48,794 nt of DNA from Catenulispora sp. (GTDB lineage: Bacteria > Actinomycetota > Actinomycetes > Streptomycetales > Catenulisporaceae), in the NCBI GenBank assembly GCA_013362315.1, contig JABFWL010000198.1:1-48794 (forward strand), given 5' to 3'. Every line of letters starts with the position of its first letter. Position 1 is the stretch's first letter. The notes under the pieces are model-generated. The model had not been told where the DNA came from, did not search any database, and saw nothing but the letters and a program-made list of their open reading frames with translations. The position numbers and the translations under genes were made by a program. Below, piece by piece: positions 1 through 48,794 of this stretch.

Positions 1-125
1 GACTTCGACTGAAACTCAGCCACCTCACCGACAGCCGGCGAAGGAGGACCCACCGGTGCCGGGACCGTGAACACGACGACCGCCAGCCGATTACGACGCC
101 CGCGCCACGAACCCCGAGGCCGCAT
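1..125 (-). CDS. Possible N-terminus of a gene leaving the window on the left
   Basis: A minus-strand frame is open from an ATG at 125 to the window edge. An inner GTG at 74 would give a product starting MFTVPAPVGPPSPAVGEVAE. Neither start has a good ribosome binding site and third-position GC is only moderate, so this is weak. A gene in this orientation would extend the leftward phenylacetate block, where paaABCDE-type genes are common in actinomycetes, but nothing readable here identifies a family. Bases 126-200 hold nothing I recognise. Confidence 0.2.
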   Translation of the reverse strand, partial: MRPRGSWRGRRNRLAVVVFTVPAPVGPPSPAVGEVAEFQSK

Positions 126-200
126 ACACCCCGCGCTTCGTAAAAATCGCCTAATGACCACAGCCCTACCGCAACCCGCCCAACCCACAAGCCCACCGCC

Positions 201-300
201 CAACTCACGTCCCCGCCCCACCGCCCAACTCACGTCCCCGCCCCACCGCCCAACTCACGTCCCCGCCCCACCGCCCAACTCACGGCCCCACCCCACCCCA
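201..300. repeat. 25-bp tandem repeat at the 3' end of the crotonase gene
   Basis: Four consecutive 25-bp units start at 201, 226, 251 and 276, each beginning CAACTCACG; the last unit diverges after nine bases. The stop codon of the crotonase gene (255-257, TCA on the plus strand) lies in the third unit, and the same trinucleotide recurs in each unit. Because 25 is not a multiple of three, each unit is read in a different frame, so a change in copy number would alter the C-terminus of the protein. Further C-rich degenerate repeats continue to about 310. Confidence 0.85.
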
Positions 301-1115
301 CCCCCATGCCGCCCCGCCCCACCCACAAACCGCTCCGCCCCACCCACAGCCTCAACCATCGACCTCTGCCCATGCCGCAGCTCGTTCCGCAGCGCCTCCT
401 CTTCCCCGAGCCCCTCCTGCTCCAGCGCCGACAGCCGATCCCCACGCAGACACAACTGCGGCAGCGCCGCGATCTCCGCAGCCAGCGCCTCGGCCGCCTC
501 CCGCGCGGTGCCGTCCGGGACGATCCGATTCGCCAGCCCCCAGGCCAGCGCCTCATCGGCGGGCACCGCGCGGCCCGTGAGGATCATGTCCAGGGCGCGG
601 CTCTGCCCGATCAGACGCGGCAGCCGGACGGTGCCGCCGTCGGCGAGGGGCACGCCCCAGCGCCGACAGAACACCCCAAACACCGCGCTACGCTCCACCA
701 CCCGCAAGTCGCACCACAGCGCCAGCTCCAGCCCCCCAGCCACCGCATATCCAGCCACCGCCGCGATCACCGGCTTCGACAGCCGCAGCCGGGTCGGCCC
801 CATCGGGCCGTCGCCGTACTCCACCATGCCAGCCGGGACCGCGCCCGACGTCAGCGCTTTGAGATCAAACCCAGCGCAAAACGTGCCACCCGCCCCAAAC
901 AGGACCGCGACAGCCGCCTCCGAGTCCTTCTCGAACTCCTCGAAGGCGGCTAGCAGCAGCCGCGCAGTCTGCGGATCCACAGCATTGCGTACGTGCGGAC
1001 GGTGCAGGATCACCGTGGTGACCGGACCACACTTCTCGACCCGGACAGCTTCCGCACTGACGTCTTCCGCACGGACAGCTTCACGACTGCCCTCAGGCCC
1101 CTCGGCGCTACTCAT
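255..1115 (-). CDS. Enoyl-CoA hydratase/isomerase family protein (crotonase fold)
   Basis: This is a 286-residue crotonase-superfamily protein that probably acts on a CoA-thioester intermediate of phenylacetate breakdown in the cytoplasm. The oxyanion-hole segments are recognisable: the CAGFDLKAL segment and GGLELALWCDLRV. The usual second catalytic Glu, in the PE-x-x-LG segment, appears to be replaced (VFGVFCRRWGVPLADGGT), so the exact reaction (hydration, isomerisation or other) is uncertain. The start is the ATG at 1115, 17 nt downstream of the paaN stop, which suggests co-transcription with paaN. The last 25 or so residues are Gly-rich and derive from degenerate repeats and the 25-bp tandem array, so they are probably not part of the fold. 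Confidence 0.85.
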   Translation of the reverse strand: MSSAEGPEGSREAVRAEDVSAEAVRVEKCGPVTTVILHRPHVRNAVDPQTARLLLAAFEEFEKDSEAAVAVLFGAGGTFCAGFDLKALTSGAVPAGMVEYGDGPMGPTRLRLSKPVIAAVAGYAVAGGLELALWCDLRVVERSAVFGVFCRRWGVPLADGGTVRLPRLIGQSRALDMILTGRAVPADEALAWGLANRIVPDGTAREAAEALAAEIAALPQLCLRGDRLSALEQEGLGEEEALRNELRHGQRSMVEAVGGAERFVGGAGRHGGGVGWGRELGGGAGT

Positions 1116-1132
1116 CCCCGCATTGTCGCGCC

Positions 1133-2809
1133 TCAGATATGCCGCCGCGACTGCACCACCCGGAACCGGTTCGCCACATACGCCAGGTCCGACAGCGCCG
1201 AGTTCGCGGCCGGGTTCGCACCCGTCGCATGAAAATCAGAGAACGCCGCACTCTGATTCACATAAACCCCACCGGTCAAATTCACCGACAGGTTCACCCC
1301 CGCATCCAGCGCCGCCTCCTCCGTCCTCTCGATCACCGCATCATCCGTGGAGTACACCGAAGCAGTAATCGCGCCATGCTCCCTCACCGTCCTGCGGAAC
1401 GTCTCGATCGCGGCGTCCGTGTCGTCAACAGCGATCAGGAAGCTGATAGGCCCGAACCACTCCCCGGTGTACACCTCGCTGTCGGCGGCGTCGATCGCCG
1501 CGATCAACGGCGTGCGCACCTCAGCCTCCGGATACTCGGCATTCGCCACCGAACGCGACGCCAACACCGTCTTCCCCACCGACTCAGCCTTCTTCAGCCG
1601 CTCGCTCACCCCCGCGTTGCACACCGCCCCCAGCAACGCGTTCGCCCGCGCGTCGTCCCCGAGCAGCTTCTCCACCGCTCCCGCCAGGTCAGACCCGAAG
1701 TCGTCGAACGACTTGTGCTCCCCGCCAACCGTGATCCCACCGCGCGGAACGAAGATGTTCTGCGGCGTGGTGCACATCTGCCCGCTGTAGAGCGAGAACG
1801 AGAACGCCAGGTTCCCCAGCATCCCCTTGTAGTCGTCGTCCCCAACCGAGTCCACCACAACGGTGTTGATGCCGGCCTTCTCCGTGTACACCACCGCCTG
1901 CGCCGCATTGCGCTCCAGCCACAGCCCGAACTCCGTGGAGCCGGTGTAGTCGATGATGCGAACCTCCGGCCGCGTGGCCAGCACCTTCGCCAGCCCCTCG
2001 CCCGGCTTCTCCACCGCCAGCGCCACCAGGTTCGGGTCGAACCCGGCCTCCGACAGCGTGTCGCGCAGCACCGCCACGGTGATCGCCAGCGGCAGGATCG
2101 CGTTCGGGTGCGGCTTGACGACGACCGCGTTGCCGGTGGCCAGCGAGGCGAACAGCCCCGGGTAGCTGTTCCAGGTCGGGAAGGTGTTGCAGCCGATCAC
2201 CAGCCCGATGCCGCGCGGCACGGCGGTGAACTTCTTCGCCATCCGCAGCGCCGGCTTGGGGCCCTGCGGCTTCTCCCATTCGGCGGCGGCGACCTGCGCG
2301 GTCTGTGCCGCGTAGGCGTAGGCCACGGCCTCCAGGCCGCGGTCCTGGGCGTGCGGGCCGCCGGCCTGGAACGCCATGCCGAAGGCCTGGCCGGAGGTGT
2401 GGTGCACGGCGTACGCGATCTCCGTCGTGCGGGCGTTGAGCCGGGCCAGCGCCTCGATGAGCACCGTGGCCCGCGCGTCCGGCCCGGCGTCGCGCCACCG
2501 CGGCATCGCCGCGCGCATGGCCGGCAGCAACTCGTCCAGGTCCGGGTGCGGGTAGGTGATGCCGAGTTCGGCGCCGTACGGCGACCGCTCGCCGCCGACC
2601 ATCTCATCCGTCCCCGGCTGCACCAGCGGGAACGCCCCGCCCAGGTAGCCCTCGTACGCCGCCTTGCCGTCGGCCGCGGCCTGCTCGCCGTACGCCTTCG
2701 GCAGCTCCGGATACGGCGTCCAGAACGCCCGCTCGCGGATCGCCTGCAGCGCCCGGTCAAGGGTCTCGCGGTGGCGGACGGTGTACTGCTCGGCCGTGGC
2801 GGTCATCAT
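1133..2809 (-). CDS. paaN: Phenylacetate degradation aldehyde dehydrogenase PaaN
   Basis: A 558-residue aldehyde-dehydrogenase-superfamily protein that matches the actinobacterial PaaN type. It is expected to oxidise the ring-opened semialdehyde formed from oxepin-CoA; it lacks the MaoC-like hydratase domain fused in E. coli PaaZ. The cofactor segment is around GIGLVIGCNTFPTWNSY, and the likely nucleophile is Cys346 in SLYSGQMCTTPQN. The frame stays open upstream to 3163, but that extension is low-complexity and antisense to the paaH repeats. I chose the start MMTATAEQ at 2809, which has a GGGAG about 4 nt upstream and gives the normal family length; ATG 2806 is equally possible. It diverges from paaH across a putative PaaR operator. 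Confidence 0.88.
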   Translation of the reverse strand: MMTATAEQYTVRHRETLDRALQAIRERAFWTPYPELPKAYGEQAAADGKAAYEGYLGGAFPLVQPGTDEMVGGERSPYGAELGITYPHPDLDELLPAMRAAMPRWRDAGPDARATVLIEALARLNARTTEIAYAVHHTSGQAFGMAFQAGGPHAQDRGLEAVAYAYAAQTAQVAAAEWEKPQGPKPALRMAKKFTAVPRGIGLVIGCNTFPTWNSYPGLFASLATGNAVVVKPHPNAILPLAITVAVLRDTLSEAGFDPNLVALAVEKPGEGLAKVLATRPEVRIIDYTGSTEFGLWLERNAAQAVVYTEKAGINTVVVDSVGDDDYKGMLGNLAFSFSLYSGQMCTTPQNIFVPRGGITVGGEHKSFDDFGSDLAGAVEKLLGDDARANALLGAVCNAGVSERLKKAESVGKTVLASRSVANAEYPEAEVRTPLIAAIDAADSEVYTGEWFGPISFLIAVDDTDAAIETFRRTVREHGAITASVYSTDDAVIERTEEAALDAGVNLSVNLTGGVYVNQSAAFSDFHATGANPAANSALSDLAYVANRFRVVQSRRHI

Positions 2810-2856
2810 CGACTCCCGGGATGCTGGTGTGGCGGCCCTGACGGGATCTAGAGTAA

Positions 2857-2870
2857 ACCGAACGGTCGGT
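2857..2870. promoter_or_regulatory. Putative PaaR operator between paaN and paaH
   Basis: The sequence ACCGAACGGTCGGT fits ACCG-NN-CG-NN-CGGT, the core of the palindrome I remember for the TetR-family regulator PaaR of Corynebacterium glutamicum. It sits in the 118-bp divergent promoter region, 48 bp from the paaN start and 58 bp from the paaH start. A TetR gene closes the rightward operon. Binding by that regulator, and release by phenylacetyl-CoA, are inferences from the known PaaR systems. Confidence 0.65.
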
Positions 2871-2927
2871 CGGTTCCAGAGCGACACCGCTTGGACACCG
2901 CCGGCTGCGGAAGGAGCGTGGCAGTCG

Positions 2928-4748
2928 ATGGTGGGGAACGGGGCGACCGGATCCGGGACCGAGTCGGAGACCGGAGCTGGAACCGGGTCCGAGACGGAGT
3001 CGGCCAGGTCAGCCGGGACACCCGGATCAGCCGGGACACCCGAATCAGCCGGGCCGGCCGAATCGGCTGGATCGCCAGAATCGGCAGAATCGACCGAATC
3101 GGCCGGACCTCTCGCCGGATCCCTCGTCGGAGTGATCGGCGCCGGCACCATGGGCGCCGGCATCGCTCAACTGGCCGTCCAGGCCGGGCACGCGGTGGCG
3201 GTCTACGACGCCCTCGACGGGGCGGCGGCACGAGCCGTGGAGGGGATCGGCAAGCGACTGGACTCGCTGGCCGCCAAGGGAAAGCTCGGAACTGACGAAG
3301 CTCAGGCCGCCAAGGACCGGCTGACCGCCGTGGACTCGCTCAGCGCGCTCAAGGACGCCGTTCTCGTCGTGGAGGCGGTGATCGAGGACCTCGGCGTCAA
3401 GCAGCGCCTGTTCGCCGAGCTCGAGGACATCGTCGATCGGGACTGCGCCCTGGCCACCAACACCTCCTCGCTGTCGATCAGCGCCATCGCCGGCGCGCTG
3501 CGCGACCCCGGCCGGCTGGTCGGCATGCACTTCTTCAACCCGGCGCCGCTGATGCCGCTGGTGGAGATCGTCGAAGGCCTGGCCACCGACCCGGCCTGCC
3601 GCGACCTCGTCCGCGGCCACGCCGAAGCCTGGGGCAAGACCACCGTGACCTGCCGCTCCACCCCCGGCTTCATCGTCAACCGCGTCGCCCGGCCCTACTA
3701 CGCCGAAGCGCTGCGCGCCTACGAGGAGCAGACCGCCGACTTCGCCACCATCGACGCGGTCCTGCGCGAAAGCGGCGGCTTCAAGATGGGGCCGTTCGAG
3801 CTGATGGACCTGATCGGCCTCGACGTGAACCTCGCCGTTTCGACCTCCGTGTGGGAGGCGACCGGCTACGACCCCCGCTACACCCCCGCCTGGACCCAGA
3901 AGGAGCACGTCGCCGCGAAGCGCCTCGGGCGCAAGACCGGCCGCGGCTTCTACGAGTACGGCGAGAACGCCGCGAAGCCCGTTCCGAGCTACGAGCCGGA
4001 GCGCCAGCAGACCGAGCCGGGCCCGGTCGGCGCCGGCGCGTTCAGCCTCTACCGCAGCTTCGGAAGGACCGCCACCTCCTACGGCGACGGCCGGATCCTG
4101 ATCGATCTCGCGCTCGACCCGGACAACCCAGGGACCGCGGCCATCGCCCCGGCCGCCGACACTCCGGACCATGTGCTGGACGAGGCGATCGCCTACCTGC
4201 AGAGCACCGGCAAGAAGGTCGTCATCGTGGAGGACGTCCCCGGCCTGATCGTCACCCGTACCGTCGCCCGCCTGATCAACGAGGCCGTGGACGCGCTGTA
4301 TCGGGGCGACGCCGACGAGGACGACATCGACACGGCGATGAAACTCGGCGTCAACTACCCGCGCGGACCGCTGGAGTGGGGCGCCGATCTGGGGTTCGCC
4401 TGGGCGTGCGAAGTGCTCGACAACCTCGAAGCCGTCTACCGTGACGGCCGTTACCGAGCCTCGCCGCTGCTGCGCAAGCTCGCGCACGCCGACCGGATCA
4501 TGGATCTGCCGCTCATGCAGCAGCGCGCGCTCAGCTTCGAGCGCGCGTCGGTCGACGAGGTCACCAAGGCCGCTTCCGCGGCTGAAAAGGCCGCCGCCGC
4601 GCACCGCACCCAGCCGGCCGCCCGGCCCGACGGCCCGTTCTACGAACGGCCTCCGGTCCAGCCCTACGAACCGTCCCGTGATCAACCCCGCGACCAGCGC
4701 CACGATGATCCGCAGCCCCACGACCACCCCCGCAAGGACCAGCCATGA
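2928..4748 (+). CDS. paaH: 3-hydroxyacyl-CoA dehydrogenase PaaH with a repeat-built N-terminus
   Basis: A 606-residue NAD-dependent 3-hydroxyacyl-CoA dehydrogenase, expected to oxidise 3-hydroxyadipyl-CoA to 3-oxoadipyl-CoA. The Rossmann motif GVIGAGTMGAG begins only at about residue 68; a 3HCDH_N domain, a first 3HCDH domain (around MHFFNPAPLMPLVEIVEG) and a second C-terminal 3HCDH domain follow. The tail is Pro-, His- and Asp-rich. The start is ATG 2928, with AAGGAG at 2911-2916. Residues 1-66 are Ser/Gly/Glu/Thr/Pro-rich and made of tandem DNA repeats, which I have not seen in typical PaaH. The stop overlaps the paaJ start (ATGA), so the two are probably translationally coupled. An internal start close to the Rossmann domain cannot be excluded. 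Confidence 0.88.
   Translation: MVGNGATGSGTESETGAGTGSETESARSAGTPGSAGTPESAGPAESAGSPESAESTESAGPLAGSLVGVIGAGTMGAGIAQLAVQAGHAVAVYDALDGAAARAVEGIGKRLDSLAAKGKLGTDEAQAAKDRLTAVDSLSALKDAVLVVEAVIEDLGVKQRLFAELEDIVDRDCALATNTSSLSISAIAGALRDPGRLVGMHFFNPAPLMPLVEIVEGLATDPACRDLVRGHAEAWGKTTVTCRSTPGFIVNRVARPYYAEALRAYEEQTADFATIDAVLRESGGFKMGPFELMDLIGLDVNLAVSTSVWEATGYDPRYTPAWTQKEHVAAKRLGRKTGRGFYEYGENAAKPVPSYEPERQQTEPGPVGAGAFSLYRSFGRTATSYGDGRILIDLALDPDNPGTAAIAPAADTPDHVLDEAIAYLQSTGKKVVIVEDVPGLIVTRTVARLINEAVDALYRGDADEDDIDTAMKLGVNYPRGPLEWGADLGFAWACEVLDNLEAVYRDGRYRASPLLRKLAHADRIMDLPLMQQRALSFERASVDEVTKAASAAEKAAAAHRTQPAARPDGPFYERPPVQPYEPSRDQPRDQRHDDPQPHDHPRKDQP
3009..3116 (+). repeat. 18-bp tandem repeat in paaH, six units
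   Basis: Six consecutive 18-bp units begin TCAGCC or TCGGC and encode hexapeptides SAGTPG, SAGTPE, SAGPAE, SAGSPE, SAESTE and SAGPLA (residues 28-63). The first two units differ at one base. Just upstream (about 2947-2994) lie two looser 24-bp units that contain GGAGCTGGAACCGGGTCC, a word close to the unit of the nitrate reductase array at 11186. The opposite strand is also open through the array. Confidence 0.9.
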
Positions 4749-5950
4749 CCGACGCCTACCTCGTCACCGGCACCCGCACCCCCTTCGGCCGCTACGGTGG
4801 TGCGCTGTCCGCCGTCCGCCCCGACGACCTCGGCGCGCACGTCATCAGGGAGCTGATGGCCGGCGTCCCGCAGCTCCCCGGCGACGCCGTGCAGGAGGTC
4901 TTCTTCGGCGACGCCAACCAGGCCGGCGAGGACAACCGCGACGTGGCCCGGATGGCGCTGCTGCTGGCCGGGCTGCCGGCGAGCGTGCCCGGCGTGACCG
5001 TGAACCGGCTGTGCGGCTCCGGGCTGGAGGCGCTGGTGCAGGCGGCGCGCCAGGTGCGGCTCGGGGAGGCGGACGTCGTCGTCGCCGGCGGCGTGGAGTC
5101 GATGTCCCGGGCGCCGTTCGTGATGGGCAAGGCCGACACCGCGTTCGCCCGCACCGCCGACGTCTTCGACACCACCATCGGCTGGCGCTTCGTCAACCCC
5201 CTGATGAAGAAGCGCTATGGGATCGACTCGATGCCCGAGACGGCCGAGAACGTCGCCGAGGAGTTCGGCATCGGCCGCGAGGACCAGGACGCCTTCGCTA
5301 TGCGTTCCCAGGAACGGGCATTGTGTGCACAAGAAAGCGGCCGCCTGGCCACGGAGATCTCGCCGGTCGTCATCCCACAGCGCAAGGCCGACCCGGTGAC
5401 CGTGGCCCAGGACGAGCACCCGCGCCGCACCTCGATGCAGGCCCTTGCGAAGCTCGGCACCCCGTTCCGGGAAGGCGGCACCGTCACCGCCGGCAACGCC
5501 TCCGGCGTCAACGACGGCGCCGTGGCGCTGCTGGTCGCCTCGGGCGAAGCCGTCGACCGCCACGGCCTGACGCCGCTGGCCAAGGTCGTCACCTCGCACA
5601 CCGCCGGCGTCGAACCGCGGATCATGGGCATCGGCCCGGTGCCGGCCAGCCGCGGGCTGCTGGAGCGGGCCAAGCTCGGCGTCGGCGACATCGACCTGTG
5701 GGAGCTGAACGAGGCCTTCGCCGCGCAGTCGCTGGCCTGTCTGCGCGAACTCGGGCTGCCGGACGACGCCGCGCATGTCAACCCCAACGGCGGCGCCATC
5801 GCGCTGGGCCACCCGCTCGGCGCCTCCGGCGCCCGGCTGGCCCTGACCGCGGCGCTGGAGCTGAACCTGCGCCAGGCCCGCTACGCCGTCGCGACCATGT
5901 GCGTCGGCGTCGGGCAGGGGATCGCGGTGCTGCTGGAGCGTGCGGCGTGA
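4745..5950 (+). CDS. paaJ: 3-oxoadipyl-CoA/acetyl-CoA thiolase
   Basis: A 401-residue thiolase that should cleave 3-oxoadipyl-CoA to succinyl-CoA and acetyl-CoA, the last step of phenylacetate breakdown. Acyl-binding Cys90 lies in NRLCGSG, the His motif in NPNGGAIALGHPLGASGAR, and the second Cys (about 386) in MCVGVGQG. The segment GWRFVNPLMKKRYG is typical of the PaaJ/PcaF group. Its start overlaps the paaH stop by 4 nt, and its stop overlaps the paaK GTG start by 4 nt. A general acetyl-CoA acetyltransferase is the alternative, but the neighbours favour 3-oxoadipyl-CoA. Confidence 0.92.
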   Translation: MTDAYLVTGTRTPFGRYGGALSAVRPDDLGAHVIRELMAGVPQLPGDAVQEVFFGDANQAGEDNRDVARMALLLAGLPASVPGVTVNRLCGSGLEALVQAARQVRLGEADVVVAGGVESMSRAPFVMGKADTAFARTADVFDTTIGWRFVNPLMKKRYGIDSMPETAENVAEEFGIGREDQDAFAMRSQERALCAQESGRLATEISPVVIPQRKADPVTVAQDEHPRRTSMQALAKLGTPFREGGTVTAGNASGVNDGAVALLVASGEAVDRHGLTPLAKVVTSHTAGVEPRIMGIGPVPASRGLLERAKLGVGDIDLWELNEAFAAQSLACLRELGLPDDAAHVNPNGGAIALGHPLGASGARLALTAALELNLRQARYAVATMCVGVGQGIAVLLERAA

Positions 5951-7251
5951 GTCAGCTCCCTGCCGTGCGGCCGACGGACCTGGACCCGATGGAACAGGCT
6001 CCGCTCGCCGAACTCAGGGCTTTGCAGACCGAGCGGATGTCGTGGACGTTGCACCACGCCTACGCGAACGTGCCGCACTACCAGAGGGCCTTCGACGCCG
6101 CCGGCGTGCATCCGGACGATTTCAAAGACCTCGCCGACCTGAAGCGCTTCCCCTTCACCGCCAAGCAGGACCTGCGCGAGAACTACCCGTTCGGCATGTT
6201 CGCCGTGCCGCGCGAGCAGGTCGCGCGCATCCACGCCTCGTCCGGCACGACGGGCAAGGCCACGGTCGTCGGCTACACCAAGGCAGACCTCGAACACTGG
6301 GCCGCGGTCGGCGCCCGCTCCCTGCGCGCCGCCGGCGTCCGGCCCGGCGACCGCGTCCACATCGCCTATGGCTACGGCCTGTTCACCGGCGGCCTCGGCG
6401 TGCACTACGGCGCCGAGGCGCTGGGCTGCACGGTGATCCCGGTGTCCGGCGGCATGACGGCACGGCAGGTGCAGCTGATCCGGGACTTCGAACCGGAAGC
6501 CATCTGCGTCACCCCGTCCTACCTGCTCGCCATTCTCGACGAGATGGAGCGTCAGGGCGTGGACCCGCAAGGCACCTCGCTGCGCGTCGCGGTGCTCGGC
6601 GCCGAGCCCTGGACCGACGCCATGCGCGCCGAGATCGAGGACCGGCTCGCGATCCACGCCGTCGACATCTACGGGCTCTCCGAGGTGATGGGGCCGGGCG
6701 TCGGCAACGAGGACGTGGCCGAGAAGGACGGCACATATCTGTGGGAGGACCACTTCTACCCCGAGATCGTCGATCCGGCGACCGGTGAAGTACTGCCGGA
6801 CGGCGAACGCGGCGAGCTCGTCTTCACCTCCCTGACCAAGGAGGCCATGCCGGTGATCCGGTACCGGACCCGCGACCTGACCCGGTTGCTGCCCGGTCTG
6901 AGCCGCCCGATGCGCCGGATGGAGCGCATCACCGGACGCAGCGACGACATGATGATCGTCCGCGGCGTCAACCTGTTCCCCAGCCAGATCGAGGAGGAGC
7001 TGCTGACCGTCGCCGGCCTCGCCCCGCACTTCGTGTGCGTGCTGACCCGCCCGGCGCGACTCGACGAGCTGTGCGTGCGGGTCGAGGCGCGCGACAGCGC
7101 GGTGGACCGGGACGCGGCGGCGGCGCGGCTGGCATCCGGGGTGAAGGAGAGGTTCGGAGTCACGATCACGGTGGACGTGCTCGGCCCGGGTACCTTGGAA
7201 CGCTCACAAGGCAAGGCGCAACGCATCCTCGATATGCGGGCCGCGCCGTGA
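5947..7251 (+). CDS. paaK: Phenylacetate-CoA ligase
   Basis: A 434-residue adenylate-forming ligase that activates phenylacetate with ATP and CoA to phenylacetyl-CoA, the entry step of the pathway and the expected inducer of PaaR. The ATP-binding loop SSGTTGKATV lies at about residue 98, the adenine motif is YGLSEVMGPG, and GRSDDMMIVRGVNLFPSQIE is the hinge region typical of PaaK. The GTG start at 5947 overlaps the paaJ stop (GTGA). The frame is open far upstream but only as a shadow of paaH and paaJ. Length is normal for the family. Confidence 0.94.
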   Translation: MSQLPAVRPTDLDPMEQAPLAELRALQTERMSWTLHHAYANVPHYQRAFDAAGVHPDDFKDLADLKRFPFTAKQDLRENYPFGMFAVPREQVARIHASSGTTGKATVVGYTKADLEHWAAVGARSLRAAGVRPGDRVHIAYGYGLFTGGLGVHYGAEALGCTVIPVSGGMTARQVQLIRDFEPEAICVTPSYLLAILDEMERQGVDPQGTSLRVAVLGAEPWTDAMRAEIEDRLAIHAVDIYGLSEVMGPGVGNEDVAEKDGTYLWEDHFYPEIVDPATGEVLPDGERGELVFTSLTKEAMPVIRYRTRDLTRLLPGLSRPMRRMERITGRSDDMMIVRGVNLFPSQIEEELLTVAGLAPHFVCVLTRPARLDELCVRVEARDSAVDRDAAAARLASGVKERFGVTITVDVLGPGTLERSQGKAQRILDMRAAP

Positions 7252-7270
7252 TGATCTAGAACAGGAAGCG

Positions 7271-7870
7271 ATGAGCACAGAAACCGCCGCCTCCCGGCGC
7301 CCCACCTACACCCCCGACTCCCTGCTGGAAGTCGCCGTCTCGGTGTTCAACGACCGCGGCTACGACGGCACCAGCATGGAGGATCTGGCCCGCGCGGCCG
7401 GCATCACGAAGTCCTCCATCTACCACCACGTCAAGGGCAAGGAGGAGCTGCTGGAGCGCGGCGTCAACCGGGCACTGGACGCGCTGAACGGCTCGCTGGA
7501 CGAGATGGAGGCGCTGCCCGACGCCGGGGAGCTGGATCGGGTCGAGCAGGCGGTGTTCCGTGCGGTGCAGATCCTGGTCGAGGAGCTGCCCTATGTGACG
7601 CTGCTGTTGCGGGTGCGCGGCAACACCGAGGCCGAGCGGGCCGCGCAGGACCGCCGGCGGGAGATCGACCGGCGGCTGGCCGGCTTCGTCGAGCGCGCGG
7701 CCGCCGCCGGGGCGCTGCGGGCGGACGTCGACCCGCACCTGGCCTCGCGGCTGGTGTTCGGGATGGTGAACTCGGTGGCGGAGTGGTATCGGCCGCAGCG
7801 CGATCTGGCGGCGGACGACGTGGCGGCGGCGGTGACGCAGCTGGTGTTCGACGGGCTGCGGCGGCGCTGA
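7271..7870 (+). CDS. paaR: TetR-family regulator, probable PaaR
   Basis: A 199-residue TetR-type regulator. The N-terminal helix-turn-helix reads MEDLARAAGITKSSIYHHVKGKEEL; the C-terminal ligand domain is of the common actinobacterial type. It starts 19 nt after paaK with an AGGAAG ribosome binding site, so it is likely the last gene of the paa operon and controls it from the ACCGNNCGNNCGGT palindrome at 2857. The symbol is inferred from position and operator, not from a sequence comparison. Confidence 0.8.
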   Translation: MSTETAASRRPTYTPDSLLEVAVSVFNDRGYDGTSMEDLARAAGITKSSIYHHVKGKEELLERGVNRALDALNGSLDEMEALPDAGELDRVEQAVFRAVQILVEELPYVTLLLRVRGNTEAERAAQDRRREIDRRLAGFVERAAAAGALRADVDPHLASRLVFGMVNSVAEWYRPQRDLAADDVAAAVTQLVFDGLRRR

Positions 7871-7987
7871 CGGCTGGATCGATCGAGATCGACTGAAATC
7901 GACCGAGATCGGCCAGTTTCTTGAACACCAGCCGCGCCGCCCGCGAAAGGTGTGTCTGGCAAAGGCGTATAGGGCGTATGGAGCGTA
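7871..7987. repeat. Short direct repeats between convergent genes
   Basis: The gap between the TetR gene and the convergent kinase gene holds iterated ATCGA words (about 7876-7913) and three copies of a 9-bp period ending GCGTAT (7964-7988). I see no strong terminator hairpin. Its function is unknown. Confidence 0.5.
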
Positions 7988-8791
7988 TCAGGGGCCGACC
8001 GACCACAAGAGGCGGTAGTAGTCGGTGCGCTCGGGGTCCGGCGCGATCCCGTATGCGTCGAGCAGCGGCTCCTCCCAGCCCGCGCCGTAGTTCCACGTCG
8101 TGGACCACGTGGCGACCGCCAGATCGGACCAGCGGTCGGCGACGCCGAGCTGGCCGAGATCGACGTGTCCGGCGAAGCCGCCGTCGGCGGTGAGCAGGGT
8201 GTTCGGCGCGCAGGTGTCGCCGTGGCAGACCACGAGCTTGTCGACCGGCGGGATGTCCGCCGCGACGCGCTTCAGCGCCTGCGCCGGACTGAGGTGGCCG
8301 TAGTCGGGGTGGAAGGTGCGGTTCTCCAGCCGCGCGGCGTTCTGCTCCGCCTCGGCGACGCGCTCCTCAGCCGAGGCGGAGAACGGGCACTCACCGACCG
8401 GCAGCGCATCGTGGAAGATCCGTAAGGCCTCGCCGATCACCCGCACCGCGGTCGCGGGCTCCTGCTTCCAGCGGTCGGTGGCCGCCATGTCCCCCGGGAT
8501 CGCGGCGGTGACCAGCCAGGCGCCCTCGTCGTCCGCGCCCACTTCCAGCACCCGGGGCACGCTCACGTACGTCCCGGCCCAGCGCAGCCGCGCCGCCTCC
8601 CCGGCCAGGTCCAGGCCGCTGCCGACCGGCGCCCACTTGGCGTAGCGGGCCTGCGGCCCCTCGCCGAGGCGGAACGTCGATCCTCCGACCTCGTTGATCC
8701 ACACCGGATGGATCGCCAGGCCGTGCGCCGCTTCGCGGATCTGGTCGGGAACCGGTTGGTCGAGCGGCGGCACGCCGGACAGGAAGCTCAT
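7988..8791 (-). CDS. Aminoglycoside 3'-phosphotransferase-like kinase
   Basis: A 267-residue small-molecule kinase of the APH(3') type. The catalytic loop VCHGDTCAPNTLL and the metal motif VDLGQLGVADRWSDLA align with the APH(3') patterns HGDxCLPN and IDCGRLGVADRYQDIA. Whether it phosphorylates aminoglycosides cannot be told from sequence; soil actinomycetes carry many such kinases with unknown substrates. The start is the ATG at 8791. It lies downstream of nnaR in the same direction after a 67-bp gap but has no clear link to nitrogen metabolism. Confidence 0.85.
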   Translation of the reverse strand: MSFLSGVPPLDQPVPDQIREAAHGLAIHPVWINEVGGSTFRLGEGPQARYAKWAPVGSGLDLAGEAARLRWAGTYVSVPRVLEVGADDEGAWLVTAAIPGDMAATDRWKQEPATAVRVIGEALRIFHDALPVGECPFSASAEERVAEAEQNAARLENRTFHPDYGHLSPAQALKRVAADIPPVDKLVVCHGDTCAPNTLLTADGGFAGHVDLGQLGVADRWSDLAVATWSTTWNYGAGWEEPLLDAYGIAPDPERTDYYRLLWSVGP

Positions 8792-8858
8792 AATGCGAGC
8801 ATCGCACGGCCGCCGCCAGGGCCGGGAGTGGTTATCCCGGCTGTCTCGGCTGTCCCGA

Positions 8859-10046
8859 CTAGCCCGGTTCCACCGCCAGCCGGTACCCGCGTTTCGTCAC
8901 CGTCGCCACCACGTCGGCGTGTTCGCCGAGCGAGGACCGCAGCCGGGCGACCGTCGCCTCCACCGCGTGCTCGTCCCGGCGCATCCCGGTCCACACCCGG
9001 CGCAGCAGCTCGGCGCGGCTCAGCACGCGGCCGGGCTGGCGGGCCAGCTCACGCAGCACCCCGGCGGGCAGCGGCGGCAGCGGGACCGCGCGGCCGTCGA
9101 TCAGGACGGCGTTGCCCTGCACCACGATGTCGCGGCCGGGGGTGTTCAGGCGGCGCCGCACCCGCGGCGGCAGCTCCTGGGTGATCACCCGGGCCAGCGA
9201 GCCCAGGCGGCCGCGGTCCGGCCAGACCGAGGTGATGCCGTGCGGTTCCAGCGGCGCGGCGCAGACCGGCCCGATGCACGCCGCCAGCACGTCGGCCTGC
9301 ATCGCGTCCACGACCCGCGGCAGGCTGCCGCTGTTCTCCGCCGCCGCCAGGAACGCCGCGGCGCCCGGCGCCGAGGTGAAGGCGACCGCGTGCACCTGGC
9401 GCCGCACCACCGCCTCGATCAGCCGGCCGACCGCGGCGGTGTCCTGCGGCTGTCCCCACTGGTAGACCGGCACCGGGATGACGTCGGCGCCGGCGCCGCG
9501 CAGCGCGTCCAGGAACGCGGTGTCGGCGCTGCCGTGCAGCTGCACCGCGATCCGGGTGCCGGCCAGGTCTCGGCTCAGCAGCCATTCGAGCAGTTCGGTC
9601 GAGGACTCCGACGGCGGCGAATAGGTTTCACGCATCCCGCACTGCCGGATCGCCCCGGTCGCCTTCGGCCCGCGGGCGGCCAGCGTGGCCCCGGCCAGCG
9701 CCCCGCTGAGCGCGTCGCCGAGCCCCCAGCCCTCCGCGGTGGAGATCCACGCCCGCCAGCCGATCCCGGTGGTCGCGACCGCGTAGTCCAGCGGCCCGCG
9801 CAGGCACTCCTCGGTGGCCGCTCTCAGCACCCTGTCATCGTGTAACGGGATGATGCGCATGGTGGGGGCGGTCACGACCTCGGCGCCGCGCCGCTTCAGC
9901 ATCGCCGCCAGCTCGTCCCGGCGCCGGTCGGAGGTGATCGCCACGACGCAGCCGATCAGGGGTTCGGCCGGCGTGCCGGGGCCGGAGGCGGCTGCCGGTG
10001 CGGCCGGTGAACCCGGTGTGTCCGGTTCAGTTGTCGTGGTGTTCAT
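8859..10046 (-). CDS. nnaR: NnaR-type regulator: HemD-like domain fused to an OmpR-type DNA-binding domain
   Basis: A 395-residue protein. After a short Pro/Ala-rich lead comes a uroporphyrinogen-III-synthase-like (HemD) domain (about residues 30-275), then a winged-helix Trans_reg_C domain (about 295-390, with VLSRAELLRRVWTGMRRDEHAVEATVARLRSSLG). This architecture matches NnaR of Streptomyces coelicolor and Mycobacterium smegmatis, a co-activator of nitrate/nitrite assimilation genes. It diverges from nasA, which supports that role. The HemD part may sense rather than synthesise. A GTG at 10055 is an alternative start; a GGAG on the minus strand lies 3 nt from it and 12 nt from the chosen ATG. 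Confidence 0.87.
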   Translation of the reverse strand: MNTTTTEPDTPGSPAAPAAASGPGTPAEPLIGCVVAITSDRRRDELAAMLKRRGAEVVTAPTMRIIPLHDDRVLRAATEECLRGPLDYAVATTGIGWRAWISTAEGWGLGDALSGALAGATLAARGPKATGAIRQCGMRETYSPPSESSTELLEWLLSRDLAGTRIAVQLHGSADTAFLDALRGAGADVIPVPVYQWGQPQDTAAVGRLIEAVVRRQVHAVAFTSAPGAAAFLAAAENSGSLPRVVDAMQADVLAACIGPVCAAPLEPHGITSVWPDRGRLGSLARVITQELPPRVRRRLNTPGRDIVVQGNAVLIDGRAVPLPPLPAGVLRELARQPGRVLSRAELLRRVWTGMRRDEHAVEATVARLRSSLGEHADVVATVTKRGYRLAVEPG

Positions 10047-10306
10047 GAGCCGCACTATCTCCGGGCCCGATTACAGTGGTGTTGCCGACCGGCTACGGCG
10101 CGGTAAGACGGTTCGACCCTCGAGAAGGCTCTGGATAACCTCCGAAGAACTCTGACGGTGCCACCCCCTGCTTCCGGCACCGGAACGGTCGCCGGGTCCG
10201 CAATCGGACTCTCGTCATTTCCGAAGACAAGCAGTGTGAGATCTCCGTCGCGTGCGAGTAACGGCGGCGCGGTGTGCCGGAAACGCGAGGTGGCGACTGT
10301 GGGGGC
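10047..10306. promoter_or_regulatory. Divergent nnaR-nasA control region
   Basis: This 260-bp region separates two divergent nitrogen genes. It holds a perfect inverted repeat TTCCGG-CA-CCGGAA at 10172-10185 and two direct copies of TCCGAAGA (10141 and about 10220). They are candidates for NnaR or GlnR sites. I could not fit a full GlnR box (gTnAc-n6-GaAAc pairs), so no operator is assigned. Confidence 0.4.
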
Positions 10307-12526
10307 ATGGACGCCTCAGCCGCCGTGACCCGCACCCACTGTCCGTATTGCGCACTGCAGTGCGGGATGGAGCTGCGTTCTGAAACCGGTTCGAATTCCG
10401 GCGGTGCGGTGCCGTTGCGGGCCGACGGCTGGGACGCCTTCCCGGTCAACAAGGGCGCGCTGTGCCAGAAGGGCGCCACGGCGACCGAATTGCTGAACCC
10501 CGCCGCCCGGCTCACGACGCCGCTGCTGCGCCGCAGCCGCGACGCGGAGCTCGAAACGGCGACATGGGACGAGGCCCTGGACTTCGCCGCTTCCCGGATC
10601 TGCGACCTGGCCGCCGCCCATGGCCGGGACGCCGTCGGCATCTTCGGCGGCGGCGGACTCACCCACGAGAAGGCGTACTCGCTCGGCAAGTTCGCCCGCG
10701 TGGTGTTGCAGACTCCGCACATCGACTACAACGGCCGGTTCTGCATGAGTGCCGCCGCGGCCGCCTCGCAGCGAGCCTTCGGCGTGGACCGCGGCCTGCC
10801 GTTCCCGCTCGCCGACGTGGCGCACACCGACGTCATCCTGCTGGTCGGCTCCAACCTCGCCGACACCATGCCGCCCGCGCTGCGGTACTTCACGGCGCAG
10901 CGGGAGAACGGCGGCCGGCTGATCGTCGTCGATCCGCGCCGCACCCGGACCGCCGAACAGGCCGACCTGCACCTGCAGCCGGTGCCGGGCACCGACGCGG
11001 CGCTCGCGGCCGGACTCCTGCACGTCCTGATCGCCGAACACCTCGTGGACGAGGAGTTCATCGCGGCCCGCACCAGCGGCTTCGAGGAAGTGCGCGCCGA
11101 GGTGCTGCGGTGGTGGCCGGAGCGGGTGGAGGCGGTGTGCGGGGTGCCGGCGCCGGATGTGCGCGCGGCGGCGCGGATGTTCGCCGGAGCTGACAACGAA
11201 GGCGGAGCTGGAAACGGAGCCGGAGCTAAAAACGGGGCTGGAGCTAAAAACGGGGCCGGAGCTCGAAACGGCGCCGGAGTTCACAACGGGGCGGGAATCA
11301 CCGCCTCGACCGGCATGGTCCTGACCGCGCGCGGCACCGAGCAGCAAGCCGACGGCGCCGACGCCGTGAACGCCTGGATCAACCTGGCGCTCGCCGCCGG
11401 CAAGGCCGGCCGGCCGTACTGCGGCTACGGCGCCATCACCGGCCAGGGCAACGGCCAGGGCGGCCGGGAACACGGCCAGAAGGCCGATCAGCTGCCCGGT
11501 TACCGCAAGATCACCGACCCGGCGGCGCGCGACCACGTGGCGAAGGTCTGGGGCGTGCCCGCCGACTCGCTGCCCGGACCGGGCCGCCCGGCGGTGGAGC
11601 TGCTGGCCGCGTGCGGCAGCGATATCAAAGCCCTGCTGGTCGCCGGATCGAACCCGGTGGTGTCCGCGCCGGACGCCTCGTTCGTGTCGGCGCGGCTCGC
11701 GGCGCTGGACTTCCTGGCCGTCTGCGACGTCGTGCTGTCGGAGACCGCGGCCCTGGCGGACGTCGTCTTCCCGGTCACCCAGTGGGCTGAGGAGAGCGGC
11801 ACGATGACGAACCTGGAGGGGCGCGTGCTGCTGCGGCGGCAGGCGATCGCGCCGCCGGACGGCGTGCGCTCGGACCTGGACGTGCTCGGGGGACTGGCCG
11901 AGCGGCTGGGCCGGCCGGGCTTCCTCACCTCGCCGCCCGAGGTGTTCGCCGAGTTGGCGCGGGCTTCGGCCGGAGGTGTCGCCGACTATTCAGGGCTCTC
12001 CTATGAACGGCTCGACGCCAGCTCCGAGGGAGCCGGCCTGCATTGGCCGTGTCCCGCACCGGAGCATCCCGGTACGCCGCGTATGTTCCTCGAAGCGTTC
12101 GGTACGCCGGACGGCCGGGCGCGGTTCGTCGCCGTCGGGCACGAGCCGGCGGTCGAGGAGCCGTCCGCGGACTTCCCCTACCGGCTGACCACCGGACGCG
12201 TGCTGGCGCAGTACCAGTCGGGGGCGCAGACGCGGCGGGTGCGGAGCCTCAACTCCGCCGAGCCGGGGGCGTTCGTCCAGCTGCATCCGGACCTGGCGGC
12301 GGCGGTCGGGGTCTCGGAGGGCGACGCGGTGCGGGTCACGAGCCGCCGGGGAAGCGCGGTGGCGCCCGCCCGCATCAACGACCTGATCCGGCCGGACACG
12401 GTGTTCATGCCGTTCCACTGGGCCGGCGCGGGACGCGCGAACTCGGTGACACGGCGGACGACGGATCCGGTGTCGGGCATGCCGGCGTTCAAGACGGCGG
12501 CGGTGCGGGTGGAGGTGGAGCGGTGA
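10307..12526 (+). CDS. nasA: Assimilatory nitrate reductase, molybdopterin catalytic subunit
   Basis: A 739-residue Mo-bisMGD oxidoreductase that should reduce nitrate to nitrite in the cytoplasm. The 4Fe-4S ligands are Cys12, Cys15, Cys19 and Cys53 (HCPYCALQCGM...GALCQKG). The likely Mo ligand is Cys146 in the NasA/NarB-type motif YNGRFCMSA. A C-terminal molydopterin-dinucleotide-binding domain starts at about residue 625 (YRLTTGRVLAQYQSG). I chose ATG 10307, close to the cysteine motif, though its ribosome binding site is weak. Residues 294-329 are an in-frame 18-bp minisatellite inserted in a loop. The stop overlaps the start of the FAD oxidoreductase by 4 nt. A formate dehydrogenase is excluded by the neighbours and the Mo-Cys motif. 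Confidence 0.9.
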   Translation: MDASAAVTRTHCPYCALQCGMELRSETGSNSGGAVPLRADGWDAFPVNKGALCQKGATATELLNPAARLTTPLLRRSRDAELETATWDEALDFAASRICDLAAAHGRDAVGIFGGGGLTHEKAYSLGKFARVVLQTPHIDYNGRFCMSAAAAASQRAFGVDRGLPFPLADVAHTDVILLVGSNLADTMPPALRYFTAQRENGGRLIVVDPRRTRTAEQADLHLQPVPGTDAALAAGLLHVLIAEHLVDEEFIAARTSGFEEVRAEVLRWWPERVEAVCGVPAPDVRAAARMFAGADNEGGAGNGAGAKNGAGAKNGAGARNGAGVHNGAGITASTGMVLTARGTEQQADGADAVNAWINLALAAGKAGRPYCGYGAITGQGNGQGGREHGQKADQLPGYRKITDPAARDHVAKVWGVPADSLPGPGRPAVELLAACGSDIKALLVAGSNPVVSAPDASFVSARLAALDFLAVCDVVLSETAALADVVFPVTQWAEESGTMTNLEGRVLLRRQAIAPPDGVRSDLDVLGGLAERLGRPGFLTSPPEVFAELARASAGGVADYSGLSYERLDASSEGAGLHWPCPAPEHPGTPRMFLEAFGTPDGRARFVAVGHEPAVEEPSADFPYRLTTGRVLAQYQSGAQTRRVRSLNSAEPGAFVQLHPDLAAAVGVSEGDAVRVTSRRGSAVAPARINDLIRPDTVFMPFHWAGAGRANSVTRRTTDPVSGMPAFKTAAVRVEVER
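11186..11293 (+). repeat. 18-bp coding minisatellite in nasA (GGAGCTAAAAACGGGGCC type)
   Basis: Six abutting 18-bp units begin at 11186, 11204, 11222, 11240, 11258 and 11276. The third and fourth differ only at the last base. They encode GADNEG, GAGNGA, GAKNGA, GAKNGA, GARNGA and GVHNGA. Codons such as GCT, AAA and GGA are unusual against the G/C-ending codons on either side. The same word occurs at 12535-12606 and 21600-21785 in unrelated genes. Confidence 0.95.
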
Positions 12527-13761
12527 CAGGCATCGGTACGCAAAACGGAGCTCTGAACGGTACGCAAAACGGAGTTGAGAACGGAGCTCGAAACGGAGCT
12601 GAAGACGGGGGACAGCGAATAGTCGTCGCCGGCGCGGGCCTGGCCGGCCACGAAGTCGTGCGGCGGCTGCTGGCCTCACCGGACTTCGACGGCAGCATCA
12701 TCTGGCACACCGCCGAACCCGGGCGTCCCTACAACCGGGTCCTGCTGACCGACTTGATCGCCGGGCGCCACACGCCCGACGCGATCAGCCTCCCGGCCCT
12801 GTCCGATCCGCGGCTGACCACGCGGCGCAGGCCCCTGAACTCCATCGCCGAGGCCGAGTTCGACTTCCTGGTGCTGGCGACCGGCGCCGACCCGGTGATC
12901 CCGCCGGTCCGCGGCAACGCCGTCCCCCTGCGCACCCTCAACGACGCGCGCACCATCCTGCGCGCCCTCGAAGACGGTGCCCGGCGGGTGGCCGTGGTCG
13001 GCGGCGGACCGCTCGGTGTGGAGACCGCCTGTGCGCTGGCGCGCCGCGGCGTGCGCACCGACCTGGTCCACCGCGGACCGCATCTGCTGTCCCGCTGGCT
13101 CGACGCCGAATCGGCCGCCCTGCTCACCGACTCCCTGAGCACCGCCGGTATCAACGTGCGCTGTGACACCGATGTTTCCGCCGCCTCCGGTACCTGGCCC
13201 GGTGCCGATCTGGTGATCCTCGCGTGCGGCAGCCGCCCGCGCGTGGCGTTGGCGCGCGCGGCCGGTCTGCCGCTCGGCCGCGGGATCCTCGTCGACGGCG
13301 ACGGCCGCTCGGTCGGGGACCCGCGGGTGTTCGCGATCGGCGACTGCGCGCAGGGCGGCGGGGCGGTCGGCGCCTTCGCGGCGCTGGAAGATGCGCGGCG
13401 TGCCGCGGACGCAATAATCCGGCAATCAATCCGGCGCTCGCCGAAGGAGGCGATCGCGGCGCCGTTCCGTCATGCGGCGCTGCGGCTGCGCACCTATGAC
13501 ATCCCCGGCGCCGACGTGGCCGTTCTCGGCCCGCCACTGTCCGATCCCACCATCCAGCTCACCGACCAGCGCCGCCGCACCCGCAAGGCGCTCACCCTCG
13601 ACGGGGACGCGCCGGTCGCCGCGGCGCTGGTCGGCGACGTCCGGGCGGCCGCGGCGCTGGCGCGGGCGATCGGCGATCCGGCCACCCCGGTGCCCGGTGT
13701 CCCGGTCGCGCTTCTCACATCGGCGGTCGGCGGCGGTGCGGCCGGTTTCGATCGCGTGTAA
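12523..13761 (+). CDS. FAD-dependent NAD(P)H oxidoreductase, probable electron donor subunit for NasA
   Basis: A 412-residue pyridine-nucleotide-disulfide-oxidoreductase-fold protein resembling the N-terminal half of NirB. The FAD motif is VVAGAGLAGHEVVRRL (from about residue 33), the NAD motif VAVVGGGPLGVETACALARRG, and the second FAD motif VFAIGDCAQGGG. No Fe-S cysteine cluster follows, unlike NirB. The GTG at 12523 overlaps the nasA stop and has a GGAGG-type site upstream, so the two are translationally coupled. I infer that it passes electrons from NAD(P)H to NasA. Residues 5-28 are a 12-bp tandem repeat related to the one in nasA. Confidence 0.82.
   Translation: MTGIGTQNGALNGTQNGVENGARNGAEDGGQRIVVAGAGLAGHEVVRRLLASPDFDGSIIWHTAEPGRPYNRVLLTDLIAGRHTPDAISLPALSDPRLTTRRRPLNSIAEAEFDFLVLATGADPVIPPVRGNAVPLRTLNDARTILRALEDGARRVAVVGGGPLGVETACALARRGVRTDLVHRGPHLLSRWLDAESAALLTDSLSTAGINVRCDTDVSAASGTWPGADLVILACGSRPRVALARAAGLPLGRGILVDGDGRSVGDPRVFAIGDCAQGGGAVGAFAALEDARRAADAIIRQSIRRSPKEAIAAPFRHAALRLRTYDIPGADVAVLGPPLSDPTIQLTDQRRRTRKALTLDGDAPVAAALVGDVRAAAALARAIGDPATPVPGVPVALLTSAVGGGAAGFDRV
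12535..12606 (+). repeat. 12-bp coding minisatellite at the N-terminus of the FAD oxidoreductase
   Basis: Six abutting 12-bp units: GGTACGCAAAAC, GGAGCTCTGAAC, GGTACGCAAAAC again, GGAGTTGAGAAC, GGAGCTCGAAAC and GGAGCTGAAGAC. They encode GTQN, GALN, GTQN, GVEN, GARN and GAED. The unit is the first 12 bp of the 18-bp nasA unit, about 1.3 kb away. Confidence 0.95.
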
Positions 13762-13807
13762 CACGGCTGAAGCGGACGGGTAATCGCGGCGCGGCACCGT
13801 AAGGGGT

Positions 13808-16411
13808 ATGAGCAGCCCCTCGCAGCGTAGAGTCCTCGTCGTCGGACACGGGATGGTCGCCCACCGTTTCGTGTCCAGTCTCCTCGAGCACGCCCAGGAC
13901 GATGGGCGGCCGGCGCCGGCTGTGACGGTCTTCGGGGCCGAGGACCGGCCGGCCTACGACCGGGTCCGGCTTTCGTCGTGGTTCGACGACCGGGATCCGG
14001 CCGGCCTGCACCTCGACCCGTATCCGGACGGCGCGGTGGAGGTGGTCGCACCGGCCACCGTGGCCTCGGTGGACCGCGAGGCGCAGACCGTCACCACCGC
14101 CGACGGCGCCGTGCGCAGCTACGACACGCTGGTGCTGGCCACCGGCAGCCGGCCGTTCGTGCCGCCGGTCGAGCAGCACCAGGCCCCGGGCTGTTTCGTC
14201 TACCGCACCCTGGACGACGTCGAGGCGATCGCGGCCTACGCCGACGGCCGCGCCACCGGTGTGGTCGTCGGCGGCGGACTGCTCGGCCTGGAGGCGGCCA
14301 AGGCGCTGACCAGCCTGGGCCTGCAGACCTCGGTCGTGGAGTTCGCACCGCGCCTGATGCCGCTGCAGGTGGACGACGGCGGCGCGGCCGCCCTCCAGGC
14401 CCGCATCGCAGAGCTCGGAGTCAACCTGCTCACCGGCACGCGGCTGGACCGGGTGCTCGTGGACGACGCCGGGGTCGCCTGCGCCGTCCAGGCGATCCGC
14501 GGCGAGGAGGCCGTGACCGTCGAGGCCGACATCGTGGTGTTCGCCGCCGGCGTCCGCCCCGAGGACAGCCTGGCCCGCGCCGCCGGCCTGGACGTCGGCG
14601 AGCGCGGCGGCATCGTCGTCGACAAGCTGTGCCGCACCTCCGACGAGCGGATCTACGCGATCGGCGAGTGCGCGCTGGCCGCCGACGGCCGCGTCTACGG
14701 TCTGGTCGCGCCCGGATATCAGATGGCTGAGGCCGCCGCCGCGCACATCGCCGCCGAGAGCGAGGGTCGGGCCTTCACCGGCGCCGACACCTCCACCAAG
14801 CTCAAGCTGCTCGGCGTGGAGGTGGCCAGCTTCGGCGACGCGTTCGGCGCGGCCGAGGGCAGCATGGCCGCCACCTACAGCGACTCCCGCCGCCGCGTCT
14901 ACCGCAAGCTCACGATCGCTCCGGACGGCCGGCTGCTCGGCGGCATCCTGGTCGGCGACGCCGAGGACTACGGCACCCTGCGCGCCCTGGTCGGCGAGCA
15001 GCCGCCGGCCGCGCCGGAGCAGCTGCTGCTGCCGGCCGGCGCCGCCGGAGCGGTGAGCATCGGCCCCGCCGGGCTGCCGGACGCCGCCGTCCTGTGCTCG
15101 TGCCACAACGTCACCAAGGGCGCGATCTGCACCGCGATCCACGACCTCGCCGAGAAGAGCGACGCCGAGGTCACGCCCAAGCAGGTCGGCCTGTGCACGA
15201 AGGCCGGCACCGGCTGCGGCTCCTGCGTCACCTCGATCAAGAGCCTGATCAAGTCCAGCGGCTCCGGCGGCAGCTCAGGGCTCTGCGAGCACTTCACGCA
15301 GTCCCGTTCCGAGCTCTACACCATCATCCGACGGGACCGCATCACCACCTTCGCCGAACTGCTCGCCAAGCACGGCGCCGCGGCGCAGGCGCAGGGCCAG
15401 CGCGCGGTGAACGACGGCTGCGACATCTGCAAGCCCGCCGTCGGCTCCATCCTGGCCTCGCTCGGCGGCCTGCTCGCCGAGGCCGCCGGCACCGGCCGCA
15501 AGCCGCACGTGCTGGACGGCGGCCAGGCGGCGCTGCAGGACACCAACGACCACGTGCTGGCCAACCTCCAGCGCAACGGCTCGTACTCGGTCGTGCCGCG
15601 CATCCCCGGCGGCGAGATCACGCCGGACAAGCTGATCGTCATCGGCGAGGTGGCGCGCGACTTCGGGCTCTACACGAAGATCACCGGCGGTCAGCGCATC
15701 GACCTGTTCGGGGCGCAGATGGCGGACCTGCCGAAGATCTGGCGACGGCTGGTGGACGCCGGGTTCGAGTCCGGACACGCCTACGGCAAGGCGCTGCGCA
15801 CCGTGAAGTCCTGCGTCGGCTCCACCTGGTGCCGCTACGGCGTGCAGGACTCGGTGAAGATGGCCATCGACCTGGAGCTGCGCTACCGGGGGCTGCGGGC
15901 CCCGCACAAGATCAAGATGGCGGTGTCCGGCTGCGCCCGGGAGTGCGCCGAGGCTCAGTCCAAGGACGTCGGCGTGATCGCCACCGAGCGCGGCTGGAAC
16001 CTGTACGTCGGCGGCAACGGCGGCGCCCGGCCCCGGCACGCCGACCTGCTGGCCACCGACCTCGACGACGACGCGCTGATCCGCACCATCGACCGGTTCC
16101 TGGCCCTGTACATCGCCGAGGCCGACCGCCTGGAGCGGACCGCGACCTGGGTCGAGCGTTACGAGGGCGGCCTGGACCGGCTGCGCAGCGTGCTGATCGA
16201 CGACGCCGAGGACCGCGGCGCGGACCTGGAGGCGCTGATCGCCGCGCACATCGACGCCTACACCGACGAATGGCGCGCGGTGCTCGACGACCCGGTGAAG
16301 CTGGCCCGCTTCGCCACGTTCGTCAACGCCCCGGACGCCCCGGACCCGACCGTCGCGTTCGTGCCCGAACGCGGCCAGATCAAGCCGCTGCTCACGCTGG
16401 GGAGGCGCTGA
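13808..16411 (+). CDS. nirB: Assimilatory nitrite reductase [NAD(P)H], large subunit
   Basis: An 867-residue NirB that reduces nitrite to ammonium. Domains in order: FAD/NAD(P)H oxidoreductase (residues 1-about 410), a BFD-like [2Fe-2S] domain with Cys430 and Cys432 (CSCHNVTKG) plus the later CGSC pair, a nitrite/sulfite reductase ferredoxin-like domain, and the siroheme-4Fe4S domain with Cys669, Cys675 (SCVGSTWCRYG) and the SGCARECAE pair at about 710. Length is normal. It starts 46 nt after the FAD oxidoreductase gene with a weak AAGGGG-type site, and its stop overlaps the nirD start by one base. Confidence 0.96.
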   Translation: MSSPSQRRVLVVGHGMVAHRFVSSLLEHAQDDGRPAPAVTVFGAEDRPAYDRVRLSSWFDDRDPAGLHLDPYPDGAVEVVAPATVASVDREAQTVTTADGAVRSYDTLVLATGSRPFVPPVEQHQAPGCFVYRTLDDVEAIAAYADGRATGVVVGGGLLGLEAAKALTSLGLQTSVVEFAPRLMPLQVDDGGAAALQARIAELGVNLLTGTRLDRVLVDDAGVACAVQAIRGEEAVTVEADIVVFAAGVRPEDSLARAAGLDVGERGGIVVDKLCRTSDERIYAIGECALAADGRVYGLVAPGYQMAEAAAAHIAAESEGRAFTGADTSTKLKLLGVEVASFGDAFGAAEGSMAATYSDSRRRVYRKLTIAPDGRLLGGILVGDAEDYGTLRALVGEQPPAAPEQLLLPAGAAGAVSIGPAGLPDAAVLCSCHNVTKGAICTAIHDLAEKSDAEVTPKQVGLCTKAGTGCGSCVTSIKSLIKSSGSGGSSGLCEHFTQSRSELYTIIRRDRITTFAELLAKHGAAAQAQGQRAVNDGCDICKPAVGSILASLGGLLAEAAGTGRKPHVLDGGQAALQDTNDHVLANLQRNGSYSVVPRIPGGEITPDKLIVIGEVARDFGLYTKITGGQRIDLFGAQMADLPKIWRRLVDAGFESGHAYGKALRTVKSCVGSTWCRYGVQDSVKMAIDLELRYRGLRAPHKIKMAVSGCARECAEAQSKDVGVIATERGWNLYVGGNGGARPRHADLLATDLDDDALIRTIDRFLALYIAEADRLERTATWVERYEGGLDRLRSVLIDDAEDRGADLEALIAAHIDAYTDEWRAVLDDPVKLARFATFVNAPDAPDPTVAFVPERGQIKPLLTLGRR

Positions 16412-16836
16412 TGGAGACCCTGGACATGCCGGAGACTTCGGAGATCACGGAGGCTTTGTGGACCCCGGTCTGCAAGTACACGGAGCTCGAACCGGGACGC
16501 GGGGTCGCCGCGCTGGTCGGCGGTGCGCCGGTGGCCTTGTTCCGGCTGGGTGACGGATCCCTGCACGCGGTCGGCAACCTGGACCCGTTCAGCGGCGCCT
16601 CGGTGATCTCCCGGGGCATCACCGGGATGCGCGCCGACGGCACCGCGACCGTCGCCTCGCCGATGTACAAAGATGTGTTCGACCTGGCCACCGGCGTCGC
16701 GCTGGACGCCCCGGAGGTGCGCCTGCCGGTCTACGCGGTGCGCCGGCACCGGGGCACGGTCTGGGTCGGCCCGGATGTCACATCCGTTTCCGACAAGGAT
16801 GCGGAACTCCTGACGATGGCGACTTCGGCAGTGTGA
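16411..16836 (+). CDS. nirD: Nitrite reductase small subunit
   Basis: A 141-residue NirD, a Rieske-fold partner of NirB. It lacks the Cys/His ligands of true Rieske proteins, as NirD proteins do. The start ATG shares its A with the nirB stop (TGATG), and GGAGG lies 7 nt upstream. The core reads from WTPVCKYTELEPGRGVAALV to VYAVRRHRGTVWVGP. Confidence 0.93.
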   Translation: METLDMPETSEITEALWTPVCKYTELEPGRGVAALVGGAPVALFRLGDGSLHAVGNLDPFSGASVISRGITGMRADGTATVASPMYKDVFDLATGVALDAPEVRLPVYAVRRHRGTVWVGPDVTSVSDKDAELLTMATSAV

Positions 16837-16920
16837 ACAGGTGAAACAGGGCGCTCCTAGATTGCGGTCAAGCTCACCGGAACCGACTGAAACGACTGAA
16901 CCGACCGAAGGAGGCGAGCT

Positions 16921-18270
16921 GTGACCACGATCTCAGCGGGAGGCGTCACGACGCCCGCGATGGCCGACCGCGCCCTGTTGGACACCTGGAACCCTGAGAA
17001 CGAGGACCTGTGGGCAGCCGGCGGGCGCCGTATCGCCCGCCGCAACCTGGCGTTCTCGATCCTCTCCGAGCACATCGGATTCTCGGTGTGGTCGCTGTGG
17101 TCGGTGCTGGTGCTGTTCCTCGGCCCGGCCTACCACATCGACCCCGCCGGGAAGTTCGTCCTCACCTCGCTGCCGGCGGCGGTGGGCTCGGTGCTGCGCC
17201 TGCCGTACAGCTTCGCCGTGACCCGCTTCGGCGGCCGGAACTGGACGGTGTTCAGCGCCCTGATCCTGCTGGTGCCCTGCGGCCTGGCGGCGTTCCTGGT
17301 CAAGCCGGGCGTGTCCTACTCGACGCTGCTGACGCTGGCCGCCATCACCGGTGTCGGCGGCGGCAACTTCGCCTCGTCGATGACCAACATCAACGCGTTC
17401 TATCCCGACCGCCTCAAGGGCTGGGCGCTGGGCCTGAACGCCGGCGGCGGCAACATCGGCGTGGCCACCGTGCAACTGGTCGGCCTGGCCGTGCTGGCCT
17501 GGAGCGGCAAGGGCCACCCGGGCCTGGTCGCCGGGATCTACCTGCCGCTGATCGTGATCGCGGCGGCCGGCTCGGCGATCTACATGGACAACCTGCCCAA
17601 CCGGACCGCGGAGCGCGGCGCGATCCGCGAGGTCGCCAAGCGCGGCCACACCTGGGTCATCTCCACTCTCTACATCGGCACCTTCGGCTCCTTCATCGGC
17701 TTCGGGTTCGCCTTCGGCCAGGTGCTCCAGGTCCAGTTCAAGCACGACTTCGCAACCCCGATCGACGCCGCCTACCTGACCTTCCTCGGGCCGCTGCTGG
17801 GCTCGCTGTCCCGGCCCGTCGGCGGCTGGCTCGCCGACCGTTACGACGGCGCCCGGGTGTCACTGGTGACCTTCGGGTTCATGGCCGCCGGGGCGGCGAT
17901 GGTGCTCGCTGCCTCGAAGGCCGCCTCGCTGCCGACCTTCGTCACCGGCTTCGTGCTGCTGTTCGTCTTCAGCGGGGTCGGCAACGGCTCGGTCTACAAG
18001 ATGATCCCGGTCCTGTTCTCCGCCGAGGCGGAGGCGAAGGCCCGGCGCCTGAGCGGCGCGCTGATCGGCCTGGCCGGCGCGGTCGGGGCGTTCGGCGGCG
18101 TGCTGGTCAACATGGCCTTCCGCCAGTCGTTCCTGTCGACGAAGAGCGGCGACTCGGCCTACATCGGGTTCATCGTGTTCTACGTGTTGTGCGGCGCGCT
18201 CACCTGGGCGGTGTACCTGCGGCGCCGGACCCAGACCCAGACCCCAGCCCAGGCCCAGGCCCAGGCCTAG
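16921..18270 (+). CDS. narK: Nitrate/nitrite transporter, NarK family
   Basis: A 449-residue MFS protein with about twelve membrane segments. The nitrate-porter signatures are present: GGGNFASSMTNINAFYP and GLNAGGGNIGVATVQL, and a second one around FSGVGNGSVYKMIP. The GTG start at 16921 has a perfect AAGGAGG site 6 nt upstream (16908-16914). It follows nirD after 84 bp that contain three 9-bp CGACTGAA-like repeats. The last residues, TQTQTPAQAQAQA, come from 6-bp repeats. It probably supplies nitrate for NasA and may also export nitrite. Confidence 0.94.
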   Translation: MTTISAGGVTTPAMADRALLDTWNPENEDLWAAGGRRIARRNLAFSILSEHIGFSVWSLWSVLVLFLGPAYHIDPAGKFVLTSLPAAVGSVLRLPYSFAVTRFGGRNWTVFSALILLVPCGLAAFLVKPGVSYSTLLTLAAITGVGGGNFASSMTNINAFYPDRLKGWALGLNAGGGNIGVATVQLVGLAVLAWSGKGHPGLVAGIYLPLIVIAAAGSAIYMDNLPNRTAERGAIREVAKRGHTWVISTLYIGTFGSFIGFGFAFGQVLQVQFKHDFATPIDAAYLTFLGPLLGSLSRPVGGWLADRYDGARVSLVTFGFMAAGAAMVLAASKAASLPTFVTGFVLLFVFSGVGNGSVYKMIPVLFSAEAEAKARRLSGALIGLAGAVGAFGGVLVNMAFRQSFLSTKSGDSAYIGFIVFYVLCGALTWAVYLRRRTQTQTPAQAQAQA

Positions 18271-18307
18271 GACAGGCGGAGTAAGACGTTCGGACATCCG
18301 AGCTCAC

Positions 18308-18385
18308 GACCGCCATGCGCGGCGCCCCTGGCGTCGGATCAGGCAACCGCTGATCCGGCGCAGGAAGGCGCCGCGCATGGCGGTC
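18308..18385. terminator. Long nested hairpin between narK and the Lrp gene
   Basis: A perfect 19-bp inverted repeat (18308-18326 with 18367-18385; arms begin GACCGCCATGCG and end GCATGGCGGTC) encloses a second stem (about 18331-18342 with 18349-18360, eleven of twelve positions paired and one G-T). The whole 78 nt could form one extended hairpin. It sits in the convergent gap, so a bidirectional, U-tract-less terminator is the simplest reading. A mobile palindromic element is the alternative. Confidence 0.75.
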
Positions 18386-18420
18386 CAGCGCGTCCGGTCC
18401 CACCAGCACGCCCCTGTCGA

Positions 18421-18927
18421 TCAGGACTCCGGCTCTGCCGCGGCCTCCGGATCGCCGGGCAGCGCCGGCAGGTGATCCGTCTCGTCGAACACCAGTAGCG
18501 TCCGAGTCGAGCGGACTCCCTGCATGCTCTGGATGTGGGTGAAGACCAAGTCCCGCAGCGTCTTGTTGGAGGCGCTGCGGACCAGCAGCAGCACGTCGAA
18601 GTCGCCGCTGACCAGCGCCACGTGCTCGACCCAGGGCAGCGCCGCCAGGGTGTCGCGGACCTGGCGCCAGGAGTTCTGCTCGACCTTCATGGTGATGTAG
18701 GCAGAAGTGCTGAAACCCACGCGTTCGGGGTCCACCTGGATCGTGAAGCGGCGGATCACCCCCTCGTCGAGCAGGCGTTTCACCCGCGTGTAGACGTGGG
18801 CGCGGGAGACGTGGACGGCGGCGGCCAGGTCCCGCATCGACATCCGGCCGTCCTTCTGGAGCAGATGGACGATTCTCCGGTCTGTGTCATCCAGGGTGGA
18901 CGCTTGGCCATTGCCGGTGGTGCTCAT
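18421..18927 (-). CDS. bkdR: Lrp/AsnC-family regulator, probable BkdR
   Basis: A 168-residue Lrp-type regulator with an N-terminal AsnC helix-turn-helix (LDDTDRRIVHLLQKDGRMSMRDLAAAVHVSRAHVYTRV) and a C-terminal RAM-type ligand domain (EHVALVSGDFDVLLLV). I chose ATG 18927; the frame is open upstream to 19206 but that part is antisense to bkdA. It is divergent from the E1/E2 genes, the usual position of BkdR, so I expect it to control branched-chain amino acid catabolism. The tail is Ala/Glu/Pro-rich. Confidence 0.88.
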   Translation of the reverse strand: MSTTGNGQASTLDDTDRRIVHLLQKDGRMSMRDLAAAVHVSRAHVYTRVKRLLDEGVIRRFTIQVDPERVGFSTSAYITMKVEQNSWRQVRDTLAALPWVEHVALVSGDFDVLLLVRSASNKTLRDLVFTHIQSMQGVRSTRTLLVFDETDHLPALPGDPEAAAEPES

Positions 18928-18948
18928 GACGCCAATTGTCTCCGATCT

Positions 18949-18965
18949 TGACCGGTTACTGGTCA
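18949..18965. promoter_or_regulatory. Candidate Lrp-type operator and leader inverted repeat upstream of bkdA
   Basis: TGACCGGTTACTGGTCA is a 17-bp palindrome with seven of eight positions symmetric, in the bkdR-bkdA divergent region, 22 bp from the bkdR start. A second inverted repeat, CGTGTCGGC (18969-18977) with GCCGACACG (19016-19024), encloses 38 nt just upstream of the bkdA ribosome binding site and could form a leader hairpin. The link to BkdR is inferred from position and symmetry only. Confidence 0.5.
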
Positions 18966-19042
18966 CCCCGTGTCGGCCGAACAAAGAATCGGCATTACCA
19001 AGCCACCAAGGCACCGCCGACACGTGAGTCAACGGAGACGAC

Positions 19043-20278
19043 GTGACCGTTCTAGCCACGCCCGACAAGACCGGGTCGGACTTCCCCCTGGGGTTCGCCA
19101 CCATCCTGGATCCCTCGCCGCTCCAGTACCTCGACGAGCACGGCGCCCTGTCCGGCGTCCTGCGCGACGACGCCCCCGAGCTGGCCCCCGAGCGGCTGCT
19201 CGGCACCTACCGGGCGATGGTCGTCGGCCGCCGGTTCGACGTCCAGGCCACCACCATGGTCCGGCAGGGCCGGCTGGCGGTCTACCCCTCGTCCTACGGC
19301 CAGGAGGCGTGCGAGATCGGCGCGATGCTGGCGCTGCGGCCCACCGACTGGTTCTTCCCCACCTACCGCGACTGCGTGTCCATGGTGACCCGCGGCATCG
19401 ACCCGGTGCAGACGCTGACCCTGCTGCGCGGCGACTGGCACTGCGGCTACGACCCGCGGCGCTGGCGCACCGCCCCGCAGTGCACGCCGCTGGCCACCCA
19501 GGCGCCGCACGCCGCAGGGCTGGCGCACGCCGCCCGGCTGGCCGGCGACGACACCGTCGCGCTGGCGTTCTGCGGCGACGGCGGCACCTCCGAGGGCGAC
19601 TTCCACGAGGCGCTGAACTTCGCCGCCGTGTATCAGGCCCCGGCGATCTTCTTCGTGCAGAACAACCAGTACGCGATCTCGGTTCCGCTGGCCAAGCAGA
19701 CGCACGCCGCCGCGCTCGCGCACAAGGCCGTCGGCTACGGCATGGCCGGGGTGCGGGTGGACGGCAACGACGTGATCGCCGTGCAGCACGTGGTCGCCGA
19801 GGCCGCGACGCGCGCCCGGGCCGGCGACGGGCCGACCCTGATCGAGGCTGTTACCTACCGGATGCAGGCGCACACCAACGCCGACGACGCGACCCGCTAC
19901 CGGAACGCGTCAGAGGTCGAATACTGGAAGTCGCGGGATCCGCTGGCGCGGCTGGAGACCTGTCTGAAGGCCTGCGGGCTGCTCACCGACGCGGTGGTGG
20001 CCGAGGCGAATCAGGCGGCTGAGGCGCTGGCCGATGACATGCGTGCCCGGCTCGGCGAGGAGCCGGAAGTGGACCACCGGGACCTGTTCCGGCATGTGTA
20101 CGCCGAGCCGACGCCGCAGTTGCGGGAGCAGGCCGCGGCGCTGCAGGCCGAGCTCGACGCTGATCTTGACGCGGCCGAGCATGACGAGGCTGGGGTTGAG
20201 GCGGCTGGGCGTGGGCTTGATGCATCTGGGGCTGACGGCGCTGCGCTCGGTGCCGTCGAGGCGGAGGCCGGCCGATGA
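19043..20278 (+). CDS. bkdA: Branched-chain 2-oxo acid dehydrogenase E1, alpha subunit
   Basis: A 411-residue thiamine-diphosphate E1 alpha subunit. The ThDP motif runs from Gly178-Asp179-Gly180 to Asn207-Asn208 (GDGGTSEG...VQNNQ). The substrate loop around YRMQAHTNADDATRYR is typical. The GTG start has GGAG 6 nt upstream. The last 40 or so residues (DADLDAAEHDEAGVEAAGRG...) are low-complexity Ala/Asp/Gly and probably disordered. The stop overlaps the E1 beta start (ATGA). Pyruvate dehydrogenase E1 is the alternative; the divergent Lrp gene favours branched-chain substrates. Confidence 0.88.
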   Translation: MTVLATPDKTGSDFPLGFATILDPSPLQYLDEHGALSGVLRDDAPELAPERLLGTYRAMVVGRRFDVQATTMVRQGRLAVYPSSYGQEACEIGAMLALRPTDWFFPTYRDCVSMVTRGIDPVQTLTLLRGDWHCGYDPRRWRTAPQCTPLATQAPHAAGLAHAARLAGDDTVALAFCGDGGTSEGDFHEALNFAAVYQAPAIFFVQNNQYAISVPLAKQTHAAALAHKAVGYGMAGVRVDGNDVIAVQHVVAEAATRARAGDGPTLIEAVTYRMQAHTNADDATRYRNASEVEYWKSRDPLARLETCLKACGLLTDAVVAEANQAAEALADDMRARLGEEPEVDHRDLFRHVYAEPTPQLREQAAALQAELDADLDAAEHDEAGVEAAGRGLDASGADGAALGAVEAEAGR

Positions 20279-21288
20279 CCGCCACCCTGGATTCCGCGCA
20301 CCGCGCGGCGCAGAACGCTGAGATCTCCCTGGCGCAGGCCGTGAACCGGGCGCTGCGCGACGCCATGACCGCCGACGACAAGGTGGTGGTCTTCGGCGAG
20401 GACGTCGGCGTGCTCGGCGGCGTCTTCCGCGTCACCGACGGCCTGACCCGGGACTTCGGCGAGCAGCGCTGCTTCGACACGCCGCTGGCCGAGGCCGGGA
20501 TCATGGGCACCGCGATCGGCATGGCCATGTACGGCTTCCGGCCGGTGGTGGAGATGCAGTTCGACGCCTTCTCCTACCCGGCGTTCGAGCAGATCGCCTC
20601 GCACCTGGCCAAGATGCGCAACCGCACCCGCGGCACGCTGCCGCTGCCGGTCGTGGTGCGGGTGCCCTACGGCGGCGGCATCGGCGGCGTGGAGCACCAC
20701 TCGGACTCCTCTGAGGGCTACTTCGTCTCCACCCCCGGGTTGCACGTGGTGACGCCCGCGACGGTGTCGGACGCCTACACCCTGCTGCGCGCGGCCATCG
20801 AGTCCGACGACCCGGTGATCTTCATGGAGCCCAAGCGGCTCTACTGGTCGAAGGACGTGCTCTCGACGACCGGCCCGGAGATCGGCAGGGCGGTGGTCCG
20901 GCGTCAGGGCTCTGACGCGACGCTGATCGCCTACGGCCCGACGGTCTCCACTGCGCTGGAGACGGCCGAGGCCGCCCGCGACGAGGGCTACGACCTGGAG
21001 GTCGTGGACCTGCGCTCGATCGTGCCGTTCGACGACGAGACGGTGTGCGCCTCGGTGCGCAAGACCGGCCGCGCGGTGGTGATCCACGAGGCCGCCGGCT
21101 TCGGCGGCACCGGCGCGGAGATCGCCGCCCGGGTCTCCGAGCGCTGCTTCCACTGGCTGGAGGCGCCGGTGCGCCGGGTGACCGGCTTCGACATCCCCTA
21201 CCCGCCGCCGAAGCTGGAACGGCACCACCTGCCCTCGGTGGACCGGATCCTGGACGCGGTGGCGTCGCTGCAGTGGGAGGACCGGTGA
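20275..21288 (+). CDS. bkdB: Branched-chain 2-oxo acid dehydrogenase E1, beta subunit
   Basis: A 337-residue transketolase-like E1 beta subunit. Recognisable segments are VFGEDVGVLGGVFRVTDGL, the TPP-contact region FDTPLAEAGIMGTAIGMA and EMQFDAFSYPAFEQI. With the alpha subunit it forms the alpha2beta2 decarboxylase that loads acyl groups on E2. It overlaps bkdA by 4 nt and its stop overlaps the E2 GTG start by 4 nt, so all three are coupled. Confidence 0.93.
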   Translation: MTATLDSAHRAAQNAEISLAQAVNRALRDAMTADDKVVVFGEDVGVLGGVFRVTDGLTRDFGEQRCFDTPLAEAGIMGTAIGMAMYGFRPVVEMQFDAFSYPAFEQIASHLAKMRNRTRGTLPLPVVVRVPYGGGIGGVEHHSDSSEGYFVSTPGLHVVTPATVSDAYTLLRAAIESDDPVIFMEPKRLYWSKDVLSTTGPEIGRAVVRRQGSDATLIAYGPTVSTALETAEAARDEGYDLEVVDLRSIVPFDDETVCASVRKTGRAVVIHEAAGFGGTGAEIAARVSERCFHWLEAPVRRVTGFDIPYPPPKLERHHLPSVDRILDAVASLQWEDR

Positions 21289-22841
21289 GCACCCGCGAGT
21301 TCCGGCTGCCGGACCTCGGCGAGGGGCTGACCGAGGCCGAGATCGTGTCCTGGCACGTGGCGGTCGGCGACCCGGTCGCGGTGGACCAGGTGGTCTGCGA
21401 GGTGGAGACGGCGAAGGCGACCGTCGAGGTGCCGTGTCCGTACGCCGGCGTGGTCGTTGAACTGCACGGGGCCGTCGGCGACGTGGTGGACGTCGGGAAG
21501 CCGCTGATCAGCGTGGGGGCGCGGGCTTCTTCAGATAACGGGCCTCTCCCGCTGGATGCGGCGCCTGAAGAGCCGGCGGATCGGGCGCGACTCGACGCCG
21601 AAGCTGAAAACGGGTCCGAGAACCGAGCCGGAGCTAGAAACGGGGCTGCGAACGGACCCGGACCTGAAGACGGGGCCAAGAGCGGAACCGGAGCTAAAAA
21701 CGGCGTCGAGAGCGGACCCGGAGGTAGAAACGGGGCCGAAAACGGATCTGGTAGCGGAGCTGGAGCTAAGAACGGGGCTGCGAAGCAGACTTCCGGAAAC
21801 GTGCTGGTCGGCTACGGTACGGCGGAGGCCGGGGGCGTTCGCCGGCGGCGCGTCGTGAGCGGGTTCGGCGGGCATGGTGCTCCGCCGCGTGCGCACAGCG
21901 CTCCGGTCGTGCAGAACGCGCCCGCGCCCCGGCCCGCTGAAAGCAAGACCGGTGGGGTGCGGGTCGCCGTGGTGTCGCCGCTGGTGCGGCGGCTGGCGAA
22001 GGAGGGCGGGCTGGATCTGGCGGGCGTGCGCGGCACGGGGCCCGAGGGCCTGATCATGCGCCGGGACGTCGAAGCGGCGCTGTCTGCTCCGGTTCTAGCT
22101 CCCGTTTCTAGTAGCGGAATAAATAGCGGTATTGAGGTGCGGGAACGCGTTCCGTTGAAGGGGCTTCGCAAGGCGGTTGCGGACAAACTGTCTCGATCCC
22201 GGCGGGAGATCCCGGATGCGACGACGTGGGTCGACGTGGACGCCACCGGGCTGACGGAGCTGCGGGAAGCACTGAACCGGGACGCCGCCGAGCGGCGGAT
22301 CAGCCTGCTGGCACTGCTGGCGCGGATCTGTGTGGCCGGGCTGGCGCGCTATCCGGAGCTGAACGCGACGGTGGACGTCGAGCGGCAGGAGATCGTGCGG
22401 TATGCCGAGGTGAACCTCGGCTTCGCCGCGCAGACCGACCGTGGGCTGGTGGTGCCGGTCGTGCATGGCGCGCACCGGATGTCGACCGAGGAGCTGGCGG
22501 CGGAGTTCGAGCGGCTGACGGCGGCGGCGCGCGCCGGGACGCTGGGGGTGGCCGAGCTGACCGGTTCGACGTTCACGCTGAACAACTACGGCGTGTACGG
22601 CGTCGACGGCTCCACGCCGATCCTGAACCACCCCGAGGCGGCGATGCTCGGCGTGGGACGGATCGTGAAGAAGCCGTGGGTGGTGTCCGGGCCGGATGGT
22701 GACGAGCTGGCGATCCGGCGGGTCACGCAGCTGTCGTTCACGTTCGACCACCGGGTCTGCGACGGCGGGGTGGCCGGTGGCTTCCTGCGCTACGTGGCGG
22801 ATCTGGTGGAGGAGCCGGCGCGGCTGCTGCGGGCGCTGTAA
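21285..22841 (+). CDS. bkdC: Dihydrolipoamide acyltransferase E2 with a repeat-built linker
   Basis: A 518-residue E2. One lipoyl domain (residues 1-80) carries the lipoylated Lys44 in VETAKATVE. The peripheral-subunit-binding domain lies at about 230-268 (VSPLVRRLAKEGGLDLAGVRGTGPEG). The catalytic domain follows to the end, with His489 and Asp493 in DHRVCDGG. Bacterial E2 linkers are usually Ala/Pro-rich; here residues 106-167 are an NGA-rich 30-bp repeat array. A short Ser/Gly linker at about residues 269-283 lies over an inverted copy of the same repeat. No E3 gene is present in the window. The GTG start is set by the overlap with bkdB. Confidence 0.93.
   Translation: MSTREFRLPDLGEGLTEAEIVSWHVAVGDPVAVDQVVCEVETAKATVEVPCPYAGVVVELHGAVGDVVDVGKPLISVGARASSDNGPLPLDAAPEEPADRARLDAEAENGSENRAGARNGAANGPGPEDGAKSGTGAKNGVESGPGGRNGAENGSGSGAGAKNGAAKQTSGNVLVGYGTAEAGGVRRRRVVSGFGGHGAPPRAHSAPVVQNAPAPRPAESKTGGVRVAVVSPLVRRLAKEGGLDLAGVRGTGPEGLIMRRDVEAALSAPVLAPVSSSGINSGIEVRERVPLKGLRKAVADKLSRSRREIPDATTWVDVDATGLTELREALNRDAAERRISLLALLARICVAGLARYPELNATVDVERQEIVRYAEVNLGFAAQTDRGLVVPVVHGAHRMSTEELAAEFERLTAAARAGTLGVAELTGSTFTLNNYGVYGVDGSTPILNHPEAAMLGVGRIVKKPWVVSGPDGDELAIRRVTQLSFTFDHRVCDGGVAGGFLRYVADLVEEPARLLRAL
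21600..21785 (+). repeat. 30-bp coding minisatellite in the E2 linker
   Basis: Five abutting 30-bp units begin at 21600, 21630, 21660, 21690 and 21720, followed by a partial unit to about 21785. Each unit is an 18-bp module like that of nasA (GGAGCTAAAAACGGCGTC in the fourth) plus a 12-bp module (GAGAGCGGACCC). At about 22086-22112 an inverted copy occurs: on the minus strand it reads AGAAACGGGAGCTAGAACC. Confidence 0.95.
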
Positions 22842-22859
22842 AGCCTGTAAGCACGGGTG

Positions 22860-24185
22860 TCAGGTCGCGGTGGCGCGCGCGTTCCGCAGCGTCACCGCGA
22901 CGGTCAGCACACCGAGGCCCACAACGCCAAGCAGGAGAACGCTCGGCGCCGCCACGTTCTTGAGCGCGGAGAGCAGGTAAGGCGCGCCGAAACCCAAGTA
23001 GGTGAAGGCCTGGAAGACCGCTGTCATGCCCGCGAGGTCTTCCGGCGGTGCCAGGCGCTGCACTTCGGCGAGGCCGAACACCAGCAGGACGCCGTAGCCG
23101 AAGCCCATCACGACCGCGACCGCGAGGGCCAGCACGGCTTGCCAGGCGCCGAGCGCGTCCAGGGCGGCGACGCCGGCGTCGGCGAGGCAGCCGACCGTGA
23201 CCAGCGCGAGGCCGAGCATGAGGAGCCGCGGACGGGCTCGGTCTTGCTCACCGGCGGCCGCGACCTTGCGGGCGTAGGGCTGGACGAGCACGCCCGACAG
23301 CGCGGTCACCGCTGCCGCGGTCCCGGCGAACGCTAGCGAAATCCCCTTCACATGGCCTGCGGCCAAGCCCGGAACGTAGACCATCGCGATGGTCGCCGCG
23401 CCGAAGACCCACGGCGCCATCGGCAGGACCACGCCGACGAACCGCCGGTCGGAGAAGCCCCGAAGCCGGAGCAGGCCGCCGCGCAAGACGCCGGAGTGCC
23501 ATCGAGTCACCGTCTCAGGGGTCTGGGAGAGCAGCCACAACGCCACCGTCGCCAGCGCCAGCTGCGGCCCGTATGGCGTCTCGAACGCTGCCGGACCCCA
23601 CTGCGCCAGCAGTCCGGCGACCAGCGGTCCCAGGCCGAATCCGACCGTCATCGCGATCGACGCGCGCCGCGCCCCGGCACTCGCTGCCGATCCGCCGCTC
23701 CCTGCGGCCTGGCCGCCCGCCGCGGCTCCGGCGCCCGCCGCCGCCCCAGTCCCAGCCAGCGACAGCTCCTTCACCCACGCGCTGCCCGCGCTGAACGCCG
23801 CGCCGCTGGCGACGCCCATCAGCACGCGGCCGGTCGACAGCCAGGCTAGGCCGTGCGAGCCGAGCATCAGCACTACGCCTGACACCATCGACAGCAGCAC
23901 GGCGAACGTCACTACCGGTCGGCGTCCGACGCGGTCTGACAGCGGGCCGGCGACCAGTAGGCCGGGGACCAGGCCTGCCGCGTAGAGGCCGAATATCGCT
24001 TCGGCGGCTGAGGCTGAGACGCCCATGCGTTCGCGATAGAGCAGCACCATCGGGGCGAACTGGTTCGCGCCCCAGCCGACCGCAGTGAGGGCGAATCCGG
24101 CGCGGGACCAGGCGTGGGACAAGGCGTCGCCCCGGGACCGTGCCGGGGCTGCGACCATTGAGATCTTCGCATCTGTAAGGCTCAC
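22860..24185 (-). CDS. MFS transporter (drug/metabolite exporter type)
   Basis: A 441-residue major-facilitator protein with about twelve hydrophobic segments. The loop-2 motif is GPLSDRVGRRPVV. A low-complexity Gly/Ala stretch (GTGAAAGAGAAAGGQAAG, about residues 145-172) lies in a loop of the N-terminal half. The GTG at 24185 has no clear ribosome binding site; ATG 24158 (MVAAPARSRG, with GAAGA upstream) is a good alternative start. Its promoter is divergent from the GlxA-like regulator gene, which probably controls it. The substrate is unknown. Only 18 bp separate its 3' end from the convergent bkdC. Confidence 0.88.
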   Translation of the reverse strand: MSLTDAKISMVAAPARSRGDALSHAWSRAGFALTAVGWGANQFAPMVLLYRERMGVSASAAEAIFGLYAAGLVPGLLVAGPLSDRVGRRPVVTFAVLLSMVSGVVLMLGSHGLAWLSTGRVLMGVASGAAFSAGSAWVKELSLAGTGAAAGAGAAAGGQAAGSGGSAASAGARRASIAMTVGFGLGPLVAGLLAQWGPAAFETPYGPQLALATVALWLLSQTPETVTRWHSGVLRGGLLRLRGFSDRRFVGVVLPMAPWVFGAATIAMVYVPGLAAGHVKGISLAFAGTAAAVTALSGVLVQPYARKVAAAGEQDRARPRLLMLGLALVTVGCLADAGVAALDALGAWQAVLALAVAVVMGFGYGVLLVFGLAEVQRLAPPEDLAGMTAVFQAFTYLGFGAPYLLSALKNVAAPSVLLLGVVGLGVLTVAVTLRNARATAT

Positions 24186-24256
24186 ACCACTGATGATCTC
24201 TTGCCGGCATCGAGCTGCCCAGTGGCAGGAATGACAGCTGCCGCTAAAATACTGCC

Positions 24257-25306
24257 ATGTGTTCCAGTGCGGGCTTCCGCCGTCATCTGGTCGCCGTGGC
24301 GGTCACCGAGGGGGCTCCGATCTTCGAGGTGGCCATCCCGATCGAGATCTTCGGACGGGTGCGTCCGGGGATGCCGGAGCTCGGGTACGACGTCCGCGTG
24401 TGCTATCCGGTCTCAGGGCCCGTGCATGCGGGCGGCGGCTTCGTCGCGGACTCCGGCCAGACCTACGACCTGCTCACGCGCGCGGACACCGTGATCGTTC
24501 CGGCAGTGCGGGACGCCACCGAGGAGCCGCCCGCCGAGCTGGTCGAGGCCGTGCGTCGGGCGCACGCCGCCGGCGCGCGCGTGGCTTCGCTCTGCACCGG
24601 CGCTTTCGTGCTCGCCGCCGCCGGGTTGCTGGACGGCCGCCGCGCCACCACGCACTGGCTCTACGCCGAGGAGTTCGGCCGCCGCTTCCCCCGTGTGGAC
24701 TTCGATCCCGGCGTCCTCTACATCGACCACGGCGACGTGCTCACCAGCGCCGGCACCACGGCCGGCGTGGACCTGTGCCTGGCGATGGTAGCCGCCGACC
24801 ACGGCGCGGACGTCGCGAACACCCTGGCTCGGCGACTCGTGGCTCCGGCGCACCGGGCCGGCGGCCAGGCGCAGTACGTCGACACTCCCGTCCTGTCAGG
24901 ACTCTCAGTTCGCTCAGGCAGATCGCCCCGCTCAGCCGGACCGGGTGCGGTGGACGCATCGGCCGACGAATCAGGGTCCGAAGGTCTGGCGCCGCTGCTG
25001 GACTGGATCCGGCGGCATCTGGCCGAACCGCTGACCGTCGCCGAGTTGGCCCGGCAGGCCAACGTCGCCGAACGCACGCTGATCCGGCGCTTCCACGCCG
25101 CCGTCGGCACCACGCCCGGCAAGTGGCTCACCACACAGCGGGTGCTGCACGCCAAGCGGCTGCTGGAGACCACAGATCTGCCGGTCGAGCGGGTCGCGAG
25201 CCGGTCCGGGCTCGGCGGCGCGGCGAACCTGCGGCATCACTTCACCGCATCGGTCGGTGTCGCGCCGAGCGACTACCGCCGTACGTTCCGTGGGCAAGGG
25301 TATTGA
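24257..25306 (+). CDS. GlxA/FtrA-like AraC-family regulator with a DJ-1/PfpI domain
   Basis: A 349-residue regulator. The N-terminal DJ-1/PfpI-like domain (about 10-190) has the elbow Cys in ASLCTGAFVLA. A Ser/Gly/Arg-rich linker (about 213-245, VLSGLSVRSGRSPRSAGPG) leads to the AraC double helix-turn-helix (LTVAELARQANVAERTLIRRFHAAVGTTPGKWL and the second motif near the end). No Shine-Dalgarno precedes ATG 24257, but TAAAAT lies at 24245-24250, so the mRNA may be leaderless. It is divergent from the MFS gene by 71 bp and likely regulates it. Confidence 0.9.
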   Translation: MCSSAGFRRHLVAVAVTEGAPIFEVAIPIEIFGRVRPGMPELGYDVRVCYPVSGPVHAGGGFVADSGQTYDLLTRADTVIVPAVRDATEEPPAELVEAVRRAHAAGARVASLCTGAFVLAAAGLLDGRRATTHWLYAEEFGRRFPRVDFDPGVLYIDHGDVLTSAGTTAGVDLCLAMVAADHGADVANTLARRLVAPAHRAGGQAQYVDTPVLSGLSVRSGRSPRSAGPGAVDASADESGSEGLAPLLDWIRRHLAEPLTVAELARQANVAERTLIRRFHAAVGTTPGKWLTTQRVLHAKRLLETTDLPVERVASRSGLGGAANLRHHFTASVGVAPSDYRRTFRGQGY

Positions 25307-25363
25307 TTCGACAACCCCGCGGCGCCTTACTGTGGTCCCAGCATTTTCTTCTCTGGAGGCCAA

Positions 25364-26674
25364 GTGACCGCGACCCGTGAGCCCTGGTGCGGTTTCGGCT
25401 GGCTGGACGACGACGATGACTGGGACACCGTCGGCCCCGACGGCTACTACGAAACCGCCAGCCCAGGTCCATCCAGTGGCCGCCTGGACACCTGTGGGAA
25501 CGTGGCTTCGCGCCGGACGATGCCGCCGCCCCCGCCCCCGTTCGGGGGCCGGCCGACCATGGCCGCGTATGGGCGCGCGATCGACCACTTCCGCAGCCAT
25601 CCGGATCGCAGCGGCGGCCTCACTCATCTCCGAGACCTGATGATCAGCGGGGTGCGGGCCGGGACCATCAGCGCGCACGAGGTGCTGTGCCATGTCCGGC
25701 CGGCCGCGGTGGCGGTGACGTTGCTGGCCGAACGGGATCCGGCGGTGGCGCCGACCGGAGCGCTGATCGCTGCCCGGATCCGGGTCGGCGCGGGGATGCA
25801 TCCCGAACGCTGGGCCGACCTGATCGACCGGGTGGAGTCGTGGACGGGATCGCTGCTGGCGCTGCTCACCGCGGCCGCCGACGAACGGCCCAGCCTGCCG
25901 CCGGCCCGGCCGAAGGCCTGGACCGGCCACCTGTGGCGGCCGGCGAACATCCTGCTGGCCCTGGCGCCCCGGGCCGGCGCGGAGCACTTCCTGACCGCCG
26001 GCGCGGTCGGGACCGCGGTCCGGCGCGCCGGCCTGGCCCAGCGCATGGCCGGCTTCGTGCCGCTGTCCCGGCCGCTGGTGGAGCACACCCTGAGCTCGCG
26101 CGGCAGCGGCCGGGCCCGGCTGCGGCTGGCGGCCAACGCCTTCACCCCCGACGCGGTGCTGGCCGAGTTGCTGAACTGGGTCGGCGAGCCGGCCATCGCC
26201 ACCGCGGTCCGCGAGCACGACTTCGCCGGCGGCCCGATTCGCTATGAGGCCTTCGAAACGGTCCGCGACCGGCCCGAGGCCCTGCGCAGATCCCTCGCGG
26301 TGCTGCTGGAGTACGGCGAGAAGCAGTTCCTCGACCTGCTCGCCGCGATACCCGACGACGACCCGGTGTGGATCCACACCCTGATCCGCACGGCCGGCGA
26401 CGCCCTCGGCCCCGACGCTCGCCTCGCCGCATACGCCCGCCTGGCAGAGGTCTGCGAACCGGAAGCAGTCTGGACCCTGGACCTGTCCCTGTCCGGCTCC
26501 CTGGAAGCGATGCTCCCGGAGGTGCGGGCATCGATGACCCAGGGATCGGCCGCACCGCTGACCGAGGCGCTACGTGCCGTGCCGTTCCAGGACCGATTCC
26601 ATGCCGAGAACGCGGCGGCGGCGGAGTTGCGCACCGAGGAACTGCTGGATCAGCCGTTGCCGTGGTTGCGGTGA
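25364..26674 (+). CDS. Protein of unknown function (436 residues)
   Basis: I do not recognise this protein. It begins with an acidic, aromatic segment (WCGFGWLDDDDDWDTVGPDGYYE), then a Pro-run (MPPPPPPFGG), then about 360 residues of Ala/Leu/Arg-rich, probably all-helical sequence that could be a HEAT-like solenoid. No signal peptide or membrane segment is seen. The GTG start has GGAGG 5 nt upstream, and codon use is normal for the region, so it is a real gene. It stands alone, between the AraC-type gene and the ABC operon. Confidence 0.75.
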   Translation: MTATREPWCGFGWLDDDDDWDTVGPDGYYETASPGPSSGRLDTCGNVASRRTMPPPPPPFGGRPTMAAYGRAIDHFRSHPDRSGGLTHLRDLMISGVRAGTISAHEVLCHVRPAAVAVTLLAERDPAVAPTGALIAARIRVGAGMHPERWADLIDRVESWTGSLLALLTAAADERPSLPPARPKAWTGHLWRPANILLALAPRAGAEHFLTAGAVGTAVRRAGLAQRMAGFVPLSRPLVEHTLSSRGSGRARLRLAANAFTPDAVLAELLNWVGEPAIATAVREHDFAGGPIRYEAFETVRDRPEALRRSLAVLLEYGEKQFLDLLAAIPDDDPVWIHTLIRTAGDALGPDARLAAYARLAEVCEPEAVWTLDLSLSGSLEAMLPEVRASMTQGSAAPLTEALRAVPFQDRFHAENAAAAELRTEELLDQPLPWLR

Positions 26675-26802
26675 GGGCTTGCCAGGACTTGCCACCGATC
26701 CGCGCGGTCTCTTAAGTCGCTGACTCAGCCGGCTCCTCAGGCGCCCCGCCCTTGACCTGTAAGGGCTGGCTAGGATCGGCCTCACGTACTACGGGAGGCT
26801 TG

Positions 26803-27741
26803 ATGCTGGAGCTTGAGGGACTGCGCAAACGCTACGGTGACCGCGTCGCGCTGGACGGCGTGACGTTCACCGTGCGGCCGGGGGAGCTGTACGGCTTCGT
26901 CGGGACCAACGGCGCGGGCAAGACCACCACGATGCGTATCACGCTGGGCGTCCTGGAACCGGACGCCGGCACGGTGCGGTATCGCGGCGCTCCGGTCGAT
27001 GCCGAGACCCGGCGGACCTTTGGCTATATGCCAGAAGAGCGTGGCCTTTATCCCAAGATGCGCGTCGGTGACCAGCTTCGTTATCTGGCTGAGCTGCACG
27101 GCCTGAGCCGGGGTGATGCGGACAAGGCCGCCAGGTACTGGATGGAGCGGCTGTCCGTCATAGAGCGGGCCGAGGACCGGGTTGAGGCGTTGTCGCTGGG
27201 CAATCAGCAGCGGGTGCAGCTGGCGGCGGCGCTGGTGCACCATCCGGCGGTGCTGGTGTTGGACGAGCCGTTCTCGGGGCTGGATCCGGTCGGGGTCGAC
27301 AATCTGGCCGAGGTGTTGCGGGAGCGGGCCGCCGAGGGGGTGCCGGTGGTGTTCTCCAGCCACCAGTTGGAATTGGTGGAGCGGCTGTGCGACAGCATCG
27401 GGATCATCTACCGGGGGCGGATGGTGGCCACCGGGAGCGTGGACGAGTTGCGGGCCTCGCGGTCGGAGCGGGTCCTGCGGGTCGGCACGGATGCCGCGGC
27501 GGGATGGGCGGACGCGGTGCCGGGGGTGGTGTCGGCCGAGTACGGGACCGGGGCGGCCACGACGCTGCTGTTGACCGCTGACGCCGACGACCAGGCGGTG
27601 CTGGACGCCGCGCGGGCTCTGGGGCCGGTGCGGGAGTTCACGCCGCTGCGGGCGAGCCTGGCCGAGCTGTTCCGGGAGGCGGTCGCCGATCACGACGGGG
27701 ACGAGGCGGCGGCTGGTGCCGAGGAAGGAGCCGGCGCGTGA
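26803..27741 (+). CDS. ABC transporter ATPase, NatA-like
   Basis: A 312-residue ATPase of the ABC-2 exporter type. Walker A is GTNGAGKTT (about residue 37), the signature is the degenerate LSLGNQQRVQ, and Walker B is VLVLDEPFSGLDP; the H-loop His is in FSSHQLELVE. A C-terminal extension of about 80 residues follows, as in NatA/YhaQ proteins. The ATG start has GGGAGG upstream. The stop overlaps the permease start by 4 nt. With the next gene it forms an exporter whose substrate is unknown. Confidence 0.93.
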   Translation: MLELEGLRKRYGDRVALDGVTFTVRPGELYGFVGTNGAGKTTTMRITLGVLEPDAGTVRYRGAPVDAETRRTFGYMPEERGLYPKMRVGDQLRYLAELHGLSRGDADKAARYWMERLSVIERAEDRVEALSLGNQQRVQLAAALVHHPAVLVLDEPFSGLDPVGVDNLAEVLRERAAEGVPVVFSSHQLELVERLCDSIGIIYRGRMVATGSVDELRASRSERVLRVGTDAAAGWADAVPGVVSAEYGTGAATTLLLTADADDQAVLDAARALGPVREFTPLRASLAELFREAVADHDGDEAAAGAEEGAGA

Positions 27742-28886
27742 ACCGCAACACGGTGCGGCTGGTGATGCGCCGCGAGTTCGTCGAGCGGGGGCGGGATCGC
27801 GGCTTCGCCATCGCCGTCGGCATCTCGCTGGCGATCGTGCTGGTGTCGGTGCTGATCGCGGCGCTGGTCTCGAACAAGAACAAGACGCCGTCCTTCGACG
27901 TCGGCTTCGCCGGCAGCCGCGCCGCCGTCGAGCAGCAGATAGCCGAGCAGTCGGCGCCGACCTACAAGATCAAGATGACATCGACGATCATCCCCGGGGA
28001 CGGGGTGGCCGCGGCGCAGCAGCAGGTCAAGGACGGCAAGCTGGACGCGTTGGTGGCCGACGGCAAGGTCTACGTCAAGGATTCCGTCGATCCCAAGCTG
28101 GAGCCGGTGCTGGCCGGGGCGAACCTGGCCGCGCAGGTGCCGAACCTGGAGCAGGTGCAGCCGCAGACCACGGTGCAGCTGGCGCCCAAGGATCCCGAGG
28201 CCGGGCAGCGCAAGACCGTCGCGCTGATCGCCGAGATCACGTTGTTCAGCCAGATGATCGCGTACTGCATGTGGGTCGCCACCGGCGTGGTGGAGGAGAA
28301 GGCCAGCCGGGTCATCGAGGTGCTGCTGGCCACCGTCTCGCCCCGCGCGCTGCTCACCGGGAAGATCATCGGGATCGGCGGCCTCGGCCTGCTGCAGCTG
28401 GCCGCCACGATCGCGGTCGGCCTCGGCGCCGGCTCGGCGACCGGCGCGCTGCACATCAGTACCCAGGTGTGGCAGACCGTGGCGATCGTGGCGGTCTGGT
28501 TCGTGCTCGGCTACATCTTCTACGCCTCCGCCTACGCCGCCGTGGCGGCGCGGGTGTCGCGGCAGGAGGAGATGCAGACCGCGGTGCAGCCGTTGAACCT
28601 GCTGATCATGGTGCCCTACTTCGCGGCGTTCGCGGCGCTCAGCAACCCCGACGCCGTCTGGGTGCGGGCGGCCTCGCTGATCCCGCCGTTCTCGGTGCTG
28701 ATCCAGCCGGTGCGGATCGCCGGCGGCGACGCCTCGTGGTGGGAGCCGGTGGTGGCGATCGGACTGATGGCGGCGGCGACGGTCGGGATCGTGCTCGCCG
28801 GGGCCCGGGTGTATGAGAATTCTGTGTTGCGGTTCGGGTCCAAGGTCACGCTGCGGGCCGCCTGGAGCGCGGGGAGGAAGGCTTAG
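27738..28886 (+). CDS. ABC-2 type permease, NatB-like
   Basis: A 382-residue membrane subunit with one N-terminal helix (FAIAVGISLAIVLVSVLIAALV), an extracytoplasmic domain of about 130 residues, and five or so C-terminal helices. The segment VVEEKASRVIEVLLATVSPRALLTGKI is characteristic of NatB/YhaP-type permeases. The GTG start overlaps the ATPase gene (GTGA). Confidence 0.92.
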   Translation: MNRNTVRLVMRREFVERGRDRGFAIAVGISLAIVLVSVLIAALVSNKNKTPSFDVGFAGSRAAVEQQIAEQSAPTYKIKMTSTIIPGDGVAAAQQQVKDGKLDALVADGKVYVKDSVDPKLEPVLAGANLAAQVPNLEQVQPQTTVQLAPKDPEAGQRKTVALIAEITLFSQMIAYCMWVATGVVEEKASRVIEVLLATVSPRALLTGKIIGIGGLGLLQLAATIAVGLGAGSATGALHISTQVWQTVAIVAVWFVLGYIFYASAYAAVAARVSRQEEMQTAVQPLNLLIMVPYFAAFAALSNPDAVWVRAASLIPPFSVLIQPVRIAGGDASWWEPVVAIGLMAAATVGIVLAGARVYENSVLRFGSKVTLRAAWSAGRKA

Positions 28887-28887
28887 C

Positions 28888-29646
28888 GTGCGCGAGGTGC
28901 GGATCCTGTCGTTCAACACGCTCTACCGGCTCGCGCCCCGGGTGCGGCTGCGGGCGCTGGCCGACACGCTGGCGCGGTCGGACTACGACGTGGTGTGCCT
29001 GCAGGAGCTGTGGGTGCCGCAGAACTTCCAGCTGTTCCGAGCCCTGACGAAGGACGCCTTCCCCTACGCCGCGCACGGTCTGCGCTACCCGGTGGTCGCC
29101 GGCGGACTGCTGACCCTGTCCCGGAGCCCGATCGTCGGGCACCGGTACGAGATGCTGGTCCAGGCCCGGCCCTGGCGGCGGGAGCTGCTGATCCGCAAGG
29201 GCGTGCTGATCACCAGGCTGGCGGTGGACGGGGAGTTCCTGACCGTCGCCAACACCCACCTCTCGGCGAACCGGCACGCGGACTGGTCGCGCGGGGCGCC
29301 GTTCACCAAGGTGCAGCAGAAGGAGCTCGCGGGCCTGGCCGCCGAACTGCGGCGGATCGACTCCGGCGAGCCGGTGGTCGCGGTCGGGGACTTCAACGTG
29401 CCGCGCGACTCCTGGCTGTTCGAGGGCTTCCTGGCCGCCTCCGGCCTGCACGACGTGTTCGACGGAGACGCCACGACGACCTTCCGGCCGGTGCCGGGCT
29501 GGGACGGCGCGGCGCTGGACCAGGTGGTGGTCTCGCCGGGGCTGAAGGCGACGGCGGAGGTGGTGCTGAAGGACAAGGTCCGGACCGGCGACGGCCAGGA
29601 GCGCTACCTGTCGGACCACTTCGGGGTGGCCGCCACGATCGGCTGA
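28888..29646 (+). CDS. Endonuclease/exonuclease/phosphatase-family hydrolase
   Basis: A 252-residue EEP-fold phosphodiesterase, closest in layout to sphingomyelinase-like members. Metal and catalytic residues are visible in SFNTLYR, CLQELW, NTHLSANRH, GDFNVPRD, LDQVVV and SDHFGVA. It has no signal peptide. The GTG is one base after the permease stop with GGAGGAAGG upstream, so it belongs to the ABC operon. The substrate (phospholipid, inositol phosphate or nucleic acid) is not decided by sequence; the tie to an exporter may point to the cell envelope. Confidence 0.88.
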   Translation: MREVRILSFNTLYRLAPRVRLRALADTLARSDYDVVCLQELWVPQNFQLFRALTKDAFPYAAHGLRYPVVAGGLLTLSRSPIVGHRYEMLVQARPWRRELLIRKGVLITRLAVDGEFLTVANTHLSANRHADWSRGAPFTKVQQKELAGLAAELRRIDSGEPVVAVGDFNVPRDSWLFEGFLAASGLHDVFDGDATTTFRPVPGWDGAALDQVVVSPGLKATAEVVLKDKVRTGDGQERYLSDHFGVAATIG

Positions 29647-29662
29647 CGGCCCCGGACGCCTG

Positions 29663-30235
29663 TTACTCCGACCGGTGGTCCCTGCCGACTGGAAGATCCC
29701 CGCCGACCGGCACGTAAGCGTCCAGACGCTCCCACCGGATGATCTGGTCGACCGTCTGGTCCGGCGTGCCGGCGGAGCGGATCATCAGCACGCCCTCCTG
29801 CGGCGTCGGCGGCTCCAGCACCGCCAGCTGGCTGCCGAGCATGTCGGCGTGGAACATGTGGCCGCGCCGGTCGGTCATGCGCTGGTGCAGGGTCTTGAGG
29901 TCGACCACCAGATACACCATCCGGACCTGCGGCCGGCCGGCGCGCAGCAGATCGCGGTAGCGGCGCTTGAGCGCCGAGCAGGCGAGGACGGCGGGCCGGC
30001 CGTCGGCGCCCTGCTTGTCGATCCAGCGGCCGATCTCGGTCAGCCACGGCAGCCGGTCGGCGTCGTCCAGCGGCTTGTGCGCCGCCATCTTGGCCAGGTT
30101 CGCCGCCGAGTGGAAGGCGTCCCCGTCGGCCCAGTCCCAGTCCAGCCGGGACGCCAGCCGGGCGCCGACGGTCGACTTGCCGCTGCCGGCGACACCGGTG
30201 ATGACCACCGCCGGGGGCGGGACGCGCTGTGCCAT
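29663..30235 (-). CDS. gntK: Gluconokinase
   Basis: A 190-residue P-loop kinase of the GntK family that phosphorylates gluconate for the pentose phosphate or Entner-Doudoroff route. The P-loop is GVAGSGKSTVG near residue 14, followed by DGDAFHSAANLAKMAAHKPLDDADRLPWL and CSALKRRYRDLLR, which are diagnostic of GntK. I chose ATG 30235, just before the P-loop strand. No gluconate transporter is adjacent. The C-terminus runs 20 or so residues past the usual end. Confidence 0.93.
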   Translation of the reverse strand: MAQRVPPPAVVITGVAGSGKSTVGARLASRLDWDWADGDAFHSAANLAKMAAHKPLDDADRLPWLTEIGRWIDKQGADGRPAVLACSALKRRYRDLLRAGRPQVRMVYLVVDLKTLHQRMTDRRGHMFHADMLGSQLAVLEPPTPQEGVLMIRSAGTPDQTVDQIIRWERLDAYVPVGGDLPVGRDHRSE

Positions 30236-30358
30236 GGCACCAGGGTTACCACCGGGCCCGGCCTGATGCCCGCCGAGGGAGGTCCTTCGGGGGCCGAGTC
30301 GCACCGGTACGCCGGAATACGGGGAATAAACACCCGCCGATTCCATGCTGCCGCCGAC

Positions 30359-30796
30359 ATGAGCTCAAACGCAGAACGCCTAAGCTGGAACGAGCAGATC
30401 ATCGAGGAGTTCCGCGCCAACGCCGGCAGCGTGGCGCAGTTCGGCGGCAAGGGTCTGGTGCTGCTGCATCACACCGGCGCCAAGTCCGGCACCGCCTATG
30501 TCTCCCCGCTGGCCGCGATCCCGCAGCCGGACGGCGGCTGGGTGATCGTGGCCTCCAACGGCGGCCGTGACACTCACCCCGCCTGGTTCCACAACCTGCG
30601 GGCCAACCCCGCCACTGAGATCGAGGCCCCCGGCGACGACGCGGTACGCACGGTCAAGGTCCACGCCCGCGTGCCCGACGACGCCGAACGCGACCGCCTG
30701 TTCGCCGAGGTGGTCAAAGTCGCACCGGGCTTCGGCGAGTACCAGCAGAACACCAAGCGCCGGATTCCCGTTGTCGTCCTGGAACCGGCTGCCTGA
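30359..30796 (+). CDS. Deazaflavin-dependent oxidoreductase family protein (DDN-like)
   Basis: A 145-residue protein of the split-barrel F420H2-dependent quinone/nitro-reductase family. Typical segments are LLHHTGAKSGTAYVSPLA, VIVASNGGRDTHPAWFHNLRANP and a C-terminal RRIPVVVLEP. It probably uses reduced F420, consistent with an actinomycete host; the substrate is unknown. The ATG at 30359 has no clear ribosome binding site. The gene is divergent from gntK with a 123-bp gap. Confidence 0.88.
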   Translation: MSSNAERLSWNEQIIEEFRANAGSVAQFGGKGLVLLHHTGAKSGTAYVSPLAAIPQPDGGWVIVASNGGRDTHPAWFHNLRANPATEIEAPGDDAVRTVKVHARVPDDAERDRLFAEVVKVAPGFGEYQQNTKRRIPVVVLEPAA

Positions 30797-30813
30797 ATCC
30801 AGACGCGGTAGAG

Positions 30814-31128
30814 CTAGACGCGGTAGAGCCGCCGGGCGATGTCCGCCGGCAGGTCGTAGGGCCGCTCCTGGGGCAGATACTCGGCGGCGCGGTCCCTACG
30901 GCCCTCCTTCAACTGGTCAGCCATCTTGCGCGCTGTCGGCGTGACGTCCCGGATCTCGGTGGTCCACTTCTCGACACAGTCGGCCACGATATGCCGGCTC
31001 AGCCCCACCTGGATCGACCGCGCGTCCAGCGTGGCCCCGGCCAGCGTCCGCTCAGGGTCCCACTGCACTCGCACCGGCGACACCTTGAGTTCCTGCTCCC
31101 ACCGCGCACGGCTTACGGCCCTCAGCAT
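30814..31128 (-). pseudogene. Truncated DUF4291 gene (C-terminal half only)
   Basis: About 104 residues, from ARWEQELKVSPVRVQWDPER through RSIQVGLSRHIVADCVEKW and IRDVTPTARKM to AAEYLPQERPYDLP, match the C-terminal half of DUF4291 proteins, which normally have about 190-200 residues. The N-terminal half is missing: upstream of 31128 the frame runs into the end of the DUF1707 gene (stop at 31136), with no start signal. I read it as a remnant after deletion. A functional short form is possible but has no support. Confidence 0.7.
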
Positions 31129-31135
31129 TACGGGC

Positions 31136-31765
31136 TCAGTGTCCCCAACCCTCATGCCAGCTGTAGTGATCGGCACTGCCCTTGCGCCGCACCACGATCT
31201 TCCCGAACCGCGACTTCCCGGTGATGCGGATCAGCGGCCCGTCCTCCCCGGCGTCACCCCGGCCGCTGGTCACCGCCCGCTTGCCGAACAGGGCACCGCC
31301 CTCATCGACGACCCGCGCGTTCTCCGGCACGGTGATGATCGCCTTCCCGCAGAAGGTGTTCACGTCCAGCGTGATCTCCCGGCCCGGCAACACCGCCTCG
31401 GACAGATTGACGATCAGCGCCCCGAACCTGGCCCGGGCCACCGTATGCCGCCCGGCCACCCACCGCCCGTTGCGGATCACCTTGCTGAAGGTCGCATCCA
31501 GCTCCTGCCGCTCCACGGCGGCCAACGCCGGCGCCCCCGCCTTGCGCGCCTCAGCCGGCAGATCAGCGGTCAGCGGCACCAACTCGGCCCGGGTTTTGGC
31601 ACTGTAGGCGACATCGATGCGCTCAGCCAGCTCCGCGCTGTCCAGCCGCCCCTGCGCCAGGGCCTCCGCCAGGATCGCCGCGACCTCATCCCGCTCAGCG
31701 TCGGAGGCGCGGACCGCCGGCGCGGCGGGGGGAGTGGACGTGTCGTTGTCAGGGCCGATGGTCAT
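31136..31765 (-). CDS. DUF1707 domain protein with a LiaF-like C-terminal domain
   Basis: A 209-residue protein. The N-terminal DUF1707 domain (about residues 18-70, VRASDAERDEVAAILAEALAQGRLDSAELAERID) is followed by a beta-rich domain like the cell-wall-stress LiaF C-terminus (IVNLSEAVLPGREITLDVNTFCGKAIITVPENARVV). No membrane segment is seen, so it may be a soluble sensor or adaptor. The start is ATG 31765; the frame is open upstream to 32083 but overlaps the aldo/keto reductase gene there. Confidence 0.85.
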   Translation of the reverse strand: MTIGPDNDTSTPPAAPAVRASDAERDEVAAILAEALAQGRLDSAELAERIDVAYSAKTRAELVPLTADLPAEARKAGAPALAAVERQELDATFSKVIRNGRWVAGRHTVARARFGALIVNLSEAVLPGREITLDVNTFCGKAIITVPENARVVDEGGALFGKRAVTSGRGDAGEDGPLIRITGKSRFGKIVVRRKGSADHYSWHEGWGH

Positions 31766-31839
31766 GCCGGAAGCGTAGCGCGGAACCACCGGTAACGCGA
31801 TATGTCGCGTTGTCGGCGGCTGAAAGCTCCTCGGCCCGC

Positions 31840-32790
31840 TCAGTCCACGACCGGCCCCGGCACGATGGCATCGATCTCCGCCAGCTGTTCCGCGGTCGGC
31901 TCCCACGTCCCGGCGGCCGCGTTGGCCCGCACCTGCTCCGGATTCATCGCTCCAGAGATCACCGAAGCGCAGCCGGGCTGCGCGGCCAGAGCGGCGATTC
32001 CGACGTCCAGCAGCGTGCGGCCATTCTTCTGCGCCCACGCCGTCAACGTCTCCACCTTGTCCAGACGCTCCTCGGTCACCCACTCAGACCGCTGTGCCAG
32101 GCGTGCGTTGTCCGGGATCCCTTGACCGCGCCGGATCTTCCCGGTCAGCAGACCGTTCGCCAGGGGGAAGTACGGCAGGACTCCGAGGCCGAAGTGCCTT
32201 GCCGCCGGCACCACCTCGGTCTCCGCCTCCCGTACCAGCAGCGACCAGTGGTTCTGCGCCGACACGAACGGTGTGGCGCCCAGCTGCTGCGCCACCAGAT
32301 GCGCCTCGGCGATCTGCCACCCCGTGAAGTTCGAGTTGCCCAGGTAGCGGACCTTGCCCTCGCGCACCAGGTCGTCGAGCGCTGACAACGTCTCAGCGAT
32401 CGGGGTCCGCGGGTCCGGGGTATGCAGCTGATACAGGTCGATGTGGTCAGTCCGCAGCCGCTTCAGCGACGCCTCGACGGCCCGCCGGATATAGGCCCGA
32501 CCGCCCTTGGCGCCGGCCGCCGCCCCGTACTTCATGTCATAGCCCTGATGCCCGAACTTGGTGGCCAGCACCACCTGCTCCCGGCGGCCGGTCAGCACCT
32601 CGCCCAGGAACTCCTCAGACTGCGTGTCGCCGTACATGTCGGCGGTGTCCAGCAGTGTGATCCCCGCGTCCAGCGCGGCGTCGACGACGCGGCGGGTACC
32701 CGCGACGTCCAATCGACGGCCGAAGTTGTTGCAACCCAGTCCCACGACGGAGACCAACAAGCCGGAATTCCCCAGGTGGCGATAGCGCAT
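31840..32790 (-). CDS. Aldo/keto reductase
   Basis: A 316-residue (beta/alpha)8 NADPH-dependent oxidoreductase. The catalytic tetrad is visible: Asp and Tyr in LLDTADMYGD, Lys in VVLATKFGHQ, and His in LYQLHTPDP. The cofactor segment near the C-terminus reads CASVISGAMNPEQVRANA. It resembles general stress or L-glyceraldehyde-3-phosphate-type reductases; the substrate cannot be named. It stands alone, 74 bp upstream of the DUF1707 gene in the same direction. Confidence 0.93.
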   Translation of the reverse strand: MRYRHLGNSGLLVSVVGLGCNNFGRRLDVAGTRRVVDAALDAGITLLDTADMYGDTQSEEFLGEVLTGRREQVVLATKFGHQGYDMKYGAAAGAKGGRAYIRRAVEASLKRLRTDHIDLYQLHTPDPRTPIAETLSALDDLVREGKVRYLGNSNFTGWQIAEAHLVAQQLGATPFVSAQNHWSLLVREAETEVVPAARHFGLGVLPYFPLANGLLTGKIRRGQGIPDNARLAQRSEWVTEERLDKVETLTAWAQKNGRTLLDVGIAALAAQPGCASVISGAMNPEQVRANAAAGTWEPTAEQLAEIDAIVPGPVVD

Positions 32791-32833
32791 ACCGCGATCC
32801 TAAGGGGTCTTCAGGACCCGTCGCCTGTCAGCT

Positions 32834-34618
32834 TCACCCGTTCAAAAACTCCACCGGCACCTCCACCAACCGCGACCGCAGGAACTCCCCAAGGCCCTTG
32901 GCCTGCGGGTCCGCGCGTGTGGAAGAGGCCACACCCTCTCCCAGCAGCCCATAGACCACGAAGTTCAAGGCCCGAAGGTTCGGCAGCTCGAACCGCTCCA
33001 CCCGCAGGTCACTGCTTTCCGGCACCAGCTTCTGGAACGCGTCCACGTCCAACGTCTCACTCAGCCACGCGTACGCCCGCTCGCTGCGCGTCCACAACCC
33101 CACATTGGCGTTCCCGCCCTTGTCGCCCGACCGTGCCCCGCACACCAGTCCAAGCGGCGCCAGCCGCTTCATCCCATCCGAAACGAACCGCGGCACCGGC
33201 GCCGGCCCACCCAGGTGCAGCGCCTGCCCCATCGGCCGCCGGCACGGCTGGATCACCACCCGCTCGCCGTCCGGCAGCACGGCGACATGCTCCACATACC
33301 GGTCCTGGATCAACGTCGGCCAGTACACGCCGTACTCCACTTCGCGCGTCGGCGGAGCGGTCGCGTGGAAGCCGGAATATCCCGACAGCGCCAGCCCGGT
33401 GACGGCCCCGGTGAAAGCCTGCCCGACCTTGTCCGGGTCCTTGTCCTTCACCGTGATGTGCAGATACGCCGTGGCCTCCTCGCTCGTGCGCGCTTGCTCG
33501 GCCGGCTTGTCGCTGCGCTGCAGCCGCACGTCGACCGACTCGAAGCGCTGCCGCCCGCCCAGGGTGTCGAAGATCTGCGCCTCGGCCAGGCTGGCCTTGG
33601 CCTCGACATCCAAGCCGGTGATCCCGAGCGTGATCGAGTTCCGGTACCCGCCGCGGTAGTTCAGCGCCACCTTCAGTTTGTGCGGCCCGGTCATGCCCTT
33701 GACGCCGCTGATCAGCACCCGGTCCGGGGCCTGCTGCGTCAGCCGGACGGTGTCGAAGTGCGCCGTGACGTCAGGGTTCGGATAGGCCGGGCTCTCGATC
33801 TCGTAGAGCAGCTGCGCGGTGACGGTGCCGACCGACACCACGCCGCCGGTGCCCGGGTGCTTGGTGATCACCGTCGAGCCGTCGTGCGCGATCTCGGCGA
33901 TCGGGAAGCCGGGCACCCGGTTGTCCGGCAGCTCGTCGAGGAACGAGTAGTTGCCGCCGGTGCACTGCGGGCCGCACTCGATGACGTGCCCGGCCACCAC
34001 CGCCCCGGCCAGCGCGTCCCAGTCCTCGCCGCTCCAGCCGTGCCACCAAGCGGCCGGGCCCACGACGAGTGAAGCGTCGGTGACCCGGCCGCAGACCACG
34101 ATGTCCGCTCCGGCGCCTAAGGCCGCCGCGATGCCCCAGGCGCCGAGGTAGGCGTTGGCCGACACCGGCTCCAGCGCCTGGTCGAACGGCGCCCCGGTGT
34201 CCAGGTTCTTGAAGTCGACGTTCTTGGCAAGCAGTTCGGGCAGGCGCGGCAGCAGGTCGTCGCCCTCGATGTGCGCCACCTTCAGCCGCAGGCCCAGATG
34301 CGCCACCAGGGCGCGCACGTCCTCGGCGAGCCGGGCCGGCTCCAGGCCGCCGGCGTTGGCGACGACCTTGATCCCGCGCTCCTGGCAGGTGCCGAGCACC
34401 TGGTTCAGCTGGGCCAGGAAGGTGCGGGCATAGCCGGGGCCGCCGCGCTCGCGGGCCTTGTGCAGGATGAGCATCGTCAGCTCGGCGAGATAGTCGCCGG
34501 TGAGCACGTCGATCGGCCCGCCGTCCACCATCTCCCGGGCCGCGGACAGCCGGTCGCCGTAGAACCCTGAGGCGTTGGCGATGCGGATCGGTCTTCGGGC
34601 AGGCGGCTGCGCGTTCAC
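32834..34618 (-). CDS. AtuA-like acyclic terpene utilisation family protein (DUF1446)
   Basis: A 594-residue protein. The first 440 or so residues match DUF1446/AtuA (RIANASGFYGDR, DVLTGDYLAELTM, VVANAGGLEP, ADIVVCGRVTDASLVVGPA, HVIECGPQCTGGNYS). The last 110 residues match the AtuA-like ferredoxin-fold domain (ARSGDKGGNANVGLWTRS). In Pseudomonas, atuA belongs to citronellol/geraniol catabolism, but no geranyl-CoA carboxylase or other atu gene is present here, so the role is unknown. The GTG 34618 start has GAGGAG upstream. Upstream lie 242 bp (34619-34860) in which I see no feature. Confidence 0.87.
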   Translation of the reverse strand: MNAQPPARRPIRIANASGFYGDRLSAAREMVDGGPIDVLTGDYLAELTMLILHKARERGGPGYARTFLAQLNQVLGTCQERGIKVVANAGGLEPARLAEDVRALVAHLGLRLKVAHIEGDDLLPRLPELLAKNVDFKNLDTGAPFDQALEPVSANAYLGAWGIAAALGAGADIVVCGRVTDASLVVGPAAWWHGWSGEDWDALAGAVVAGHVIECGPQCTGGNYSFLDELPDNRVPGFPIAEIAHDGSTVITKHPGTGGVVSVGTVTAQLLYEIESPAYPNPDVTAHFDTVRLTQQAPDRVLISGVKGMTGPHKLKVALNYRGGYRNSITLGITGLDVEAKASLAEAQIFDTLGGRQRFESVDVRLQRSDKPAEQARTSEEATAYLHITVKDKDPDKVGQAFTGAVTGLALSGYSGFHATAPPTREVEYGVYWPTLIQDRYVEHVAVLPDGERVVIQPCRRPMGQALHLGGPAPVPRFVSDGMKRLAPLGLVCGARSGDKGGNANVGLWTRSERAYAWLSETLDVDAFQKLVPESSDLRVERFELPNLRALNFVVYGLLGEGVASSTRADPQAKGLGEFLRSRLVEVPVEFLNG

Positions 34619-34860
34619 TTCACGAACTCCTCGCAGTGTGGACTGAGTTCTCTCGGTGACTTTACTCGCGAGGTGCCCCCTGGCGGGCCAGTAGCGCGCA
34701 GGTTTTCCTATAACGGGTGAAGGCGTCCCCGCTTGAGACGCTAAGAATCGTCATGCGGCGTGCTGGGGCCATGCTGACAATCCTTGCCTCGGATAGTGGC
34801 GGCCGACAAGTCACTCCCCAGGCTGATTCGCCGCCCGCACACGCGACCTATCGTGAAGCC

Positions 34861-35232
34861 ATGACTGTCGACGACCTGACCCCGCAGGAGATCGCCGCGG
34901 CCCTGGCTGCCCGCCGTGAGCTGGGACCGGACTACGAACGGGAGATCGCCGCCTCGCTGGCGGACCGGATGCAGGCCCGCATCGACGCCGAGGTGGCGGC
35001 GCGCACCGGAGCCGGCGAGAAGTCCGCTCCGAGTCCTCGCCACGACCTGGAGATCGCCGACTCGGTGACGGCCCGCTGGACCGCCCTGGGGTCGCTGGCC
35101 GCCGGGACCATCGTCACCCTGGCCACCAGCGACACCTCCGACCACGGGGCGCTCTCAGCGACCTGGTTCGGGATCATCGTGATCAACGTGGCGGTGAACC
35201 TGGGGCGGCGCCGGCGGCGCGGCCGGTCCTGA
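34861..35232 (+). CDS. Small membrane protein of unknown function
   Basis: A 123-residue protein with a helical, charged N-terminal half (LTPQEIAAALAARRELGPDYEREIAASLADRM) and two hydrophobic segments (ALGSLAAGTIVTLA and TWFGIIVINVAVNL), ending in an Arg-rich tail. I do not recognise the family; many actinomycetes have small proteins of this layout. I chose ATG 34861, where the coding character begins, although the frame opens at 34717. Confidence 0.7.
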   Translation: MTVDDLTPQEIAAALAARRELGPDYEREIAASLADRMQARIDAEVAARTGAGEKSAPSPRHDLEIADSVTARWTALGSLAAGTIVTLATSDTSDHGALSATWFGIIVINVAVNLGRRRRRGRS

Positions 35233-35340
35233 CGCGCGAGGCGCCCACCGGCGATCAGGGCCCGGATTCCCGGCCGGAGGCGAGAACCCGAACCCTGATG
35301 TGCGCCACGGGCTGATGCGCTGATCGAACCGCCGAACCGC

Positions 35341-36516
35341 TCACGCCTCCGGCAGCGGCTGCGGAGCGTCGATCCCGGAGTAGTGCGCCGCCGGACGTAT
35401 GATCTTCGAGTCGCGCGCCTGCTCCAGGATGTTCGCGCACCACCCGATGACGCGAGAGGTGGCGAACGTCGGCGTGAACATCTCGCGCGGCACGCCCGCC
35501 AGCTCCATCACCACGCCCGCGTAGAACTCGACGTTGGTGTACAGCTGCCGCCCCGGCTTGAGCTCGGCCAGGGCCTTGAGCACGTGGCCCTCGACCGCGA
35601 CCGCGAAGTCGACCAGGTCGCCGCCCAGGCGCTGGGCGACGGCGCGCAGCAGCACCGAGCGCGGGTCGTCGGTGCGGTAGACCGGATGGCCGAACCCCAT
35701 GATGCGGGCGCCGGCCTCGACCTGCTCGCGCACCCACTCCTCGGCCTTGTCCGGGGTGCCGATCTCGTCCAGGGTGTCCAGCGCCCGGGACGGCGCGCCG
35801 CCGTGCAGCGGCCCGGACAGCGAGCCCAGCGCGCCGGTGACCGCGGCGGCCAGGTCGGCGCCGGTGGAGGCGATGACGCGGGCGGTGAAGGTGCTGTTGT
35901 TGAACCCGTGGTCCACCGTCGAGATCAGGTACTGCTCGATCGCGCGCGCCTGCTCCGGCGTCGGCTCCTTGCCGGTCAGCATGTAGAGGTAGTTCGCCGC
36001 ATACGACAGGTCGTCGCGCGGTTCGACCGCCTCCCGGCCCTTGCCGAGCCGGTGCACCGCGGTCAGCACCGTCGGTGCCAGGGCGCTGATATAGAGGGCG
36101 TCGCCGCGCCGGGTCTGCTCGTCGATGTCATAAAGCGGACGCATTCCACGCTGCCCGGCCAGCAGCGGCAGTGCCGCGCGCAGGCCGTTCATCGGGTCGC
36201 CGTGCACCGCCTCGGCGATGGCCGGCAGCAGGGCCTTGACCTTCCCCGGCAGGTGCCGCACCGGCACGGTCTCGGCGCGGAACCGCTCGCGTTCGGCGGC
36301 GTCCGGCAGGTGGCCGTCGATCATCAGGACCCAGACGTCCTCCAGGGTCCGCTTCTCGGCCAGTTCCACCGCGTTGTACTGACGGTAGTGATAGAAGCCT
36401 TCCTCACCGCGCACGTCGCCGACCTCGGTGTCGGTGACGATGACGCCGGCCAGACCGCGCGGGACCTGCACGGTGGTGACGCTCCGCGTGGGGCGAGGCT
36501 GCTCGGATCCGAGCAT
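35341..36516 (-). CDS. citA: Citrate synthase/2-methylcitrate synthase family protein
   Basis: A 391-residue short-form citrate synthase. Catalytic His residues are in STVDHGFNNSTF and GFGHPVYRTDDPR, with SGPLHGGAPSRA between them; the catalytic Asp lies near the C-terminus. The start ATG 36516 has a perfect AAGGAGG site. Short actinobacterial forms act as second citrate synthases or methylcitrate synthases; no prpB/prpD gene is adjacent, so the specificity is open. Confidence 0.9.
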   Translation of the reverse strand: MLGSEQPRPTRSVTTVQVPRGLAGVIVTDTEVGDVRGEEGFYHYRQYNAVELAEKRTLEDVWVLMIDGHLPDAAERERFRAETVPVRHLPGKVKALLPAIAEAVHGDPMNGLRAALPLLAGQRGMRPLYDIDEQTRRGDALYISALAPTVLTAVHRLGKGREAVEPRDDLSYAANYLYMLTGKEPTPEQARAIEQYLISTVDHGFNNSTFTARVIASTGADLAAAVTGALGSLSGPLHGGAPSRALDTLDEIGTPDKAEEWVREQVEAGARIMGFGHPVYRTDDPRSVLLRAVAQRLGGDLVDFAVAVEGHVLKALAELKPGRQLYTNVEFYAGVVMELAGVPREMFTPTFATSRVIGWCANILEQARDSKIIRPAAHYSGIDAPQPLPEA

Positions 36517-36629
36517 CGTCGTGCCTCCTTGGGTGATTGTGTCGTCACTCGATCTTCGGCACCGTGCGGGCCGGGCGTCAATCGGCGGGCGCCGTGAGCT
36601 GTGATGATCATGGGGTGTACGCTGGCGCC

Positions 36630-37547
36630 GTGACGGATGTGATCTCCCTCACCGGACTCGTCAAGACCTTCGGGCGCGGCTCGGCCGCGACCCGCGCGCT
36701 GGACGGGCTGGACCTGGTGGTCGCGCCCGGCGAGGTGCACGGCCTGCTCGGCCCGAACGGCGCCGGCAAGTCCACCACTCTCAGGATCCTGCTGAGCCTG
36801 CTGCGCCCGGACGCCGGAGCGGTCCGGCTGTTCGGCCGCGACGCCCGTCGCGACGCGGTGGCGCTGCACCGGCGGCTGGCCTACGTCCCCGGCGATGTGG
36901 CCCTGTGGCCGGACCTGTCCGGCGGCCAGGTACTCGCGATGCTCGCGAAGCTGCGCGGCCACAGCGGGCCGGCCCGCCGGCTGCCGGAGCTGCTGGAGCG
37001 CTTCGACCTCGACCCGGGCAAGAAGGGCCGCGCCTACAGCAAGGGCAACCGGCAGAAGGTGATGCTGGTCGCCGCCTTCGCCTCCGAGGCGGAGCTGCTG
37101 GTGCTGGACGAGCCGACCAGCGGTCTGGACCCCTTGATGGAGGCCGAGTTCCGGGCCTGCCTGGCCGAGGAGAAGGCGCGCGGGCGCACCATCCTGTTGT
37201 CCAGCCACATCCTGTCCGAGGTGGAGGCCGTGTGCGACCGGGTGAGCATCATCCGGCGCGGCCGGGTGGCCGAGTCCGGGACGCTGGCCGAGCTGCGGCA
37301 TCTGACCCGGACGTCGGTGAGCGCGGAGGTCGAGCGGCTGCCGGCGGCCTTCGGCGGCTTCCCCGGGCTGCACGAGGTCCGGGTCACCGACCTGGACGGC
37401 CCGGCCGGGGGAGTGCGGCTGGAGTGCAGCGTCGACACCGACCAGCTGTCTCACCTGATGGTGGCGCTCGGCACCGAGGGCATCAGATCTCTGACAAGCC
37501 GTCCGCCGACGCTGGAGGAGCTGTTCCTGCGGCACTATGCGGCGTGA
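36630..37547 (+). CDS. ABC transporter ATPase without a permease partner
   Basis: A 305-residue ABC-2-exporter-type ATPase. Walker A is GPNGAGKSTT, the signature is the degenerate YSKGNRQKVM, and Walker B is LLVLDEPTSGLDP, with the H-loop in LSSHILSEVE. Close relatives are normally followed by a large antibiotic-exporter-type permease. Here the next gene is the convergent histidine kinase, whose 3' end overlaps this gene by 65 bp, so the permease is missing or elsewhere. GTG 36615 is an alternative in-frame start; neither has a good ribosome binding site. Confidence 0.88.
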   Translation: MTDVISLTGLVKTFGRGSAATRALDGLDLVVAPGEVHGLLGPNGAGKSTTLRILLSLLRPDAGAVRLFGRDARRDAVALHRRLAYVPGDVALWPDLSGGQVLAMLAKLRGHSGPARRLPELLERFDLDPGKKGRAYSKGNRQKVMLVAAFASEAELLVLDEPTSGLDPLMEAEFRACLAEEKARGRTILLSSHILSEVEAVCDRVSIIRRGRVAESGTLAELRHLTRTSVSAEVERLPAAFGGFPGLHEVRVTDLDGPAGGVRLECSVDTDQLSHLMVALGTEGIRSLTSRPPTLEELFLRHYAA

Positions 37548-39177
37548 GCGGGGGTACGAGGGGGAGTACGAGCACGAACACGGTCCGGCCGGGCTCTGAG
37601 GCCACCGCCACCTGACCGCCGTGCGCCTCGGCGATCGCCCGGGTGATGGCCAGGCCGAGTCCGGTGCTGCCGGAGGCGCGCGAACGGTTCGGATCACCGC
37701 GGCTGAACCGGTCGAAGGCGCGCGCCGCCAGCTCCGGGGACAAGCCAGGGCCGGTGTCTTCGATGGTGAGCCGGACCGCGTCGCGGCGCGGCGCTATGCC
37801 GACGGTGATCCGGGTGCCGGCCGGCGTGTGCACGCGAGCGTTGGTGACGAGGTTCGCGACGGCCTGAGCCAGGCGGTGCTGGTCGCCGGGCACCACGACA
37901 GGGTCCTGCGGCAGGTCCAGGCGCCACTCGTGGAGCGTGGAGGACGGCGTGCCTCGGCCATTGCCCTGAGTATCGACATCGGTCTGGGGATCGCTACCGC
38001 TGTGTGTGGCGCTACCGCTCCGGGTATCGCCACCGCCCTCGGTATTGCCAGCACTGTGCGCGCCGCCGTGATCCGCCGCCTGCGCGTCGTCCACGGCGTT
38101 CAGCACCAGGAGCGTCAGATCGACGTCCGCCGCCTGGAGCGGGCGACCGGAATCCAGCCGCGCGAGCAACAGCAGGTCGTCGACGATCGTGCTCATCCGG
38201 CGGGCTTCGGCGTCGATCCGGGTCAGCGCGTGACCCGGATCGCCGCCGCGGCGCAGGGCCAGCTCCGCGTGGCCGCGCACCGAGGCCAGCGGTGTGCGCA
38301 GCTCGTGGCCGGCGTCGGCGGCGAACTCGCGCAGCCGGCGCTCCACGGCCTGGCGGCGGGCCAGCGCGTCGCCGACGTGGCCCAGCATCCGGTTCAAGGA
38401 GGCGCCGACCCGGCCCACCTCGTCCTGCCGGTCGGCGTCGGGCACCCGCACGTCCAGCGCCACCTCGCCGCTGGCCAGCGACAGGGTGCTGACCCGCTCC
38501 GCGGTGGTCGCGACGCGGTCCAGCGGCCGCAGCGCCAGCCGCATCCAGGCCGCGCCGCCGAGGGCCGCCAGCACCACCGCGCCACCGAACAGCGCGAGCT
38601 CGGTCATCGCCAGATCGCGCACCGTGTCCTCGACGTGTTCCAACGGCAGCCCGGTGACCAGGGTGTCGCCGTCCGCGCCGGGGACCGCGCGCAGGCGGTA
38701 CGTCCCCAGGGCCGACAGCCGCACGGTGTGCGCCGAGTCGTCCAGCGGCAGCCCGAGCAGCGCGCGGGAGTCGGCGGCGGACAGGGCGACCGTCGTGCTG
38801 CCGGCGGTCCGCTCGATCACGCCGGCCTGCGTCACCACGCCGCCGGCCGACCGGGCGCCGAAGGTGCCCGGCGCCTGTGCGCGGGTGTCCCCGTCGGCAC
38901 TCCGGGCCAGTCCGTGTTCCAGGCTTTCCGCGTACCGGGGCCCGGCCAACGCCAGCTGCTGGTCCAGACGGTCCACCAGGAAGGTGCGCAGCAGCGCCGC
39001 GGTGGCGAGGCCGACGCCGGCGAAGATCACCGTCAGCAGCACGACCAGGCCGAGCGTCAGCCGGCCGCGCAGAGTGCGCGGCCGCAGACGACGAACCACC
39101 CTCATCGCGCGGACCGCCAATGCGGGCGCCGTTGTTGCCGACACCGCCGCTGCAGGCACCACCGCTGCCGCAGGCAC
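37483..39177 (-). CDS. Two-component sensor histidine kinase
   Basis: A 564-residue membrane kinase. Two transmembrane helices (about 43-68 and 198-218) flank an extracytoplasmic sensor region of 130 residues. A HAMP domain follows, then the HisKA box with phospho-acceptor His291 (AGHELRTPL), and the HATPase domain with N-box (ANLVTNARVHTP) and G-boxes (DTGPGLS, GLGLAI). A 55-residue His/Ser/Gly/Asp-rich insert (about 365-420) with 18-bp repeats separates HisKA from HATPase. It ends 65 bp inside the convergent ABC gene. GTG 39177 is used; ATG 39105 (MRVVRRLRPRTLRGRL) is equally plausible. The cognate regulator lies 13 bp upstream. Confidence 0.9.
   Translation of the reverse strand: MPAAAVVPAAAVSATTAPALAVRAMRVVRRLRPRTLRGRLTLGLVVLLTVIFAGVGLATAALLRTFLVDRLDQQLALAGPRYAESLEHGLARSADGDTRAQAPGTFGARSAGGVVTQAGVIERTAGSTTVALSAADSRALLGLPLDDSAHTVRLSALGTYRLRAVPGADGDTLVTGLPLEHVEDTVRDLAMTELALFGGAVVLAALGGAAWMRLALRPLDRVATTAERVSTLSLASGEVALDVRVPDADRQDEVGRVGASLNRMLGHVGDALARRQAVERRLREFAADAGHELRTPLASVRGHAELALRRGGDPGHALTRIDAEARRMSTIVDDLLLLARLDSGRPLQAADVDLTLLVLNAVDDAQAADHGGAHSAGNTEGGGDTRSGSATHSGSDPQTDVDTQGNGRGTPSSTLHEWRLDLPQDPVVVPGDQHRLAQAVANLVTNARVHTPAGTRITVGIAPRRDAVRLTIEDTGPGLSPELAARAFDRFSRGDPNRSRASGSTGLGLAITRAIAEAHGGQVAVASEPGRTVFVLVLPLVPPLTPHSAAGTAPPASADGLSEI
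37981..38034 (-). repeat. 18-bp degenerate repeats in the histidine kinase insert
   Basis: Three abutting 18-bp units (starting at 37981, 37999 and 38017 on the plus strand, each ending in GCTACC or GCCACC) encode hexapeptides GSDPQT, GSATHS and GGDTRS on the minus strand. A 15-bp variant follows. They build the linker between HisKA and HATPase. Confidence 0.7.
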
Positions 39178-39190
39178 TGCTCCCGCCGCC

Positions 39191-39925
39191 TCACGGCGCC
39201 GCGGCCTTGATCACATACCCCGCCCCGCGCACCGTGTGGATCATCTGCGGCCGGCCGGCGTCGATCTTCTTGCGCAGGTAGCTGATGTAGAGCTCCACCA
39301 CGTGGGCCTGGCCGCCGTAGTCGTAGGACCACACCTCGGTCAGGATCTGCGCCTTGCTCAGCACCTGGCGCGGATGCCGCATCAGGAAGTGCAGGAGCCC
39401 GAACTCCTTCGGGCTCAGCTCGACCGGTTCGCCGCCGCGCGTCACCTCCCGCGCCGCCTCGTCCAGTACGAGGTCGCCGACCACCAGGCAGTCCGGCCCG
39501 GCCGGCCTACCGGCCCGGCCCCGGGCCGTGCGGCGCACCAGGCTGCGCAGCCGCACCACCACCTCGTCCAGGCTGAACGGCTTGGCCACGTAGTCGTCGC
39601 CGCCCGCGGCGATGCCGGCGATCCGGTCCTCCACGGCGTCGCGCGCGGTCAGGAACAGCACCCGCACCTCCGGCCGCGAGGCGTGGATCCGGCGCATCAC
39701 CTCCAGGCCGTCCAGGTCCGGCAGCATCATGTCCAGCACCACCGCGTCCGGCCGGTAGGTCGCCGCCGCCGAGACCGCCTCCCGGCCGTCGTGCGCGCCC
39801 ACCGCCTCCCAGCCCTCGTGCCGCAGCGCGCCGCAGACCACCTCCACCAGGTCCGGTTCGTCGTCGACGACCAGGAAGCGCCATGGTTCGGTCGGGTTCG
39901 GGGAGCTCACAGCCATGGCGGACAT
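39191..39925 (-). CDS. OmpR/PhoB-family response regulator
   Basis: A 244-residue regulator with a receiver domain (phospho-acceptor Asp65 in VVLDMMLPDLDG, conserved Lys in VAKPFS) and a C-terminal winged helix (SPKEFGLLHFLMRHPRQVLSKAQILTEVW...YISYLRKKID). ATG 39925 or 39916 could be the start; neither has a clear ribosome binding site. It precedes the kinase in one operon and diverges from the ferric-reductase-like gene by 92 bp, so it may regulate the flavin electron-transfer module. Confidence 0.92.
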   Translation of the reverse strand: MSAMAVSSPNPTEPWRFLVVDDEPDLVEVVCGALRHEGWEAVGAHDGREAVSAAATYRPDAVVLDMMLPDLDGLEVMRRIHASRPEVRVLFLTARDAVEDRIAGIAAGGDDYVAKPFSLDEVVVRLRSLVRRTARGRAGRPAGPDCLVVGDLVLDEAAREVTRGGEPVELSPKEFGLLHFLMRHPRQVLSKAQILTEVWSYDYGGQAHVVELYISYLRKKIDAGRPQMIHTVRGAGYVIKAAAP

Positions 39926-40017
39926 GGTGCTGGGCTTGCGTGAAGATTGCCTAAGGATTCCCGCCGGAGGGCCGCCGTTCTGAGCAAACTCAAAGGAAGC
40001 GCTGTTTACCTCGGGGC

Positions 40018-41370
40018 ATGAGCACGACCGCACTGCGCCGCGAAGCCGCCCCGAGCGGCGGCAAGGCGTCCCCGCAAGCCGTCCCGCGGCTGGTCCTGGC
40101 CCTGGTGGCGCTGGGCGCCGCCGCGGTGCTGGCGGCGTGGTGGCGCAGCACGAGCAGCGTCACCGGCGCCGCCGGCTGGCTGACCGGCGCCGGCCGCATC
40201 ACCGGCCTGCTGGCCGGCTACCTCGCCCCGATCCTGCTGCTGCTCATGGCCCGGATCCCGGTGCTGGAGCGGCGCGTCGGCGGCGACCGGCTGGCCCGCT
40301 GGCACGCCTTCGGCGGCCGGTACCTGGTGTACCTGGTCACCGCGCACCTGCTCACCATCACCTGGGGCTACGCCCTCACTGACGGCAAGAACCCGGTGGC
40401 CGAGGGTGTCGAGATCGTCTTCCACTACCCGGAGATGATCAAGGGAACGCTCGCCACGCTGCTCATGCTCGGGACCGGTGTGGTCTCGGCGCGCGCCGCG
40501 CGGAAGCGGATGAGCTACGAGACCTGGTACTACCTGCACCTGGCCACGTATCTGGCGATCGCGCTGGCGTTCAGCCACCAGATCGTCAACGGTGCGGAGC
40601 TGTCGGTGCAGCCGGAGCGGACGCTCTGGTGCGCGTACTACGTGCTGGCCGCGGCGGTGCTCGGCTGGTATCGGCTGCTGTTGCCGTATCTGCGGGACCG
40701 GCGGCATCAGCTGCGGGTGCACTCGGTGGTGCCGGAAGGGCCGGGTGTGTATTCGGTGATCCTCCGTGGTGAGCGGTTGGACGAGCTCAAGGCGCAGCCC
40801 GGGCAGTACTTCCGTTTGCAGTTCCAGACGCGCGCATTGCGATGGGCGGCGAACCCCTACTCGTTGTCTGCCGCACCGCATCCGAACTTCCTGCGGTTCA
40901 CCGTCAAGAACCTCGGGGCGCACAGCGCGGCGGTGGCCGGGCTGGAGCCGGGCACGAAGGTGCGGGCCGAGGGTCCGTACGGGGCGTTCACGCACGTGAA
41001 GGCACGTTCGCCGCGAGTGCTGCTGATCGCCGCCGGGGTCGGGATCACGCCGATCCGGGCGCTGTTCGAGACGCTGCCGGGACAGCTGACGCTGGTCTAT
41101 CGGGCCGGGAGCGACGCACAGATCCTGTTCCGGTCGGAGCTGGAGGAGATCGCGGCGCGGCGTGGGGCGCGGCTGGTGTATCTGGTGGGCAGCCGGCGGC
41201 GGCACCGCGACACGCTGACGGCGAAGGGGCTGGCGCGCCTGGTGCCGGGACTGACCGGGCACGACGTGTACTTGTGCGGTCCGGAGCCGATGCAACAGTC
41301 GGTGATCGCGGCTTTGCGGGAGGCGGGGGTGCCCGGTGGGCGGATCCATCACGAATCGTTCGAGTTCTGA
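40018..41370 (+). CDS. Ferric-reductase-like transmembrane NAD(P)H:flavin oxidoreductase
   Basis: A 450-residue membrane flavocytochrome-type protein. The N-terminal half (about 25-225) has six hydrophobic segments of the ferric-reductase-like domain with His residues on helices (RWHAFGGRYLVYLVTAHLLTITWGY; YLHLATYLAIALAFSHQIV) that could bind heme. The C-terminal half is a ferredoxin-reductase module: an FAD motif (NPYSLSAAPHP), an NAD(P) motif (LLIAAGVGITPIRALFE) and a terminal VYLCGPEPMQQ. It probably takes electrons from cytoplasmic NAD(P)H across the membrane to the FMN-protein encoded next. Confidence 0.9.
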   Translation: MSTTALRREAAPSGGKASPQAVPRLVLALVALGAAAVLAAWWRSTSSVTGAAGWLTGAGRITGLLAGYLAPILLLLMARIPVLERRVGGDRLARWHAFGGRYLVYLVTAHLLTITWGYALTDGKNPVAEGVEIVFHYPEMIKGTLATLLMLGTGVVSARAARKRMSYETWYYLHLATYLAIALAFSHQIVNGAELSVQPERTLWCAYYVLAAAVLGWYRLLLPYLRDRRHQLRVHSVVPEGPGVYSVILRGERLDELKAQPGQYFRLQFQTRALRWAANPYSLSAAPHPNFLRFTVKNLGAHSAAVAGLEPGTKVRAEGPYGAFTHVKARSPRVLLIAAGVGITPIRALFETLPGQLTLVYRAGSDAQILFRSELEEIAARRGARLVYLVGSRRRHRDTLTAKGLARLVPGLTGHDVYLCGPEPMQQSVIAALREAGVPGGRIHHESFEF

Positions 41371-41398
41371 GAAGTACGAGTTCTAGAAAGGCCTTTGC

Positions 41399-41920
41399 AT
41401 GCGCCGCGCGATTGTCACCGGTACCGCGACCGTCTCGGGTGTCGTGCTGCTGCTCGGGTTGAAGCCGCACGACGACACGCCGAGCGCCAGCGGGCGCACG
41501 CTGTCCATCAGCTCGTCGGATCAGGGTTCCGCGGCGCCGAGCACCCAGAGCACGCCCAGCACGCCCAGCACGCCCAGCACGCCGAACACGCCGAGTTCGC
41601 CGAACACCGGATCGTCGAGCACCGGCACCACGACCACGACGCGCACCAAGACCGTGACCGGCGACGCCGCGGGCACTCGCTACGGACCGGTGCAGGTCGC
41701 CGTCACCTTCGATGGCAAGAAGATCACGAAGATCGACGTGCTGGAGTACCCGACGGAGAGCGGCCGGGACCGGGAGATCAACTCCTACGCCATTCCTCAA
41801 CTGAACCAGGAGGCGATGGCGGCTCAGAGTGCGAACATCGACGGGGTCTCCGGAGCGACCTACACGGCCGAGGGCTACCAGCAGTCCCTGCAAAGCGCGA
41901 TTGACAAGGCGGGGCAATGA
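41399..41920 (+). CDS. Exported FMN-binding domain protein, flavinylation target
   Basis: A 173-residue protein with an N-terminal hydrophobic anchor (IVTGTATVSGVVLLLGL), a Ser/Thr/Pro linker (about 45-85) built from 9-bp AGCACGCCC repeats (about 41540-41590), and an FMN_bind domain. The ApbE target motif is DGVSGAT (about residue 150), in which the Thr would be linked covalently to FMN. There is no lipobox Cys. The ATG has GAAAGG upstream. The 3' end is duplicated (see 41901-41940). Confidence 0.9.
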   Translation: MRRAIVTGTATVSGVVLLLGLKPHDDTPSASGRTLSISSSDQGSAAPSTQSTPSTPSTPSTPNTPSSPNTGSSSTGTTTTTRTKTVTGDAAGTRYGPVQVAVTFDGKKITKIDVLEYPTESGRDREINSYAIPQLNQEAMAAQSANIDGVSGATYTAEGYQQSLQSAIDKAGQ

Positions 41921-41940
41921 TTGACAAGGCGGGGCAATGA
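41901..41940. repeat. Perfect 20-bp tandem duplication at the FMN-protein/apbE junction
   Basis: Bases 41901-41920 and 41921-41940 are identical. Each copy ends with AATGA, i.e. a stop for the FMN-protein frame (TGA) overlapping a start (ATG) for the apbE frame. The FMN-protein ends in the first copy and apbE starts from the second, so an ancestral ATGA overlap appears to have been split by the duplication. A 7-codon frame from the first ATG (MIDKAGQ) ends in the second copy. Confidence 0.95.
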
Positions 41941-42680
41941 GCGTGCGGCACGTCGAGGCGGTGATGGGCACGGTCTTCTCGATCGTGGCCGACGGCATGG
42001 AAGATGTCGAGGACGGGATCGAGGCGGCGGTGGCCCGGCTGCACGAGATCGACGCCAAGTTCTCCACGTACCGGCCGGAAAGCGTGATCAGCCGGATGGC
42101 GCGCGGGGAACGCGTGACTTACGACGCCGAGGTCGCCGAGGTGCTGGAGCGCTGCGCCGAGGTCGAGGCCGACACCGACGGCGCGTTCAGCGTCCGGCCC
42201 GACGGCCGCCTGGACCCCAGCGGCTGGGTGAAGGGCTGGGCGATCGAGGAGGTGAGCCGCCTGCTGGCGGGGGCCGGCTCCCGGAGCCATCTGGTCGTCG
42301 GGGGAGGGGACGTGCAGGCGCGCGGCGAGGCCGAGGCGGGCCGGCCGTGGACGGTCGGCATCGCCGATCCGCTGCGGCAGGGCCAGTTCGCGGCGCTCGT
42401 GTCCGGAACCGACTTCGCCGTCGCGACGTCAGGGGTCGCCGAACGCGGCGACCACATCTTCGACCCGGCCACCGGCCGCGCCGCGACCGGCTTCGCCTCG
42501 GTCACGCTGATCGGTGAGCGGATCGCGCGCACCGACGCGTACGCGACCGCGGTGTTCGCGATGGGCCCGGACCGCGGCCTGGCGTGGATCGAGGCGCACG
42601 AGGGGTTCGAGGCCTATGCGGTGCTGCCGGGCGGCCAGACCATGGAGACCGGCGGCTTCGCGGAGTATCTGACTGGATGA
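41937..42680 (+). CDS. apbE: FAD:protein FMN transferase ApbE
   Basis: A 247-residue ApbE that transfers FMN from FAD to a Thr of the FMN_bind protein. Segments typical of the family are MGTVFSIVADG at the start, the nucleotide region DGRLDPSGWVKGWAIEEVSRLL, HLVVGGGDVQARG and DFAVATSGVAERGDHIFDPATG with the metal-binding C-terminal Asp/Thr (TDAYATAVFAMG). The ATG at 41937 lies in the second copy of the 20-bp duplication; GGCGGGG upstream serves as a weak ribosome binding site. It lacks a signal peptide; actinobacterial forms without one are known. Confidence 0.93.
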   Translation: MSVRHVEAVMGTVFSIVADGMEDVEDGIEAAVARLHEIDAKFSTYRPESVISRMARGERVTYDAEVAEVLERCAEVEADTDGAFSVRPDGRLDPSGWVKGWAIEEVSRLLAGAGSRSHLVVGGGDVQARGEAEAGRPWTVGIADPLRQGQFAALVSGTDFAVATSGVAERGDHIFDPATGRAATGFASVTLIGERIARTDAYATAVFAMGPDRGLAWIEAHEGFEAYAVLPGGQTMETGGFAEYLTG

Positions 42681-42695
42681 CGGTATGGATTGGCG

Positions 42696-42723
42696 TGTAC
42701 CGGCGCTGAAATGCGCCGGTACA
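42696..42723. terminator. Hairpin terminator after apbE
   Basis: TGTACCGGCGC (42696-42706) and GCGCCGGTACA (42713-42723) form a perfect 11-bp stem with a 6-nt loop, 15 bp after the apbE stop. No T-run follows. It also faces the 3' end of the convergent RIO kinase gene and may end both transcripts. Confidence 0.75.
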
Positions 42724-42762
42724 TACGCTGGTACGCACGCGGGTACACATGCCGGTACATGT
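42715..42762. repeat. 12-bp tandem repeats with GGTAC cores in the apbE-RIO gap
   Basis: Four abutting 12-bp units: GCCGGTACATAC, GCTGGTACGCAC, GCGGGTACACAT and GCCGGTACATGT. The first overlaps the right arm of the terminator hairpin. They are intergenic, not coding. Function unknown. Confidence 0.85.
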
Positions 42763-42784
42763 TGACCCCGCAGTAGCCCGCCGC

Positions 42785-43909
42785 CTACCCGATCCTGGCC
42801 TCGGCGGCGAGCATCGCCGTCAGCGCCTCCGGATCGGCGACGTGCTCCGGCAGCCCGCGCGCGCGGAACCACTGCGCGACGTTGCGGATGTCGCGGGCCA
42901 GGAAGTCCCGGCCGTTGGGGTTGATCACCACGTCCACCACCTGCGGCAGGTCGATGAGGACCAGCCGGCCGTGGTGCACCAGGATGTTGTACGGGGACAG
43001 GTCGCCGTGGGTCTGGCCGCGCTCGGCCAGCGCCAGCAGCGCCGCCACCAGCTGCTCCCACAGGTCTTCCAGCTCCTCGGCTTCCGGCCTCAGCTGGGCC
43101 AGCCGGGGTGCGGCGGTGCCGTCCGGGTCGCCGATGAACTCCATCAGCAGCTCGGTGCCGTACAGCTGCACCGGGTACGGCACCGGCACGCCGGAGTGCC
43201 ACAGGTCGGACAGCGCCGCGAACTCGGCGATGGCCCACTGCTGCGCGATCAGGTTCATGCCGAAGGAGGTCCGGCCCTCGATCGCTCGCATGTCGCGGGT
43301 GCGGCGCAGGCGGCGGCCTTCGAGGTAGCCGGCGTCGCGGTGGAAGGTGCGGTGCTCGTTGGAGCGGTAGCGCTTGGCGGCCATGGTGACCTCGGCGCCG
43401 GTCTCCGGCGAGACCCGGCGGAGCAGGAAGACGTCGGCCTCCTTGCCGGTCTTCAGTACACCGAGCTCGTAGTCGCAGGCGCTCTGCTCGGTGATGACCC
43501 ACTCCGGTCGCGGGTCGGGTCCGTGGCTGGAGTCGGCCCAGTTCGACCAGCGGTCGCCCTCCGGCGGTGCCAGCTCCTGGTTCTCGCGCTCGATGGCGAG
43601 GCGGGCTTTTTCTTCGAGGGTGAGGCGGCCCTTGCGATCCGGGTTCGCCAGGCGGGTGTCCTGGCGGCGGCGCATGCGCTGCGGGCGTGCGGAGAGGTCT
43701 TCGTCGTACGCGTCGTAGGTGTCAGACTCTTCGAAGTCTTCGAGAGCGAAGTCTTTGAGATCGGAGTCTTTGAGATCGGAGTCTTCGAGGCCAGAGCCTT
43801 CGAGGCCAGAGCCTTCGAGGCCAGAGTCTTCGAGATCGGCGGACGCGTCGATGCCGTCGAAGTCGTCGTTCAGGTACTGCGAGTGCTTGGGCACTGTGGT
43901 GTTCTCCAT
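42785..43909 (-). CDS. RIO-type serine/threonine kinase
   Basis: A 374-residue RIO1-like kinase. The ATP-binding motif is KTGKEADVFLLRR, the catalytic loop HGDLSPYNILV and the metal-binding segment LIDLPQVVDV, all characteristic of RIO kinases. Residues 1-140 are an acidic extension with a 15-bp repeat array (about 25-59), then a basic stretch (RPQRMRRRQDTRLANPDRKGR). ATG 43909 is preceded by pyrimidines and no Shine-Dalgarno. The bacterial role of RIO kinases is unknown; in archaea and eukaryotes they serve ribosome maturation. Confidence 0.88.
   Translation of the reverse strand: MENTTVPKHSQYLNDDFDGIDASADLEDSGLEGSGLEGSGLEDSDLKDSDLKDFALEDFEESDTYDAYDEDLSARPQRMRRRQDTRLANPDRKGRLTLEEKARLAIERENQELAPPEGDRWSNWADSSHGPDPRPEWVITEQSACDYELGVLKTGKEADVFLLRRVSPETGAEVTMAAKRYRSNEHRTFHRDAGYLEGRRLRRTRDMRAIEGRTSFGMNLIAQQWAIAEFAALSDLWHSGVPVPYPVQLYGTELLMEFIGDPDGTAAPRLAQLRPEAEELEDLWEQLVAALLALAERGQTHGDLSPYNILVHHGRLVLIDLPQVVDVVINPNGRDFLARDIRNVAQWFRARGLPEHVADPEALTAMLAAEARIG
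43731..43835 (-). repeat. 15-bp tandem repeat in the RIO kinase gene, seven units
   Basis: Seven abutting 15-bp units begin at 43731; on the plus strand they read as variants of CCAGAGCCTTCGAGG, with two identical units at 43791 and 43806. On the minus strand they encode pentapeptides of the LEDSG/LEGSG/LKDSD type, giving an acidic, regularly spaced Leu segment. Confidence 0.92.
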
Positions 43910-44091
43910 GTGGAAAGGAGGGAAATGAGACGGAAATCCGCGCGCGCGGCAGTGACGACACTGGCCACTGTCCCCACCTCCTTCCAGGAGAGACACAAAG
44001 CGACGATCTCGTGATCGGCGACGAACAGAAGGCTGCCACGCCGCACCCGCAACGCGCAACCGGTTTTTCTGCCGCTCGCTACGATCAAGGA

Positions 44092-44601
44092 ATGAGCGAG
44101 GAAGCCGAGGCGGGCGCGATCCGGTGGGTCCGGGCCGCTCAACGCGGCGACGCCCTGGCCATGAGCCGGCTGTTGGACGAGCTGACGCCCTACGTCGGCC
44201 GCCTCTGCGCGCCGATCGCGCTCGCGGACGGCGCGGACGCGGCCCAGGAGGCGCTGATCGCGGTGTTCCAGAACCTCGGCAGCCTGCGGGAGCCGGCCGC
44301 GTTGTACGGCTGGGTGCGACGGATCGCGGTTCGGGAAGCGGTGCGGGTCGCCCAGCGCCGAGCGCGCCAGCAGCCGGCGGAGCTGACCGAGCTGCCCGTG
44401 CCGGGGAGTGCGGAGTTGGCGGTGGATGTACAGGATGTCCTGAACAGACTGTCTCCGGAGCATCGGGCCATCCTCATGCTGCGCGAGATAGAGGGACTGG
44501 ACGAGCGCGCCGCGGCGGAAGTGCTGGCGGTGCCGGCGGGCACGGCGAAGTCGCGACTGAGCCGGGCGAAGTCGGCGTTTCGGAAGGCGTGGGAAGCATG
44601 A
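44092..44601 (+). CDS. ECF-type RNA polymerase sigma factor
   Basis: A 169-residue sigma-70-family protein with region 2 (ALAMSRLLDELTPYVGRLC...ADAAQEALIAVFQNLGSL) and region 4 (LNRLSPEHRAILMLREIEGLDERAAAEVLAVPAGTAKSRLSRAK). ATG 44092 has AAGGA directly against it, too close for normal use, and TACGAT at 44080-44085, so a leaderless mRNA is likely. No anti-sigma factor follows; its stop overlaps the SRPBCC-like gene (ATGA). Confidence 0.9.
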   Translation: MSEEAEAGAIRWVRAAQRGDALAMSRLLDELTPYVGRLCAPIALADGADAAQEALIAVFQNLGSLREPAALYGWVRRIAVREAVRVAQRRARQQPAELTELPVPGSAELAVDVQDVLNRLSPEHRAILMLREIEGLDERAAAEVLAVPAGTAKSRLSRAKSAFRKAWEA

Positions 44602-45104
44602 ACGGACACCTTCAAGGGGCTGAGGTGAACGAGTGGCCCGTCGCGGACCTCGACCCGGTCCGCCGCATGCGGGTCCTGGCCTCGGCGCTGCCCGGCGGCG
44701 GGTTCGCGCAGCTCCGGATCGAGGCGCCGGTCGAGCGGGTCTGGAGCTACGTCGCGGACCTGGACCGCAGCATCCCGGACCTGATCGGCTTCCTGCGCCG
44801 TTTCGAGCTCCGGGACGACGGCACCGCGATCGCCACCGGGCTGCTCGGCAACCGCGGCCGCTTCGAGGTCGATCTGCGCGACGGCTGGTGCGTCATGCAG
44901 GACCGGTTCGTCGTCGGCGGATTCGCCGCGGTCGCCAACGAACGAGCCGGAGCAGACCAGGCCACGATCCTCGCCGCCTGCGCAGCGGTGCGCATCGCCG
45001 GCGTGCGGCGGATCGTCCCCCTGGTCTGCTCCGGCTCGTTCGTTGGCGATCGGACCGTCCTCAAGACACTGCGAAAAGTGCAGCGCCGGGTCGAGGCGCC
45101 GTGA
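44598..45104 (+). CDS. SRPBCC-like protein coupled to the sigma factor
   Basis: A 168-residue protein whose segment APVERVWSYVADLDRSIPDLIGFLRRFEL matches the start of the SRPBCC (polyketide cyclase/Bet v1-like) lipid-binding fold. It overlaps the sigma gene by 4 nt, so co-production is expected; a ligand-sensing partner role is my inference. Residues 112-151 are encoded by a perfect 29-bp inverted repeat and its centre, and the sequence there (ANERAGADQ...LVCSGSFVGD) does not look like the usual SRPBCC C-terminus. The gene may have been altered by the palindrome. No signal peptide is seen. Confidence 0.72.
   Translation: MNGHLQGAEVNEWPVADLDPVRRMRVLASALPGGGFAQLRIEAPVERVWSYVADLDRSIPDLIGFLRRFELRDDGTAIATGLLGNRGRFEVDLRDGWCVMQDRFVVGGFAAVANERAGADQATILAACAAVRIAGVRRIVPLVCSGSFVGDRTVLKTLRKVQRRVEAP
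44932..45049. repeat. Perfect 29-bp inverted repeat with a 60-nt centre, inside a gene
   Basis: Bases 44932-44960 and 45021-45049 are exact reverse complements (arms begin TCGCCAACGAACG and end CGTTCGTTGGCGA). Inside, ACGATCC (44964-44970) pairs with GGATCGT (45010-45016), and after a 2-nt bulge GCCGC pairs with GCGGC. The centre is 60 nt, i.e. 20 codons, and has no stop in the native or in the inverted orientation. Confidence 0.95.
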
Positions 45105-45125
45105 GCCGGCAGCGTGCCGTCCGTA

Positions 45126-46019
45126 TCAGACCACGAACTTCAGCACCTCCTCGGCGACCACCTCCGGTCGCTCCTGCGGCAGCAGGTGCCCGGCTCCCGG
45201 CACCACCACGACCCGCAGCTCGTCCGCGTGGCGCTCGCCGCCTTGCAACACCGCCGGCGGGATCACCACATCACGCTCGCCGCCGATGATCAGCGTCGGC
45301 ACGGTCAGCCGCGCCTTGCGATAGCGGCCGCGCGGGTGGGCGAAGATCTCCTGCCACACGTACGCCGCGTTCAGCTGCTCGGCAGCCCGGGCGTGGCCCG
45401 GGTCGCGCAGCAGATCGGTGTAGACGCGGAGGTCTTCGCGGTCCCACAGGCCGGGGTCGCCGGACCAGAGCCGGAGCAGGAAGCCCGCGAAGCCGGTGCG
45501 CCGCAGCACCAGGCGTCCCAGCGGCGGATGCTCGATGAGGGCCGTGTGCCACATCCGCCACAGGTTCGGCAGGACGTGCCGGTGCATCGGCCACATGTGC
45601 GTCATGTTGACCGACACCAGAGCGCTGATTCGCTCCGGATGCCGCAGGGCGGCCGAGAAACCGGCCCAGCCGCCCCAGTCGTGGCCGACGACCGCGGCCC
45701 GGTCGATGCCCAGCGCGTCCAGCAGCGCCACTATGTCGTCGGCCAGGCTGCCGGTGCTATAACCGTGCGCGGCCGGCTCGGTCCAGCCGAAGCCGCGCAG
45801 GTCCACGGCCAGCACCCGGTGCCGTTCGGCGAGCTGCGGGATGACGTGCCGCCAGGCGTACCAGTGCTGCGGGAAGCCGTGGACGAGCATGATCGGCGCG
45901 CCGTCGGCCGGCCCGGACTCGGCGACGTGGAACCGCACACCCCGCGCGGTGACGTAGCGGTGCCGGACATCAGAGTCCTGGGGCAGTTGGGGCAGCTGAG
46001 GCAAGGTGAAGACGGACAA
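45126..46019 (-). CDS. Alpha/beta hydrolase, epoxide hydrolase/dehalogenase type
   Basis: A 297-residue alpha/beta hydrolase. The oxyanion motif is HGFPQHWYAWR, the nucleophile Asp lies in VGHDWGGWAG, and the catalytic His in GAGHLLPQERPEVV. An Asp nucleophile with HGFPxxWxxWR is typical of epoxide hydrolases and fluoroacetate/haloalkane dehalogenases; the substrate is open. A short LPQLPQLPQ stretch at the N-terminus comes from 9-bp repeats. The start is ATG 46019. It is convergent with the SRPBCC-like gene, 21 bp apart. Confidence 0.9.
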   Translation of the reverse strand: MSVFTLPQLPQLPQDSDVRHRYVTARGVRFHVAESGPADGAPIMLVHGFPQHWYAWRHVIPQLAERHRVLAVDLRGFGWTEPAAHGYSTGSLADDIVALLDALGIDRAAVVGHDWGGWAGFSAALRHPERISALVSVNMTHMWPMHRHVLPNLWRMWHTALIEHPPLGRLVLRRTGFAGFLLRLWSGDPGLWDREDLRVYTDLLRDPGHARAAEQLNAAYVWQEIFAHPRGRYRKARLTVPTLIIGGERDVVIPPAVLQGGERHADELRVVVVPGAGHLLPQERPEVVAEEVLKFVV

Positions 46020-46089
46020 GAGTGACCCCTCCAGTTTCGACTGCGGTGGATGCTGTCGATCCGAAGAGGGGCCACCCCGCCTATTCGTT

Positions 46090-46129
46090 CCCTGTACAGG
46101 GCGTGAGCAACTATGTGATGTGTGTCACT
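46090..46129. promoter_or_regulatory. Palindrome and Crp-like site upstream of the hydrolase gene
   Basis: CCCTGTACAGGG (46090-46101) is a perfect 12-bp palindrome. TGTGATGTGTGTCACT (46114-46129) fits TGTGA-N6-TCACA at nine of ten positions, and also the GTG-N6-GNCAC pattern I recall for Streptomyces Crp. They lie 71 and 95 bp upstream of the hydrolase start, in a gap shared only with the 3' end of a chitinase gene. Between 46120 and 46166 several further GTCACT words occur. Confidence 0.55.
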
Positions 46130-46177
46130 TCACGCGTCACTTGCCGCGCCACATCCCGTGTCACTGCGTGCGACGGC

Positions 46178-47497
46178 CTACTGCGCGAGCCCGAAGGCGT
46201 TCACCAGCTGCCCGTCCGCGGTGTCGCCCTCCAGCGACCACGTCATGTCTCCGCGCAGGCCCAGAGCCTTGATGAACAGCACCTTGTCGCGGATGCTCTG
46301 CGGGTCGTCGAAGGTCCAGAACGTCTTGCTCGCCGGGTCGTACTTGTAGGCGGCGCGGGAGAAGGGGTCGTGGTGCACCGTCCCCGGCTGCGCCGCGATC
46401 TGGTTGTAGTTGACGTCCGCCGCCACGCCGGTCGCGCTCTGGAACAGCCCGTCGTTGTGCGGCCCGGGCGCGACGCCGGTCCAGCTGTGCGCGTAGAACG
46501 GGATCGAGATGGCGATCTTGCGCGGGCTGGCGCCGTGCGCCAGGTAGTTCGCGACCACCTCGGCCACGGAGATCTCGCCGTTGTCGGGATAGGGGTTGCC
46601 CGCGGTTGGACGCGGCGCCGGGTCGAACGGCGACGGGAACAGGTTCGACTGCGACTCGGTCGGGCCTGCGGTCTCCCACGGGCCGTGGAAGTCGAAGGTC
46701 ATCACGTTCATCCAGTCCACGATCCGCGAGACCGGGCCGACTTCGATGTGCGAGACCTTCTCCGGGCCGGACGGCGTGTCGGCGGTGAGCAGGTAGTGCT
46801 TGCGGTCAGCGGAACCCTGAGCGTCCAACTGGCTGCGCAGTTCCTGCAGCAGAAGCGTGAAGTTGTGAGTGTCCTGCGGCCCGTGCGGGTTGCCGTTGCC
46901 CACCTCGTCCGGGTACTCCCAGTCGATGGCGATGCCGTCGAAGATCCCGGCCGCGGCGCCCGGTGCCGCGCCCGGCAGGTTCCCCTTGATGTACATGTCG
47001 ATGCAGGACTGCGCGAACTTCGCGCGGGACTCGGCCGTCGCGGCGGCGGCGGAGAAGTTCGTCGACTCCGACCAGCCGCCGATCGACATCACGATCTTCA
47101 GGTTCGGATAGGCCTTCTTCAGCTCCGCCAGCTGGTGGAAGTTGCCGGCGACCGGCTGCGTCCAGGTGTCGGAGCTGCCGTCGACGGAGTTCGCGCCGTC
47201 GATCGGCTTCTGCCAGTCCGCCCAGGCGTCGGCGCTGGCGCAGGTGCCGTCCGGGGCGATATTCGAGAAGGCGTAGTCGATCTCGGTGAGCTTGTTGACG
47301 GCTCCCGATGTGACGAGGTTCTTTGTGTAGAACCCTGAGTAAACCCCCCATTGGGTGAGGTATCCGACGGAGACTCGGCCGTTGTCTCCGCCAGAGTGGG
47401 CTTCGGCGGGGCCGGCGGCAGTGAGCGGCGTTATCGCGAGACTCAGAACGGCGGCCGCCGACAGGGCGGCGCGGCGGCGCGTGAAGGGGCGGCGCAT
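46178..47497 (-). CDS. Secreted GH18 chitinase with an altered DxxDxDxE motif
   Basis: A 439-residue glycoside hydrolase family 18 protein with an N-terminal signal peptide (RRRAALSAAAVLSLAITPLTAAGPAEA). The substrate-binding SIGGWSESTNFS segment and the catalytic strand are present, but the latter reads D187-G-I-A190-I-D192-W-E194: the first Asp of the DxD pair is Ala. The acid Glu194 and Asp192 remain. No chitin-binding domain is visible. ATG 47497 has GAGGAG upstream. It diverges from a second GH18 gene across a region with chitinase-type operators. Confidence 0.92.
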   Translation of the reverse strand: MRRPFTRRRAALSAAAVLSLAITPLTAAGPAEAHSGGDNGRVSVGYLTQWGVYSGFYTKNLVTSGAVNKLTEIDYAFSNIAPDGTCASADAWADWQKPIDGANSVDGSSDTWTQPVAGNFHQLAELKKAYPNLKIVMSIGGWSESTNFSAAAATAESRAKFAQSCIDMYIKGNLPGAAPGAAAGIFDGIAIDWEYPDEVGNGNPHGPQDTHNFTLLLQELRSQLDAQGSADRKHYLLTADTPSGPEKVSHIEVGPVSRIVDWMNVMTFDFHGPWETAGPTESQSNLFPSPFDPAPRPTAGNPYPDNGEISVAEVVANYLAHGASPRKIAISIPFYAHSWTGVAPGPHNDGLFQSATGVAADVNYNQIAAQPGTVHHDPFSRAAYKYDPASKTFWTFDDPQSIRDKVLFIKALGLRGDMTWSLEGDTADGQLVNAFGLAQ

Positions 47498-47805
47498 AGG
47501 GCTCCTCGAGTGAGACGAGAGGGGTCTAGACCAGCCTGGCGTGCGCAATGGTCCTCGCCTTGAACCTCGCGGTCAAGAGCTGGGTGGCAACCTTTGCCAT
47601 CGGCTGACCAGCACCTCAGTGTTCATGGTCTAATCCAGTTGGTTTAGACCTTGGTCTAGACCTCACCCTTGACAGCCTTCGAGGACAGCAGTACTTCTTC
47701 GCTGAGGTATCCGATCCGTTCCTAGCGGCGCCGCTTCCCGGATCAGCTCCATGCGCCATCCCAACACAACCGAATCCCTCCCCCCACACGGAGAGTGCGA
47801 AAGGC
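47498..47805. promoter_or_regulatory. Shared control region of two divergent chitinase genes
   Basis: This 308-bp gap holds several TGGTCTAGACC-like elements. GGGGTCTAGACCAG (47521-47534) lies just upstream of the leftward gene. Towards the rightward gene come TGGTCTAATCCA (47626-47637), TGGTTTAGACCT (47640-47651) and TGGTCTAGACCT (47652-47663); the last two abut. They match the 12-bp direct repeats (TGGTCCAGACCT) known from Streptomyces chitinase promoters and the DasR operator core. TTGACA (47669-47674), a 17-bp spacer and TACTTC (47692-47697) form a plausible promoter right after them. GGTCAA at 47571-47576 could be the leftward -35. Confidence 0.75.
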
Positions 47806-48794
47806 ATGAGAGCTTCACGAAGATCAGCCCTGACCGCGGTGCTGGCGTCCGCGGTCATCGTCGCGGGCGCGACCGCCGCCATCGGCACCGGCTCCGGCCC
47901 GGCCGCCGCCGGCACCAACACCACCGGGGCCGCGGCCACGTCCGGAGGGATCAAGGTCGCCTACTTCGACCAGTGGTCCATCTATCAGAACGCGTACTAC
48001 CTCAAGAACGTCGACACCTCCGGAGCCGCCGACAAGCTGAACTACCTGCTGTACGACTTCGAGAACATCGACCCCGCCAACCTGACCTGCTTCGAGACCA
48101 CCAAGGCCACCGACCCCGACCCCGGCGGGGAGAGCGACCCGAACGCCGGTGACGGCGCGGGCGACTCCTTCGCCGACTACCAGAAGTCCTTCGACGGCTC
48201 GATCAGCGTCGACGGCACCTCCGACGCCTACGGCATGCCGATCGTCGGCAACTTCCACCAGCTGCAGGAGCTGAAGAAGAAGCACCCGAACCTCAAGGTG
48301 CTGCTGTCGCTGGGCGGCTGGACGTACTCCAAGTACTTCTCCGACGTGGCGGCCTCCGACGCCGCCCGCAAGAAGTTCGTCTCCAGCTGCATCGACATGT
48401 TCATCAAGGGCAACATCCCGTCGCAGGGCGGCTACGGCGGCCCGGGAACCGCCAAGGGCATCTTCGACGGGTTCGACATCGACTGGGAGTACCCGGCGTC
48501 GGCCGGCGGCCACACCGGCAACCACTACGCCGCGGCCGACAAGCAGAACTACACCGCTTTGCTGCAGGAGTTCCGGAACGAGCTGAACGCTCAGGGGTCA
48601 GCTGACGGAAAGACCTACGCACTGTCGGCGGCGCTGCCCTCCGGCCAGGACAAGATCTCGGCGGGCATCGAGACGCAGAACGTCGGCAGCATCCTGACGT
48701 TCGGCGACGTGATGACCTACGACATGCACGGCGCGTGGGACGCGACCGGGCCGACGAACCACCAGGCCCCGATCTACAGCGACCCGAACGACCC
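47806..48794 (+). CDS. Secreted GH18 chitinase, cut by the right edge
   Basis: At least 329 residues, open to the window end. A signal peptide (RRSALTAVLASAVIVAGATAAIGTGSGPAAA) and a short Thr/Ala/Gly linker precede a GH18 domain: VAYFDQWSIYQNAYYLKNVD, LLSLGGWTYSKYFS and the intact catalytic strand D221-G-F-D-I-D-W-E228, then YDMHGAW. It is longer in its loops than the divergent partner (insert TDPDPGGESDPNAGDGAGD). ATG 47806 has GGAG 12 nt and AAAGG 1 nt upstream. The two paralogues probably share DasR-type control and respond to chitin breakdown products. Confidence 0.93.
   Translation, partial: MRASRRSALTAVLASAVIVAGATAAIGTGSGPAAAGTNTTGAAATSGGIKVAYFDQWSIYQNAYYLKNVDTSGAADKLNYLLYDFENIDPANLTCFETTKATDPDPGGESDPNAGDGAGDSFADYQKSFDGSISVDGTSDAYGMPIVGNFHQLQELKKKHPNLKVLLSLGGWTYSKYFSDVAASDAARKKFVSSCIDMFIKGNIPSQGGYGGPGTAKGIFDGFDIDWEYPASAGGHTGNHYAAADKQNYTALLQEFRNELNAQGSADGKTYALSAALPSGQDKISAGIETQNVGSILTFGDVMTYDMHGAWDATGPTNHQAPIYSDPND

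Follow-up and report, generated by a model that had tools for sequence, protein, structure and literature searches.

Dispersed short tandem repeats, intergenic or coding, are known from mycobacteria (MIRU and MPTR) and cyanobacteria (STRR), as they are in the Catenulispora family described here; MIRU, MPTR and STRR have other unit lengths and settings, and we know of none with a split in unit length between genes and spacers or with a series of dialects. The palindromic elements of Rickettsia and their kin are much longer, at 100–150 bp. The TAACTGA direct repeats of marine Beggiatoaceae, as far as PMC4679880 describes them, are built on a 7-bp word located mostly just upstream of start codons, and related heptamers are rarely repeated in these bacteria. 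Our family resembles these repeats, in which, on the same account, one short word recurs in many dispersed direct-repeat sets, mostly intergenic, with some sets falling within unrelated reading frames or at their ends, a lineage-restricted distribution and a mechanism that is not known. It differs in its degenerate word of 12/13 bp, in a unit length that is not the same in genes and spacers, in the dialects of sister species and in its placement: arrays do not lie mostly just upstream of start codons, and a single one of 19 intergenic arrays occupies a divergent gap.

With the DNA uptake sequences of Neisseriaceae, within what PMC3630211 reports, the family shares a short word present on both strands in no single preferred frame, inverted pairs and dialects. 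Uptake sequences number about 1900 in genomes of 2.2–2.3 Mb on that report, compared with 108 exact copies here, and tandem arrays dominate in our case. Like the Rickettsia palindromic elements in the account of PMC2229807, the family is a DNA element that occurs between genes and also, in frame, in genes of unrelated conserved proteins, but those elements act as insertions, whereas the word here has 12–14 bp and its isolated copies show no insertion. PARCELs, as outlined in PMC2996958, are likewise coding repeats in tandem, scattered through genomes and marked by features at the DNA level; they are defined by a 25-residue protein motif, while the peptide here varies with frame and strand.

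The window analysed is a stretch of 48,794 nucleotides, in which the word with up to two mismatches has 28 matches compared with 3.2 expected from shuffles. Its consensus is (CC)GGAGCTNRAAACGG(G). Three arrays reported in unrelated genes by the preliminary description were all recovered, each on the forward strand. The first (11183–11296; 6.3 copies of an 18-bp unit, read GAxNGA) lies in a gene for a nitrate-reductase-like molybdopterin oxidoreductase (10274–12526, forward strand; PF00384, PF01568 and PF04879). The second (12534–12608; 12-bp units in a 12/24-bp arrangement, read GAxNG) lies in the N-terminal tail of an FAD-dependent pyridine nucleotide-disulphide oxidoreductase (12523–13761, forward strand; PF07992), whose FAD domain begins at residue 32. 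The third (approximately 21600–21785; 30-bp units) occupies the linker between the lipoyl and E3-binding domains of a 2-oxoacid dehydrogenase E2 acyltransferase (21285–22841, forward strand; PF00198, PF00364 and PF02817). The unit sequences bear out the proposal that this 30-bp unit is composite, with an 18-bp module in the form seen in the molybdopterin gene and a 12-bp module. The E2 gene also has, in its second linker, an antisense pair of words spaced by 13 bp (22089–22115, reverse strand) that the preliminary description had missed. Isolated exact words are located at 10546–10559 (forward strand), in the molybdopterin gene, and at 44798–44811 (reverse strand); two related genomes (G004 and G006) carry near-words at the site matching the former. 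A related word had also been placed at the start of paaH, a detail that was not confirmed: from 22.5 to 31 kb only matches with three mismatches were found, and paaH itself was not located.

Beyond the window, exact GGAGCTNNAAACGG has 108 copies in this 8-Mb genome and the reversed word has none; the observation holds, and the phenomenon is larger than first noted. Copies occur on both strands; some words stand isolated, others form tandem arrays, and four loci carry palindromic pairs. The spectrum of spacings between words peaks at 12 and 13, with no peaks in the reversed control, and tandem units lie within 10–60 bp, one unit sequence being common to many unlinked loci above control. A survey of 717 kb, mostly contigs picked for holding the word, yielded 46 arrays, a number that retains weak rows (L062, L067, L077 11174, L078 and L082 4190) and a real array (L094) counted as coding though it contains a stop. 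Fifteen coding arrays are sense and 11 antisense, and the remaining 20 of the 46 are intergenic. The earlier label of a coding minisatellite therefore fits the coding arrays and is too narrow for the family, given these intergenic arrays and the 35 exact copies that stand isolated.

Reading frame separates the two settings sharply. Inside genes, 92 of 96 spacings are multiples of three, as against 3 of 63 between genes, where the unit in this genome is 13 bp. Coding arrays mostly fall in stop-free, hydrophilic frames of linkers and tails, and in linkers of unrelated proteins the word DNA has three main peptide readings (GAxN, ELxT and SSVS in antisense). The codons behind the word are rare among predicted genes, as had been suspected: GGA makes up 7.4% of Gly, GCT 4.7% of Ala and AAA 7.7% of Lys codons. 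Because one DNA sequence is read as several peptides, with codons rare in this genome, the likeness of the words is a property of DNA and not of peptide. The idea of a DNA-level family in unrelated linkers was thus upheld, with copies on both strands, in several frames, with rare codons and nearly absent from most relatives. Protein-level convergence, that is, flexible Gly, Ala, Asn or Glu linkers sharing codons by chance, is rejected for this genome given its antisense and intergenic arrays, and as a general account it is extremely improbable. It would agree with the conservation of the linker as a place in E2 orthologues, which have an EAxNG-like seed in common, and with the PEVx or PELE repeats encoded by part of the dialect of one relative (G009), to which convergence may apply; it does not account for the same DNA with three main readings on both strands and also between genes, nor for arrays written in codons of 0.8–8% frequency.

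The 35 isolated exact copies (20 sense, 14 antisense and 1 intergenic) use five of the six frames. Where a relative could be aligned, 14 of 16 show no indel; therefore, those 14 are not insertions and have arisen by substitution or been inherited. Some are older than the species, because they are common to G004. This qualifies the suggestion that the repeat is copied or re-seeded, in that the family has multiplied in this genome while most alignable isolated copies trace to substitution or inheritance. Substitutions inside isolated words amount to 3.29 per 14 bp and to 4.00 in a reversed-word control of only four cases; as the control is equally dense, clustered change was no longer taken to prove conversion. 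Arrays, unlike isolated copies, add length at linkers and spacers relative to relatives. Plain local duplication is seen in coding arrays. Intergenic units cut in phase are no more alike within an array than between arrays (3.66 and 3.59 mismatches per 13, with 3.61 after permutation), but when units were chosen by score, not phase, they were somewhat more alike within arrays, with 2.58 mismatches within and 3.21 between arrays overall (2.74 and 3.10 for intergenic arrays).

Among nine genomes of the same genus, eight contain 0–5 copies of GGAGCTNNAAACGG and the ninth contains 16, and most of the orthologous sites examined in relatives lack the word. In two sister species a different word, GGAGSTAGNACSGG, has the same shape and numbers 29 copies in G009 and 14 in G007, against 0–2 in ten other genomes; such species dialects had not been foreseen. 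The reversed GGAGSTAGNACSGG control is common in all 12 genomes (10–30 each) and in G007 exceeds the word itself, so that this control is uninformative and the contrast comes from comparison with the other species. A two-unit pattern has 32 matches in G009 compared with 15 for its control. The spacer arrays seen in G009 also have a 12-bp unit, and the 13-bp unit is therefore not general. A strict two-unit pattern gave 4 matches, in unrelated bacteria, among 84,980 genomes, a collection from which the source genome was possibly left out, and none in viral contigs; Rfam gave no match at the arrays in six contigs. The E2 array had no match in phage or plasmid collections, and a phage or plasmid origin was rejected on that ground.

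We favour, with a probability of about 45%, a lineage-specific family of short words that spreads as DNA, with reading frame acting as the filter. New words would arise by short-tract ectopic copying, through template switching at sites already word-like; tandem growth would then occur at tolerant sites, and reading frame and protein chemistry would remove the remaining copies. As any copy could act as a donor, the commonest word would reinforce itself and drift into a species dialect. The other repeats that relatives often have at the same linkers and spacers speak for this account as well. Counting against it are the substitution density of isolated words, no higher than in the control, the greater within-array likeness of units chosen by score, the local duplication in coding arrays, the 12-bp spacer unit of G009 and the isolated words common to G004. 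We are more doubtful of a bolder form, in which a privileged 12–14-bp word in lineages of the genus spreads itself by a sequence-directed process, gives rise to arrays as well as single copies, drifts into dialects and owes its 12-bp genic and 13-bp intergenic units to reading frame; templated conversion, RNA-template repeat addition or uptake-linked drive may be such a process. Ordinary minisatellite hot spots in linkers and 3' spacers, with one seed spread by moving genes and inter-array recombination, are an unlikely source, although relatives often carry other tandem repeats at the same linkers and spacers, tandem-repeat density per 100 kb is 14.4 in unselected contigs of this genome and 13.8 in G003, coding arrays show local duplication, and arrays flank inserted genes on both sides in two contigs (L082 and L084). 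Hot spots explain neither the indel-free isolated words nor the pooling of intergenic units across arrays, and 400 kb of G003, sampled at even spacing, contained no shared word. Nor is broken synteny at arrays above control (10 of 16 arrays, 8 of 24 array-free boundaries, p = 0.11; no data came from 7 further boundaries).

By analogy with the uptake sequences of Neisseriaceae, the word could be a signal favoured by DNA uptake or recombination that accumulates by biased exchange, a quite unlikely reading to which isolated coding copies on both strands and in several frames, inverted pairs at four loci and dialects would be suited, as PMC3630211 reports such features. The copy number given above falls far below that in Neisseriaceae, the dialect words of G007 and G009 are even fewer, and the tandem arrays that predominate here go unmentioned in PMC3630211 ('tandem' has no occurrence). 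We consider it improbable to a similar degree that selection keeps the word as a binding site for a nucleoid protein, terminator factor or regulator: one consensus is common to units of different arrays, 13 of the 19 intergenic arrays are found downstream of a gene with matching orientation and palindromes occur at four loci, yet unrelated genes hold about half of the arrays in their linkers, most of the orthologous sites examined in relatives are without the word, and divergent gaps hold 1 of 19 intergenic arrays (7 are in convergent and 11 in tandem gaps) against 47 of 122, which argues against promoter sites. RNA-templated repeat addition at breaks, by a reverse transcriptase or telomerase-like enzyme, is very improbable; it would be consistent with intergenic units that act like independent draws from one template, with the 13-bp period and with arrays that border inserted or inverted segments in three contigs (L063, L082 and L084), but indel-free isolated words do not fit it, and the unit variation is equally expected of old divergent copies.

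On the favoured reading, the family is a natural record, and a clean one, of how a DNA word invades protein linkers: identical letters are read in several frames and on both strands, and they persist only where frame and chemistry permit. A sequence-directed spread would represent a novel type of genome parasite or marking system in actinobacteria, and the paired dialects open the question to test through strain comparison. A breakpoint role for the arrays, striking in three contigs, failed against the controls (p = 0.11), and a subset of 10 arrays read row by row divided into 5 collinear and 5 broken. At the edge of the arrays, CC precedes the first unit in 12 of 19, 12 of 25 and 18 of 30 cases, compared with a background of 17%.

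The three arrays of the preliminary description were confirmed at their positions in the window, in three unrelated host genes: 11186–11293 inside a molybdopterin oxidoreductase gene, 12535–12606 in the N-terminal tail of an FAD oxidoreductase and 21600–21785 in the linker separating the lipoyl domain of an E2 acyltransferase from its E3-binding domain. A fourth site (22089–22115) is antisense, has 13-bp spacing and falls within the second linker of the E2 gene. The underlying 12- to 13-letter word is enriched in the window, with 28 matches at two or fewer mismatches versus 3.2 expected, and the genome-wide search proposed earlier found that it recurs outside it: the window's own genome, G000 (7.97 Mb; a fragmented assembly of 770 contigs with an estimated completeness of 82%), holds 108 exact copies and none of the reversed word. 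Among the 59 other genomes searched, exact copies numbered 16 in G006, 5 in G004, 0–2 in the remaining seven of the same genus and 0–2 in each of the 50 beyond it. The looser word GCTVRAAACGG gave 165 matches in G000 (control 6), 47 in G006 (control 1) and 12–25 in the other eight same-genus genomes (controls 4–17). In a tree built from a 9-kb concatenated alignment, G004 is the sister of G000, followed by G006. The word is a DNA-level repeat that has multiplied within one lineage, and its survival in genes is decided by reading frame.

Arrays were sampled in 717 kb of sequence, comprising the window, 45 contigs or contig parts chosen for the word and 15 contigs picked only by number, which together contain 100 of the exact words. 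A weight matrix derived from the arrays had 385 matches in this sample and 84 in the reversed sequence. Neighbouring matches were most often spaced by 12 bp (n=65) or 13 bp (n=52), followed by 24 and 26 bp (8 each) and 18 and 30 bp (6 each); no close spacings were seen among the weight-matrix matches of the reversed control. There were 46 clusters of at least two matches, of which about five are weak. A single array (on contig L111) was present in the 173 kb of unselected sequence, and the density in the selected contigs therefore overstates that of the genome.

With genes predicted by a purpose-built codon model, spacings divisible by three made up 92 of 96 in coding sequence versus 3 of 63 between genes (Fisher 6e-35), or, counted by array, 24 of 26 and 1 of 20. 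Two arrays counted as coding break the rule: the pair at 22089 and the array of contig L094, which has a stop inside and, though counted as coding, is probably intergenic. Coding arrays occur in sense (15) and antisense (11) orientation and read as GAxN (5), ELxT (7) or antisense SSVS (8) peptides; one short pair reads PVLA, and the remainder are weak or mixed. They use rare codons: AGA (1.0% of Arg), CTA (0.8% of Leu), GTT (2.7% of Val) and TCT (3.0% of Ser). Among the hosts are a polyketide synthase, a subtilase, a mannosyltransferase-like protein, ABC transporters, a GGDEF/EAL protein, an SDR, an FtsX permease and an RNase H-phosphatase fusion, which has its array between the two domains; family assignment failed for 3 of the 15 host proteins scanned.

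Divergent gaps hold 1 of 19 intergenic arrays versus 47 of 122 (p = 0.0035), and a same-orientation gene precedes 13 of the 19, two arrays at contig edges being omitted from these statistics. On contig L063, an array occupies the site of the preceding gene's stop codon in relatives and also bounds one end of the segment 9326–11793, which is inverted relative to G003, G004, G005 and G007. About 3.5 kb of inserted genes are flanked on both sides by same-orientation arrays at L082:10650–14170, and a small inserted gene (~0.5 kb) lies between two such arrays at L084:5049–5725, a site where G006 has two units and no insert. Synteny was broken at 10 of 16 tested intergenic arrays versus 8 of 24 boundaries lacking an array (p = 0.11), and the association of arrays with rearrangement is thus a lead rather than a finding.

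Solitary exact words number 35, of which 20 are sense and 14 antisense in predicted genes, where they occupy five of the six frames, and one is intergenic. Of 59 isolated matches scoring at least 18 bits, 16 could be aligned to same-genus sequence, and in 14 of these the word involves no indel; for two of the 16 the aligned sequence is a G004 locus chosen for holding the word, so that shared words are over-counted. At L063 position 1525, GGAGCT is two silent changes apart from GGCGCG in G005. Substitution density was the same in the reversed-word control (4 cases), because rare words tend to be new in a genome selected for having them; our sole claim is therefore that the aligned isolated words did not arise by insertion.

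Cut in phase, intergenic 13-mers (14 arrays, 68 units) differed by 3.66 mismatches per 13 within arrays and 3.59 between them (permutation mean 3.61). The spacer arrays are thus not chiefly private copies from a local seed that has diverged. Intergenic units chosen by score showed a slight local likeness (2.74 within vs 3.10 between). Coding 12-mers cut in phase (17 arrays, 100 units) differed by 2.91 within vs 3.71 between arrays, and coding arrays additionally bear local duplication. The single pool of intergenic units would look the same after a burst of spread with independent decay as under continued exchange. The dinucleotide CC precedes the first unit in 12 of 19 intergenic arrays, 12 of 25 coding arrays and 18 of 30 single words, some of the last being arms of palindromic pairs (background 17%).

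In other species, the orthologous linker and spacer positions hold either a short linker or repeats of another kind (low-complexity or tandem), often with a sequence of their own; one G005 spacer (L235:6177–6274), corresponding to that of the L082 arrays, holds a perfect 15-bp tandem repeat of 6.5 copies. G004 and G006 carry one family unit at a gene 3' end where G000 has an array. Palindromic word pairs occur at four loci, at one of which G004 has a plain hairpin of different sequence. GC-richer relatives of the word are present in the limited part of G004 examined. In the window, a 24-bp array at 2945–3003 contains GGAGCCGGAACCGAG-type words, which are GC-rich cousins of the family word and perhaps represent an ancestral or decayed form.

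A second dialect, a different word of the same shape (GGAGSTAGNACSGG), came to light in G009 as an array of about ten 12-bp units directly after a stop codon. This word has 29 copies in G009 and 14 in G007, the sister of G009, compared with 2 in G000 and 0–1 in the other nine genomes searched. Several G009 copies are arrayed in spacers or at gene ends, and many in G007 are single. The spacer arrays seen in G009 likewise have a 12-bp unit; PEVx or PELE peptides could explain part of the G009 arrays. A two-unit pattern recovered perfect tandems made of related words from G005 and G001 and a near-perfect one from G003; beyond the genus, its matches were overall not above control and mostly not tandem-like. 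A strict two-unit pattern had four matches in unrelated bacteria (L152–L155: a MAG, Lachnospiraceae, Bifidobacterium and Treponema).

Spread by short ectopic copying, with or followed by tandem growth, would best fit the solitary words, the shared pool of units and the species dialects. The alternatives are ordinary hot spots that share a travelling seed, accumulation through an uptake-like drive, a site bound by a protein and RNA-templated repeat addition. No description of this family appeared among the matches listed, in a part of the literature, for Catenulispora tandem or intergenic repeats or for similar families.

Other minisatellites in the window have unrelated units (192–297, 25 bp; 37966–38050, 18 bp; 41535–41607, 9 bp; 43735–43839, 15/30 bp). 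A dispersed repeat of ~175 bp, found at L084:1–184 and with many copies at other G000 contig ends, has at least 20 copies in G000 (84–96% identity) and occurs in G002, G004 and G008 at 80–85%. Contig L090 starts within the 5' end of a 16S rRNA gene (positions 1–59).
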